A stretch of DNA of 64,000 nt, from positions 185,251,982 through 185,315,981 of the forward strand of contig CM061138.1 in assembly GCA_030789695.1 (NCBI GenBank), in the 5' to 3' direction. The translations under genes and the position numbers were made by a program. The notes under the pieces were generated by a model. That model had not been told where the DNA came from. It made no database searches and saw only the letters and a list, made by a program, of their open reading frames with translations. How positions within the stretch are numbered: the stretch's first letter is position 1; each line of letters starts with the position of its first letter. Of the stretch, positions 1-64,000 are shown in pieces. The stretch comes from Scilla litardierei. Lineage: Eukaryota; Streptophyta; Magnoliopsida; Asparagales; Asparagaceae.

Positions 1-429
1 CGGTGCGCGATTGAACGATGATGTTGATCCTAATGCTAGCTTCCCTAGGCTAGGGTTTGCAAGAGATTGGACCCGAACCTAGGATAGCTATAGACCGGCA
101 ACATCGCGAGAGCGTGAGCTTGGTTCTACATTCAGTTGCAACTAGTTCATCCAAAATCTTATTCTAGCAATTTTGATACCAATGAACCATATTTATGAAA
201 TACGGTGAGTAGCGGGAATTCCCCATTCCCTAGACGTTCTTTATTTGATTTGATATTTCAGTACTTTGTCTGACGATTGTGACAGGATCGCCAAAGGCAA
301 ATTTCTCTCTTCTTAAATAGCCAGGTTGATTAGAACAAGCACGGTCATTCGTCCTCCCTGTGTTCGATAACCCGCTCGCCGCTATACCGTGCGCTTGCGA
401 TAAAACTACAACCGTTCTTTGGGGTTACA
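1..429 (+). mobile_element. Athila-like element 1: 5' LTR remnant (U5 end)
   Basis: This stretch aligns by eye, with few differences, to the last ~430 bases of the LTR at 7992-9786 (shared block from about 9360: the Gln/Leu-rich non-coding text around the CCTAGG pairs, the GACCGGCAACA segment and the final run ahead of TACA). It therefore is the right end of the 5' LTR of the same element; the rest lies left of the window. It keeps one copy of the hairpin with the TTGCAAGAGATTGG loop (44-83). The LTR appears to end at TACA, 426-429. No primer-binding site follows: gag coding starts at once, so the PBS, leader and gag N-terminus are deleted. Confidence 0.8.
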
Positions 430-2696
430 TCGCGGAGCGACCACCCTCCAAGACGGTGAAGATTAGGAGTGCTCTCATGTCCTTCAAGCAAGGACCTCAA
501 GAGACACTCTACGAGGCATGGGAGCGCTTCAAAGACCTACAGCATCAGTGCCCCCACCATAGCATCGAAGATTGGGAGCTAGTCCATAGCTTCTACATTG
601 GTCTCCAACCGGGGACCAAGCAGATTATTGATGCCGCGGCAAATGGGGCCATCTTATCGAAGACTCCCGACGAAGCTACGGCCTTAATTGAGGAGATGGC
701 CTCGAACAATCAACAATGGGGCGACGAGCGAGGACACTCTTCGTCCTCCTTGAAGCCATCTAGCATCTATGAGGCCAAGGCCGTGGCGGAGCTTACCAAC
801 AAATTCGATTCTCTCCATAAGGTGGTGGAGAGACTGGAGAAATATATCACGGAGCCCCAAGGAGCCCCTTCCACATCCACACCAACAAGTCAAATGAGCG
901 ATTGGCAAGACCAATCCCAAGCTATGTATTTGGGAGGAGAACAAGGAGAGGGATCTTTGGAGCAAGTTCAATACGTCGCGGGGAACCAAGGATATTGGGC
1001 CAATCCAGCCACTAGAAACCATCCCGGTTTCTCCTATGCCAACAATGATGGAGCATTGAACCCCCCGCAACAACTACCTCACCAAGCTCGACCACCACCT
1101 CAACAACAATAACATTATCCACTGAGGGGGCCTCCGCAACAAAACTACCCACCGAGGCAACAAGTGGGACCCTATAGGCCACCCGGATACAATCATGGGT
1201 GGAGAAATCCAAACCCTCCACAAGCTCAACAACGTTCCGATTTTGAAGCTAGAGTGGAGGAGTTTATGGTCGAGCAGAAGAAGACTAATGCTTCCTTGAA
1301 GGCGAGCCAAGATTCCCTTGCAACGGTTGTAGGCCAAATCTCGGAACAACTTGCGTTGCTCAATCGAAATAGTCAACAGTTGCCGGCTCAACCCGAGCAA
1401 AATCCACGGGGCACCACCGGACATATCAACGCCGTGGTTGCAGTTACTACGAGAGGCGGGAAGGATACCACCCCCGTCATGATTCCAACCAAGGAGCCCG
1501 TGGTGGAGAGAGTAGAGCCAAGTGAGCCGGTCATTGAAGTTGAGAGAGAAAAAGAGCCGCAAGGGGAAGAAAAGTCCAGAGCTGAGCAGCTGATTGAAGA
1601 GAGGCGTTTTATGCCACCGATCCCATTCCCTCAGAGGCTAGCTAGATCAAAGATGGAGAAATGGCTAGCCAAGTTTCTCGAGTATTTGAGAGGGGTAAGC
1701 CTTAATATCCCCTTCCTCGAAGCTATCGTGGAAATCCCGACATACGCCAAGTTCCTAAAAGATTTGATTACGGGAAGAAAGAGGAAGGCGAAAATCATGC
1801 TCGTTGAGGAAGGGACTTGGTTCACCAAGAGAGAGAAGGAGCCCGCCAAATTCAAAGACCCGGGGAGTTTCCGAATTCCTTGCACCTTAGGCGGCGTCCC
1901 TCTACAAAAGGCATTAGTAGACTTAGGGGCTAGTGTTAGCCTCATGCCTCTCTCTATGTTCCGAAGGCTAAACACCGGCACAGAATTGAAGCCTACCGAC
2001 ATGCGGATACAACTAGCAGATGGTCGGATCACAAGGCCGGTAGGGATCGCAGAGGATATCCCGTTACAAGTCCTGGGACGCATATGTTTGCCTTGCAACT
2101 TTGTGATCATGGATGTCAAGGAGGAGGGCGATACGTCGCTAATACTTGGACGCCCGTTTCTCGCCACCGCCGGTGTCATTGTCGACGTACGTGAAGGGAC
2201 TCTAACATTGAACGTCGGCAACATTGAGGTGGAGCTTCATATACCCAAGGCAATGAAACACATGCCTTATCATGAGGAGCTGGATTATATGGACCTCCTC
2301 GACGAGGTCATTGAGGAGGCAATCCCCCATTCCATCGGCGCAATATTCGAGGATGACTTTGAGGAAGGCCCGGATTTAGGCCAAGAAGAAAAGATGGAGC
2401 ACTCCCCCGATCTCCCCGTAGAAATTGATGATGGCGACGCTGATGTCGCAAGAATACGAGAGCTCTGCAAGCTCTCAAAGATAAAGTCTCCGAAGAAAGC
2501 TCCGCCGTTACGAAAATCGGTGTCTCCGGTGAAGCCAAGGCCCGGAGCAAGCACTAGCTTGGGGGAGCCACCCCCCAACACTACCCAAGACGAAGGATCA
2601 CCGAGGAAGAACACGCCGCCACAAGATCCAAATCCAAGCGTTCTTCCCGATAGATTCGACGGGTGCATCTCATATGCACCCAATATCCCGCAATGA
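430..2696 (+). pseudogene. gag-pro: Athila-like gag-protease polyprotein (element 1), N-terminus missing
   Basis: Structural Gag plus aspartic protease of an Athila-lineage Ty3/gypsy element. The capsid-type gag domain is at the start (motifs TLYEAWERFKDLQ and FYIGLQPGTKQIIDAAANG, then SKTPDEATALIEEMASNN, all typical of Athila gag). A Pro/Gln-rich linker, a coiled-coil-like stretch and a Glu-rich stretch follow. The retropepsin domain has DLGAS at 1920-1934, where most retropepsins have D-S/T-G; Leu in this position is common in Athila proteases. The flap and ILGRPFLATA motif follow. One in-frame stop interrupts it (TAA 1110-1112, probably from CAA). The frame closes normally at 2696, and no RT, RNase H or integrase follows, so pol has been lost and the element was non-autonomous. 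The true start codon is deleted; the frame runs in from the LTR. Confidence 0.88.
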
Positions 2697-2742
2697 ATTG
2701 AAAATCCAAGGGGGTCGAGCTCAAGACCTTAAACGAGCGCTT

Positions 2743-2760
2743 GTCGGGAGGCAACCCGAC
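2743..2760 (+). other. AGGCAA stem-loop after gag-protease (element 1)
   Basis: Perfect 6-bp stem GTCGGG/CCCGAC closing the hexaloop AGGCAA, 46 bases after the gag-protease stop. Element 2 has the same loop with a different stem at 10079-10096, so pairing rather than stem sequence is conserved. I recall this GGGAGGCAACCC signature as recurrent in plant Athila-type elements; its role is unknown to me. Confidence 0.75.
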
Positions 2761-3028
2761 GGTTATCGCTTTATTTTTACTTTTTTCTTTATTTTTGTTT
2801 TAGAACTTATTAGTGTTTTGAGTCGTTTTCCTGAAAAATTCGTGATAACGGGTCCTATTTTTCTTTGACAGGAGAGGAGAAATGGATATCTATCATTAGA
2901 AGGATGAACAAGGCGACAAAGAGTGCTCCAGGAATGCGCTCGATGCTTAGGAGGAGGAAGAAATCGACTGGAGGAAGAAAAACAGAGATTAGAGCCCAAA
3001 CGGAGCCAAACAGCAGAAAACAAGGGTC

Positions 3029-3390
3029 ACTCGGCCGAGTAGAATATCCACTCGGCCGAGTACATAAGTTCGTCCGCCCGAGCGGCACCCAAACGAGGGA
3101 AGTCTACTGTACCCAACTCTCTGTTTCTTTTCTTGATCTCGGTATAATTGCCACTCGGCCGAGTATATATCTTCACTCGGCCGAGTGAAACCGATACACT
3201 CCTAGGGCGAGTAATGCCAAGTAGCTTATGCCACTTGGCCGAGTGGACTTTCTCCACTCGGCCGAGGGTGGCAAAGCCACTCGGCCGAGTCGTAAGCGGG
3301 AAGGAATTTTCAAAAAAAAAATTTCGTTACGTTCACTCGGCCGAGCGACATGGTGACTCGGCCGAGTCGTAACTTTTCCTATATAAAGGG
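3029..3390 (+). promoter_or_regulatory. Internal promoter of element 1: CTCGGCCGAG palindrome cluster plus TATA box
   Basis: Eight exact copies of the palindrome CTCGGCCGAG (for example at 3030, 3051, 3154, 3176, 3257, 3280, 3336, 3357), most inside the longer ACTCGGCCGAGT, plus variants such as CTTGGCCGAG and the related GTCCGCCCGAG. They end 15 bases before a TATA box (TATAAA 3382-3387). The env-like ORF starts 540 bases downstream. The same palindrome is clustered in the U3 of this element's LTR. I infer a second promoter that makes a subgenomic RNA for the env-like ORF. An alternative is a relic LTR piece captured inside the element; I see no LTR ends here. Confidence 0.65.
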
Positions 3391-3926
3391 GAGCGGGTCG
3401 GCGCGTTTTTCGAAACGAGAAAAATCCCAAAAATCACCCGACCGCTCGACTCCCTCGGCCCGCTGCGACTTCCACTCGCCCGATCCGAGTCGCCCGCCGC
3501 CGTGCTCGACCGACCACCGCCGGCCGAGGGCGCCGCCCCTCCGCCCGAGTCGTCGGCAACCTCCTCCTTGCCGGCCGAGCTCCGGTAACCCCAAAATCAC
3601 CCTTTTTCTCCTTTTTCTTGTATTTTTTGACGATCCGTGCACTAATCGAGCCCCTAATTCAAATTAACTTCACTATCTATCCATTATACCCCTAACCCCC
3701 CATACATTTTGAATATTACTCGCTTATATCTTTGTTTGATGTGCATGCTATATTGGGGAGCTTAGGGGAGCCTAGGGGAGCTTCCGGGGAGCGCTTTTGG
3801 CTTTGTGGAGGCGGCGTCTTCGCACGCATCCACTATTTTGCTCTCGCGGTGTGATCTGGTATATTCGTTCCACTCATTTTCGCACGCCGCATTTATTTCG
3901 CTTTTTGGTGAGCACCCGGGGCCCAC

Positions 3927-6028
3927 ATGCCGCCCCGGACACAGCCACGCTCCAGGAGAGCTTCTGCCAAGCGGAAGCGGCCGGATGAGCCCGGCCCCTC
4001 CCACGAGATGGAGGACTCTCCTCCACCTACACCACCTCACTCCGCACAGCCACAGCCTGCAGACCCCGTTCACCCCGCACAGCCACAGCCTGCAGTCCCC
4101 GTTCACCCTGCACATCCACTCCCTGCCGACCCACTGCCACCACCGGCTCCACTTGTCGGGCCGCTGGGGATTACGTTTCGAGATGACGCACACCGCGTCG
4201 TTTTTGAGTGCATTTCCCAGCGCTCGATTGTACCCTCCAGGTTCGCACACCTTGCAGACCTAGGACACCTGGGGGTACTTGAGGGGTTGCTCACGTTGTA
4301 TGACAACGTGGGTTGGCGAGATTTTTTCCAAGTATCGACGGACACCTTCATCCGTCCGACACTTGAGGTGCTGAGTTCTATTGCTCGGACCGACGATGGA
4401 TGCTCGTTTAGGTTTATGGACCGAGAGTGCTAGGTCACTCTCGGTATGATGAGAGCATTCTTCTCGTGGCCCGATATCCCCAGGGCCGACTGTGGTTACG
4501 CCCCCACTCACATCCCCCCCCGTCCTTCGATTCACACGCTTTCTGGGCCCAGATCACGGGTTTACCAGCTGCCTTTGACCCTAGTAGGGCCAAGGCCTCG
4601 GCCATCGTTCACCCCTGCCTCCGCATAGCTCAGCGCCTTATGGCGACTACTTTTTTGGCGAGGTATGAGCCTGGGACGATGTCCACACTGGAGCTTTATA
4701 TGCTCTATGCGATGACGCGCCCCAGAGTTCTAGCTAGGGAGAGTGACGAGCTGGTCCCCGCCGTCGTGATTGATATCGCGAGCTGTTTTTTGGACCGCAT
4801 CATCGTATCGATGGGCGCTCGCTCACCGATATGTTGCGGCAGTCTGATCACCCTGCTCGCCCTGATGACCGGCGAGGACCTTCCGACTGACCTGCGACGA
4901 GCCTCGGGCCCCACTTCACTGTCTATAGACGTCATGGCCTAGATGAAGATGCTTCGTCCGCACGGTCAGCGGCACTGGGTTTGGTTGCACGGTCCGTACG
5001 GTGCTGACTACATGATCCTTCCGAGCCCTGCTCGGACACACTTAGGACCAGCACACGACGACTGGCTTCCGGCGATGGATCTCCTGATCCCCGCCGCCTA
5101 CGTGCTTGAGGCTGAGGGAGCTGAGCCTGCACCACCTGCACACCCTACGCCCCTAGCTGACCCCGTGGCCCCTCAACCTGTCCCTGACACTTCTGCCGCT
5201 CCCGACACTTCTGTCCCCACCACCACTCCCACCACAACTGGCCCTCTGGCTGTTGAGCCCCTTTGCTCCGCACTACCCGAGCGCCCACCTACCTTTGTTG
5301 AGAGCGGCGAGCCTTCTTTCGTTGCTATCGTGGAGACCATGGCCAGTATGATCTCCGCTGGGATTTCACCCTTTGGACCCCACACTTCCTCCCCAGCGGT
5401 TGACGCTTTTGTCTCCACTGCAGCCGTTCTATCTGAGAGTGTCGTGACGTCTGTCCCCACTTCTGTGTCACTGGCCTCTCTTGCCGCCTCATCGCCACTT
5501 TTATATTCCACTTCCGCTGCTACTGCTTCCACCTCATACCAGCCTGCGTCCCAGCCTCGCACTGAGGCTGGGCACCCTCTAGTGAGCACAGCACCCGTAC
5601 GACCCCTGCCTGCTGTCCCGATCACCTACACCGCCCGTGTTAGACAGCCCCGACCAGCTCAGCCTAGACCTGTCCGTCCCTCCGCTCCACCACCCCCTGA
5701 CGCCGTAGTTCAGAGCGTTCGCGCTCTTGAGGGGGCGTTGAGTGGACTCCGTGGCGATTTTAGGGCCCTGTCTTCCACTGTCACTGCCATGCACCACCGC
5801 CTCGAGCTACTTCCCAGCATTCACTACTGTCTCACTCAGATTCTCGAGCGGCTTCCTCGCGTCCCTACCCTACCCACACCCACCCAGCAGGTACCCACCC
5901 CCACTCCTACACACACCCAGCCTGCATCCACGACCCTACCCACACCCACACCCACCCAGCAGACTATTCCCCAGCCACCACCACCACCTCCGCCTCAGGA
6001 CGGAGACGGCGCAGCACCACCCTCCTAG
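3927..6028 (+). pseudogene. Env-like / ATHILA-type ORF of element 1 (broken)
   Basis: Protein of the plant ATHILA ORF family, the extra ORF that sits downstream of pol in Athila elements and is sometimes called env-like; its function is unproven. It starts MPPRTQPRSRRASAKRK (basic, nuclear-signal-like), then a Pro-rich repeat region, then the conserved core (LYDNVGWRDFF, FRFMDREC, FWAQITGLPAAFDPSRAKASAIVHP, then LRIAQRLMATTFLARYEPG and ELYMLYAM), then a ~360-codon Pro/Thr/Ser-rich C-terminal part. It is broken by a stop at 4431-4433, a frameshift near 4520 and a stop at 4940-4942. I see no clear signal peptide or transmembrane segment in the readable frames. ATG 3927 was chosen because it opens the basic N-terminus after the internal promoter. 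Confidence 0.7.
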
Positions 6029-7991
6029 GCACCCTTGATGCAACTGATCTTTTTTGCCGTCATGCTGCCCATCTCTGCTTGGTCCTGATGAGTTTTGCCC
6101 ATCCACCCCTCCCCTCACTGTTTTTGGGTCCACATTTTGATCATATATATCTTTATCATTTTTGGGAGAGAGGGAGAGACTTTTTGGTGTGACACTCTTA
6201 TATCTGATTCACTCCTATATCTGCATGCATCATGTCCGCATCATATTTTCATTTTATTATTTTTATTTCTTTTTCATCATGCATGCATCCTCACCTACCC
6301 CTCACATTACACGTCTCTCGGTGTGCCACACTTCGCACATTGAGGACACTGTGCACTTTAGCTTGGGGGAGTGAGTTCTCACGCTTTTCGATTTACCACC
6401 TTTATTTTTAGTTTTTCACGCCATTTTTAGTCATTTGCGCTCATTTTCATCACTTTTCTTTTTTTCTTTTACCATGCATCACGTTTTTCTCGTTTTCTTC
6501 GTGTGCCGCATTGTAAATAGTTTTGTTTTTCTTTTTTATCTTTATTTCTTTCATCTCATGCTAGAGATGACTTTTCAGTGATGATGATGATGTGGAGTTA
6601 GCTTTCTCTATATGCATGCTATATTTGTCATGTCTTAGCTTTTATTTCTGATATCATACGCTATGATCTGCCTTGCATTTAGAGATAGTAACCCACACTT
6701 TTTCCGTATGAAAATGGATGAAATTCTATTATTAGCTGAGTCTGAATATTCATATGTATGCTATCGTAGAAAACACACCAAGATTCACGCATTGAATGCT
6801 TATATCTGGAGTACCGTTTTCTTTTCCTATATCACTTCTACTTGCATGACTTGTACACTTCACTTCAGGATGATTGAATGATGTTAGCTATGATAAATCT
6901 GGATTAGTTTTGCTTTTTTGTGATCGAAACGGAGTAGATTAGATTACCCTGCTGAAGTTGTCATGCACGTCCCATAGAGTGAACTGAGAGATACATTTAT
7001 TTCTTTCTCCACATATCTTGAACATTAATTCTCTATTTTAAAATCATTGGTGAATCTCCCCTTAGCGATTCTAATATTTGGCACTTCCCCAGTTATTAAA
7101 TTCCTAGCTCCAAATTTCCCAAAACCAAAAAGAAAAAGAAAAATTCTTGTATATCCTTCTCTCTCTTTTGATTTGGGATCATTTGTGTATATATGTTATT
7201 GTTAAAAAAAGAGAGAAAAGAAAGAAAAGAAAAGAAAATGATTTGAGAAAAAGAAAAGAAAAGAGAAAAGAATCTCAATAAACGATCCCATCTCATATAC
7301 TCTCTCTTTCTTCCCTCTTTTTGTTTTTTATTTTTATTTTCTTTTGCATTTGGAGCTTCAAAAGAAATGGGGAATGTAAATACAGTTTTGTATATGCCAC
7401 CACGCTTATAGATAAGCTTGGGGGAGAGAATCCAATGATGTGTGAGAGAGAGACTACTTGACGGTGCATGACAACCTAGGCTAAGTAATATTCTATACTC
7501 AGTGAGATTGTTTTAGCTTCACGAAATCCAGAAATCTACGCCTAGCACTCATTTCATGAAATCCACGCTTTTCTATTCTTTCTATTCTATTGTGTGATAT
7601 TCTTATACTCCTCATAGAAAGCATTCAATTGAAAAGTGTGTGATCTGTGATATTGTATACCGCTTTAGATGATTCAGACAATGTTAATCTTAGAATTATT
7701 CCATTTTTCATGCTATATCAATATTCTTGGGTTTTCTATCTCTATTTGCACCATTATACTATGATATTGAAATAAAAATCTTTGACATGTGTTCTACATT
7801 CGACGCATGCTATATGAGTAAGCAAAACCCACGTCCTGAGAAAAATGATCTAGCAGCTTCCCTCTTCGCTTTCTTCTTTCTTCTTCGTTTTTCGCTTTCC
7901 GTTTTTCCATCGTTTTCATTTTCTAAATCCACCGGGTTCGCCTTTTACTTATCTTCCTCGAGGACGAGTAAGAGGTAAGCTTGGGGGATTT
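6029..7991 (+). other. 3' UTR of element 1 with PPT-like repeats and a purine tract
   Basis: Non-coding, T-rich stretch with no credible gene. It holds the polypurine-type motif AGCTTGGGGGA at about 6360, 7408 and finally 7977-7990, where it abuts the 3' LTR and is the expected plus-strand primer. A fourth copy lies in the end of the gag-protease ORF (about 2556-2566). A GA-rich tract at 7201-7275 lies about 720 bases before the LTR; element 2 has a similar tract in the same relative place (13858-13890). A conserved CATTGAGGACA block precedes the first PPT-like copy, as in element 2. Confidence 0.65.
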
Positions 7992-8285
7992 TGATCACTC
8001 CGTATTTTACACCTTTTTCCCGCATGTTTGCATGCCATTTTGATCGCTCAAATCATGTTTTTCACGATTTATCGACAATATTGCGATACTTTTCACGATT
8101 TGTTGTTTTTATCGTATTTCAGGAGATTTGGAGCGATTTGGAGTGATTCTGAGATACACCCACTCCGGAGTGCCACCGACGACTTCCCAGAGGGGTATTT
8201 TGCTATTGGAGAGGAGCGGAAGAAGAAAGAACGTCGTAGGAGCGACGAGGAGGCAAGAACGATCAGATAGAGCATTTTTAGCATC

Positions 8286-8746
8286 TCACTCGGCCGAGTG
8301 AAGGAGTCACTCGGCCGAGAATCGAGACCCCGCTCGGCCGGCCAGATCGGACGCGCTCCAAGCAGCATATCAGCGTGCACTCGGCCGATCATCAGAAGCT
8401 GACTTGGCCGAGTGACGAAATCCCGTCCGCCCGAGTGGCACTCAGGCGACGCCCATCAAAAAGTCCCGACTTACTGTTTTTCGTCAGTCTGAGCATCAGA
8501 AGCCCCACTCGGCCGAGTGGTAATCGCCGTCCGCCCGAGTGAACAAAGCCCATCGGCCGAGTGACCCCCGAAGTGGAGACCCCCGAGACCCCGGACTTAT
8601 TGTAAATTCTTAGGGTTTCTCACTTGGCCGAGCGACTTTTGTCACTCGGCCGAGTGAGCCGAGCGCCTGTAGCGGAAAACACGATTTTGAAGAGGCGCAG
8701 GGGCATTTTGGTCACGGATTTTTGGGCAGTTTTAGGGGGTATTTAA
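8286..8746 (+). promoter_or_regulatory. U3 promoter of element 1 LTR with palindrome cluster
   Basis: At least four exact CTCGGCCGAG palindromes and about five one- or two-base variants (CTTGGCCGAG, ATCGGCCGAG, CTCGGCCGAT and the GTCCGCCCGAGTG type) in about 375 bases, followed by TATTTAA. This is the same motif set as in the internal promoter at 3029-3390, although the sequence between the motifs is not the same. This fits repeated binding sites for one dimeric factor, or DNA hairpins; the sequence cannot tell which. Confidence 0.65.
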
Positions 8747-9133
8747 CCCCAGATTCTAACCTAGTTTAGAGAGCTTTTCTATTGCTTTTGGCAGCCTTTT
8801 TAGATTAGACTTTTTAGGGTAAAAATCTTGTGATTGGAGAGGATAGAAAACGTGTTATTTTGTTGGGTTCTTTGGAAGCTACATTGGTTTGTCTCCCTCT
8901 TCACTAAAAACTCTATTTTTATTGCTAATTTTAGTATTGCCATGAATTCTATTGCTATTTCTATTGATTATTCTTCCATTTGCAATATGATTTGTGAGTA
9001 GTCTTAACGTCTTAGGGCGTGGGGATGAACCCTACGAGCACAATTCCCGATTTGTGACGATTTGGTAGAACTATTGCTAGAATTGATTAGGGTTAGTTTG
9101 GGATTGATATATTACGGATAGCTAGGTGTTCAT

Positions 9134-9436
9134 ATCGATTGGGATTTGCAAGAGATTGGATCCCAATTCGATAGGAAACCCTAGAAATCCGAATTGGGTT
9201 GAAATTGAGTTTCCTTAGTATCGGTTTGCAAGAGATTGGACCGATACTAGGATTCTCGGTTGCAATTCTATACCGATACCCGTTTGCAAGAGATTGGACG
9301 GGTAGGAACTATCCCAACCTAGGTCGTAGCCCGAGTTTGCACGAGAGTGGGCTCGGGATGCAATTGAACGATGACGTTGATCCTAATGCTAGCTTGCCTA
9401 GGTGAGGGTTTGCAAGAGATTGGAACCGAGCCTAGG
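9134..9436 (+). repeat. Array of five hairpins with one shared loop in the LTR leader of element 1
   Basis: Five stem-loops share the 14-nt loop TTGCAAGAGATTGG (fourth copy TTGCACGAGAGTGG) but have different stems. HP1 9138-9167: ATTGGGAT/ATCCCAAT, extended by ATCG/CGAT. HP2 9216-9249: TAGTATCGGT/ACCGATACTA. HP3 9277-9304: TACCCGT/ACGGGTA. HP4 9330-9357: CCCGAG/CTCGGG plus a T-G pair. HP5 9397-9436: an outer CCTAGG/CCTAGG helix and a short inner stem; its 5' LTR counterpart is at 44-83 with inner GGGT/ACCC. They lie downstream of the TATA box, so they should be in the 5' leader of the genomic RNA. Confidence 0.85.
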
Positions 9437-9786
9437 TTTGCTATAGACCGGCAACAGCGCGAGAGCGTGAGCTAGGTTTTACATTCAGTTGCAACTAGTT
9501 CACCTGACATTCTACCCTTGCAATTGTGAAACTGATGAATCACAATGACGAGATACGGTGAGTAGCGGGGATTCCCTATTCCCTAGGCGTCTTTATTTGA
9601 TTTTATATCTCTTTACATTGTTTGACGATTGTGACAACATCGCCGAAAGGCAATTTCCTACTTTTCTGTCCCTATAACCAGGTTGTTCGGAGAAGGTACT
9701 ATCATACGTCCTCCCTGAGTTCGATACCCGCTCACCGCTACACCGTACGCTTGCGGTAAAACTACACGGTCGCTCTTTAGGGTGTA

Positions 9787-10066
9787 CGCCCGGGCGCGAT
9801 CAGTTGCTCTGACAAAGAGCAAAGGAAAAAAGCCTTTGGAGCTCACAGCTGATGAAGTCCGAGTTCTGAGAAGAGTGGCGATTGATGCCAACTTGAGGGA
9901 AAAGCCCCGGACATCACCAACGGGAGAGTCGTTGAGACCATTCACCTGTCACCGCTGTCAACAACAAGAGCCCCTGCCCCAACGACTGAGAGGACGCCGA
10001 TCGTGGATCATCACCCATACAAACCCCCATGAATATCATATACGGGAGTCGAGCAACCGACTATAA
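9787..10066 (+). pseudogene. Unrecognised coding fragment at the truncated left end of element 2
   Basis: An open frame runs from the element 1 LTR edge to a stop at 10064-10066 (reads ...LTKSKGKKPLELTADEVRVLRR...). I do not recognise a family. By position it corresponds to the end of the gag-protease/pol region of element 2, because the AGGCAA hairpin follows 13 bases later, as it follows gag-protease in element 1. The left part of element 2, including its 5' LTR, is absent here. Either it lies left of the window beyond element 1 (element 1 inserted into it) or it is deleted. Confidence 0.35.
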
Positions 10067-10078
10067 ACAACAGCACTT

Positions 10079-10096
10079 CATGGGAGGCAACCCATG
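10079..10096 (+). other. AGGCAA stem-loop of element 2
   Basis: Perfect stem CATGGG/CCCATG around the hexaloop AGGCAA. Compared with 2743-2760, three of the six base pairs differ and all stay paired, while the loop is unchanged: covariation that favours a functional RNA (or DNA) hairpin. Confidence 0.75.
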
Positions 10097-10218
10097 TTCT
10101 GAACTTTTGTCGGTTTTTATAGGATTAGTTTTCTAATTTTTGTGAATAAATACAACTATGGGGATTTTCGTTGGGATACTTAGATGATATTTTTTTGTAT
10201 TTGTGCAGGAATTGCCCC

Positions 10219-10585
10219 CACCCGATCGATTCATGCATCAACCGATCGGGTGGTCAGTATCAGTAAGTGCCCAAATTCAACACATGAGCAAACCGATCGG
10301 TTGACAGAAACGATGATCGGGTCGCAGATCGGGTGATGATGACAGAAGCCTCGGGAATTTTTGGGGAGCGGTCAACCGATCGGTTGACAGAAGCAGCGAT
10401 CGGGTCGCAGATCGGGTGACGATGACAAAAGTCTCGGGATTTTTTGGAAGCGATCAACCGATCGGGTGAAATCTCACTCGATCGGTTCACCTGTAGGTGC
10501 TGTCCAACAGTGATTTTTCGAAAATTGACCCAACCAATCGGGTGAACTTTCACCCGATCGGTTTGCCTAACCCTATAAATACCCC
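10219..10585 (+). promoter_or_regulatory. Internal promoter of element 2: CCGATCGG palindrome cluster plus TATA box
   Basis: Repeated CCGATCGG palindromes, mostly in the contexts AACCGATCGGTT or AACCGATCGGGT, with many half-site variants (GATCGGGTC, ACTCGATCGGTT, CCAATCGGGT). About 82 bases around 10290-10455 are tandemly duplicated, each unit carrying one full palindrome and two GATCGGGT half-sites. A TATA box (TATAAAT 10574-10580) follows. The env-like ORF begins 430 bases on. The architecture is the same as in element 1 but with a different palindrome; this element's own LTR U3 carries the CCGATCGG type. Confidence 0.65.
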
Positions 10586-11010
10586 CACCCAACCGACTCC
10601 ATTTCACCTGACCTCCAACTTCGCGATTCGAGCGGTTCATTTTCACTTCTCCCCAATCGATCTCCCTCCTCACTCCCACCACTCCCAATCGATTTTCCCC
10701 ACTTCCTCCACTACTCTCCAACCATCAATCCCCTCCCATCGACCACATTCAACCGTCGCCCAAAACCCTAGCCCTAGCCCCAACTTTTCGAAATTTGATT
10801 TCGTGTTGGATTAGCGTGTGGCGTTTCCCCAAATCCCTCCATCATACAGTGTGTGGTCTTTTGGGAGCTTGGACTCGCTTCATTACTGGGTAAACTCGAT
10901 CCTTAGCTTGATTTTTTAATTTTGCCCAAGTATTATTACTTCGCTCCCTTGTCATTGGTTGTGTGCACACTCATATAATCTTGTATATCGCACTAAATCA
11001 CCACACAATC

Positions 11011-12865
11011 ATGGCAAAAGATAAGGACAAGGGTAAGCGCATCATGGTGGAAGAGGAGCCGTCTCGCAAGAGACAAAAATCCACACGTTCCACACGTGGA
11101 CGTGCTCCTCCTCCACCGCCCACCCAACCACCACCCCAACCTATCATACCTGTGGTGGACCCACTGATGGGACCGCATGGAGTCCGTTTCATGAGTCAGA
11201 CACACAAAGACTTCTAATTTCGACCCAGCCAAAGATCTCACTTAGCCACCAAGTTTGCACACGATCAAACTCTGCTCGACCTCGGAGTTTTCTCCGAAGT
11301 CGAATCCCTATTCGCAAACCTAGGTTGGCTTAGTTTCCTCCACTCCCATGCCCCATCCTACCCCTCTCACACACTAGAATTTCTCTCCACTCTCAAAACT
11401 GAGGAGGGGTCAATTATCGATTTTCGCCTTCGAAACCGAAACTTCCGTGCCCCTGTGACTACCATCAACAATATTTTCGGTTTTCCCAATCTAGAAGGAA
11501 ACATCCCCCCTATGAATTGCATGCCGACTTTGATGTCGACCATTTTTGGGGACGCCTCACTCCTCATGATCATTTTCCTAGAGGCAAGGCCAAGGCCTCT
11601 TCCATCATCCACCCGGTCTTCCGTCTCACCCACCGTATCATATAGAGCACTTTCTTTCCTATGGATGAGTCCGGTACCGTGACCATCCCAGATTTATTCA
11701 TCCTTTGGGCGATGACTTTCCTTTTCATTCCCGGTGTTGACGGGATTACCTTCGAGGCCCCGCGCGTACGCATAAACGCCACTACGTGGCTAATTCAAAA
11801 ACTCATTGATATTAGCCGCAGAAACAAGGGTAAATATTGCTGCTGTGGCCTCATTACTCTCATTGCCTTACAACCTCCCTTCAACATCGTGATCCCCCCT
11901 AATTTGCCGCATGCCCCAGGATCTACATATCTTGATCTTGATGTCCTGAGGCACACCCATATGATCCAGCAACGAGGCAACGGTCGGTTTGCTTTTTACT
12001 ATGGCCACCCCGTGCACCATATACCATTCTGCCAAATCCTGACTGTATGTCTATTCACATTGAGGCAGATTGGTCGTTTCCTCCTGATCCTGAGTTTGTA
12101 AGGGGTTTACATTTACAGTTTCCTCTTCCTGACGCACCTAGACCATCTTCCCCTGTCGTCCACTTGGGCGAGCAGGACATCCCTGCGTTCAGTGAGGACC
12201 CTGAGGCTAGACCTAGTGTCACCACCCCGGCTGCTACTACTGTTTCTTCCGAGGCCCTGATCACGGCCCTGCACGGCCTGGCCTCTCACGTCGACACACC
12301 CATTGCTTCGGGCGCGCACTCTGCGATGCGATGCGCTACTTGTGCTCGCCTCGCTCTAGAGGCCGAGATGGCTACCGTACGCGCTGGTGCATCCTCCTCC
12401 ACCTCCTCGAATCCATCCACTTCTTTCCTTTCACATCCATGTTTCCTCGTACTCGAGCAAAAACATCGCCACCGTTCTCCGCCTTCTTACCTATGTCCAC
12501 GGTCCCCCACCACCTACTCCACCCCTATCACCCCCTCCATCACCCCTAGGCGATCATCCCCTCCCACCACTACCATTGATCCTACACCACCACCACCCCT
12601 CACCTCTATCACCATCGCCTACTCGCATCGCAAGAAGTCCGCTGTGCGCACGAGATCATTACCCACACCTACCTCATTGGTCGCCGTATCCTTACCATCC
12701 TCCATTACCACCGAGACCCCACCCATCATCCACATCCCTACCGAGCCCATCCATCCACCATCTCCACCTCTTTCTCCACTTCTTTGCACCCCCATCACCT
12801 CTCCCTCCCACACCCCTCCAGCCTCTTCCGAGGAGGATGAGGAGACTGCCTCTCCTGCACCTTGA
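11011..12865 (+). pseudogene. Env-like / ATHILA-type ORF of element 2 (broken)
   Basis: Homologue of the element 1 ORF. It starts MAKDKDKGKRIMVEEEPSRK (basic), has a Pro-rich spacer, then the ATHILA core (LGWLSFLHSHAPSYPSHTLEFLSTL, then FRLRNRNFRAPVTTINNIFGFPN). The core continues in other frames (IPDLFILWAMTFLFIPG; CCCGLITLIAL) and ends in a Pro/Ser/Thr-rich tail. Damage: stop at 11215-11217, a frameshift between about 11580 and 11660, and another near 12045. The N-terminal ATG at 11011 is preferred over an upstream in-frame ATG at 10963 because the basic start matches element 1. Function unproven, as for all members of this family. Confidence 0.65.
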
Positions 12866-14522
12866 TTTTCCTTTTTTCTGATTTTTCCCTAGATTTTATT
12901 GAGATCAGCTTGGGGGAAATCTATTTTCTGTGATTGTTGTCGTGTGTCTTGTCGTTGCTCATATCTTTTCTCTAGCATTATTGAGATCAGCTTAGATTTT
13001 ATTGAGATCAGCTTGGGGGAAATCTATTTTCTGTGATTGTTGTCGTGTGTCTTGTCGTTGTTGTGTGCTTGATTATATGTGTTCGTATGTATGTCTTTTT
13101 GTATAGTTGGTTTGTGTGTTTATTTTCTTTATTTCTCTATGTCTCGTTTCGTGTGTTTTTCATATTTTTCCCATTTTGTTGTCGGTGCGTACTTCCCTCC
13201 CATCTATCGTTTCCCTCCTGCTCTTACTCATATTGCATTGAGGGCAATGCAATGTTCAGCTTGGGGGAGTCGCACTTTGTGCGTCAGTCTTGTCTTTTTC
13301 CCGTTATTTTTGAGTCGTTTTCATCGTGTTTTTCTTTTTCTTTCCTTCTTTTTATTCTCCCTCTCCTAGAGATGACCCCACATGATGAACTGCCACGGAA
13401 CCACACACACATAGCTTAGCTATGATAATCGCTTTCACTAACCCTAGGAAGCCGAGTCCTATTGCATTTTATGCTCCGTGGGTTCACTTTGCTTTTGTGT
13501 GAGTTATGTGTTGTGACTAGCTAGTTGGTGTGCTTCTACGTTGTAATTTTGTTTTATATGCCTGTCCTTGGATGACCCCTAGATTATCATGCCTCAATTT
13601 CGAATATGTGGTATATGCCTCCACTGTCTACTTATTTATGCATGAATAATCTATATATATTACGCTTCAAATTGCATGTGTCGGGACTCTACCAATAGGA
13701 CTAGGATAACCCATTTGCTTATGTTCTGATCTGCAAAAATTTTTATTTTGCCAAATGTTTAGAATTCGTATTCTTTTTTGTTTTACTTGGTGCAGATCCC
13801 CTTGTCGTGCATCATTCTCCCATTTGGAGGAGTGCACACTTTTCATTATCCCACTTTCAAAAAAAAGGAAAAGAGAGAAAAGAAAAAAAATACGTATAGC
13901 AAAAATCCAAAAAATATACCAATATACAAAACCCAAAAAAAATTCATGATGTGAATATTATTCCTACCGCCATGAATAAAGGGAAGGCGAGAATTTGCAC
14001 CAAGTGATCTCCTCCGCACCTACTCAACCCCCTTTGATTTCGAAAACGCTTGGCATAGGAATTTTCTAGCAATCGCCTTGGCATTCGTGCGGTAATCTCC
14101 TAGTTCCTAGCAGTAGAGTCCCCGACATATGATATATTTCTATTCTTACTCTATTCTCATGCATGCTTGAACTGTTGTTCACCGCTAATTTGAATTGATT
14201 CGATATTTGGGTCATTCCATGGGTATGAGTATATGGAGCTTTATTGCACAACTTAGATAGTTACACCGTCTGCTAGCTCACGACCTCACTCACTCGTGCT
14301 TCACCGTGTGTATCCACGACACTTGTATGGACTCATATTCCTGGGTTTAGTGATGTGCTTATCGCATGCTTGCTTACTGTGGCGTGTTTGATTTCGTTGG
14401 CTCTGATGGGTGATCTAGGATTTTCTTTTCTTTTTCTGTTTCTTCCTTTTTATTTTTCCCTTCGAGCTCCTACTCTCGCTTGTCTTTCTCGAGGGCCAGG
14501 AAGGGTTCAACTTGGGGGATTT
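12866..14522 (+). other. 3' UTR of element 2 with repeated PPT-like motif and 102-bp duplication
   Basis: No credible gene. AGCTTGGGGGA occurs at about 12907, 13009 and 13254, and an AACTTGGGGGATTTT form at 14508-14522 abuts the LTR as its PPT. The first two copies are inside a tandem duplication of about 102 bp (12890-12991 and 12992-13060 onward). A purine-rich tract (13858-13890) and a CATTGAGGGCAATG block parallel those of element 1. Confidence 0.6.
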
Positions 14523-14777
14523 TGACGTGCGTTTATATTTTATATATTCACGCACGTCTTCTCCATGATTTCCCGTCGTTTTTCGTTGTTTTCCGTTGTT
14601 TCGTATCTATTCTTTTGTGAGTTTTAGTTTCTTTTCACTTTCTTTGTGTTTGTGTGCTATTACAGGAGATGGCCAGTGCATGGGATATACATAGCCCACA
14701 TCATGAGTCACCGGAGCAACGGGAGGTGACACACGAGATCCTGAGAGCCAATCGCCAAAGTATATCATGTATCAGCT

Positions 14778-15100
14778 CTCAACCGATCGGGTGGACAGTT
14801 CCACCCGATCAGTTTGTGCACATGTATCAGACCCGAGGAGAAGCAGCAATGAAGCAAACCCCAATCGATCGGTTCAGTGATTAATTGGGTGCGACAGTCT
14901 TCTCTGGTTTGTGAGCCAAACTCCACCCGATCGGTTGACGAGTCAACCGATCGGGTCACATGTAGCATTTCTTCACTAGCTCAAGAACCCAACAACTTCA
15001 CCTGGTCGGTTCAGTGATCAGGTGAAGTATCTCAGAAGCTGAAGACCCAGTCAAACGGTCGTGTCAACCGATCGGTTGATGTTTTAATCGATCGGTTGGA
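14778..15100 (+). promoter_or_regulatory. U3 palindrome cluster of element 2 LTR
   Basis: Four full CCGATCGG palindromes (AACCGATCGGGT, ACCCGATCGGTT, AACCGATCGGGT, AACCGATCGGTT) and several half or mutated sites (CCCGATCAGTT, AATCGATCGGTT, ACCTGGTCGGTT). An AT-rich GTAAATATA stretch (15151-15159) may be the TATA region. The motif matches the internal promoter at 10219-10585. Confidence 0.6.
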
Positions 15101-15670
15101 CATTTATTTTTGTCTTCTTGTGGGAATATTCCCTGGCATCTTGCCAAAATGTAAATATAGCCCTAGGTTTCCCAGAAAACGTAATCCCCATTTTCTTAAC
15201 TGTTTTTAGGGGTTTTTGGCTGCTGAGAATTTATTTTGGTTTGTAAGTTTCTTGATCGCTTTAATACTTTAATATTGTGTTATTAATACCATTTGCTACA
15301 GTAGTTTACTCTTTGATTCTCATTGTAACGGCTGAAATATGTGTTATTGAATCTCTTGCAATGATTAGTGAGTAGTTTCCTAATCTGGGACATTGGTGGA
15401 AGCCCCTTCGTGGATTCTCCCTAAAACGACCACATGATTAGGGTTTCGATAGGATATAGGGATTTAGATGGTTATGCAGGGCGTTTTATTGTCTCTGGCA
15501 GGAGAAAGACCGCCTTTGACCATCGAGCCAAGGAGAAATAAAACGGGAGTTTGATCCCCTAGCCACAGCTCACACTCCTAGCGTAGACATTGATTCCTCG
15601 CGCGTGGGTACGGCAGGATGAAATGCGGAGAGCAATCGTTGCGAGCTTAGTGCTCCCGGAGTCGGTCGGT

Positions 15671-15764
15671 GTTGGACATGGGAATGCCCACCGTCCGAAC
15701 CCGGGTAGACCTAGCGTATCATCCTGGGCATCGACCGGAATATCGGACCCATGGGACGCTAGGT
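15671..15764 (+). other. Two predicted hairpins in U5 of element 2
   Basis: First (15671-15700): nested GTT/AAC, GGAC/GTCC and TGGG/CCCA around an AATG loop. Second (15709-15764): a perfect 9-bp outer stem ACCTAGCGT/ACGCTAGGT with an inner TGGG/CCCA and CCG/CGG. Element 1 also has hairpins in U5, but of different sequence. Confidence 0.5.
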
Positions 15765-16081
15765 ACAGCTATTAGAGGCAACGTCTCACCACTAAACCCT
15801 AGAATCTGATCGTATTTCTATCTGTCGATCGTAATAGAGAGAACTCATGATAGGGTGGAAACCAAGGTCATAGGTTACTTTTTATATCTTATACCTTTCC
15901 ATAGTTTCATATCGTGACAACCCACAAAGCGATAGGGCTAGCTCACCCACCAGGTGATCCGGTTCCTGTTTGATCACAAGCACATCACACGCCTCCCCGT
16001 GTTCGGCCCTCAAGCCACACCTCGACACCGTGCGCTTGCGGTTATAAATTTTAATCCTGGTATCCCCATTTCGACTTTACA

Positions 16082-16846
16082 TAGTGCCAAATCTAGGGGA
16101 CGTCAAGGGGGAATAACGCCTGGTCGTAGCTTAGTGGGCGAAGCCGACGTTGGTGTGGGCCCAATCCCGTAGATGTTGATGTTCGAGAGCTGTCGAGAGC
16201 GAAGCTTTGCAGGTTAGCCCCGGCTCTGGCATAGGCTCGCAGCTCATGCTGCAGGGCCGGCCCAGAGGGGCGAAAGGTCCCTCAGGATGAGTTGACGGTT
16301 CCTTGGCCCTCGATCTGAAGTGTTAGTCCGTACAGTTATGCAGGTTAGTATAATAGTGCGCCAGAACTCTTACTCCTAAAGTTTGGCCCTTGGTCATGTG
16401 GACAAACTATCTCCTTGCCCGCCGTAAGATAGGGGAGTGGGTCCTCGATTCGAGCGAGGGGAAAGGGCGGGAATTATTTCGAAAAACCCGCCCACCATTT
16501 CGATGCTATCATTTTGAATCAATGGTGGGAGGATATCGAAGCGTCCAGATCGTTCTGCGAGAGACGCGTGGCGGATGTGACTGCGACTGTCAGTCGAGGC
16601 GTCAGAAGGCTCGGATCTTCGACGCGTGGCAGGACCACTGCGGCTGGGATCGCTCAACGAATCTTATAAACGGGGGGAGGGGAAGCCAGTGAAAGTTTCC
16701 CACTTCTGAGTTTTCTTGTGTTCTTGCCTTCACCGGAGTTTCTGATTGCAGTTGCCGTCGACGTCATCGCTGGAGATCAGGCCACCGTCACGACATCGTC
16801 ATTCAGCCACCAGAATCGTATAAGTATTGTTCTTTTTCTTCTAGAA
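16082..16846 (+). promoter_or_regulatory. Upstream region of the Tat antisense ORF with plus-strand TATA box
   Basis: No protein is recognisable here. TATAAA at 16665-16670 lies 180 bases before the first ATG of the plus-strand ORF. Upstream are GTCAG-type motifs (CTGTCAGTCGAGGCGTCAGAAGG around 16588) like those in the Tat LTR U3 regions. I infer a promoter for the antisense ORF. The segment abuts the element 2 LTR at 16081/16082, so the 3' LTR of this Tat copy is missing. Confidence 0.4.
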
Positions 16847-19181
16847 ATGACCTCATCGACATATTCCTCTCGTTCGTCGGCATCGAGGGAGGTGGAACAG
16901 TGGATTAGGGGCGGGGAGGGATGGAGATCTCCGCCGCGGATACGGTGGAGAGTGCAGAGGAAAGGTCGTCGAAGAGTCAGGATCGCACTCAGGGAGCCGA
17001 GCAGCTAGCAAGCACATCCTTGGTGGACCAAAGGGACCCGAGGAAGGGAAGGGGCCCGTGGTGCTGAAGCCGAAGGCATCCGCCCAGGTTGTTGACACCG
17101 TGGCAGAGGCCGGAGATGTTCCCGTCGAGATTATGTGCACGATGTCGGTGGCACGGACCTCCATAATACCTGATATCCGCGCTTTATACATTAGGCTGCC
17201 CTACGCAGTCCGCCTGCCGACCGCTTTGGAACGAGTGTGTTTAACACGAGGTCGGGGTATACGTAGCGTGCTTCCAGCAAGGGTTGCACTTCCCTCTTCC
17301 TCCTCTGCTGCTTGAGATTCTGAATTTTCTGGAGCTGCCGTTGTTCCAGCTGATGCCGAACTCTATTAGTGCGATCGTCAGCTTCCTCGTTCTGTGTGCG
17401 AGTAATAACGTCTGCCCTTCCCTCTCTCTGTTCCACCACTTCTTTGCGCTCAAGAAGCCGAGGTCGTACTATTACTTGTCAGCGAAGAAGAGTCATCCCA
17501 TTATCTTGGGCTTGCTGGGCAAGATTAAGGGTTGGAGGGAGTAGTACGTGTTCGTCTTGATGCCTCCCCTGACTTGGCGTTGAGGTCGAACTGGGGCACC
17601 CTAAACCCGGAAGCCAAGAAGGGTGTTTACCTGAGCGAGGACAAGGAGGAGCGGGCTAGGATCCTAAAGGTGATCCCTACTGATGACATGGAGTACGACA
17701 TGCACACCTAGAAGGAGACGATAACTCGGTATATCTGGCCTGAATGTAACCCAAGCTTTGTGGCTGTCGCTCATAATTTGCTCACCTTGATCTATCTTCC
17801 CTTTACAGGTCGGATAATGAGTGTGCTAGTCGAGGAGCTGAAGAGGCTGGCTGCAGAGCGAGTGGCCTAGCAACCTAATAAGGCCACCAAGAAGAGGTCT
17901 CACGAGGGGACATACACAAAGAGAGCAGAGACGTCGAAGAAGGCAGAGACGCCTGGTGGGGCGAAGAGGCCGAAGTTGGCGGTGAAGCCGACCACTCTGG
18001 ATCCTCAGGTTACGGCGAGGGACGCCCACCGACCTGCGGAGGGCACCGTGTGCAGAGCCGACCGCCCCAACCATCGACCTCGAAGCGGGGGAGGGTGGGC
18101 GGGCTGAATCGGAGGCCGAAGGCTCCGATACAAGTCGGCCACACTCAAAGACTACCGCCGCTACAACGTCGACCCAGACCCCGGCTCCTCCGGGTGGCTC
18201 CACTGGGTCGGGCTCAGTTGTTCAGATGACCGGAGGGGATGGCTGGCCCTACGGTTGCTCACAGTTTATGCTGGAGAAGCCCGCCCACCCGAGCTGTGAG
18301 GCATCACTCGCTGTCTTTAAATTGAAGAGGATCAATGTCGAGGGCATACCGTCGGAGGCTCTCTCGCTGATGCCCTACTCGATCGGGTCTGTCGAGTCGG
18401 TCTTCGACGAGGCAGGAGTGGGGCGAGGCTAGCTGAAAACTGCCAGCTGCCCCGGGACAAGGAATCCCTGGCGACTGTCGGTCCGGAGCGGCTATGTACC
18501 TCAGCAATTTGGCACACCATGCAGGTCCGGAATCTTCAGAGGCTTTTATTTGTCTTTGCAGGTTTTGACCTTTTCTTGCCTTGTCACACAGGCCAATGCC
18601 ATGATGGTCACCGTCAGGTGCTATACCCCGGTCATGACCATGGCCGAGGCCGTTCTCACGAAAAAAGAGGCGGAGCTCGCCCTTGAAAAGGCCCGACATG
18701 CCAAGCTGAAAGAGTCGTATGCTGTTCAGTAGACTACGATAGAGAAGTACGAGAAGTCGTTGAGGAACTCGAGGCGAGGGCCGCCACCGGATTAACTAGC
18801 CAAGCCAAGCTGGAGGGCGAGCTGGAGCAGGAGAAAGCACTGACGGTCGAGCTAGCGGCTCAGGTGAAGGCCAGGAAGGAGGAGCTGGCTGTGAGGATCA
18901 GAGAATTCCGGGACTATCAGGTGAAAATGTTCGTCCCTGCCCTGGCGGAGGTGAGGATTGAAGGCATGTAGAAGGGATGGGAGGCGTGCCTCCAAAGGAT
19001 AAAGGAGAAAGCGGGGAGCCTTTATCCTTCGATCGAGGTGAACTTCGACATGCTCGTGGCCTCTGATGCAGAGGAGGTAGAAGCGGGGGGCGATGAGGGT
19101 GTGCTTGTCGATATAGAGGGCGACACCCCGGAGGCCGACAACGGGGATGGTGGCCAGAGGGATGGCAATCAACGGGTGTAG
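16847..19181 (+). pseudogene. Tat-lineage extra ORF, antisense to the Tat pol (broken)
   Basis: Some Tat-lineage elements carry an extra ORF of unknown function between pol and the 3' LTR, often antisense. This degraded gene fits: it lies on the plus strand while the adjoining Tat pol fragments are on the minus strand. Recognisable parts, in changing frames: MTSSTYSSRSSASREVEQW at the start; LPYAVRLPTALERV; a hydrophobic core at 17284-17544 (FPLPPLLLEILNFL ... SISAIVSFLVLCASN) like the plant 'putative gypsy-type transposon' domain; a Lys-rich region at 17860-18000; and a C-terminal coiled coil (18590-19180) ending at TAG 19179-19181. Polypyrimidine-AG sequences at about 17809 and 18590 could be 3' splice sites, so some frame breaks may be introns. 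Confidence 0.5.
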
Positions 19182-19419
19182 TGCGTAGATTTCTCTCATT
19201 TTTTTGAGTGCATTTCGAATGTTTGATGGGGTCGACCTAAGGGAGGCCTTTTTTGTAAGGTCGGCCCCGTCGATATTTGTAAAATTTTTTGCCTAGGCTT
19301 GTTGAATGAAATGGAAGTTTTTGCTAACTGATGCGGTCTGGGCTCTCTTTCGTAACTGGGTAGCATGGCCCTGGTGGGTGTTATCCCCTTCACACAGGGC
19401 AGGCTATAGTTGGGGAGGG

Positions 19420-19605
19420 AGCGAGTTAATAGCTCGGCCCGTGCCCTTCTCCGATTTGGGTGGCGAAGCCCCATGAGCTTGCCTCGGAGTTTAGAAAGGG
19501 GGATCGAGCCCTTGCTCAGCCCGTGCCCTTCTTCGGTTTGGGCGGCGAAGCTCCGTGAGCTTACCCCGGAGATTGGCTGAGTTCGATGGTAAGTAAATAT
19601 TCCAC
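19420..19605 (-). repeat. Two units of the ~90-bp Tat repeat
   Basis: Two diverged copies of the unit that forms the large array at 20700-21900 (shared GCTCGGCCCGTGCCCTTCT and TTTGGGTGGCGAAGC). They follow, in minus-strand order, an integrase C-terminal relic (19690-19865), just as the main array follows the integrase at 21998. So they belong to a second, deleted Tat copy. Confidence 0.7.
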
Positions 19606-19689
19606 CTGGAGGACAGAATTTGGCAATTTTCATGAAAGGAAGAACATATCATTAACATTTACATGGCTATTGATAGTGATCACGCGAGT

Positions 19690-19865
19690 GTGCCACCATC
19701 CATGGATAGGTTAGCTCGCCATCGGCCCGGGTCGCCAGGATGTAAGTTGGCTCGACGAAGTCGGCGATTCCATAGATTCCTTCCTATTTTGTTGCGAGCT
19801 TCTCTCGATGAGCGGGCTCCGTGTTGACTTGGAGGAGTGTCCAGGGCACGCTCGGCTGTCCCTTG
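19690..19865 (-). pseudogene. Relic of a Tat integrase C-terminus
   Basis: Diverged copy of the segment at about 22020-22150. Shared blocks include GGTTAGCTCGCCA, AGGATGTA, TCGACGA/TCGGCGATT, and TTTTGTTGCGAGCTTC against TTTTGCTGCGAGCTTC. In the minus-strand sense these encode the KWEGPYEI...ILTTMDGG-type region of Tat integrase. No open frame remains. Confidence 0.5.
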
Positions 19866-20129
19866 TTGGCGATGGCCTTCTTTCTCTACCATTACTCTCC
19901 TCGTCCTCTTTTACTTTCTCGATGACGACGGGTTGCTTGATCTCTTCTGGAAGTTCCCCAGGCTTGGTAGCGACATAGAGAGAGGAAGAGCATGGGCAGA
20001 TCAGAGGAGGGGAGGGGGGCTCGTTGTTCAGGAACACGGGCCGGCTGTCGGGAGAGTTGGGCAGTCGGGGTGGCGACGCCTCCGTGGAGGTGGAGTTCGT
20101 CGTGGAGTGGGCGTTGGACGAGAGAAATT

Positions 20130-20690
20130 TCCACCCTGGATCCTCTGGCGCAAGTTGTCCAGGGGAAGCCGAGGTGGAGATGGTGGGACGTCTATGTGTA
20201 AGACGAATAACTCTTCGACGATCTACCTGTAAGATGAATAACTCGTCAGTAAGGCTCGGTTGGCTGCCCAACGAGAGCATGTCTGGTGATTGGGCTGACG
20301 AGCGACTCTTCTGGAGCCGTCGGACCCGTGGGGCGATCTAAAGATAGATCCGCCCTGTCATGATGGACTTGGGAAGGGGGGAAAATATGGGGGCAGTGCT
20401 TGCCCCTGTATATTCATGAAAAAATTGTCTAGAGCCTATTTGCTCCGCCCCTCTCCCTTGTGGCAAAATGTGGGGTATTTATAGGTGTTCGGAGTTGGTG
20501 TCCATTGACATGCTGGTGCTGAGTTATCTTGTTAGGGTCGAATCAGTCAGACCCGCTTCTGCCAGACGATGTGTCAGGCGTCAGACCTGCTCTTGTCAGG
20601 CGGTGAGTTGTCATTAATAGCGTGCCTCCCGAGTCCGTCCTTTTGCGCTGATAAGTCACTTTAGGGGCGTACTTTTTTGGGACCATGAGT
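20130..20690 (-). mobile_element. Probable Tat-type LTR (minus strand), approximate ends
   Basis: It resembles the Tat LTR at 46351-47422 in order of parts. It has a minus-strand TATA box (CTATAAATACCCC, 20473-20485), an R region with the same TTGCCCCTGT block seen at 46751, a CGTCAG(T/A)AAGGC block (20251 against 46587), and several GTCAGACG/GTCAGGCG motifs in U3 (20555-20610). It lies just past the 90-bp array, where the 3' LTR of the minus-strand pol at 21998-24660 is expected. The segment 19866-20130 beyond it could be leader/gag start of a second copy, but I recognise no protein there. Confidence 0.45.
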
Positions 20691-20699
20691 TGTTCGAAG

Positions 20700-21900
20700 G
20701 TCCTAGCCCCGCCCGTGCCCTTCTCCGGTTTGGGTGGCGAAGCTCCGTAAGCTTGCCACAGAGTCTTCATTGGAGGGGGGAGCGAGCGCGTTGCTTGGCC
20801 CATGCCCTTCTCTGATTTGGGTGGTGACACTCTGTAAGCTTGCCTCGGAGTCTTCACTGGAGGGGGGAGCGAGCGTGTAGCTCGGCCCGTGCCCTTCTCC
20901 GGTTTGGGTGGCAAAGCTCGGTAAGCTTGCCTCGGAGTCTTCACTGGAGGGGGGAGCGAGTGCGTAGCTCGGCCAGTGTCCTTCTCCGGTTTGGGTGGCG
21001 AAGCTTCGTAAGCTTGCCCCAGAGTTTTCACTGGAGGGGGGAGCAAGCGCGTAGCTCAGCCCGTGCCCTTCTCCGGTTTGGGTGGCGAAGCTCCGTAAGC
21101 TTGCCCCGGAGTCTTCACTGGAGGAGGGGAGTGAGCGTGTAGCTCAGCCCGTGCCCTTCTCCGGTTTGGGTGGCGAAGCTCCGTAGGCTTGCCCTGGAGT
21201 CTTCACTAGAGGGGGGAGCGAGCGCGTAGCTCGGCCCGTGCCCTTCTCCGTTTTGGGTGGCGAAGCTCCGTAGGCTTGCCCTGGAGTCTTCACTGGAGGG
21301 GGGAGCGAGCGCGTAGCTCGGCCTGTGCCCTTCTCTGATTTGGGTGGCGAAGCTCCGTAGGCTTGCCATAGAGTCTTCATTAGAGGGGGAAGCAAGCACG
21401 TAGCTCGGCCCGTGCCCTTCTTTGGTTTGGGTGGCGAAGCTCTGTACGCTTGCCCCGGAGTCTTCACTGGAGGGGGGAGCGAGCGCATAGATCGGCCCGT
21501 GCCCTTCTCCAGTTTGGGTGGCGAAGCTCCGTACACTTGCCCCGGAGTCTTCACTGGAGGGGGGGAGCGAGCGCGTAGCTCGGCCTGTGCCCTTCTTCAG
21601 TTTAGGTGGCGAAGCTCCGTAAGCTTGCACCGGAGTCTTCACTGTGGGAGGAGCAAGCGCGTAGCTCGGCCTGTGCCCTTCTCTTGTTTGGGTGGTGAAG
21701 CTCCGAAAGCTTGCTCCGGAGTCTTCACTGGAGGGGGGAGCGAGCGCGTAGCTCGGCCCGTGCCCTTCTCCGGTTTGGGTGGGAAGCTCCGTAAGCTTGC
21801 CCCGGGTCTTCACTAGAGGGGGGAGCGAGCGCATAGCTCGGCCAGTGCCCTTCTCCGATTTGGTTGGCGAAGCTCTGTAAGCTTGCCCCGGAGTCTTCAA
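20700..21900 (-). repeat. Tandem array, about 14 units of about 90 bp, in Tat 3' region
   Basis: Head-to-tail units of 85-92 bp, each with TCTTCACTGGAGGGGGGAGC, a GAGCGCGTAGCTCGGCC block, GTGCCCTTCTCCGGTTTGGG and GGCGAAGCTCCGTAAGCTTG. Units differ by scattered substitutions and small indels. Long open frames in the array are translation of the repeat, not genes. The array starts about 100 bases past the integrase stop (minus-strand order). Tat/Ogre elements are known for tandem repeats in the region between pol and the 3' LTR. Confidence 0.9.
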
Positions 21901-21997
21901 ATATTCAGAAAAATTCACGAAGATAATTTCCAAGTGAAGACGGCAAAGTTTGAAAAATAAGCGAGGAATGAAGGTAATTTTATTAAAACTCACGAGG

Positions 21998-23271
21998 TCA
22001 TTGATAGTACTTCAGCAGGTGTTCTACATTCCAGGGGTGGGTTAGCTCGCCACCGTCCATGGTTGTAAGGATGTACGTAGCTGGCCCGATGATGTCGACG
22101 ATTTCATAAGGCCCCTCCCATTTTGCTGCGAGCTTCCCTCGGTGGACGATCTCCGGTTTGAAGGTTACGTCCCTGAGGACTAGGTCGCCGATTCTGAAGC
22201 TCCGTTTCCTTACCCGAGAGTTATAGTGCTGAGCCATCCTCTGGCTGTGCTTGACGAGGTTGGTCAGTGCTCGGTCCTGCACTTCGTCGATGAGCTCGAG
22301 GTTGAGGCAAAGGCCCTTCGTGTTGATGTCCTCATCGAAGTACTAGAGCCGAAGGGTCTCCTCTCCCACCTCCACAGGGACGACCGCATCTGCACCAAAT
22401 GCCAGCATAAACAGGCTCGCTCTCAGGTCGAAGCTTTGTAGGTCATGCGGTATGACCAGAGAATGCCCGGTAGTTCGTCTACCCAAGATCTGAGAGCGTC
22501 ACCGACCTTCTTCTTCAAGGGCCCCAATATGCACTTGTTTGCTGCCTCCGCCATCCCGTTGCATTGCGGATGTGCCGCAGAAGCGAAGTGGAGTCTGATC
22601 CCCCACTCCGAACAGAAACTATAGAAGCCCTCGCAATCAAATTGTCTTCCGTTACCTATCACTATGGAGCTTGGCACCCCAAAGCGGCAGATGACAGACT
22701 TCCAAATGAAGTTATTCATGTCCGTCCATGTGATATGCGCCAACGGTTCGGCCTCGATCCATTTGTTGAAATAGTCGACGGCGACGACGATGTACTTCCT
22801 CCCTCCGGAGGCCTTCAGGAAAGATCCGAGGATGTCGAGTCCCCACTTGGCAAAGGGGATCGAACTGAGAATGGGGACCAGGTCGGCCGGCAGGGCCGCA
22901 GTGTGTTTGCAAAATTTCTGGCATTCCCCACACTTCTTGACGTACTGGGACGCGTCATGGATCATGGTCGGCCAGTAGTATCCTTGACACATTATTTTGT
23001 GGGAAATAGTGTGCCCACCGTAGTGGTTTCCGCATAGGCCTTCATGCACCTCGCGGATGACTTGTTCGGCCTGGTCCGGCTCCCGACACTTCAGGTAAGG
23101 CAGGACGTCAAACCTCGCACGGCGCTTGCGGTAAAGCACTCCATCGAAGATCACGAACGACAAAGCTCGCCTCTCGATCTTTTTAGCTTCAAGTCGCTTC
23201 TCGGGCAGGGCTCCCATCTCCAAGTATTTCATTATCAGGCTCATCCATGTTGTCGTTTGACTGACACACAT
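21998..23271 (-). pseudogene. pol (INT): Tat-lineage integrase (broken)
   Basis: Integrase domain of a Tat-lineage Ty3/gypsy pol, minus strand. In order: the HHCC zinc-binding region (HEGLCGNHYGGHTISHK ... CGECQKF), the catalytic core (GLDILGSF with the first Asp; the region RFGVPSSIVIGNGRQF, where the second catalytic Asp of the usual DNG is Gly; the NGMAEAANK helix with the catalytic Glu), then, after a frame break between 22423 and 22282, the C-terminal domain (KRSFRIGDLVLRDV, KWEGPYEIVDI, HPWNVEHLLKYYQ) closing at 21998. The lost Asp and the frameshift make it non-functional. It is followed on its 3' side by the 90-bp array. Confidence 0.9.
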
Positions 23272-23284
23272 TAGCTCGTCTTCC

Positions 23285-24100
23285 TTAATGGTAGGTGTCC
23301 GTAGTTTCTCGACGTAAATGGCTTTCCCAATTTCGACCAGGGAGGAGGAGGCCAGCTTTGACAGGGCATGTGGCCCGGAGGTTGTTGGAGCGAGGTAGGT
23401 GTTGGACCTCCGCCTTTTTGAACTTCTGGAGCTCGGCCCAGGTGCGCTTAAGGTAACGCTTCATCTGCTCTTCCTGGGCCTCAAAGCTCCCTTGGATCTG
23501 TTGAACAACCAGCCACGAATCACTTAACAGTAGCACGTTCGTCGCTCCCAATGCTTGGCATAGCTTCAATCCGTTGACTGCGGCTTCGTATTCCGCAACA
23601 TTGTTGGTCACCGGGAAGCTAAAGCGCAACGCGTAATTCAACAGGCATCCGTCAGGAGTTTGGATGACGATGCCTACCCCGGTTCCGAATCTCGTGGCTG
23701 ACCCGTCGACGTGGATGATCCACAGTTCGCCCACTTCTCCCTGGGCGGATGTCGAGGGTTTGACTGCTTCCGGCACTCCCTGCCACGCTACTGCCGATCG
23801 AGCGCTTGGCGGTTCTTCACGAATATCTTCGATGGTGCACTCTGCTACGAAATCCGCCAGCGCTTGGCCTTTAATCACCATCCGGGCTTTGTATATTATG
23901 TCGAACTCGCTGAGCTCGATGCTCCAGTTCAGCATTCTACCCGATCGCTCTAACCTCTTTAGGTTCTTCTCGAGCGGCAGATTGGTGTAGACGACGATGG
24001 TGTGTACTTGGAAGTATGGCCAGAGCTTCCTTGCCATTGTGACGAGACAGTAAGCGACCTTTTCTATGGGGCTATAACAGGTCTCCGCATCTCGAAGCAC
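23285..24100 (-). pseudogene. pol (RH-aRH): Tat-lineage RNase H region with second (archaeal-type) RNase H
   Basis: The N-terminal part is the end of the classical gypsy RNase H (LEKNLKRLERSGRMLNWSIELSEF, DIIYKARMVIKGQALADFVAE). After a spacer comes a second RNase H of the archaeal type that marks the Tat lineage: the IIHVDGSAT motif with the first acid, NNVAEYEAAVNGL with Glu, and LLSDSWLVVQQIQG with Asp. Frame breaks separate it from the RT upstream (about 24080) and from the integrase downstream (about 23330). Domain order and the double RNase H are the main reasons for the Tat call. Confidence 0.88.
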
Positions 24101-24662
24101 CCGGCTCGCATAGTAGACCGGCCGCTATGTGCCCTTTTCTTCCTTGACCTGGCTGAGCTGATGGCCTCTTCATTGGTGGATAGATATAGGCCGAGCTGTT
24201 CTCCCTCCTCAGGCCTCACGAGCAACGGTGGGCTTTGCAAGTAAGCTTGCAGCTCTGCGAATGCTTGGGCACAGGTGTCGTCCCACTGTATCACTTTCTT
24301 ATCGACTTTCTTTGCGGCGAGGGCCCACTGCAAGACTCTGAAAAACGGGAGCGACCTTTCCACAGATTTCGACAGGAACCTCCCCAGCGAGGCGACCCTG
24401 CCGTTCAGTCGCTGCAAGTCATGAATAGTCCGAGGCTCCGCCATATTGATTAGGGCCGAAACTTTGTCGGGGTTTGCCTCAATTCCTCGCTTCGTTATCA
24501 TGAAGCCGAGGAACTTCCCAGATTGCACGCCGAAGATGCACTTCGCCAGGTTTAGCCTTAGATCGTATTGGCGCACCTTCTGGAAGGTATCCTATAGGTC
24601 GGCAAGGTGGTCTAGGGCATCCTTGCTTTTGACCAATATATCATCGATGTAGACCTCACGAG
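24064..24662 (-). pseudogene. pol (RT): Tat-lineage reverse transcriptase, C-terminal part only
   Basis: In the minus-strand sense it enters at the junction with the family 3 insertion. It contains the catalytic VYIDDILVKS motif (codons about 24620-24655), then LAKCIFGVQSGKFLGFMIT, RGIEANPDKVSALINM, the RLNGRVASLGRFLSKS thumb region and the start of the RNase H connection. A stop lies between YIDD and the next block (near 24591). The fingers and palm N-terminal to YIDD are missing. The matching gag lies at 45265 and beyond, on the far side of the 20.6-kb insertion. Confidence 0.85.
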
Positions 24663-25822
24663 CAACCACTTCCGATTCCGGAGTGGAAGTGACAACACAT
24701 CACTATGGATTTCGTGACTGGACTACCTCAGAGTCCGAAGCAGAATGACGCGATTTGGGTGATCGTAGATCGACTGACCAAATCCGCGCACTTTATTCCA
24801 TTCCGAGTGGGACAGTCCACTGAGGCGCTAGCAAGGAGATATATGGAGGTAAATTCTTTTACTCTCCGTTTTTATTTCCTTTTCCTAGTTTGGATAGTGA
24901 TGTAACGTGAATCGTGCAGGAAGTCGTGCGACTTCACGGAGTCCCCGTAAGCATCGTGTCGGACAGGGACACGAGGTTCACATCTCAGTTCTGGCAGAGT
25001 TTGCAGAAGAGTTTGGGTACGCGTCTGAGTTTCAGCACGGCGTACCATCCGCAGACGGATGGCCAGTCCGAGAGGACAATTCAGATTTTGGAAGACATGC
25101 TGAGAGCGTGCATGTTGGATTTCAAGGGTTCGTGGGAGGACCATCTACACTTGGTAGAGTTCTCTTCCAACAACAGCTACCAGGCGTCTATTGGCATGGC
25201 GCCTTTCGCCGCTTTGTATGGGAGAAAATGTCGATCGCCATTGAGTTAGGATGACGTTGGTGATAGGGAGCTGTTGGGACCTGAGATGATTGTGGAGGCT
25301 GTGGAGGTTGTCAGGAATATTCGGGAGAGGTTGAGGATTGCTCAGGACCGTTTTAAGCATTGGGCGGATGCTAAACGTCGTCCTTTGGAGTTTCAGCCGG
25401 GCGATCATGTGTTTCTGAGGATTTCCCCGAATCGTGGAGTGATTCGTTTTGGGAAGCGAGGGAAGTTGAGCCCGTGATACATTGGACCGTTTGATATTCT
25501 GGAGAGAGTTGGCGAGGTAGCTTATCGCTTAGCCTTGCTGCCATCTTTGGAAGGAGTTCACGATGTTTTCCATGTGTCGTAGCTTCGTCGATACATCAGC
25601 GATCCATCTCATGATGTGGATTTCTCGGAGATTACCATTCGCCCAGATTTGACGTATGACTAGCATCCAGTGCAGATTCTGGACAGGCGTCAGAAGTCAC
25701 TTCGGAACAAGGTCGTCGATCTTGTTAGAGTGATGTGGCGGCACGGCTCGCCTGGAGAGTCTACTTGGGAGAATGAGGATGAGATGCGAGAGCGTTTCCC
25801 ACTTTTGTTCCCAGACACGTGA
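24663..25822 (+). pseudogene. pol (INT): Family 3 copy A: truncated integrase/chromodomain end of pol
   Basis: Starts abruptly at the Tat RT junction with the CCACTTCCGATTCCGGAGTGG block of family 3 pol. It carries the integrase core ([26 protein letters not shown]), the C-terminal domain and the chromodomain-like end. It is nearly identical to copy B. Broken by stops at 24690-24692 (TGG to TGA), 25247-25249 (TGG to TAG), 25475-25477 (CGA to TGA, also in B), 25580-25582 and 25661-25663 (both CAG to TAG). Contains the 71-bp intron-like insert 24849-24919. Followed by the PPT AAGTTGGGGAGGA and an LTR. Confidence 0.9.
24849..24919 (+). other. 71-bp intron-like insert in integrase (copy A)
   Basis: Begins GTAAATTC, ends ATCGTGCAG, is T-rich, is not a multiple of three and contains stops in frame. 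Removing it joins two complete codons and continues the integrase frame as in copy C, which has no insert at this place. Confidence 0.65.
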
Positions 25823-25868
25823 GTGTTGGGAAATTCCGAGGACGGAATTTTTTTTAAGTTGGGGAGGA

Positions 25869-28424
25869 TGTAACGAATGGTTTTCATGTATCTGGTTTTA
25901 TTATATAATATTATATGTTTTGGTGGATTTTCTCCTTATGTGTGATTTTCGTCTCCGTAGTTTTCATTTTCGTTCATTTCGTCGTGATTCTCTAGATTCT
26001 TCCGTCGGTCAGCATGTTCGAAGTAAGTCATTCGTGACGGGCTTCATAACGTCGATATCTTAGAGTTAGAACGAGCCTAGGAGACTTAGGAAACCATCCC
26101 GGAGCCCCGCGCTCCATATCGGAACTTTTGGTGCTCATTAGCCGGTGTAAGAAGGGGCACCGACCGACTAGATGACGATCCAGTCGGTCGGAAAACCTTC
26201 TTGAACCGACTAGTGAGCTTTGTTAAATGTTCAGGAGTTACTGTTTGTCGTTAGTCGGTCTAGGAACGTTGGTTGACCGACTAGGTTGCAAACTAGTCGG
26301 ACAGCAATGCTTCTTTAACCGACTAACTCGTTTACTAATTTTTGGTATCAGTGTTGTTCATTCTTAGTCGGTCTAAGTTCATCTTTCGATCGACTAGTTG
26401 TTAAACTAGTCGGTTAAGTTTTGTACTCAGACCGACTAATTCTTAGTTCTTCTGTACAGTCTAGTTACTGTTTACTCTTAGTCGGTCCAAGAACGTTCAT
26501 CGACCGACTAGATGTCAAACTAGTCGGTCAGTAATTGTTCTTTGACCGACTAAATCTAAATCCTAATTTTCGTCTGGGTTACTGTTTACACTTAGTCGGT
26601 CTGCGTTGGTCAACCGACCGACTAGTTTCCAAACTAGTCGGTCAGTGGTTGTTCTTTGACCAACTAAACAGTACAGGAAACTCTAGTTTTGCCCTAGCCA
26701 CCACCAAACTCTATAAATACCCCTCCAAGCGTTTTCTTCTTCTCCCTCATGACCTAAAACCCTAATTTCTCCTCCATTGAGCCCCCATCTTCCTCAAACC
26801 ATTAAACCTTCATCCCAAGCTCATCCTTCATCATCCAAACCCTCCCTTGTCACAACCCACCTTCCATCTTCCCCAAACCTTCATCAAAACCCCCAAAATC
26901 CACATCAAAACCCATTTCTCCAGATTTTTCCCTCATTTCCAGATCTGAGCCGGATCGTTCTTCCGTTGCCGTGGTTGCTCGACATCGTTCCTTCGCTTCT
27001 TCACGGTAATACTCGATAGCATAACCCACATTGACATTGTGAAACCCTAATAAAATGGATTATTAGATGATTAGGGTTCTAATAAGAAATCACTTTAGAA
27101 TCATTGTGCTAATAGTTATTTTGCCATAACAGTGATCCATTCCATAGTTAGCTTGTGTGATGATCTTCATTGCTCGTCAATCCCGGTATCAGGCAAGTGA
27201 AACTTGCATCTCTTGATTTGGGCCATGTCTTAGGCCATTACCTTGCTTTAGCGTAAAAGAGACTAGACGGTGAAAGGATAGCCGTCTAGACGCCATTGAC
27301 CTAGCTTGACAACGAAGCTTGGTCCGTCACCCTCATCATGCTTGTATGTCACGTTTACTTTCCCTTAACGGTACGCGTATTAACTGTTCATGTCATTCAT
27401 GCATCCTTAACTGCTGTTGCATTTTAACTGCTATGTTTAAATTGAATTAACGGTACGTGAATATGTTCATGTCATTGCATTTTAACTGCCATGTTTAATT
27501 TGAATTAACGGTACGCGAATATCTGCTCATGTCATTGCATGCTTGAACACTCATCGTGATTGAGTAGCTTCGCTACATACTTGTACTATTTGTTCCAGCT
27601 AGGCACCCGTTCTGCAGGCATAATCCTATGCCAAATACACTTTCTGGCTCGTGTTCCAGAAGACGAGCTCAACACAGCCTGCGGGCGATAGGGCACTCGT
27701 TGAGTGATCCCTTGTACTTGATACTTGCACACAGCTTGCGGGCAATAGGGCACTCGTTGAGTGATCCCTTGTACTTGTACTTGTCACTTGACATTACATG
27801 TCACAACAACCACTTGCTACTTGTACTTTACTTTTCTTATTACCGCCTTACTTTACTTGCCATGCACCATACTTTAACTGCTAGGTTGCTAGTTTACCTT
27901 TCTTTCCGTTTCCTTGCACAAGTCTTTCGACTTGCTGACATGTGCCCCTTTTCTCTTTTGGGTGACACATGTTAGAGCCCGAGCCTGAGTCGCTTGCTGA
28001 GGACGTGGTGTTCGCTGATGCTGAGTCAGAACCCGCGTTGATCGAGGACTTCATTGACACTGGGGATCAGTCTTAGTGTCTTCGTTTAGCTTCTTTTGTT
28101 AGACTTCTTAGTTGTCGGTGCGTGGCACCTAGTTTGATACTCTGTTATGTTTGTGTTGTTTTTGCTTGGCCTTGTTCTGGGCCTTAGACTCTTCCCCGTT
28201 AGCCTGGTGGCTTTTCTGCGATGTTGAATGTTTTGTGGACAAACTTTGGGATTGGCTATTTCATATCCGTCTCATTTTATTATTATTATTGTTGTTGTTC
28301 CTTTTGCGTTTACATGGACCTGCTTATACTAAATTGACGCTTATCAGGCGTGCAGCTTCACAGCTCCACGTTTGAGCGGACCTTCTCACGTCTCGCCTCC
28401 ATTTTAGGGAAGCGGGACGTGACA
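25869..28424 (+). mobile_element. Family 3 LTR (2,556 bp): 3' LTR of A and 5' LTR of B
   Basis: Starts TGTAACGAATGG after the PPT and ends GGGACGTGACA. It is flanked on both sides by internal family 3 sequence, so it is shared between two units. U3 has four tandem units of about 115 bp carrying inverted TAGTCGGT/ACCGACTA pairs (26160-26670), then a TATA box (CTATAAATACC, 26711-26721). A purine-poor CT/CA-rich leader follows. Confidence 0.92.
26160..26725 (+). promoter_or_regulatory. Family 3 U3 enhancer-like array (ACCGACTA / TAGTCGGT) and TATA box
   Basis: About 17 copies of ACCGAC or its complement GTCGGT in 540 bases. The repeating unit is TTAGTCGGT ... ACCGACTAG ... CTAGTCGGT ... ACCGACTAA, separated by GTTACTGTTTAC-type spacers. 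Many inner pairs form a perfect 10-bp stem (GACCGACTAG/CTAGTCGGTC around an 8-nt loop). ACCGAC is the DRE/CRT core (RCCGAC) bound by plant DREB/CBF factors, so cold- or drought-responsive transcription is a reasonable inference. Matching arrays are at 33540-34060, 36100-36500, 43200-43580 and, on the minus strand, 63000-63410. Confidence 0.65.
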
Positions 28425-28568
28425 GGTTTTAGTGGTGGCCCATACAGGTCCTCTCTGTAACTGCAATTATCAGGGATAACAATAATAATATAAGATTGTC
28501 CAACAAATAAATTCGATATCCGAGTCATAAGCTATGAGTCTAATCTGCTTCGTTTTCTGTGTCACTAG

Positions 28569-29700
28569 ATGGCAGGAAGGCGATTCACCCGTGGTGGAGG
28601 TAGTGGTGCGCTCCCTCATGATGAGGAGCCTGAGCGGGAACCCACCAATGGAGAGATGATGCGGATGATGATCCAGATGATGCAAGTGCAGCAGGGCATG
28701 CTCCTGCAAGTCCAGAATGCTCCACTTGCTCGAGCTACCCGGGCACTTCCGGATGCCCCTCGCTCCGAGCCGGGAGCAAAGCAATTTCGGGAGCTGGGTC
28801 CCACATATTTTGATGGGTCTGAGGGTCCTCTGGCTACCGATGAGTGGATTCAGAACATTGATGATAACCTGGCGATGGCAAAGATTAACCCGGCTGGATG
28901 GGTTGATTTGGCTAAGAGGCTGCTGAAGGACAATGCCAGAAACTTGTGGGATGCTGAAGAGAAGATGCTGGTGGAGCCGATAGTTTGGGCTACCTTCAAG
29001 TCCAGATTTGATGGAGAGTTCTTTCCGAAGGCTGCTAGGCAGGTGATGCTGCAGCGCTTCATAGATCTGAAGCAGGGGAGCTTGTCGGTGGATCAGTACC
29101 ACCAAGAGTTCACGAGGCTCAGTCGGTTTGCACCTAAGATGGTGCAAGATGCCGATGAGAAAGCTCAGCGGTTCCTGCAGGGACTTGCCTTGGAGCTTCA
29201 GAGCTTTGTGACCTCTTTTGACCTGGAGACATATCAGAAGGTTCTGATTGTTGCGAGGCGGCAAGAGTTGAATTTGAACCAGCCAAAGGGACATGTTTCC
29301 GGAGCTGGGAAGAGGCCTATGGAGCAGGCCGGGGCGGTGGTTAGGCCTGGTTTCAAGCCTAATCATCCGGTGCAGTTCAAGAGGCCAGGAGGGTCTATTC
29401 TGAAGACTTGCCATTTCTGTGGCAAGACTGGACACCTCAGGGATCAGTGTAGGAGGTTTCTAGGACAGTGCATTGTCTGCGGAGATCCTGCCCACACCAT
29501 CAGGGAGTGTCCCAAGTCGAAGCAGCCTTGGCGGGCTCCTATTGCAGCACAGTCGTTGCAGCAGCGAGCTCCTGTGCCCGTTGGACGTGGAGCGCCTCTT
29601 GTTCCACAGAGACAGGCCTTTCGGCAAGCTGTTCCGTCGAGAGGGCAGGCCTTTCTGATGACTGAGGAGGAGAGCATGGCCGTGGATGAGGTTATTACAG
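28569..29700 (+). CDS. gag: Family 3 copy B: Gag (intact)
   Basis: Capsid/nucleocapsid protein of a Tekay-like chromovirus. It starts MAGRRFTRGGGSGALPHDEE. A Met/Gln-rich helix is at residues 28-50. The retrotransposon gag domain is about 75-220 (FRELGPTYFDGSEGPLATDEW ... FDGEFFPKAARQVMLQRFIDLKQG ... RLSRFAPKMVQDA). Two CCHC zinc knuckles follow (CHFCGKTGHLRDQC and CIVCGDPAHTIREC). The ATG is 145 bases after the LTR. There is no stop up to the GT at 29701. If the intron is not spliced, translation runs on to a stop at 29736-29738, giving Gag alone (389 aa); if spliced, it continues into protease. This is the only undamaged long ORF of the family in the window. Confidence 0.93.
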
Positions 29701-29810
29701 GTAACGCTCATTCTAGCTATTTTTCTTCCTTAGTTTGATTGTTGATTTTTGTTGGTTGCTTGCTCATGCTTGTTACTAGAATAGGATTTGATTATTAGAT
29801 TGTTTGCTAG
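29701..29810 (+). other. Intron between gag and protease (copy B, 110 bp)
   Basis: GTAACG at the 5' end and TTTGCTAG at the 3' end, T-rich, with stops in all useful frames. The gag exon ends in phase 1 (1,132 bases) and the next base continues the protease frame, so splicing gives an uninterrupted [19 protein letters not shown], which is what related elements encode without a break. Copy C has the intron in the same place and phase (39428-39539). Confidence 0.78.
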
Positions 29811-32800
29811 GTGTGGTTTTGGTTTGCACATTTCCTGCACGAGTCCTCTTTGACTCAGGTGCGTCGATGTGCATTTTGGCCCGGAGCTTCGTGGAGAAGC
29901 ATTCCTTGTCGATGTCCTCTCTTCCTAAGAGTTGGAATATCGTCACAGGGAACGGTGTGGTCTCGGTGCATCGTGGGTGCAATTTTTGTCCGTTGGTGGT
30001 TTGTGGACGTGAGCTTTGTGCTGATTTCATTGTCCACGACATCATCAACTACGATGCGGTCCTTGGGATGGATTGGCTTGCGAGCTTCTATGCTACGATT
30101 GACTGTCGGAGGAAGAAGGTGGTGTTCGAGATTCCCGGACATCCGGTGTTTGAGTTCAGTCATGGTAGCAGTTCGCTTGGTCCTGTCAGATTTCGGGCCA
30201 GACCGGTGGATGTTGTGGCTATGCAGATGGAGTTGGAGTGGCCAGCTATGGTGCGAGATTTTGGTGACGTCTTCCCCGAGGAAATGTCTGGATTTCCACC
30301 TGATCGAGCTTTGGAGTTTTCTATTGATCTGATTCCAGGTGCGCAGCCCATTTCGAAGGCACCATATCGTATGGCACCTGCAGAATTGGAGGAGTTGCGG
30401 AAGCAGTTGGATGAGCTTTTGCAGAAGGGTTATATTAATCCTAGTGTGTCTCCGTGGGGAGCACCAGTGTTGTTGGTGAAGAAGAAGGATGGTTCGCGTC
30501 GCATGTGCGTGGACTATCGGGAGCTGAATGCGGTGACCATCAAGAATAAATACCCGTTGCCTCGCATCGATGATATCTTTGATCAGCTGGGAGGATCGAG
30601 GGTGTTTTCTAAGTTGGATTTGAGGAGTGGTTACCACCAGTTGAAGGTGAAGAAGGATGATGTTCTGAAGACAGCTTTCAGGACGAAGTATGGACACTAT
30701 GAGTTTGTGGTTATGCCTTTCGACGTAACTAACGCACCCGCAGTTTTCATGAATCTGATGAACCTGATTTTCTATGACTTTTTGAATAAGTTTGTCGTTA
30801 TCTTTATTGATGACATTCTGATCTATTCGAAGTCGGAGGAAGAGCATGCCTCGCACTTGAGGATGGTATTGGAGATTTTGAGGAAGCATCGATTGTATGC
30901 TAAGTTTTAGAAGTGCGAGTTTTGGCTGGACATAATTGCTTTTCTCGGGCATGTGGTGACTGGAGAGGGTATTTCAGTGGATCCCGAGAAGATTAGGGCC
31001 ATCAGAGAGTGGCATGTTCCGTCGTCTGCGTCTGAGATTCGGAGTTTCCTTGGGCTTGCTGGTTACTATCGGCGTTTTATTAAGGACTTTTCCCGTATTG
31101 CTGAGCCGATGACCAGGTTGACGCGGAAGGATGTACCTTTTGTTTGGTCGGGTGATTGTGAGTGTGCTTTTGGTGTTCTGAGGGAAAGGTTGACGACTGC
31201 CCCTATTCTTGTTATGCTTGATCACAGCGGTGGATTTGAGATCTTTTGCCATGCTTCTGGCAAGGGTCTTGGTTGTGTGTTGCATCAGCACGGGCATGTT
31301 ATGGCTTATGCTTCTCGTCAGCTTAAGGTTCATGAGAAGAATTACCCGACGCATGATTTGGAGTTGGCTGCTGTTGTGTTTGCCCTTAAGATTTGGAGGC
31401 ACTTCTTGCTGAGTGAGAAAGTGAAAATCTTCACCGATCACAAAAGCTTGAAGTATATTTTTACTCAGAAGGAGCTCAACATGCGACAACGTCGATGGTT
31501 GGAGCTCATGGTGGATTATGAGATTGATTTGTAGTATCACCCTGGCAAGGTGAATGTGGTTCCTGATGCGCTGAGTAGGCTTCCAGCGGTGATGATTTTG
31601 ACCTCGCAGTGGAGATTGCAGCAGGATTTTTGCGATTCTGGCGTGGAGATTGTTCTTCCTAGGGACACTTCTTCGTTGATGTGTATGCATGTACAGTCGA
31701 CGATCGTGGATCGGATCAAGGACGGCCAGGCTGAGGATCCGAAGCTGGTGAAGATTCAGGAGCAGGTGGAAGCCGGTCTACGGACTGACTTTTTGATTCA
31801 TGAGGATGGCTCGCTGAGGTTTGGAGCCAGGTTGTGTATGCCAGCTGGAGATATTAGAGAGGAGTTGTTGGTGGAGGCACATAGCTCGCCGTATTCTGTG
31901 CATCCTGGTGGGACCAAGATGTACAAGGATCTTCGTCTGAACTATTGGTGGCATAGTATGAAGAGGAGTGTGGCTCGGAGTGTAGCCAAGTGTTTGGTTT
32001 GCCAGCAAGTGAAGGCGGAGCATCAGCATACGGCAGGGTTGCTGCAACCACTTCTGATTCTGGAGTGGAAGTGGCAACACATCACTATGGATTTCGTGAC
32101 TGGACTACCTCGGAGTCCGAAGCAGAATGACGCGATTTGGGTGATCGTAGATCGACTGACCAAATCCGCGCACTTTATTCCATTCCGAGTGGGACAGTCC
32201 ACTGAGGCGCTAGCAAGGAGATATATGGAGGTAAATTCTTTTACTCTCCGTTTTTATTTCCTTTTCCTAGTTTGGATAGTGATGTAACGTGAATCGTGCA
32301 GGAAGTCGTGCGACTTCACGGAGTCCCCGTGAGCATCGTGTCGGACAGGGACACGAGGTTCACATCTCAGTTCTGGCAGAGTTTGCAGAAGAGTTTGGGT
32401 ACGCGTCTGAATTTCAGCACGGCGTACCATCCGCAGACGGATGGCCAGTCCGAGAGGACAATTCAGATTTTGGAAGACATGTTGAGAGCGTGCATGTTGG
32501 ATTTCAAGGGTTCGTGGGAGGACCATCTACACTTGGTAGAGTTCTCTTCCAACAACAGCTACCAGGCGTCTATTGGCATGGCGCCTTTCGCCGCTTTGTA
32601 TGGGAGGAAATGTCGATCGCCATTGAGTTGGGATGACGTTGGTGATAGGGAGCTGTTGGGACCTGAGATGATTGTGGAGGCTGTGGAGGTTGTCAGGAAT
32701 ATTCGGGAGAGGTTGAGGATTGCTCAGGACCGTTTTAAGCATTGGGCGGATGCTAAACGTCGTCCTTTGGAGTTTCAGCCGGGCGATCATGTGTTTCTGA

Positions 32801-33204
32801 GGATTTCCCCAAATCGTGGAGTGATTCGTTTTGGGAAGCGAGGGAAGTTGAGCCCGTGATACATTGGACCGTTTGATATTCTGGAGAGAGTTGGCGAGGT
32901 AGCTTATCGCTTAGCCTTGCCGCCATCTTTGGAAGGAGTTCACGATGTTTTCCATGTGTCGCAGCTTCGTCGATACATCAGCGATCCATCTCATGCTGTG
33001 GATTTCTCGGAGATTACCGTTCGCCCAGATTTGACGTATGACCAGCATCCAGTGCAGATTCTGGACAGGCGTCAGAAGTCACTTCAGAACAAGGTTGTCG
33101 ATCTTGTTAGAGTGATGTGGCGGCACGGCTCGCCTGGAGAGTCTACTTGGGAGAATGAGGATGAGATGCGAGAGCGTTTCCCACTTTTGTTCCCGGACAC
33201 GTGA
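29811..33204 (+). pseudogene. pol: Family 3 copy B: Pol (protease-RT-RNase H-integrase-chromodomain), broken
   Basis: Protease with FDSGAS. RT with [16 protein letters not shown], the LDLRSGYHQ block and the catalytic [19 protein letters not shown] has Asp where MPFGVTNAP is usual. RNase H has FCHASGKG where copy C has FCDASGKG, so a catalytic Asp is replaced by His. Integrase has HHCC ([11 protein letters not shown] ... CLVCQQ), HITMDF, SDRDTRF and SERTIQ. C-terminal [16 protein letters not shown] and a Tekay-type chromodomain-like end ([12 protein letters not shown] ... [18 protein letters not shown]). In-frame stops at 30908-30910, 31532-31534 (CAG to TAG) and 32857-32859 (CGA to TGA). A 71-bp intron-like insert lies at 32231-32301. 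Confidence 0.93.
32231..32301 (+). other. 71-bp intron-like insert in integrase (copy B)
   Basis: Identical in length and place to 24849-24919: GTAAATTC ... ATCGTGCAG. It sits between the codons for ...RRYME and EVVRLHG; copy C reads through RRYMEEIVRLHG with nothing inserted. Phase 0, length 71, stops in frame. It is read here as a spliceosomal intron; a random small insertion with fortuitous GT-AG ends remains possible. Confidence 0.65.
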
Positions 33205-33250
33205 GTGTTGGGAAATTCCGAGGACGGAATTTTTTTAAAGTTGGGGAGGA

Positions 33251-35811
33251 TGTAACGAATGGTTTTCATGTATCTGGTTTTATTATATAATATTATATGT
33301 TTTGGTGGATTTTCTCCTTATGTGTGATTTTCGTCTCCGTAGTTTTCATTTTCGTTCATTTCGTCGTGATTCTCTAGATTCTTCCGTCGGTCGGCGTGTT
33401 CGAAGTAAGTCATTCGTGACGGGCTTCATAACGTCGATATCTTAGAGTTAGAACGAGCCTAGGAGACTTAGGAAACCATCCCGGAGCCCCGCGCTCCATC
33501 TCGGAACTTTTGGTGCTCATTAGCCGGTGTAAGAAGGGGCACCGACCGACTAGATGACGATCCAGTCGGTCGGAAAACCTTCTTGAACCGACTAGTGAGC
33601 TTTTTTAAATGTTCAGGAGTTACTGTTTGTCGTTAGTCGGTCTAGGAACGTTGGTTGACCGACTAGGTTGCAAACTAGTCGGACAGCAATGCTTCTTTAA
33701 TCGACTAACTCGTTTACTAATTTTTGGTATCAGTGCTGTTCATTCTTAGTCGGTCTAAGTTCATCTTTCGACCGACTAGTTGTTAAACTAGTCGGTTAAG
33801 TTTTGTACTCAGACCGACTAATTCTTAGTTCTTCTGTACAGTCTAGTTACTGTTTACTCTTAGTCGGTCCAAGAACGTTCATCGACCGACTAGATGTCAA
33901 ACTAGTCGGTCAGTAATTGTTCTTTGACCGACTAAATCTAAATCCTAATTTTCATCTGGGTTACTGTTTACACTTAGTCGGTCTGCGTTGGTCAACCGAC
34001 CGACTAGTTCCCAAACTAGTCGGTCAGTGGTTGTTCTTTGACCGACTAAACAGTACAGGAAACCCTAGTTTTGCCCTAGCCGCCACCAAACTCTATAAAT
34101 ACCCCTCCAAACGTTTTCTTCTCCTCCCTCATGACCTAAAACCCTAATTTCTCCTCCATTGAGCCCCCATCTTCCTCAAACCATTAAACCTTCATCCCAA
34201 GCTCATCCTTCATCATCCAAACCCTCCCTTGTCACAACCCACCTTCCATCTTCCCCAAACCTTCATCAAAACCCCCAAAATCCACATCAAAACCCATTTC
34301 TCCAGATTTTTCCCTCATTTCCAGATCTGAGCCGGATCGTTCTTCCGTTGCCGTGGTTGCTCGGCATCGTTCCTTCGCTTCTTCACGGTAATACTCGATT
34401 CCTTTAGTTTTAGCATAACCCACATTGACATTGTGAAACCCTAATAAAATGGATTATTAGATGATTAGGGTTCTAATAAGAAATCAATTTAGAATCATTG
34501 TGCTAATAGTTGTTTTGCCATAACAGTGATCCATTCCATAGTTAGCTTGTGTGACGATCTTCATTGCTCGTCAATCCCGGTATCAGGCAAGTGAAACTTG
34601 CATCTCTTGATTTGGGCCATGTCTTAGGCCATTACCTTGCTTTAGCGTAAAAGAGACTAGACGGTGAAAGGATAGCCGTCTAGACGCCATTGACCTAGCT
34701 TGACAGCGAAGCTTGGTCCGTCACCCTCATCATGCTTGTATGTCACGTTTACTTTCCCTTAACGGTAAGCGTATTAACTGTTCATGTCATTCATGCATCC
34801 TTAACTGCTGTTGCATTTTAACTGCCATGTTTAATTTGAATTAACGGTACGCGAATATGTTCATGTCATTGCATTTTAACTGCCATGTTTAATTTGAATT
34901 AACGGTACGTGAATATCTGCTCATGTCATTGCATGCTTGAACACTCATCGTGATTACGTAGCTTCGCTACATACTTGTACTATTTGTTCCAGCTAGGCAC
35001 CCGTTCTGCGGGCACAATCCTATGCCAAATACACTTTCTGGCTCGTGTTCCAGAAGACAAGCTCAACACAGCCTGCGGGCGATAGGGCACTCGTTGAGTG
35101 ATCCCTTGTACTTGATACTTCCACACAGCTTGTAGGCAATAGGGCACTCGTTGAGTGATCCCTTGTACTTGTACTTGTCACTTGACATTACATGTCACAA
35201 CAACCACTTGCTACTTGTACTTTACTTTTCTTGTTACCGCCTTACTTTACTTGCCATGCACCATACTTTAACTGCTAGGTTGCTAGTTTACCTTTCTTTC
35301 CGTTTCCTTGCACAAGTCTTTCGACTTGCTGACATGTGCCCCTTTTCTCTTTTGGGTGACACATGTTAGAGCCCGAGCCTGAGTCGCTTGCTGAGGACGT
35401 GGTGTTCGTTGACGCTGAGTCAGAACCCGCGTTGATCGAGGACTTCATTGACACTGGAGATCAGTCTTAGTGTCTTCGTTTAGCTTCTTTTCTTAGACTT
35501 CTTAGTTGTCGGTGCGTGGCACCTAGTTTGATACTCTGTTATGTTTGTGTTGTTTTTGCTTAGCCTTGTTCTGGGCCGTAGACTCTTCCCTGTTAGCCTG
35601 GTGGCTTTTCTGCGATGTTGAATGTTTTGTGGACAAACTTTGGGATTGGCTATTTCATATCCGTCTCATTTTATTATTATTATTTTTGTTGTTCCTTTTG
35701 TGTTTACAGGGACCTGCTTATACTAAATTGACGCTTATCAGGCGTGCAGCTTCACAGCTCCACGTTTGAGCGGACCTTCTCACGTCTCGCCTCCATTTTA
35801 GGGAAGCGGGG
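33251..35811 (+). mobile_element. Family 3 copy B: 3' LTR, interrupted by copy C
   Basis: Starts TGTAACGAATGG after the PPT AAGTTGGGGAGGA and is nearly identical to 25869-28424. It breaks off at ...GGGAAGCGGGG (35811), where copy C begins. Its last seven bases CGTGACA are found at 45258-45264 beyond copy C. U3 has four ~115-bp units; TATA box CTATAAATACC about 34093-34103. Confidence 0.93.
35807..35811 (+). repeat. Target-site duplication of copy C, left (CGGGG)
   Basis: CGGGG here and at 45253-45257 flank copy C exactly. Confidence 0.92.
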
Positions 35812-38156
35812 TGTAACGACTGGTTTTTCATGTATGGATTTTATTATATATATAATATTAATTGTTGCTTTCCCTTCTTTGTGATTTCCATTTCCGTCTC
35901 CGTAGTTTTCATTTTCGTTCGTATCGTCGTGATTCTCTAGATTCTTCCGTCGGTCGGCGTGTTTGAAGTAAGTCATTCGTGACGGGCTTCATAACGTCGA
36001 TATCTTAGAGTTAGAACGAGCCTAGGAGACTTAGGAAACCATCCTGGAGCCCCGCGCTCCATATCGGAACTTTTGGTGCTCATTAGCCGGTGTAAGAAGG
36101 GGCACCGACCGACTAGATGACGATCCAGTCGGTCGGAAAACCTTCTTGAACCGACTAGTGAGCTTTGTTAAATGTTCAGGAGTTACTGTTTGTCGTTAGT
36201 CGGTCTAAGAATGTTGGTTGACCGACTAGGTTGCAAACTAGTCGGTCGGCAATGCTTCTCTAACCGACTAACTCATTAACTATTTTTGACACTAGTTACT
36301 GTTTACTCTTAGTCGGTCTAAGAACGTTCATCGACCGACTAGATGTCGAACTAGTCGGTCAGTAGTTGTTCTTTGACCGACTAAATCTAGATCCTAATTT
36401 TCGTCTGGGTTACTGTTTACACTTAGTCGGTCTGCTTTGGTCAACCGACCGACTAGATGTCAAAGTAGTCGGTCAGTGGTTGTTCTTTGACCGACTAAAC
36501 AGTACAGGAAACCCTAGTTTTGCCCTAGCCGCCACCAAACTCTATAAATACCCCTCCAAACGTTTTCTTCTTCTCCCTCACGACCTAAAACCCTAATTTC
36601 TCCCCCATTGAGCCCCCATCTTCCCCAAATCCTCAAACCTTCATTCCAAGCTCATCCTCCATCATCCAAACCCTCCCTTGTCACAACCCACCTTCCATCT
36701 TTCCCAAACCTTCATCAAACCCCCAAAATCCACATCCAAACCCATTTCTCCAGATTTTTCCCTCATTTCCAGATCTGAGCCGGATCGTTCTTCCGTTGCC
36801 GTGGTTGCTCGGCATCGCTCATCCGCCTCTTCACGGTAATACTCGATTCCTTTAGTTTTAGCATAACCCCCATTGACATTGTGAAACCCTAATAAAATGC
36901 ATTATTAGAAAGTTAGGATTCTAATAAGAAATCGATTTAGAATCATTGTTCTAATGATTGTTTTGCCATAACAGCGATCTATTCCGTAGTTAGCTTGTGT
37001 GATGATCTTCATTGCTCGTCAACCCCGGTATCAGGCAAGTGAAACTTGCATCTCTTGATTTGGGCCATGTCTTAGGCCATTTCCTTGCTTTAGCGTAAAA
37101 GAGACTAGGCGGTGAAAGGATAGCCGTCTAGACGCCATTGACCCAGCTTGACAACGAAGCTTGGTCCGTCACCTTCATCATGCTTGTATGTCACGTTTAA
37201 ATTCAATTAACGGTACGAAAATATCTGTTCATATTATTGCATAGTGATTATTCATCGTGATTGCGTAGCACACGCTACAATAGTATGGTCCTGGCTCGTG
37301 TTCCAGAAGCGAGCCCTGTAGTTGGAAACCCCAACGCTCGATACACATGGGTGGGGTAAGAGATAAGCGGACTGAGCCTGAGTTGGCCTGATCCGCCACT
37401 CCGGCCAGCAGGCGAATTCTCTAGTGCACAAGTGATTGATAGTGATAGAGATAAGCGGCCTGAGCCACGAGCTGGCCAGCAGGTGGACTCTCGATGCACT
37501 AAGTGATAAACAGTGATAAGTGATAAGTGATTAGTGAATTGGTAGCTACGCTACATCGTGCGTGCATGTCTCTATTTTAAACTGCTGCATCAACTAAACT
37601 GTCATGTCATTGTTTAATATTATAAGTGTTAGGTTGTTAGTTACTTTCAGTTTCCTTGCTCAAGTCTTTTAGACTTGCTGACATGTGCCCCCTTTCTCTT
37701 TTGGGTGACACGTGTTAGACCCCGAGCCAGAGTTACTTGCTGAGGGTGAGGTGTTTGCGGACGCCGAGCTTGCGCCCGTGTTGGACGAGGACTTCGTAGA
37801 CACTGGAGATCAGTCTTAGTGTCTACGTCTAGTTTTGTTAGATTGCTTAGGTTGTCGATGCGTGGCACCTAGTTGATACTCTGTTATGTTTGTATTTTTG
37901 TTTGGCCTTGTTCTGGGCCTTTAGACTCTTTCTTTTAGCCTGGTGGCTCTTCTGTGATGTTGAATATTTTGTGGACAAACTGTGGGATTGGTATTTTATA
38001 TCAGTCTCATATTATTATTATTGTTGTTGTTTCGTTTGCAATTACAGGGACCTGCTTATACTAAATTTACGCTTATCGGGCATGCAGCTTCACAGCTCCA
38101 CGCTTGAGCGGACCTTCTCACGTCTCGCCTCCATTTTAGGGAAGCGGGACGTGACA
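35812..38156 (+). mobile_element. Copy C 5' LTR
   Basis: TGTAACGACTGG at the left end, GGGACGTGACA at the right. U3 palindrome units 36100-36500, TATA box CTATAAATACC about 36541-36551, CT-rich leader after it. 2,345 bp. Confidence 0.93.
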
Positions 38157-38298
38157 GGTTTTAGTGGTGGCCCATGCAGGTCCTTTCTGTAACTGCAATT
38201 ATCGGGATAACGATAATAAAATAAGATTGTCCAACAAATAAGTTCGACATCTGAGCCCTAAGCTATGAGTCTAATTGTTTCGTTTCCTGTGTCATTAG

Positions 38299-39427
38299 AT
38301 GGCAGGAAGGCGAATCACCCGTGGTGGTGGTAGTGGTGCACTCCCTCATGACGAGGAGCCTGAGCGGGAGCCCACTAGCGGAGAGATGATGAGGATGATG
38401 ATGCAGATGATGCAGGTTCAGCAGGGTGTGCTTCTACAGGTGCAGAATGCTCCGGTGGCTCGAGTTGCTCGGGTAGTGGAAGCCCCTCGCCCTGAGCCTG
38501 GAGCGAAGCAGTTCAGAGAGCTGGGTCCTGCATATTTTGATGGAACCGAAGGTCCACTAGCTGCTGATGAGTGGATGAGGAATATCGAGGACAATCTGAA
38601 GATGTCCAAAGTCAACGAAGTTAGTTGGGTTGACTTGGCGAAACGCCAGCTGAGGGATAACGCCAGAAATTGGTGGGATGCTGAAGAGAAGATGTTGGTG
38701 GAGCCGATCATCTGGGCTACCTTCAAGGCCAGATTTGATGGTGAGTTCTTCCCAAAAGCTGCCAGGGAAGAGATGCTGCAGCGTTTTATCGATCTGAAGC
38801 AAGGAAACTCGTCGGTGGACCGGTATCACCAAGAGTTCATGAGGCTGAGCCGGTTTGCACCGAAGATGGTGCAGGACGCTGAGGAGAGAGCTCAGAGGTT
38901 CCTGCAGGGACTTGCTTCGGAGCTTCAGAGTTTTGTGACCTCTTCTGACCGGGAATCTTATCAGAAGGTTCTAGTAGCAGCCAAGAGGCATGAGCTGCTC
39001 GTGAACCAGAAGAAGGGGTCTATTGTTGGCGCTGGGAAGAGGCCTGTGGAACAGGCGAGAGCTGTGGTTAGACCTGGATTCAGGCCGAACCAGCCTGTCT
39101 AGTTTAAGAGGCCAGGAGGGCCTGTTCAGAAGGTTTGCCATTTCTGTGGCAAGGAGGTCCATATCAAGGAATCGTGTAGGAGGTTCTTGGGGTAGTGTAT
39201 TGCATGTGGAGATCCCGCCCATGCTCTCAGGGAGTGCCCGAGGTTGAAGCAGCCTTGGAGGACACCTGTTGCTGCCCCGCTGTTGCAGCAGAGAGCCCCG
39301 GTGCCCGCTGGTCGTGGGGTACCCCTTGTTCCACAAGGGCATGCCTTTCGGCAGGCTGCTCCGCCGAGGAGGCAGGCATTCCTGATGACCGATGAGGAGA
39401 TTTTGGCCATGGATGAGGTCATTGCAG
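38299..39427 (+). pseudogene. gag: Copy C: Gag, two nonsense mutations
   Basis: Same layout as the copy B Gag: MAGRRITRGGGSGALPHDEE start, gag domain (FRELGPAYFDGTEGPLAADEW ... MLQRFIDLKQGNSSVDRYHQ), and the first zinc knuckle CHFCGKEVHIKESC, in which the usual Gly-His pair is Val-His. Stops at 39100-39102 and 39193-39195 replace Gln codons (CAG to TAG) present in B, just before and inside the zinc-knuckle region. The exon ends in phase 1 at the GT of the intron, as in B. Confidence 0.92.
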
Positions 39428-39539
39428 GTAACTTCCAATCTAGCTGTTCCTTTCTTAATTAGTTGACTGTTACATTATGTTGGCTGCTTGTGTATGAACG
39501 TTGCTAGAGTAAGATTTGATTGATTAGACTGTTTGTTAG
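39428..39539 (+). other. Intron between gag and protease (copy C, 112 bp)
   Basis: GTAACTTCC ... TTTGTTAG, phase 1, same place as in copy B. The intron bodies have diverged by substitutions and indels, whereas the ends and the frame relation are kept. Confidence 0.78.
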
Positions 39540-42500
39540 GTGTGGTTTTGGTTTGCACGTTCCCTGCCCGAGTCCTCTTTGACTCAGGCGCGTCGATGTG
39601 CATTTTGGCCCGGAGCTTCGTGGAGAAGCATTCCTTGTCGACGTCCTCTCTTCCTAAGAGTTGGAATATCGTCACAGTGAACGGTGTGGTCTCGGTGCAT
39701 CGTGGGTGCAATTCTTGCCCGTTGGTGGTTTGTGGACGTGAGCTTTGTGCTGATTTCATTGTCCACGACATCACCAACTACGATGCGGTCCTTGGGATGG
39801 ATTGGCTTGCGAGCTTCTATGCTACGATTGACTGTCGGAAGAAGAGAGTGGTGTTCGAGATTCCCGGACATCCGGTGTTTGAGTTCAGTCATGGTAGCAG
39901 TTTGCTTGGTCCTGTCAGGTTTCGGGCCAGACCTGTGGAGGTTGTGGCTATGCAGATGGAGTTGGAGTGGCCAGCTATGGTGCGAGATTTTGATGACGTC
40001 TTCTCCGAGGAGATGTCTGGACTGCCACCTGATCGAGCTTTGGAGTTTTCTATTGATCTTATTCCAGGTGCGCAGTCCATTTCGAAGGCACCATATCGTA
40101 TGGCGCCAGCAGAGTTGGAAGAGTTGCGGAAGCAGCTGGATGAGCTTATGCAGAAGGGTTACATCAACCCTAGTGTGTCTCCGTGGGGAGCACCAGTGTT
40201 GTTGGTGAAGAAGAAGGATGGTTCGCGTCGCATGTGCGTGGACTATCGGGAGTTGAATGCGGTGACCATTAAGAATAAATACCCGTTGCCTCGCATCGAT
40301 GATATTTTTGATCAGCTGGGAGGATCGAGGGTGTTTTCTAAGTTGGATTTGAGGAGTGGTTACCACCAGTTGAAGGTGAAGAAGGATGATGTGCCGAAGA
40401 CAGCGTTCAGGACGAAGTATGGACACTATGAGTTTGTGGTTATGCCTTTCGGCGTAACTAACGCACCCGCAGTTTTCATGAATCTGATGAACCTGATTTT
40501 CTATGACTTTTTGGATAAGTTTGTCGTTATCTTTATGGACGACATTCTGATCTATTCGAAGTCGGAGGAAGAGCATGCCTCGCACTTGAGGACGGTGTTG
40601 GAGATTCTGAGGAAGCTTCGGTTGTATGCTAAGTTTTCAAAGTGCGAGTTTTGGCTGGATAGAGTTGCTTTTCTCTGGCATGTGGTGACTGGAGATGGTA
40701 TTTCTGTGGATCCCGAGAAGATTAGGGCCATCAGGGAGTGGCCTGTTCCGTCGTCTGCGTCTGAGATTCGGAGTTTCCTTGGTTTGGCAGGATATTATCG
40801 GCGTTTCATTAAAGACTTTTCCCATATTGCGGAGCTGATGACCAGGTTGACGCGAAAGGATGTTGCTTTTGTTTGGTCTGGTGATTGTGAGCATGCCTTT
40901 GGTGTTCTGAGAGAGCGTTTGACGTCTGCTCCTGTCCTTGTTGTTCCTGACCGCAGTGGAGGATTCGAGATCTTTTGTGATGCTTCTGGCAAGGGTCTCG
41001 GTTGTGTTTTGCATCAGCATGGACATGTGGTGGCTTATACGTCACGTCAGCTCAAGGTTCATGAGAAGAATTACCCGACGCATGATTTGGAGTTGGCTGC
41101 CGTTGTGTTTGCTCTTAAGATTTGGAGGCACTTCTTGCTGAGTGAGAAAGTGAAGATTTTCACCGATCACAAAAGCTTGAAGTATATTTTTACCCAGAAG
41201 GAGCTCAACATGCGACAGCGTCGATGGTTGGAGCTTATGGCAGATTACGAGATTGATTTGCAGTATCACCCTGGCAAGGTGAATGTGGTGCCAGATGCTT
41301 TGAGTAGGCTTCCAGCGGTGATGATTTTGACTTCGCAGTGGAGGTTGCAGCAGGATTTTTGCGGGTCCAATGTAGAGATTGTTCTTCCCGGGGAGGCTTC
41401 TTCGTTGATGTACATGCAGGTGCAGTCAACGACTGTGGATCGGATTAAGGCGAGTCAGGCCGGGGAACCGAAATTGGTAAGGATTCGAGGGCAGGTTGAA
41501 GCTGGTCTGCGGACTGACTTTTTGATTCATGAGGATGGCTCACTGAGGTTTGGAGCCAGGTTGTGTGTGCCAGCTGGGGATATTAGAGAGGAGTTGATGG
41601 TGGAGGCACACAGTTCGCCGTATTCTGTGCATCCTGGTGGGACCAAGATGTACCAGGATCTTCGTCTGAACTTTTGGTGGCATGGCATAAAGAGGAGTGT
41701 GGCTCGGAGTGTAGCCAAGTGTTTGGTTTGCCAGCAAGTGAAGGCGGAGCATCAGCGTACGGCCGGGTTATTACAACCACTTCCGATTCCGGAGTGGAAA
41801 TGGCAACACATCACTATGGATTTCGTGACTGGACTACCTCAGAGTCCGAAGCAGAATGACGTGATTTGGGTGATCGTAGATTGATTGACCAGATCCGTGC
41901 ACTTTATACCATTCCGAGTAGGACAGTCCACTGAGGCACTAGCGAGGAGATACATGGAGGAGATCGTGCGACTTCATGGGGTCCCCGTGAGTATCGTGTC
42001 GGACAGAGACGCGAGATTCACATCTCAGTTCTGGCAGAGTTTGCAGAAAAGTTTGGGTACGCGTCTGAGTTTCAGCACGGCGTACCATCCGCAGACGGAT
42101 GGCCAGTCCGAGAGGACGATTCAGATTTTGGAAGACATGCTGAGAGCGTGCATGTTGGATTTCAAGGGTTCGTGGGAGGACCATCTACACTTGGTAGAGT
42201 TCTCTTACAACAACAGCTACCAGGCGTCTATTGGTATGGCGCCTTTCACCGCTTTGTATGGGAGGAAATGTCGATCGCCATTGAGTTGGGATGACGTTGG
42301 CGATCAGGAGCTGTTGGGACCTGAGATGATTGTGGAGGCCGTGGATGTGGTTAGGAACATTCAGGAGAGGTTGAGGATTGCTCAGGACCGTTTTAAGCAT
42401 TGGGCGGATGCTAAACGTCGTCCTTTGGAGTTTCAGCTGGGCGATCATGTGTTTCTGAAGATTTCCCCGAATCGTGGTGTGATTCGTTTTGGGAAGCGAG

Positions 42501-42862
42501 GGAAGTTGAGCCCGCGATACATTGGACCGTTTGACATTCTGGAGAGGGTTGGCGAGGTAGCTTACCGCTTAGCCTTGCCGCCATCCTTGGAAAGAGTTCA
42601 CGATGTTTTCCATGTGTCGCAGCTTCATTGATACATCAGCGATCCGTCTCATGCCGTGGATTTCTCGGAGATTACCGTTCGCCCCGATATGACGTATGAC
42701 CAGCATCCAGTGCAGATTCTGGACAGGCGTCAGAAGTCACTTCGGAACAAGATTGTCAATCTTGTGAGGGTGATGTGGCGACACGGCTCACCTGGAGAGT
42801 CTACTTGGGAGAATGAAGATGAGATGCGAGAGCGCTACCCACTTTTGTTTCCGGACACGTGA
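39540..42862 (+). pseudogene. pol: Copy C: Pol (protease-RT-RNase H-integrase-chromodomain), two stops
   Basis: One frame throughout. Protease [27 protein letters not shown], catalytic FMDDILIYS; RNase [20 protein letters not shown]; integrase HHCC ([11 protein letters not shown] ... [11 protein letters not shown]), [27 protein letters not shown]-terminal [20 protein letters not shown] and a chromodomain-like end ([21 protein letters not shown]). Catalytic residues look intact. Stops at 41882-41884 and 42629-42631, both CGA to TGA compared with B. There is no intron in integrase. The Tekay-type chromodomain-like end and LTR size support the clade call. Confidence 0.93.
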
Positions 42863-42907
42863 GTGTTGGGAATTCCGAGGACGGAATTTTTCTTAAGTTG
42901 GGGAGGA

Positions 42908-45252
42908 TGTAACGACTGGTTTTTCATGTATGGATTTTATTATATATATAATATTAATTGTTGCTTTCCCTTCTTTGTGATTTCCATTTCCGTCTCCGTA
43001 GTTTTCATTTTCGTTCGTTTCGTCGTGATTCTCTAGATTCTTCCGTCGGTCGGCGTGTTTGAAGTAAGTCATTCGTGACGGGCTTCATAACGCCGATATC
43101 TTAGAGTTAGAACGAGCCTAGGAGACTTAGGAAACCATCCCGGAGCTTCGCGCTCCATTTCGGAACTTTTGGTGCTCATTAGCCGGTATAAGAAGGGGCA
43201 CCGACCGACTAGATGACAATCCAGTCGGTCGGAAAACCTTCTTGAACCGACTAGTGAGCTTTGTTAAATGTTCAGGAGTTACTGTTTGTCGTTAGTCGGT
43301 CTAAGAACGTTGGTTAACCGACTAGGTTGCAAACTAGTCGGTCGGCAATGCTTCTCTAACCGACTAACTCATTAACTATTTTTGACACTAGTTACTGTTT
43401 ACTCTTAGTCGGTCTAAGAACGTTCATCGACCGACTAGATGTCGAACTAGTCGGTCAGTAGTTGTTCTTTGACTGACTAAATCTAGATCCTAATTTTCAT
43501 CTCGGTTACTGTTTACACTTAGTCGGTCTGCGTTGGTCAACCGACCGACTAGATGTCAAACTAGTCGGTCAATGGTTGTTCTTTGACCGACTAAACAGTA
43601 CAGGAAACCCTAGTTTTGCCCTAGCCGCCACCAAACTCTATAAATACCTCTCCAAACGTTTTCTTCTTCTCCCTCACGACCTAAAACCCTAATTTCTCCC
43701 CCATTGAGCCCCCATCTTCCCCAAATCCTCAAACCTTCATTCCAAGCTCATCCTCCATCATCCAAACCCTCCCTTGTCACAACCCACCTTCCATCTTCCC
43801 CAAACCTTCATCAAACCCCCAAAATCCACATCCAAACCCATTTCTCCAGATTTTTCCCTCATTTCCAGATCTGAGCCGGATCGTTCTTCCGTTGCCGTGG
43901 TTGCTCGGCATCACTCATCCGCCTCTTCACGGTAATACTCGATTCCTTTAGTTTTAGCATAACCCCCATTGACATTGTGAAACCCTAATAAAATGGATTA
44001 TTAGAAAGTTAGGATTCTAATAAGAAATCGATTTAGAATCATTGTTCTAATGATTGTTTTGGCATAACAGCGATCTATTCCGTAGTTAGCTTGTGTGACG
44101 ATCTTCATTGCTCGTCAACCCCGGTATTAGGCAAGTGAAACTTGCATCTCTTGATTTGGGCCATGTCTTAGGCCATTTCCTTACTTTAGCGTAAAAGAGA
44201 CTAGGCGGTGAAAGGATAGCCGTCTAGACGTCATTGACCCAGCTTGACAACGAAGCTTGGTCCGTCACCTTCATCATGCTTGTATGTCACGTTTAAATTC
44301 AATTAACGGTACGCAAATATCTGTTCATATTATTGCATAGTGATTATTCATCGTGATTGCGTAGCACATGCTACAATAGTATGGTCCTGGCTCGTGTTCC
44401 AGAAGCGAGCCCTGTAGTTGGAAACCCCAACGCTCGATACACATGGGTGGGGTAAGAGATAAGCGGACTGAGCCTGAGTTGGCCTGATCCGCCACTCCGG
44501 CCAGCAGGCGAATTCTCTAGTGCACAAGTGATTGATAGTGATAGAGATAAGCGGCCTGAGCCACGAGCTGGCCAGCAGGTGGACTCTCGATGCACTAAGT
44601 GATAAACAGTGATAAGTGATTAGTGATTAGTGAATTGGTAGCTACGCTACATCGTGCGTGCTTGTCTCTATTTTAAACTGCTGCATCAACTAAACTGTCA
44701 TGTCATTGTTTAATATTATAAGTGTTAGGTTGTTAGTTACTTTCAGTTTCCTTGCTCAAGTCTTTTAGACTTGCTGACATGTGCCCCCTTTCTCTTTTGG
44801 GTGACACATGTTAGACCCCGAGCCAGAGTTACTTGCTGAGGGTGAGGTGTTTGCGGACGCCGAGCTTGCGTCCGTGTTGGACGAGGACTTCGTAGACACT
44901 GGAGATCAGTCTTAGTGTCTACGTCTAGTTTTGTTAGATTGCTTAGGTTGTCGGTGCGTGGCACCTAGTTGATACTCTGTTATGTTTGTATTTTTGTTTG
45001 GCCTTGTTCTGGACCTTTAGACTCTTTCTTTTAGCCTGGTGGCTTTTCTGTGATGTTGAATATTTTGTGGACAAACTGTGGGATTGGTATTTCATATCCG
45101 TCTCATATTATTATTATTGTTGTTGTTTCGTTTGCAATTACAGGGACCTGCTTATACTAAATTTACGCTTATCGGGCGTGCAACTTCACAGCTCCACGCT
45201 TGAGCGGACCTTCTCACGTCTCGCCTCCATTTTAGGGAAGCGGGGCGTGACA
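42908..45252 (+). mobile_element. Copy C 3' LTR
   Basis: Same length as the 5' LTR (2,345 bp), TGTAACGACTGG to GGGGCGTGACA. Follows the PPT AAGTTGGGGAGGA (42895-42907). U3 palindromes 43200-43580, TATA box about 43637-43647. Confidence 0.93.
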
Positions 45253-45264
45253 CGGGGCGTGACA
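45253..45264 (+). repeat. Right CGGGG duplication and 7-base tail of copy B's LTR
   Basis: 45253-45257 is the second CGGGG. 45258-45264 (CGTGACA) is the end of the interrupted copy B LTR, so B ends at 45264 and older Tat sequence resumes at 45265. Confidence 0.9.
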
Positions 45265-46262
45265 TATCGTCTCCCTTTCCTTCTGGACGATCGTGAATAG
45301 ATAGTCCGTCGGCTTCTTCCTCGTCCGCCCGGCCCAGAAATGCTGACAGAATTTGTGAGACAATTGCCAAAGTTCTCGATGGTCTGGGTGGGCAGATCAC
45401 GGTACCACTCCAGGGCCAAGTCCTGCAAACTCTGCTGGAACCCCCGCCAAAGGACTATGTCATCTGCGTCCTGCATTTCCATCGCCCCTCGGTACTGCTG
45501 CACATGCGTGAGGGGATCGCCTGCCCCATTGTAGACCGCTAGCTGGGGGATCTTAAACCTTGAGGGTCTCGAGGTTAAAGTTATCCATCTCGCCAATGGC
45601 GTGGCCTCCTCGGGGTAAGCGGGGTGCTCGGGGGTGCGCTCCCTCCGTCTCTCTGGGGTCCGGCTTCGGTCCTGGCCTTGTCGGCGATGATCACTACGCT
45701 CCGGGGATGGGGCGGCCATCGGGGAGGGATCCTCCAATGCGGCGGGGATCTGGCTGATGATGTGCTACGTGCATTCCTACGCTGCTGTCCCGAGGTCGAC
45801 ATCTTCGGGATCTCCTGGTTCTCCCGCCGAAACCTCTCTCGCTCGGTGGTGATGAAGGGGAGTTGTCGACGAGCGGATTCCTCGTCGAGTTAGGCTCGAC
45901 AGCGGCCTCTGCTTCGTTGTCTCGGCATCTTTTGTTGGCAGATGCTTCCTCGTCACGCTTCCGCTGGCGAGCAGCCTCCATTTCTTCATTAAGAAGTTTT
46001 TACAGGGCCGCTATCTCTTCGGCGAGCCCTCTCTGCCCGGCTTCTTCTTCAAACTGATGGCGAAGATTTTGTCGTAGGTTCGGGGGATCAGAGGGACCAA
46101 GGGGTGCTTCGGCTCTGGCTGCCTTGAAGCCCTCTATCATCTTGGTGAAGGCCTCGAAGCTTTGTTGCATAGCGCAGGCTGAGGCCTGGACGGTCTCAGC
46201 TATCCCCTCAGGGGGAGGTTCGTCGATGGAGTCCTCGGGTGAGATTGCGATTCTTGATCCAT
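45265..46262 (-). pseudogene. gag: Tat-lineage Gag, N-terminal half (broken, cut by family 3 insertion)
   Basis: Minus strand. ATG at 46260-46262 (MDQESQSHPRTPSTNLPLRG), then a Glu/Arg-rich low-complexity region in several frames (REDEEASANK... type), then the conserved Tat gag domain at 45330-45650: RPSRFKIPQLAVYNGAGDP, HVQQYRGAMEM, LWRGFQQSLQDLALEWYRDLP, NFGNCLTN. It is cut within the gag domain at 45265. The rest of gag, protease and the first part of RT are absent. The element resumes with RT at 24662 on the other side of the insertion. Confidence 0.85.
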
Positions 46263-46330
46263 GGGGGTTTTTACCGTGATCGGGATTTCAGATGATGGGT
46301 GTGGAATTAGACATGGGTGTGACCCTTCGA

Positions 46331-46347
46331 TCCCACAGACGGCGCCA
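46331..46347 (-). other. Primer-binding site of the Tat element
   Basis: Minus strand reads TGGCGCCGTCTGTGGGA, the form typical of Tat/Ogre-lineage primer-binding sites (complementary to a tRNA 3' end, usually assigned to tRNA-Arg). It lies between LTR and gag in the correct orientation. Confidence 0.85.
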
Positions 46348-46350
46348 ATT

Positions 46351-47422
46351 ATTTTGGGGTAAGATCCACGTACAATGAATTTGTTTGTTGGTGGAACCAA
46401 GGGCACGATGGTTGTAAGTGGGATGAAGTCTTGGTGGGCTATTTGGTAGGTGGTGAGGGGGTGATGAGGCTAAATGCATTGGAATGGCCGAACACTGGAC
46501 CAACTTTGCGAGTACTCCACTCGCCCGTCGCACTGCTAGGGACAGGTGCTAAGTGCTAGCTGCGAAGATGAGCTCACATGCGCACAGAGCAGCTCGTCAG
46601 AAAGGCCGGGTTGGGGTCCAACCCTTAGCCTCTCCGATGCCTAAGTTAGAATTAGGACATAGAAACGGGGGCTAGGAACGTAGGTCGGACTGACGGTGAG
46701 TCGACCTTACGTGGTGAGCTATCAAGGAAAAACAAAAATATGAGAGACCTTTGCCCCTGTGTGAGTAATGAGAAAATGAATCAATTATCCAACCCCTCAC
46801 CTCGAAGGAGGTGAGGGGATATTTATACCTGATCGTGACGGTTAAGCAAGGATGACCTGTCATACTGAGCTGGCTGACCAGACAGTGGAAGCTTTGGCTG
46901 AGGGTGTCAGATCCGTGCGTGTCAGCCATACCTTTGTCAGACGGCGCAACGACCCATGGTGCTTTGTTAGGATGTCAGAGCTGAAAGCACCAAACAGTCA
47001 GACAACGCAGCAGCCAGGGGCTGCTTTGTCAGGTTGTCAAGCGGCGGATGTGTCAGTGGCGTCCTTGTACTAGGTTGTTTGTCGCGTCTGATGTCCCAAA
47101 GGGTCACCGGGTCCATACTTGTCTCATCAGGTCGCACTAGGCACTCGACGAGCGAACTGGTTGTTCTTCCGACGAGCTTGGGGGAAATGGGCACCCATCG
47201 GGCGGAGTTCGAGGCGACCCGGGGCTCTTTAAGTTGGTCGAGATGGACTTCAGGCTTGACGGGCTTGGGAGGGTGAATCGGCATCGCACTGATGAGGTCA
47301 GGATGTTGAACGCCTACCCTTCATCAGCTGAGGTGTTGCTTCTGCGAAGGCAGGGTGAGCTGGAGGTGCGCCCAACGAGCTTGGGTAGAAAGTCAGAGTA
47401 TCACAATCTTTAGGTTGTAACA
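46351..47422 (-). mobile_element. Tat element 5' LTR (minus strand), outer end uncertain
   Basis: Lies upstream of the PBS. Minus-strand TATA box (GGTATAAATATCCCC, 46815-46829). The U3 side has six or more TGTCAG motifs (46880-47065). The outer end is set at a TGTTACAACC (minus) at 47422 only because LTRs start with TG; it could be nearer. The two blocks shared with 20130-20690 support homology. Confidence 0.55.
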
Positions 47423-48269
47423 ATTTCATTTACCAAGCTCTGGCGTTCAACCTCCGCAAATACCGGGTTCACATCACATCGATTTTGGGCAAATGCTCAC
47501 TCGATCTTGGCAAATGCCGAGAGATGGGCGGCTTGAATGAATCGATGAAGTAACTCGATGTCGACATGTGCTTCGATCTCAGCCTTGTCGGAAGCACCCA
47601 TGCCTCATCCTATCTTGCCGAAACTCGATCTGTGCCGCCACATCCGAGCCACGTCGGAGCTTGACCTGAGCTTTGACCGGACTCTTGGTAGAGATGCAGC
47701 GGGATCGACACATTTCGACCCATTTCGGTAGCAAGCTTCATCGACTTAACTTCTTCATCTTCTTGGGGATGCCTTGGTCAAAGGTCGAGGCACACAAAGC
47801 CGATCGATCGGAGGGTGCTTCGACCCACTTCGGGAGACAATCCCTGCATGGAGGTGCAAATGCTTTAGCGTTCCCTTGTTGGCATGGCCGTCTTCTACGA
47901 CCTCTTCAGCTGTCGGAACTCTGGCCTAGAAGGAGACAATCAAAGACTGACTCGCGATGTCACCACAGTTGGAAAGGTTGGCTCTGAGACATAGTTCGTA
48001 CTTTGTCTGCCATTTCCTTTCGAACGAAGTCAAATGTAGAAACGAGCCTCTGTCTGTGCTCAAATCTACCACGCTACCAACCTATGGTTTGGGTCCTTCT
48101 CATCGAGTTAACTTCAAGCCAATCTCGAGCTCCCGACTAAGCTCGAGCATTCCCGTCGAGCTACTGTTGCTCTGATTCGAGGATCTGAGAGCAGAAGACA
48201 ACGTCGGTCATCAAAGCAAACACGCGATGCAAAGATGACCAATCCTGGCCAATTGACAATCCAAGTATA
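47423..48269 (+). other. Unassigned segment, probably internal part of a plus-strand Tat-type element
   Basis: No gene recognised on either strand. It lies between the minus-strand Tat LTR and the minisatellite of the plus-strand element. The minus strand can be read as short Arg/Glu-rich frames broken by stops, which might be a decayed antisense ORF; I cannot support that further. Confidence 0.3.
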
Positions 48270-51130
48270 AGGACCCAAAACCCCACTTAGTGGTCGGCCG
48301 TAAGCCGAAGGGACCATGTCCCTCGTAACCAAACGACACTCGTTGTCAGTCGTAAGCCGACGGGCTAACACCCTCGCAACTGAATGACACGAATTAGTCA
48401 TCGGCCGTAAGCCGAAGGGACCATGTCCCTTGCAACCGAACGACACTCGTCGTCAGCCATAAGCCGAGGGGCTAACCCCTCGCCACTGAACGACGCAATT
48501 TCTGTCGTCGGCCGTACGCCGAAGGGACCATGTCCCTTGCAACCGAACGACATTCATCGTCAGCCGTAAGCCGAGGGGCCAACCCCATGCCACTGAACGA
48601 CGCAACTTTCGTCGTCGACCGTAAGCCGAAGGGACTATGTCCCTCGCAACTGACCAACATTTGTCGTCAGCCGTAAGCCGAGGGACCAACCCTTCGCCAT
48701 TGAATGACGCAACATCCGTCGTCAGTCGTAAGCGACCAACCCCTCGCCACTGAGCGACTCCACTTCCGTCGTCAGTCGTAAGCCAAAGGGGCCATGTATC
48801 ACGCAACCGAACGACATTCGTCGTCATTAGTAAGCCGAGGGGCTAACCCCTCGCCACTGAATGACGCAACTTCCATCGTCGGCCGTAAGCCGAAGGGACC
48901 ATGTCCCTCGCAACCGACCGGCATTCGTCGTCAGCCGTAAGCCGAGGGGCCAACCCCTTGCCACTGAACGATGCAACATCCGTCGTCAGCCGTAAGCCGA
49001 GGGATCAAACCCTCGCCACTGAGTGACTCCACTTCGGTCGTCGGCCGTAAGCCGAAGGGGCCATGTCCCTTGCGACCGAACGACATTCGTCGTCAGCAAT
49101 AAGCTAAGGGGCCAACCCCTCGCCACTGAACGACACAACATCCGTCGTTAGCCGTAAGATGAGGAACCAACCCCTCGCCACTGAGTGACTCCACTTCTGT
49201 CGTTCGTCGTAAGCTGAAGGGGACATGTCCCTTGCAACCGAACGACATTCGTCGTCAGTAGTAAGCTGAGGGGCCAACCCCTCGCCACTGAACGATGCTA
49301 CTTCCATCGTCAGCTGTAAAATGAATGGACCATGTCCCTCGCAACCGAACGACGACATCCGTCGCCAGCCGTAAGCCGAGGGACCAACCCTTCGCCACTG
49401 AGTGACTCCACTTCTGTCGTCGGTCGTAAGCCGAAGGGGCCATGTCCCTTGCAACCGAACTACATTCGTCGTCAGCAGTAAGTCGAGGGGCCAACCCCTC
49501 GCCATTGAACGACCTACTTTCATCGTCGACTGTAAGACGAAGGGACCATGCCTCTCGTAATAGAACGACAACATCAGTCGCCAACTGTAAGCCGAGGGAC
49601 CAACCCCTTGCCACTGAGCGACTCAACTTCCGTCGTCGGTCGTAAGCCGAAGGGGCCATGTCCCTCGCAACCGAACGACATTCATCGTCAGCGGTAAGCC
49701 AAGGGGCCAACCCCTTGCGACTGAACGACGCAACATCCGTCGGCAGTCGTAAGCTGAGGGACCAACCGCTCGCCATTGAGCGACTCCACTTCCATCGTCG
49801 GCCGTAAGCCGAATGGGCCATGTCCCTCGCAACCGAACAACATTCGTCGTCAGCAGTAAGCCAAGGGGCTAACCCCTCGCCACTGAACGATGCTAATTCC
49901 ATCATCAACCGTAAGACGAAGGGACCTTGTCCCTCACAACTGAACAACAACATCCATCGTTAACCGTAAGCCGAGTGGCCAACTCCTCGCCACTGAACGA
50001 CGCAACTTAGTTGTCGACCGTAAGCCGAAGGGACCACGTCCCTCACAACCAAACGAAATTCGTCGTCGGCCGTAGGCTAAGGGGCCAACCCCTCGTCACT
50101 GAATGACGCAACTTAGTCGTCGGTCGTAAGCCGAAGGGACCATCTCCCTCACAACCGAATGACATTCGTCGTCGGTCGTAAGCCGAGGGGGTAACCCCTA
50201 GCCACTGGACGACCATATTCATCGTCAGCCGTAAGCCGATGGGCCACCCCCTTACGATTGAACGACCCAACTCTGTCATCTGTAAGCCGAAGGGGACGCA
50301 CCCTCGCAACTGAACGAACCTACTTGGTTGTCGGTCGTAAGCCGAATGGGCCTCGTCCCTTGCAACCGAATGATATTCGTCATCAGCCGTAATCTGAGGG
50401 GCCAACCCCTCACCACTGAACGACACAACTTCCGTCGTCGGTCGTAAGCCGAAGGGACCATATCCCTCGCAACCGACCGACACCCGTCGAAGGGCCAACC
50501 CCTCGCAACTGAGCAACTCAACTTCCGTCGTCGGCCGTAAGCCGAAGGGACCATATCCCTCACAACCGACCGACATTCGTCGTCGACTGTAAGCCGAAGG
50601 GACTATATCCCTTGCAACCGACCGACACCCGTCGAGGGGCCAACCCCTCGCAACCGACTGACATTCGTCGTCGGCCGTAACCCAAAGGGACCATATCCCT
50701 CGCAACCGATCGACACCCGTCGAGGGTCCAACCCCTCGCAACTGAGAGACTCAACTTCCGGCGTTGGCCGTAAGCCAAAGGGATCATGTCCCGTGCAACC
50801 GACCGACACCCGTCATCGGCCGTAAGTCGAAGGGACCATGTCCCTCGCAATCGCACGAGTCTCCTTGGTCGTCAGCAGTAAGCTGAGGGGCCAACCCCTC
50901 GACACTGAACGAGATGACTTCGTCGTTGGTCGTAAGCTGAAGGGGCCACACCCCTCGCAGCCAAACGATTCTTCAACATCGTCAGCCGTAAGCCAAGGGG
51001 CCAACCCCTCTACCACTGAACGACATCCGTCGTCAGCCATAAGCCGAGGGGCCAACCCCTCGCCACTGAACGACATTCGTCGACGGTAGTAAATCGAAGG
51101 GGCCATACCCTTCGCTATCGAACTACATTT
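48270..51130 (+). repeat. Minisatellite, about 50 units of about 54 bp, with hairpin in each unit
   Basis: Units share the frame GTCGTCGGCCGTAAGCCGA ... CGCAACCGAACGAC. Two types mostly alternate: one with AAGGGACCATGTCCCT (inverted repeat GGGAC/GTCCC) and one with GAGGGGCCAACCCCTC (inverted repeat GAGGGG/CCCCTC). The stems change together and the inner arms stay complementary. Long minus-strand reading frames here are repeat translations. The array ends about 90 bases before the PPT of a Tat-type 3' LTR, the usual place of tandem repeats in Tat/Ogre elements. Confidence 0.9.
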
Positions 51131-51221
51131 CTTTACCCGACTGATCGACCAAAGTTCATTCGTTCCTTCAACTGTAGACATCACCCGACCTCAACCTGCA
51201 CAATCGGTTGTACTTTGGTGA

Positions 51222-51917
51222 TGGGGGCCATTGTTGAATACATGGGCCCAGCCCATTAAGCAAGTGGATCCATTCTACCAGCTAGGCGAATATGGCCGTT
51301 GGCCCATAGCGTTTGGGTTGAATGAGTCAACCCAACCCACTATACTGGGGTGGAATAAGTCAAATATCCTCTTGATGGCCCACTCACATAGCCTTAATTG
51401 GGGGAGTTAATAGCCAGAACAATGGGGGGAATTATTCGCTTTGATGACCAATTCAAAGCCCATTAATGGGGCAATTAGTTGTCACTTAATGTGGAGAGAG
51501 GTTACAAGTCAAGGGGAGAGAGAATAAATATCTGCAGGGAGAATGAGGAAAGGAGGTCAGATTCTCCTACGGGAGATCTCCAAAATATGGCTAAGTACCA
51601 CACACAATATACTCTCATCTCCTTCACTCATGTATCATCTTCTTCATCTTGCTCTTAGCTTTTCATCTAATGGAAACTAACTTAATCGTCGAAGGGGGAT
51701 CGGTCGGGCCCCAACCCCAATCCCTTAACGATTTTCTCATGTTGCAGGATTAGGGAGATATCACCGAAGCTAGGCCAACGTCCATCCGTGGAGTCCTAGC
51801 GCCCACGACCCGGAGAAGCCTTGTTCACGGGTCGCCTCTCTCAGCCGACTAAGGATCGATCCGTCGAAAGCATCCTCGCCGGCCCAATAACGGTTTCGGT
51901 CAATTTTGGCCTTAACA
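51222..51917 (+). mobile_element. PPT and 3' LTR (684 bp) of a plus-strand Tat-type element
   Basis: PPT-like GATGGGGGCCAT (51222-51233), then TGTTGAATACATGGGCCCAG at 51234. The end TTAACA at 51917 mirrors the TGTTGA start. An AATAAATA promoter-like stretch lies at about 51523. The region 51131-51221 is a short spacer. No second LTR is in the window, so the ends rest on the PPT and the inverted termini. Confidence 0.65.
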
Positions 51918-51975
51918 GAAAGGAATATCTTTCAACATTCTTATTAGAAGTGCAAATAGAATATTTAAGAGTCAA

Positions 51976-52145
51976 AATGGTATATGTGTATATATATGTA
52001 TATACATGTATATGTATATATCTATATGTATATACATGTATATGTATATACATGTATGTATATACATGTATTTATATGTTTGTATGTAAATATATGTATG
52101 TATATGTAATACATACATGTATATGTATATGTATATGTATGTATT
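51976..52145 (+). repeat. TA/TATG microsatellite left of the LINE
   Basis: Runs of TATATG, TATACATG and TGTATG. A similar tract resumes at 53969-54022 after the LINE tail, so the LINE probably inserted into one microsatellite. Confidence 0.85.
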
Positions 52146-53758
52146 ATGGAATGCTTCACACTTTATGGAATGCTTCACACTTTTGCTGGACAAGGAGCTC
52201 ACTAAAGGGAGTATCCAACCTATGAGACGAGCGGGTTCTATTTCTCATCTGCTATTTGCTGATGATTTACTGGTTTTCTACCATGCTAACCAGAAATCAT
52301 TCAGGGGTCTTAAAAACTTACTTGAAGACTTGCGAAACTTTACAGGTTTGGATATCAACTGGGACAAGAGTATATCTATGTTTAGCAAAGGAGTTAAACA
52401 TCCGGGCGAGCTTGCAAGTTATCTGGGAGCCAAACATGCACATGCAATCACTACATACTTGGGTCTTCCCTTGTCATCCAAATACCCCAAGGCCCAAATG
52501 TATAACAGGCTTATCGATAAGTGCAGGAAGCGGCTGAGTGGTTGGACTTCTGCGACTTTATCTATAGTTGGGCGAATTGAGCTGGTACGAACAGTTATAT
52601 ATGGCATGATAATGTTTTGGCTGCAAGTGTATAGACTTCCTACATCTGTTCTTCGTACTTTAACATCTATGTGTAGAAAGTTCATTTGGGGTACATCTAA
52701 ATATTGGGCTTGGAGCGACTCTTGCAGGCCTAAGGAGGAAGGGGGTTGGATTAAGATTATTAGCTGATCTGAACCTTGCAGCAGGTATTAAGATAACATG
52801 GATATTACTAAAGTCTAGAGGGATATGGGCAAAGTACATGCGAGACAAATATAAGGATTGCGCCACATTCTATGAAGCGACGGGGGCTACCACCCAATCT
52901 GGCACTTGGAAGTTTTTGCTTCATTGCAGAAGTCTATCGCAGAGGATTATTGTGAGGAAGGTCAGAGATGGGAAAGAAACACTTTTTTGGTATGATAACT
53001 GGCTTCCGTGTGGACCTTTAAAATTGCAATACGCAATACCGGATGGCACGAGCAGAAAGCGAGTTTCTGACTATTGGGACGGCGCTACATGGAATGAATG
53101 CACGGACATACAAATGCTAAAACCTCTACTCCAGCATCATAAATTAACAGTAGGCGCAGGTTACTGGGCTTGGAAAAATGATTCAGCTTATCAATTTAAA
53201 GAGGCATGGGATGTTGTACGTAACAAAGTAGCACCCTTCCCATTTTACAATCTCATTTGGTATGGCAAGCACATCCCGAAGTTCTCAATAACTCTTTTGA
53301 GAGCGTTCAAAGACAAACTTCAAACAAAAGATCGGATGGAGAATTGGATGGAGCTGGCATCAAACACATGTGACCTGTGCTTGGAAAATTTCCCTGAGAC
53401 AATCAAACACATTTTTTTCCATTGTCCGTACTCAAACTACATTATCACCAGAGCTTTCCTAAAGCTCGGCTACAGGGGCCCAACAGACCCCACACTTGCG
53501 GAAGCTGGGAGTTTTCTTATGGGAAATTTTAAGAAGAAAGGGCCGCTGGGTTTACTTGTTAGAACAGTCCTTGGGGCTGTTGTTTGGCATCTTTGGCGCG
53601 AGCGCAACAGACGGGTGTTTGAGAATAAGAGTAAACCCAAGACTGCTCTATTCGAAGACATTGTGACGGATGTACGTATTGTCCTACGGAATACTGAAGA
53701 GATTGATGATGAGGCCGCAAGAGCATTTGATAACTGGGATATCCGGGGTATTGGCTAA
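52146..53758 (+). pseudogene. L1-type LINE ORF2: C-terminal RT and zf-RVT domain (5'-truncated)
   Basis: Non-LTR retrotransposon. The first part is the end of the RT domain with the catalytic HLLFADDLLVFYHA, then GLDINWDKSISMFSKG, TTYLGLPLSSKYPK and RLSGWTSATLSIVGRIELV. After a one-base frameshift near 52742 (in a G run) it continues as GLRLLADLNLAAG. The C-terminal part holds the zf-RVT domain: CDLCLENFPETIKHIFFHC, then VWHLWRERNRRVFENK. The endonuclease and first half of RT are missing, as usual for 5'-truncated L1 insertions. A 20-base direct repeat (ATGGAATGCTTCACACTTT) sits at the truncated 5' edge (52145-52185). Confidence 0.88.
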
Positions 53759-53985
53759 CTTTGTTTCTACAGGTTGAGCCTCCTGAGTGGTTGTATCTTG
53801 TAATGTATTCTGTTATGTCGTGTGGTTCTGGGAATGGATACTAGACCAATTGATCTAGGGTGATGATGCTTGTGTCCTCTCCCCTAGTCACTTGGCCTGG
53901 CATTCTGGTACCAGACCATTTTGTAAATACTCTAGATTTTAATAGAATTTCCTATTTACCTTGCAAAAAAATATATATATGTACG

Positions 53986-54017
<32 letters not shown>

Positions 54018-54022
54018 TATAC
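53759..54022 (+). mobile_element. LINE 3' UTR, A-run and right-hand microsatellite
   Basis: Short 3' UTR ending in TTGCAAAAAAA at about 53961-53970, followed by TATG repeats to 54022. The A-run is the expected LINE tail. Target-site duplications cannot be told apart from the microsatellite. Confidence 0.65.
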
Positions 54023-54060
54023 TAGTCATATCCCGTGCCCCAAGGGCACGGTTCATTTAA
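54023..54060 (+). repeat. Hairpin CCGTGCCC-CAA-GGGCACGG at an ACTAGTCATAT boundary
   Basis: Perfect 8-bp stem at 54033-54051, next to TATACTAGTCATAT. Similar TACTAG...CCCGTGC starts occur at ends of some plant non-autonomous DNA elements (Helitron or MITE types) as far as I recall; no matching second end was found, so the class is open. Confidence 0.35.
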
Positions 54061-54302
54061 AACATTCCCCATTAAAATATTGGATCCCTTAATTTAACCC
54101 AACTGTAATAACTAAAGCGCAACAATTGTTATTTAGTTTCACCCAACAATTTAAGTTCCCCTGAAAATCTAGTTCCCCAAGAGAATTTATTTTTCACAAA
54201 ATTTTTAGCGGTGACCTCAATATATCCACTGCAAACTACTTAAAATTTCGACCCTCAATCGATACACACATGTCTTAATATTTAACGATGTGAATTTGAC
54301 AT

Positions 54303-54880
54303 TGTGCATTCACATTGAGTTATGTGTCCTGATATGTTGTTTATACTTATTTGTGAGCTTTCAAAACAATATACATTTAATGTAAAGTTTATAAGGATGT
54401 GAAGAAATGTACAAATAGGTTTCTGTGTGTTTGCAGTAGGTATATGTAATATAAAATGTTGGTTATGTATGTACAAATTCAACCTAAGTTTAGCCATAAT
54501 TGTATGCAAAAGTAAACCACTTAAGACTTCAATTTGACTCCCACACACTACATGTGAACACTTTGCTAAATGAAGTTTGTATTCCAAATTCCATTTTACA
54601 TCTTTTACATGTGCATTCACAAACGAGTCTGGACATGTTCACGTTTATACTTATTTGTGAGTTATCGAAACAATATATATGAAATGTAAAGTTATAGGGA
54701 TGTGAGGCATATGCAACACAAACTTTTGGTTGTGTCTGTTCAAAATCAACTTAATTTTTGCCATAATTGTATACAGAAGTAAACTACTTAAGACTTCAAG
54801 TTGAATTCCCCAAAATGCATGTGAACTCTTTGCTAAATGAAGTTTGTATTACAAAGTCAATTTTACATTCCCAGTTAAGT
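54303..54880 (+). repeat. Tandem duplication with period about 304-306 bp
   Basis: GTGCATTCAC starts each copy (about 54305 and 54611). Shared blocks: GTTTATACTTATTTGTGAG (54339 and 54643), ATAATTGTAT, ACTTAAGACTTCAA and TTTGCTAAATGAAGTTTGTA. The second copy is shorter. Diverged, AT-rich, non-coding. Confidence 0.75.
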
Positions 54881-57800
54881 CCAATTTGCATTCCCAGTTT
54901 GATTATGATTTATTACATTCTCAGTTATATTACCATTTATTACAACAGCGGTTTGGATTCCTATTTTTTGCAATATGAATTTTTTTATTCCAACAGTGGT
55001 TTTACATTTTTATTTTTATTTTAGTTGAAATATGAAACATTTTTTGTTATTGACAGAATATCATGTTTGATTGACCAAGTGTATGAGCATGTGATGTATT
55101 ATATTAGGATTGTCAGAAATTCAACCTTTAGCCCAAACAAACACATTGAGGCAAAAAACACCAGAATTCATAGAGAGACCCATGACTTCACCACACAAAA
55201 CACGTGATTTCAAACACACCGAGAGAGACATGATTCAAACAGATATGATTTCACTACATATTTTTTTAAGAAAGAGAGTAATCTTTCCATGCATTGCAGC
55301 CAGCAACAGAGTAGTCTTTACCAACAAAAATCCCAAATACTTACATATTTATACACTAAAAAGATAGTAATAAACACACAAATACAAAAAGAAGTTTTTC
55401 AATAGTCACAAACCAACAACACATTTTCAAGATAAAAACAACTCACCATAACGACATCCAAAGGAATTTATGCACGTTTAAAATTCAAAATTTGTGGCTT
55501 GATTAAATGTTTGTGCCAATTCAAGAGATTAAGGTGAATAGATATATCCATCATCATGGAAAGAACCTACATTCAATATGATACCAAAAATTCAAATTTT
55601 TTAGCTTGATTACATATTTGTGCTGATTCAAATGAAATTCCTGAGCTGCTTCCTCCTCCTCTTCTTTGTATAATCTCTTGCGGGCAAATTCAATAATGGA
55701 AGAATTAAAAAGAGGAAAAAACTTCTTTGAGGCAAAGAGAGAAATGGAGGGAGGGAGGGCCAGAGAGCTTTTGATGGCTTCCACGCGATCTTTTGTTGGC
55801 TTCAACACGGTCTTTGCGAGCTTTTGTGCATTCTTACATCTGGAATTTGGGGGAAGAGAGGTCGGTAGATAAAGTAAGAAATATGATACTTAAAATTCAT
55901 AATTTATAGCCCAATTATCCAAAAAAACTACTTCTATTATGTCCAAAGAGTGATAGTAAAATTGTCAACATTTAGTTGATGTGTAAAAATGTCAAACAAA
56001 AAAAATTCAACAATTGGTATCGTTAGAAAAAAATAGCACACATGTAAAGCCAATATGTGCACCTGCTCATCCATCACAAAATTCCCCAGACTCCCACAAG
56101 CGGACATGATGCTCACCATTATCAACTCGTTTGGCTGAAGGAGTGGTGTAGGATGAGTTGGGGGTTTGGAGAGATGAATACTAATTTGGAGGTTTTTGGG
56201 GTGGCAGACTAACTCCAACAACCCCATCTTTAAGATGGGGTTGCAGAGTTGTTACCTTGAATGGTATTGGTGGTTTCGATGTTGCTTGAGACAACTTAGG
56301 CCACATCTAACCCAAGGAAAAATTCATTACTTGGCTGGGGTTAGCCGAGATAGGGGCCTTGCCACCAGATATATATTGAGTTGCAACCAGATATTGATTG
56401 CATATTGTAGAAGACAAACATTTGGGTCTCATCATACACAACAAAACAGCTTTAAAACCAAAACTGGGACTGTTTGCCCGTTCAAGATGTCAGTATAATG
56501 TTGCGACAACAAACTAATTCTTTTTTGTTCTTCATAATAGTTTTTTTGGAACTGATATTAAATGCAATTGTTCTTCATGTCAGAATTTTTGTGCTGCTCT
56601 TGAAGCTACTATTTTTGTGCATTATTTTCAAGTAAGTGCATTATTTTTTGTACATTCTATTTGTGCTTGAAACATTATAGGTTGCTCAAGTATTTTACAT
56701 GTCAAGTATGGCTCAAGTATGGCTCCAGTATGTGCATTCTCCATATCATATCAGTTTTTTGCATGTCAGGTATTTTGAAGTGGAAAATCTAATACTATAA
56801 CTAAAGTATGACATAATACACTTACTTGGCTACTTAGCTATATCCTAGAACAGATTTTGCAAGGTTGTTGATTCAAGATGGTTTCCCCTCTCATGTAGGT
56901 TGCTCAAGTTGCATCACATTTTCAAAACTTTTGCCTTGGAGTATGTGCACTTGTGCACTGGAGGCTCCACACAAAAACCTGGATACTTTGGCTATATTGT
57001 GAAGTTTGAGGCAACCAGAAGCTTGAAGTAACCTAAAGATTGACACAACTTGATGCAACCTTAAGCAAACTGGATAATTGGCTATAGTGGGAATTGTTTC
57101 TTGGACGGAAATGTAGGATACTTGTATATTCTGTTTGAAAGACTGCAAAAACATGAACCTGATATCGTGTAAGGCATACATTAACAAACATTAACGTGAG
57201 TTTCTTAAGAAGAAATAATTTATTCATGAATGAATAACAGGAAATAGATTTTGAAGCTAAAAGAAAAGAAAATTGAACTTAAAGGACAATCCTCATTGAA
57301 ATAGGCTCACAACTAAGGCAAATAAAGAGTGCACCTAAGCGATATCAACAATCAAACAACAAACTCAACAAAGATTAAAACATGTATTCTTCTGAAGATA
57401 GCCGTTATGAATTTTTAAATAAGTATTTGAAAGATATGGTGTTTCTTCCCAGATCCAAGAAGTCAATAAATTAAATAAGTACTGATGCTAAACCATCTCT
57501 GAATTTTGTGAATGATTTAATAGACATCCTGGAAAAGAGGGCGATAATTTTAAGTTTAAATTAACAGTTTAATAGCATAAATGTACACTCCTATATTTCT
57601 ATTCATATTGAGAAAGGTGGTGAAATCGGGTAGCTATGCATATATCTCTCTTTGCACATGTGTTTATTTTCTTCCATTAGTCAAAACATAATACATTACA
57701 GAGAGGAGGCACCCATGTGGCTTCATCTCATCCCCTTATCCAAAAAGTAGATCAAAGCCAAATCTGAAATTTACTTTTGCAAAAAAAAAACCCCTCCTTG

Positions 57801-58427
57801 TTTCCACAGAAACCACGCAACACACTTCCTGAAAAAACACCAGCTTCCTTCCCCAAAAAAAATTGGGACGCAGCTTCCCCAACAAATTTTGTACAGAGCT
57901 CTCTTGAACAAAAATATCATTCTTCTTCTTCTCAAAATCCTTGCACGGCCAAATAACTCAGGGCTTTCTCCTCTTACAGCGAATTCCCTTTCTCCCTCCT
58001 CGCGCGACCTCGGCTTCCCTCCTCGTGCGATCTCAAGCCCTATCCAGCGAACCAAGCATCCAGCAAACCAAGCCGACGGCCACCCTCTTCGTGCACCCGA
58101 TCCAGCGAAGCAACCTCGCTGCTTCGTGCGCTAGATCGACCCAAGCCCTACTCGATCCCCATCCAGCGAACCAACCTCCGCGTCTTCCCTGTTCCTCTCA
58201 TCCCCTTATCCAAAATCCCCACTCCGACACCCTGCCCCCCTCCTATTGGAGCTTGGTATTTTCCATCCTCTCTTCCATAAGGTTTTGCTGTGACAAATCA
58301 ATATATTTCATGTTACTAAATGTATCTATGCAGATGTGTAGATATAAAGCTTATCTCTTTCATATATACGCATATGATCAAAGTACAAGGACTTTCTGCA
58401 AAAACAGCCTTGCTACTCAAAATTACG
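54881..58427 (+). other. AT-rich intergenic or decayed-element DNA, no gene recognised
   Basis: Read on both strands without a credible protein. Noted inside: a perfect 12-bp hairpin with a one-base loop (56219-56243, arms CAACCCCATCTT/AAGATGGGGTTG); Gly/Glu-rich short frames at 55680-55870 on a GGGAGGG tract; and a GC-richer block at 57930-58240 with short internal repeats (CCAGCGAACCAA, CCTCGCGCGACCTCGG against CCTCGTGCGATCTC). That block resembles a plant 5' UTR or first exon in composition, but its open frame has no recognisable domain. Confidence 0.5.
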
Positions 58428-59538
58428 TGTGAAACACGTATCTACGGAATGATGTAATTTTTACTTTTTAGATAGCTTCAGGGCCTTGAGTATATCATAT
58501 CATATATAAGCTCAAAACTACATCATCTTCCTAATCCATTTGATCCTAAGTCTAAATTCCTATTTTTCAGAATTAGCCTACTAGGATTTTTCCTAGCCTA
58601 CCAAAACAACTATATTCTCATTGACTTTTGACTTGATACTTTCAGACAAGGATCTATCAGTTGTCTAGTCCACGTCACCAAAATTTTGTGACCGTTTGTG
58701 ACCGTTTCAAAATTAACAGGCTACAAATTTTCCTAGCCTGCCAAACCCTTTTTTGGACTGAAATTTTCCAGAACAATTTTTGAACGTTGTGCAACGTCTC
58801 TTTTAGAGCCGTTCATAACCGTTTCTAAAAACTATAAAAGGAGGGGTATCCCCTCTCATTTTCCATACACTTTCCTCTTCTTTATTCTGATTTTGTTGAA
58901 AGCAAGCTATTGATTTTCTTAAGCAATTCAGCCATTAGTTGTTCTTTTCTTATTTGTAAGAAGAAATCATTAGATTTCTTTCTTCATTTAAGAACGGAAG
59001 AACTTGAATTTTCAACATCATTTTTGGAAAGTTGTTTGTGTTCATAATTGCAAGAAGAAATTGATAGATCTCTCTCTTCTTTTATGAACCAGAGAACTTC
59101 AAGTATTGTTCTTCATTGCATATCTTATACATCTTGAAGTTCATCTTTTAAACACCATCCTTGAATTCAATCTCTGAAATTTTTACCAAGGTTATAGGTG
59201 TTTTTCTATTTCATTATTTAACAGGTTTGAATCTCTGTTTAGAGATTGTACAAAGTTTGGGACACGGGGAGTGTCGCCATTTTTTGTAAGTTCGTGCTTG
59301 CGGGGCAAGTGATTATAGTGGATTGAAAATCTCTACGGGGAGTAGAGGACTGGAGTAGGATCAAGAGGATCCGAACCAGGATAAATCTATGTGTTTGTGA
59401 TTGATTTAATTTTCAGCACTTGTCATTTTATTTCTGTGCCATTTTTGCAAATATCAGTAACGTTTTATTTGCAACATTTTTATTATATACACTATTCACC
59501 CCCCTCTAGTGTATTGATCCATACAGGCTAAAATTACA
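58428..59538 (+). mobile_element. Ty1/copia 5' LTR, left end uncertain
   Basis: The right end AATTACA (59538) is two bases before a tRNA-Met primer-binding site. TATA box TATAAAAG at 58833-58840, followed by a short inverted repeat GAGGGG/CCCCTC. U3 carries reiterated ACCGTTT motifs (58688-58830). The left end at TGTGAAAC (58428-58435) is a guess from TG; no second LTR is in the window. Confidence 0.5.
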
Positions 59539-59540
59539 TT

Positions 59541-59552
59541 TGGTATCAGAGC
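59541..59552 (+). other. Copia primer-binding site (tRNA-Met)
   Basis: TGGTATCAGAGC, the standard plant copia PBS complementary to initiator tRNA-Met, 9 bases before the gag ATG. Confidence 0.92.
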
Positions 59553-59561
59553 AAGGTAAAG

Positions 59562-61230
59562 ATGGCAGATTCCGCAGCATCAAACATGAACGCTGTTCCA
59601 TACAACTACAAAACAAATCAACATCCTGAAGGGCACTCTCAAGTTCGTCCTCCTTTATTTGATGGTTCTAACTACTCATATTGGAAAATACGAATGGAGA
59701 TTCATCTCCAAAGTATGCATTATGAGATATGGGACATCGTAGAGACATGATACACTAAGCCAACAACTCCTGTTACTGATTGGACCGCCAACGACAAATC
59801 TGCAAAAACCAACAACTCAAAGGCCATGAATGTTTTATTCTGTGCCATGGATAAACATGAGTTTAATCGGGTATCTCAGGCTAAAAGTGCTAAGGAGATT
59901 TGGCATATACTCGAGGTAACTCATGAAGGAACCAGTAAAGTGAAGGAAACTAAGATTTCCATTTTGGTTCACAAATTCGAGTTATTCAAGATGAAGGACC
60001 AAGAGACAATTGGAGAAATGAACACCAGGTTTACTAATATTATAAATTCTTTAAATGCTCTTGGAAAGACTTACACTTCTCTTGAACAGGTTCGCAAGAT
60101 TCTTAAAGCTTTAACTCTATTATGGCGTCCAAAGAGCACTGCTATTGAGGAAGCCAATGATCTTTTCAAATTATCTATGGAAGATCTTATTGGTAACCTA
60201 ATGGCCCATGAAGTTACACTACAAGATAAGTAAGAAGAATCAGATCAAAAGAAGAAAGCGCCTTCAACACTACATCAGAAAATGAAGACTCAGATGATGA
60301 TATGGCATTCTTTGCCAAAAACTTCAGAAAATTCTTTCAAAAAGGTAAGTATAATAATTTTAAATCTATGAATATTGATTCTTCTCTCTGCTTTAATTGC
60401 AATAGGCCATGACATATGAAGAAAGACTGTCCACTTCTTAAAGCAAAGTTCAAAACTTCCAACAATGATCAATCCAGAAGAGAAAGGAAGTTTGACAAAA
60501 TGAAAAAGGCATTTGCAGCAACATGGGATGATTCTTCAGATGATGAAGATGATGATCTAAATGAAAGTGCTAACATGTTCTTTATGGCACAAGATGATGA
60601 AGATGAGGTAAGTTCTTTTAATAACAAAGAATTACTTGATGCATTAAAAGATCTCTATTCTCGTTTCAAAAGATTGAATGGTCAACATAAATCTTTGAAA
60701 CAGAATAACGATGATCTCCTTCTTAAATATCAAGAATTATCTTCTTCTAAAAGCACTACACCTAATTCTATAAATATTGAGAATACTTCTTCTCAAGTTT
60801 TGAATCTTAGTAAAGAGAATGATCTTCTCAAAACTAAAAATCTAGAATTACAAACACAAGTATCCGAAATGGATAAAAATATTTCATTACTAAAGATGAA
60901 ATACGATGAGATGTCATCCAATGTTAATAAATTTAACAAAGGAAAGACAAATCTTGATGATTTGCTAAAAATTCAATATCCAGCAAATCATAGACAAGGA
61001 TTGGGATATTCTCATAAGGATGCACCCAAACCTTGTAACATATCTTCATCTTGTGGAAAAACAATTTCTATTAAACCACAAAAGAAGAATCATGCATTTA
61101 TTTACACGAAGAAAGTAAACATACCTACTTCTTCTTCACAAAGAAATATTACTAACATTTCAAAGTCATATCCTAGGAAACCTAATACAATTAGTATATG
61201 GGTTCCTAAGGATTCATGTTTAAATGAAAG
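59562..61230 (+). pseudogene. gag: Ty1/copia Gag (broken), interrupted by solo LTR
   Basis: ATG 59562. The N-terminal LFDGSNYSYWKIRMEIHLQS motif is followed by the UBN2/retrotrans_gag domain (KEIWHILEVTHEGTSKVKETK, FKMKDQETIGEMNTRFTNI, LTLLWRPKSTAIEEA). Then an acidic SENEDSDDD linker and a zinc knuckle CFNCNRP-x-HMKKDC, in which x is a TGA stop (60413-60415). Then a long acidic and coiled-coil tail (60540-60950). Other damage: stop at 59748-59750, stop at 60231-60233, and a frameshift between 60233 and 60275. It ends where the solo LTR is inserted and continues at 63688. Confidence 0.88.
61226..61230 (+). repeat. Target-site duplication GAAAG, left of solo LTR
   Basis: GAAAG here and at 63683-63687 flank the solo LTR exactly. 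Confidence 0.9.
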
Positions 61231-63682
61231 TGTCACGACCCGCTTCCCTAAAATGGAGGCGAGACGTGAAAAGGTCCGCACGAGAGTGGAGCTGTGAAGC
61301 CCCAAACCCGATAAGCGTCAATAAAACATAAGCAGGTCCCTGTAACCACAACGGAACAACAATAATAACACAAGGAGAGACTGAAATAAAATCTCACATC
61401 TCATAAATTGTCCAACATGAAAATAAGTCCAACATCCAGAAAAGCCACCAGGCTAAAAGAAAGAGTCTAAAGGCCCAGAACAAGGCCAACAAAAGCAACG
61501 ACATAACAAAGTATAGGTGCTACGCACCGACAACAAAACAGCAGTCTAAACAAAAGGAAAACACAACGAAGACACTAGGACTGGTCCCCAGTGTCCACGT
61601 ACTCCCCGTCAAACACAAGCTCGGGCTCGGCGTCAGCAAACACCTCGTCCTCAACAAGGTACTCAGGCTCAGGATCTAACATGTGTCACCCGAAAGAGTA
61701 AAGGGGCACATGTCAGCAAGTCTAAAAGACTTGGGCAAGGAAACTGAAAGTAAGGCAACTAGCAACCTAGCAGTTATAGTATGCATGACGTGGCAGTTAT
61801 AACATGAGTGCACAATCAAGACATGGCAAAACAATTTGTACAAGAGAACAATCATCGGGACAAGACAAGAGTAGCCAAGCTACTATCAATCTCAATCAAT
61901 TCACTATTCACGTTGTTTGTAGATGTTTACGCCTTACAGCTGAATGGTTTCACATTCACGCTGATTGGCCGCTTAACACTACCCCAAACCCAGAGTTTAC
62001 GCCTTACCACTGCAGTTGCTGATCGGGCAGACTCCCAGTTGATTGGTCGCTTAACTCTTACCCCCAATACCCACACGTAATGGAGCCAGGGTCCCCGCAC
62101 ATGAGCTCATCAAGTGAGCCGGGGTTGCCCCACACATGAGCTCGCATTCTTAAACATTTGGCGTAGGGGTGCACCTAGCCGGAAACAAGAAATTCGGGCA
62201 TTGGCTATCAACCAACACATGGCCCGCTTCTGGAACACGAGCTAGGAACACAAGCATTTGTAGCGAAGCTACGCAATCACAGAAGCACTTAAAGTATGCA
62301 ATGACATGACAATTAATTCGTGTACCGTTAATGGAAAGTAAACATGACATGGTAATTGTGCAACATGCTAAATGTCGGAACTAGCTTCGTTGTCAAGCTA
62401 GTTCCCCAATTTGCGCCTAGGCGAGTATCATTTCGTCGCCTAGCCTCTTTTACGCCTACAACAAGCAAAATGGCCTAAAACATGGCCTAAACCCTAAGTG
62501 GCAAGTTTCACTTGCCTAGCACCGGGAATGACGATTACGAAGGTTCGTCTCGCGGATGCTAATCTACGGGGGAAATCACTGTTATGGGGAAACAAACATC
62601 AAACAACATGAAATTTCATTAGGGTTTCATAAAAATACAAATAGGTTATGAAAACATCGAGAGATCGATTTCTTACCGAGAGGAAGCGGAAGAAACACTC
62701 CGGAGAACCCTAGGACCAGATCTGGAAACAAATGGAGAAGTTTGGAGAATTAGGGTTTTTGGGGGATTTTGGGGATTTGATGGAGATTTGGGGAAAATGA
62801 GAGGTAGATAGAGTTGATGGAGGGTTTAGATGATGAATCTAGGGCTTGGGTTGAAGGAATAGGGCTTGGAGGAAGATGGGGGCTCCATGGGGGAGATTTT
62901 AGGGTTTTTGGTCGAGTGGAGGAAGAAGAAAACGTTTGGGAGGGGTATAAATAGGTTGGGCTGGCGGCTGCCCAGAAATTAGGGTTTTAACACAGATTAG
63001 TCGGTCAAAGAGCAACCACTGACCGACTAGTTTGGCAACTAGTCGGTCGGTCGACCAACGCAGACCGACTAAGTGTAAACAGTAACTTTTGAACGAAAAT
63101 AGGATTTAGAATTAGTCGGTCGAAGAACAAATACTGACCGACTAGTTTGACATCTAGTCGGTCGGTGAACGTTCTTAGACCGACTAAGAGTGAACAGTAC
63201 TGATACTAAAATTTAGATGAAGAGTTAGTCGGTTAAAGAAGCATTGCTGACCGACTAGTTTGCAACCTAGTCGGTCAACCAACGTTCTTAGACCGACTAA
63301 CGATAAACAGTAACTCCAGAGAAATTTAGAAAGCCAACTAGTCGGTCCAAGAAGGATTGCCGACCGACTGGATCGGCATCTAGTCGGTCGGTGCCCCTTC
63401 TTACACCGGCTAATAAGCACCAAAAGTTCCGATACGGAGCGCGGGGCCCCGGGATCGATTCCTAAGACTCCTAGGCTTGATTTAATAGTAAGATACGACC
63501 GTTATGAAGCCCGTCACGAATGACATACTTCGAAATCGACGATCCTAGAGAAGAAACGAGAAAACACGACGAAACGATCGAAAATGAAAGCTACGGAGAC
63601 GAAAACCACACATGAGGAGAAAATCCAACAAAACATATATTATATTATAATAAATCCAGATACATGAAAAGCAGTCGTTACA
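61231..63682 (-). mobile_element. Family 3 solo LTR (2,452 bp), minus strand
   Basis: Reverse complement of the family 3 LTR: TGTCACGACCCGCTTCCC at the left (LTR 3' end) and ...CAGTCGTTACA at the right (LTR 5' end). The minus-strand TATA box is at about 62944-62952. The U3 array of TAGTCGGT/ACCGACTA pairs at 63000-63410 has three units. No internal region is present, so it is a recombined solo LTR. It is more diverged from A, B and C than they are from each other, and of intermediate length. Confidence 0.93.
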
Positions 63683-63687
63683 GAAAG

Positions 63688-64000
63688 AAATAGTTATATT
63701 TCTCATTATATACATGCTATTGTTCATTCTAGTAATTACATTAGAAAGCCAAATTCCACTTGGGTTTGGCTTCCTAAAATCTAATCCCAAGGACCCTCAA
63801 ACAAAGGGTACCAATGCTTAATGTTTTATCTTTCAGGTACCTAAGAAAGAAAGATGGATTTTGGATAGTGGATGTTCAAAACACATGACGGGAAATGTCA
63901 ACTTGCTTTCAACCGTTAAATATAAAGATGGAGGCACAGTTACCTTTGGTGACAATAACAAAGGCAAAATCATAGGCACTGGAACAGTTGGTAATACAAA
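63688..64000 (+). pseudogene. pro: Ty1/copia: end of gag and start of protease
   Basis: Continuation of the copia element after the solo LTR. From about 63840 the frame reads KERWILDSGCSKHMTGNVN, the copia protease with the catalytic DSG, then VTFGDNNKGKIIGTG, and leaves the window open at 64000. The stretch 63688-63840 has a short TWVWLPK block like WVPK before the insertion, with stops. Confidence 0.85.

Follow-up and report, generated by a model that had tools for sequence, protein, structure and literature searches.

To our knowledge, hardly anything is known of how plant LTR retrotransposons select their own RNA. An LTR of Scilla litardierei raises the question in concrete form, in that five consecutive hairpins within it display one and the same 14-nt tip on five stems of unrelated sequence. 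The LTR lies in a stretch of 64,000 nt (GenBank assembly GCA_030789695.1, contig CM061138.1, positions 185,251,982-185,315,981, forward strand), the whole of which is referred to here as the window. An earlier note on this DNA had pointed to five copies of the motif, each with flanks complementary to one another and unrelated to those of the other copies, and had taken stems that differ while staying paired as a sign of selection on an RNA structure. What, then, has kept the tips alike and the stems paired, and what might such an array do?

In this study, we examine the array in the window and in related copies throughout the host genome. The pairing of the stems is compared with shifted partners and with a tree-aware null, the forms of the tip are counted genome-wide, and the candidate roles of the array are weighed against these data.

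Materials and Methods

All array copies analyzed come from the one host genome (3.68 Gb) and share common ancestry. Sixty-seven loci plus the window were fed to array recovery, in which a tip with at most four mismatches was counted as a hairpin; apart from the window and one of eight random 10-kb stretches (L164), all loci came from exact-motif lists. Four loci yielded no array chain: L143, which has five motifs and one shortened spacing, L184, in which H3 and H4 are fused, L186, which is an unrelated repeat, and L199. The first copy at L183, which has no H5, was left out of the pair counts. Of the 66 rows of these counts, the A-U tip list supplied 31, the C-G list 13 and the one-sided lists 19; two came from the random stretch, and the last is the window. 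Two more arrays had too little flank and were omitted from the tree and alignment, which have 64 rows. The 19 one-sided rows bias the apical pair counts and were left out of a 46-row set, most rows of which were still picked by the exact paired motif.

For the tree-aware null, a tree was made from the array flanks and substitutions were re-dealt along its branches. Correction for choice among pairs used the level that contains the best pair of 95% of the null sets (0.921). Genome-wide tip counts cover both strands.

Results

An Athila-like element carries the array in its 3′ LTR. Comparison of 5′ and 3′ LTRs, in which the window copy was set against three related elements whose two LTRs match over about 1.82 kb, placed the array-bearing 3′ LTR at 7992-9802 (+), a length of about 1.81 kb bounded by TGATC...GATCA. 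The array occupies the region approximately 1.15-1.45 kb into this LTR, some 400 nt downstream of a TATA-like box (TATTTAA, 8740-8746, +). The position downstream of the TATA box given in the earlier note agrees with this; its placement of the array in the leader of the genomic RNA depends on the RNA start, which we infer to be about 30 bases downstream of TATTTAA.

Two ORFs at 441-2696 (+) represent gag and part of the protease, with Pfam matches to PF03732 (Retrotrans_gag) and PF13650 (aspartyl protease), and a piece at 4412-4942 (+) matches the ATHILA ORF-1 family (PF03078, 26.7 bits against a cut-off of 20.2), this match being partial (model positions 170-226 of 458). We call the element Athila-like because of the PF03078 match together with the Retrotrans_gag protein; the window ORFs scanned against Pfam, a subset, contained no reverse transcriptase. 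In three related copies the 5′ LTR is followed by TGGCGCCGTTGCCGGGGA, a putative primer binding site that would match tRNA-Asp, an Athila-lineage trait. It is absent from the window element, which is broken, with the end of the 5′ LTR, the primer site and the start of gag partly missing. The two LTRs of this element are 82-85% alike in matched blocks and carry different forms of H4, and for these reasons the element may have arisen by recombination between two others. A CCHC motif was absent from the gag stretches read, and the precomputed PF00098 annotation, presumably the zinc knuckle, was present on 0 of 63 gag homologues; a knuckle therefore seems unavailable for RNA choice. Cuscuta, Humulus, Aristolochia and Silene are among the named sources of gag hits. 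The window's end is also the contig's end and may adjoin a chromosome or assembly end.

Five hairpins share one tip. In the window TTGCAAGAGATTGG occurs at 9146, 9226, 9284 and 9410, and TTGCACGAGAGTGG at 9337. The flanking arms pair in all five cases, in agreement with the earlier description, and the hairpins, all on the + strand, extend over 9134-9172 (H1, tip 9146-9159), 9213-9252 (H2, tip 9226-9239), 9277-9304 (H3, tip 9284-9297), 9323-9364 (H4, which has the C-G form of the tip, at 9337-9350) and 9396-9437 (H5, tip 9410-9423). By motif and folding, the H5 of the 5′ LTR remnant is at 43-84 (+), with its tip at 57-70. The remnant had been thought to keep only this last hairpin, which proved to be an effect of the window edge, as all five hairpins are found in 421 bases around that edge, with H1-H4 at or upstream of the window start. 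Among the sampled loci 67 arrays were recovered, 66 of them with all five hairpins, and the spacings between hairpins were nearly fixed at 80, 57-59, 53-54 and 71-73 nt. At L183 (748-1375) the front of the array is present twice through a local duplication of 352 bases; array number can therefore vary.

When 9120-9450 was folded, a check close to the fold of 9100-9450 that the earlier note had proposed, the energy was -127.6 kcal/mol (z -6.90) and none of 100 shuffles folded as well. The antisense strand also folded better than its own shuffles (z -5.17), since inverted repeats necessarily fold on both strands. Folding of the individual hairpins is less uniform: RNAfold prefers another register for the window H4 by 1.1 kcal/mol, the five hairpins appear together in the single best 360-nt fold of no more than 21 of the 66 arrays, and H1 through H5 are present in that fold in 61, 61, 49, 62 and 43 arrays, respectively.

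A chance origin of the hairpins was rejected on the basis of the fold z-score and a control on motif occurrences. In IMG/VR viral contigs and the first eight own-genome loci, 17 of 140 occurrences had at least four adjoining Watson-Crick pairs, and all 17 were from own-genome loci, where they represent overlapping stretches of three arrays. An 18-base motif gave one bacterial match in prokaryote contigs and none in viral contigs, a result that is uninformative on other plants because the collections hold prokaryotes and viruses; no gag relatives were found in the viral contigs. At the Rfam gathering threshold, the array had no match in any family, ribozyme families included, and the sole match in the window was snoR71 (RF00097) at 459-565 (-), antisense within the Athila-type gag. 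The snoR71 family may contain retrotransposon sequence.

The window also holds other repeats. A large tandem repeat of about 40 units of about 54 bp, many with a palindrome like GGGGTTGGCCCC, lies at 48293-51063 (-), and L186 looks like another copy of it. Kinship with the array was considered and rejected, as the motif matches at 48.3-51.1 kb belong to this separate repeat and its palindromes. Palindromes like CACTCGGCCGAGTG are repeated at 8280-8660, in the U3 of the LTR, and at 3039-3197, in the interior. Five places (26386-26668, 33736-34050, 36180-36499, 43277-43595 and 62996-63413) have repeats about 114 bp long that contain CCGACTAG/CTAGTCGG palindromes.

The tip is a structure of its own. 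The 14 nt had been described as an invariant loop. They are indeed nearly fixed, but the loop is not open: RNAfold predicts a U1·G14 wobble, bulged U2 and G3, an inner stem of C4-G13, A5-U12 and A6-U11 (CAA/UUG), and a GAGA tetraloop inside it. The one copy noted to differ at two positions does so, and its two changes amount to a single compensatory pair, the apical A6-U11 of the other tips being replaced on both sides by C-G in H4 (CAC/GUG).

Genome-wide, there are 167,774 A-U tips (read-backwards control, 5) and 32,129 C-G tips. Tips with a one-sided transversion number 247 (C·U) and 304 (A·G) and look like scattered decay, the double change being common; tips with the single changes number 450 (G·U) and 221 (A·C). 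A G-C apical pair was counted 23 times against 4 in the read-backwards control, which is the level of chance. As this pair was not adopted, either pairing is not the sole constraint or the path to it was never taken. Other GNRA tips total 936, in six sequences; the tip has therefore been kept as GAGA and not as any stable tetraloop. Across the 320 hairpins of the 64 aligned copies, every tip position except 6 and 11 is kept in at least 96.9%, a figure that somewhat overstates conservation because most copies were picked through the exact motif.

The stems differ and remain paired. In distinct hairpins, the core stem cells comprised 1781 Watson-Crick pairs, 243 G·U, 35 A·C and 57 others, i.e. 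95.65% standard pairs, and the related LTR copies thus do not show the noncomplementary stems that would have spoken against an RNA structure. When the 3′ partner was slid by 1-3 bases, 25-45% of pairs were standard. Unlike arms within a copy paired in 55.4% of cells, as compared to the 95.65% for an arm's own partner, and simple tandem duplication was rejected on this comparison. Two forms of the H3 stem are paired throughout, ACCCGT/ACGGGT (17,862 copies) and ATTCGT/ACGAAT (9,344); mixed versions were found 10 times with two C·A clashes and 49 times with two U·G pairs. Arms swapped between two subfamilies in one direction paired in 72.2% (H3), 83.1% (H2) and 86.5% (H4) of cells. In the other direction H2-H4 arms paired in at least 93%, and the arms of H1 and H5, which paired in 93-97% both ways, are interchangeable between the two subfamilies.

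Pairing and covariation also exceeded the tree-aware null. With 64 rows and 500 null sets, standard pairs reached 96.8% (null mean 79.8%, maximum 85.3%) and summed covariation 5.84 (mean 1.99, maximum 5.00). With 46 rows and 1000 sets, the values were 97.3% (null maximum 86.7%) and 6.26 (maximum 4.42), and double-change events numbered 10 (mean 1.35, maximum 6). These figures come from one genome with shared ancestry and 10 double-change events only, and the core pairs, partly chosen from the same sequences, are somewhat favored by that choice. The note's expectation that covariation would exceed a null holds for the array as a whole and unevenly for its hairpins, with clear support for H2, H3 and H4, support at the apical pair only for H5, and weak support for H1. 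Pair 4 of H2 (T-A/C-G) was reached by 0 of 500 null sets with 64 rows and 0 of 1000 with 46. In the 46-row set, H2 pair 4, H3 pairs 4 and 5 and H4 pair 6 were each reached by 0-2 of 1000 null sets; for the apical pair the number was 9 of 1000 in H4 and 5 of 1000 in H5. After correction for choice among pairs, with 64 rows, H2 pair 4 and H3 pair 4 alone pass and the others are nominal. H1 depends mainly on G·U changes, and its covariation, with values reached by 27 and 70 of 1000 null sets, is not convincing by itself; folding and pair counts define this hairpin.

The pair counts point to selection on the sense RNA. In register, G·U pairs outnumber A·C by 250 to 36, a ratio of 6.9. Shifted partners give ratios of 1.1-2.8 and unlike arms one of 1.95, which implies that base composition explains only part of the excess. 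The excess of G·U in the stems, along with that in the tips, indicates selection on the sense RNA. In each of the 66 arrays the sense strand had the lower summed fold energy (-91.6 versus -63.7 kcal/mol), which proves little alone, because sense was lower in 15 of 17 LTR windows overall, including most windows outside the array.

Per site, the two main subfamilies differed by 0.051 in the tip, 0.193 in the stem and 0.270 in the spacer, compared to 0.461 in the 300 bases upstream of the array and 0.412 downstream. Within the LTR part examined, conservation is highest in the stretch that contains the array, and within the array it is highest in the tip. Taken together, we regard it as virtually certain that a near-invariant structured tip on five unrelated stems has been conserved as RNA structure.

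The array is present in elements without detectable gag. L164 includes one LTR completely and a second in part, both of them with five hairpins. In its interior of 3,989 bases, tblastn (E 1e-3) matched neither gag nor protease nor the ATHILA ORF, and tblastx found only tiny patches of 12-35 aa. The elements of L214-L216 also carry the array, which in L216 is seen only as motif matches, and their partial interiors of 2.9 kb each gave no tblastn match to gag, protease or ATHILA. As a control, the gag query matched the L192 and window interiors, and it gave no match in the first 2 kb of L196, a long element. The gag-less call refers to these three queries, which a highly diverged gag could escape. 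An ORF without a Pfam family occurs in the L164 interior (7144-8844, -) and in L214-L216. Its L164 and L216 versions share 85% identity over 198 aa, and with a pN/pS of 0.36 between two copies the ORF seems to be under selection, so that the elements are apparently gag-less and not noncoding.

Discussion

Five fixed tips, on stems that changed and yet stayed paired, suggest a docking site for a protein. The tip would be the binding site for one protein and the stems would merely present it, the five copies allowing multivalent binding. Recognition of the tip by a protein, still putative, seems to us quite likely. The protein would most likely be the family's own Gag, or a partner protein, and would pick out the genomic RNA for packaging; elements without a recognizable gag would then be packaged in trans; the presence of the array in apparently gag-less relatives likewise suggests a protein acting in trans. 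As found for packaging signals, the array is a structured RNA conserved by compensatory change, in what would be the leader from the RNA start placed above. A multivalent protein-docking signal, probably for packaging, is the best explanation of these sequence data, and we lean toward it modestly; the packaging role taken by itself stands about evenly balanced.

The main rival is translation control, by which the array and a short upstream ORF would help ribosomes to cross an ATG-rich leader through shunting, reinitiation or internal entry, the tip recruiting a translation factor. A long leader with many ATGs (7-19 per copy in the aligned part) needs some device of this kind, and an ORF of 10 codons plus stop precedes the array (9025-9057, +), with an ATG found in 61 of the 64 aligned copies and a length of 10 codons in 54 of those 61. 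The short elements keep an ORF, and a role in translation is therefore compatible with them too. However, shunting requires a stable stem and not five copies of a fixed tip, and the upstream ORF sits at the margin of a block that is conserved as a whole, with its stop approximately 65-75 nt upstream of H1. In the plant pararetrovirus design, the distance from stop to stem is shorter. We consider translation control unlikely.

A host RNA-binding protein might instead use the tips for nuclear export, stability or localization of the RNA. The fixed tip and the retention of the array in an element without recognizable gag would both agree with this idea, which we view as rather doubtful. Dimerization through loop-loop kissing, one of the roles first suggested for the array, has lost ground. 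The palindrome UUGCAA in most tips is self-complementary, as kissing would require, but it is not conserved, since the 32,129 C-G tips carry UUGCAC, in which the palindrome is broken and the inner stem kept; dimerization by this means is improbable, and packaging and translation remain as candidates from the earlier suggestions. Least probable is a feature of the DNA or an artefact, i.e. inverted repeats made by duplication or sites for DNA proteins with no RNA role, for although the L183 duplication, the palindromic repeats common in the window and the antisense fold would suit it, the G·U to A·C ratio in register and the 450 to 221 excess in the tips form a strand-specific RNA signature.

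The packaging interpretation has analogues in known systems, several of which are cited here from excerpts of the papers. GACG tetraloops of gammaretroviruses are involved in packaging (PMC516450). Like the array, the gammaretrovirus packaging hairpins, such as the double hairpin of spleen necrosis virus and those of MLV, have a common tetraloop and lie in the 5′ leader; the array differs in its five hairpins, its GAGA tetraloop, its conserved bulge and inner stem, its position inside the LTR and the putative nature of its binding. For packaging, the Gag of MMTV binds an apical loop of purines in the 5′ leader (PMC8096270); this is one loop of nine purines as opposed to five structured tips. 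Ty1 Gag, which has no zinc finger, uses a basic C-terminal part to bind RNA (PMC4974528); in that excerpt no array of repeated tips was seen for Ty1 or Ty3. Retrozymes are nonautonomous plant LTR elements whose structured RNA includes hammerhead ribozymes (PMC4918200); the window, in contrast, has no ribozyme family at the Rfam gathering score. The barley retrotransposons BARE1 and BARE2 are of the Copia type. Without a Gag of its own, BARE2 is packaged in trans and is said to keep packaging and dimerization signals (PMC3735527); the main text of that paper mentions neither "hairpin" nor "stem". The closest analogues are thus packaging signals, and in none of them, as far as the excerpts extend, is there a 5-fold array inside an LTR.

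The exact motif string was absent from the literature searched, and no array of this kind was described among the matches listed, subscription journals being outside the search. The excerpt of one match (PMC10418216) uses "hairpin" for synthetic RNAi constructs. According to an excerpt of PMC3601003, earlier motif models could not accommodate the LTRs of plant Metaviridae because their lengths vary too much.

We put forward, tentatively, an Athila packaging code in which a 5-fold GAGA-capped bulged hairpin would be read by a knuckle-less Gag and used in trans; this fuller proposal is plausible rather than probable. Its position inside the LTR would mean that reverse transcription copies the signal to both ends of the provirus. 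The many copies of the array can serve directly for covariation analysis of an RNA family unmatched in Rfam. With about 200,000 copies in one genome, the near-fixed tip is a concrete and testable candidate for the RNA side of recognition in a plant LTR retrotransposon, and the array could explain how nonautonomous partners use the Gag of others. If the packaging code is true, autonomous elements and their gag-less partners would share one signal in trans.
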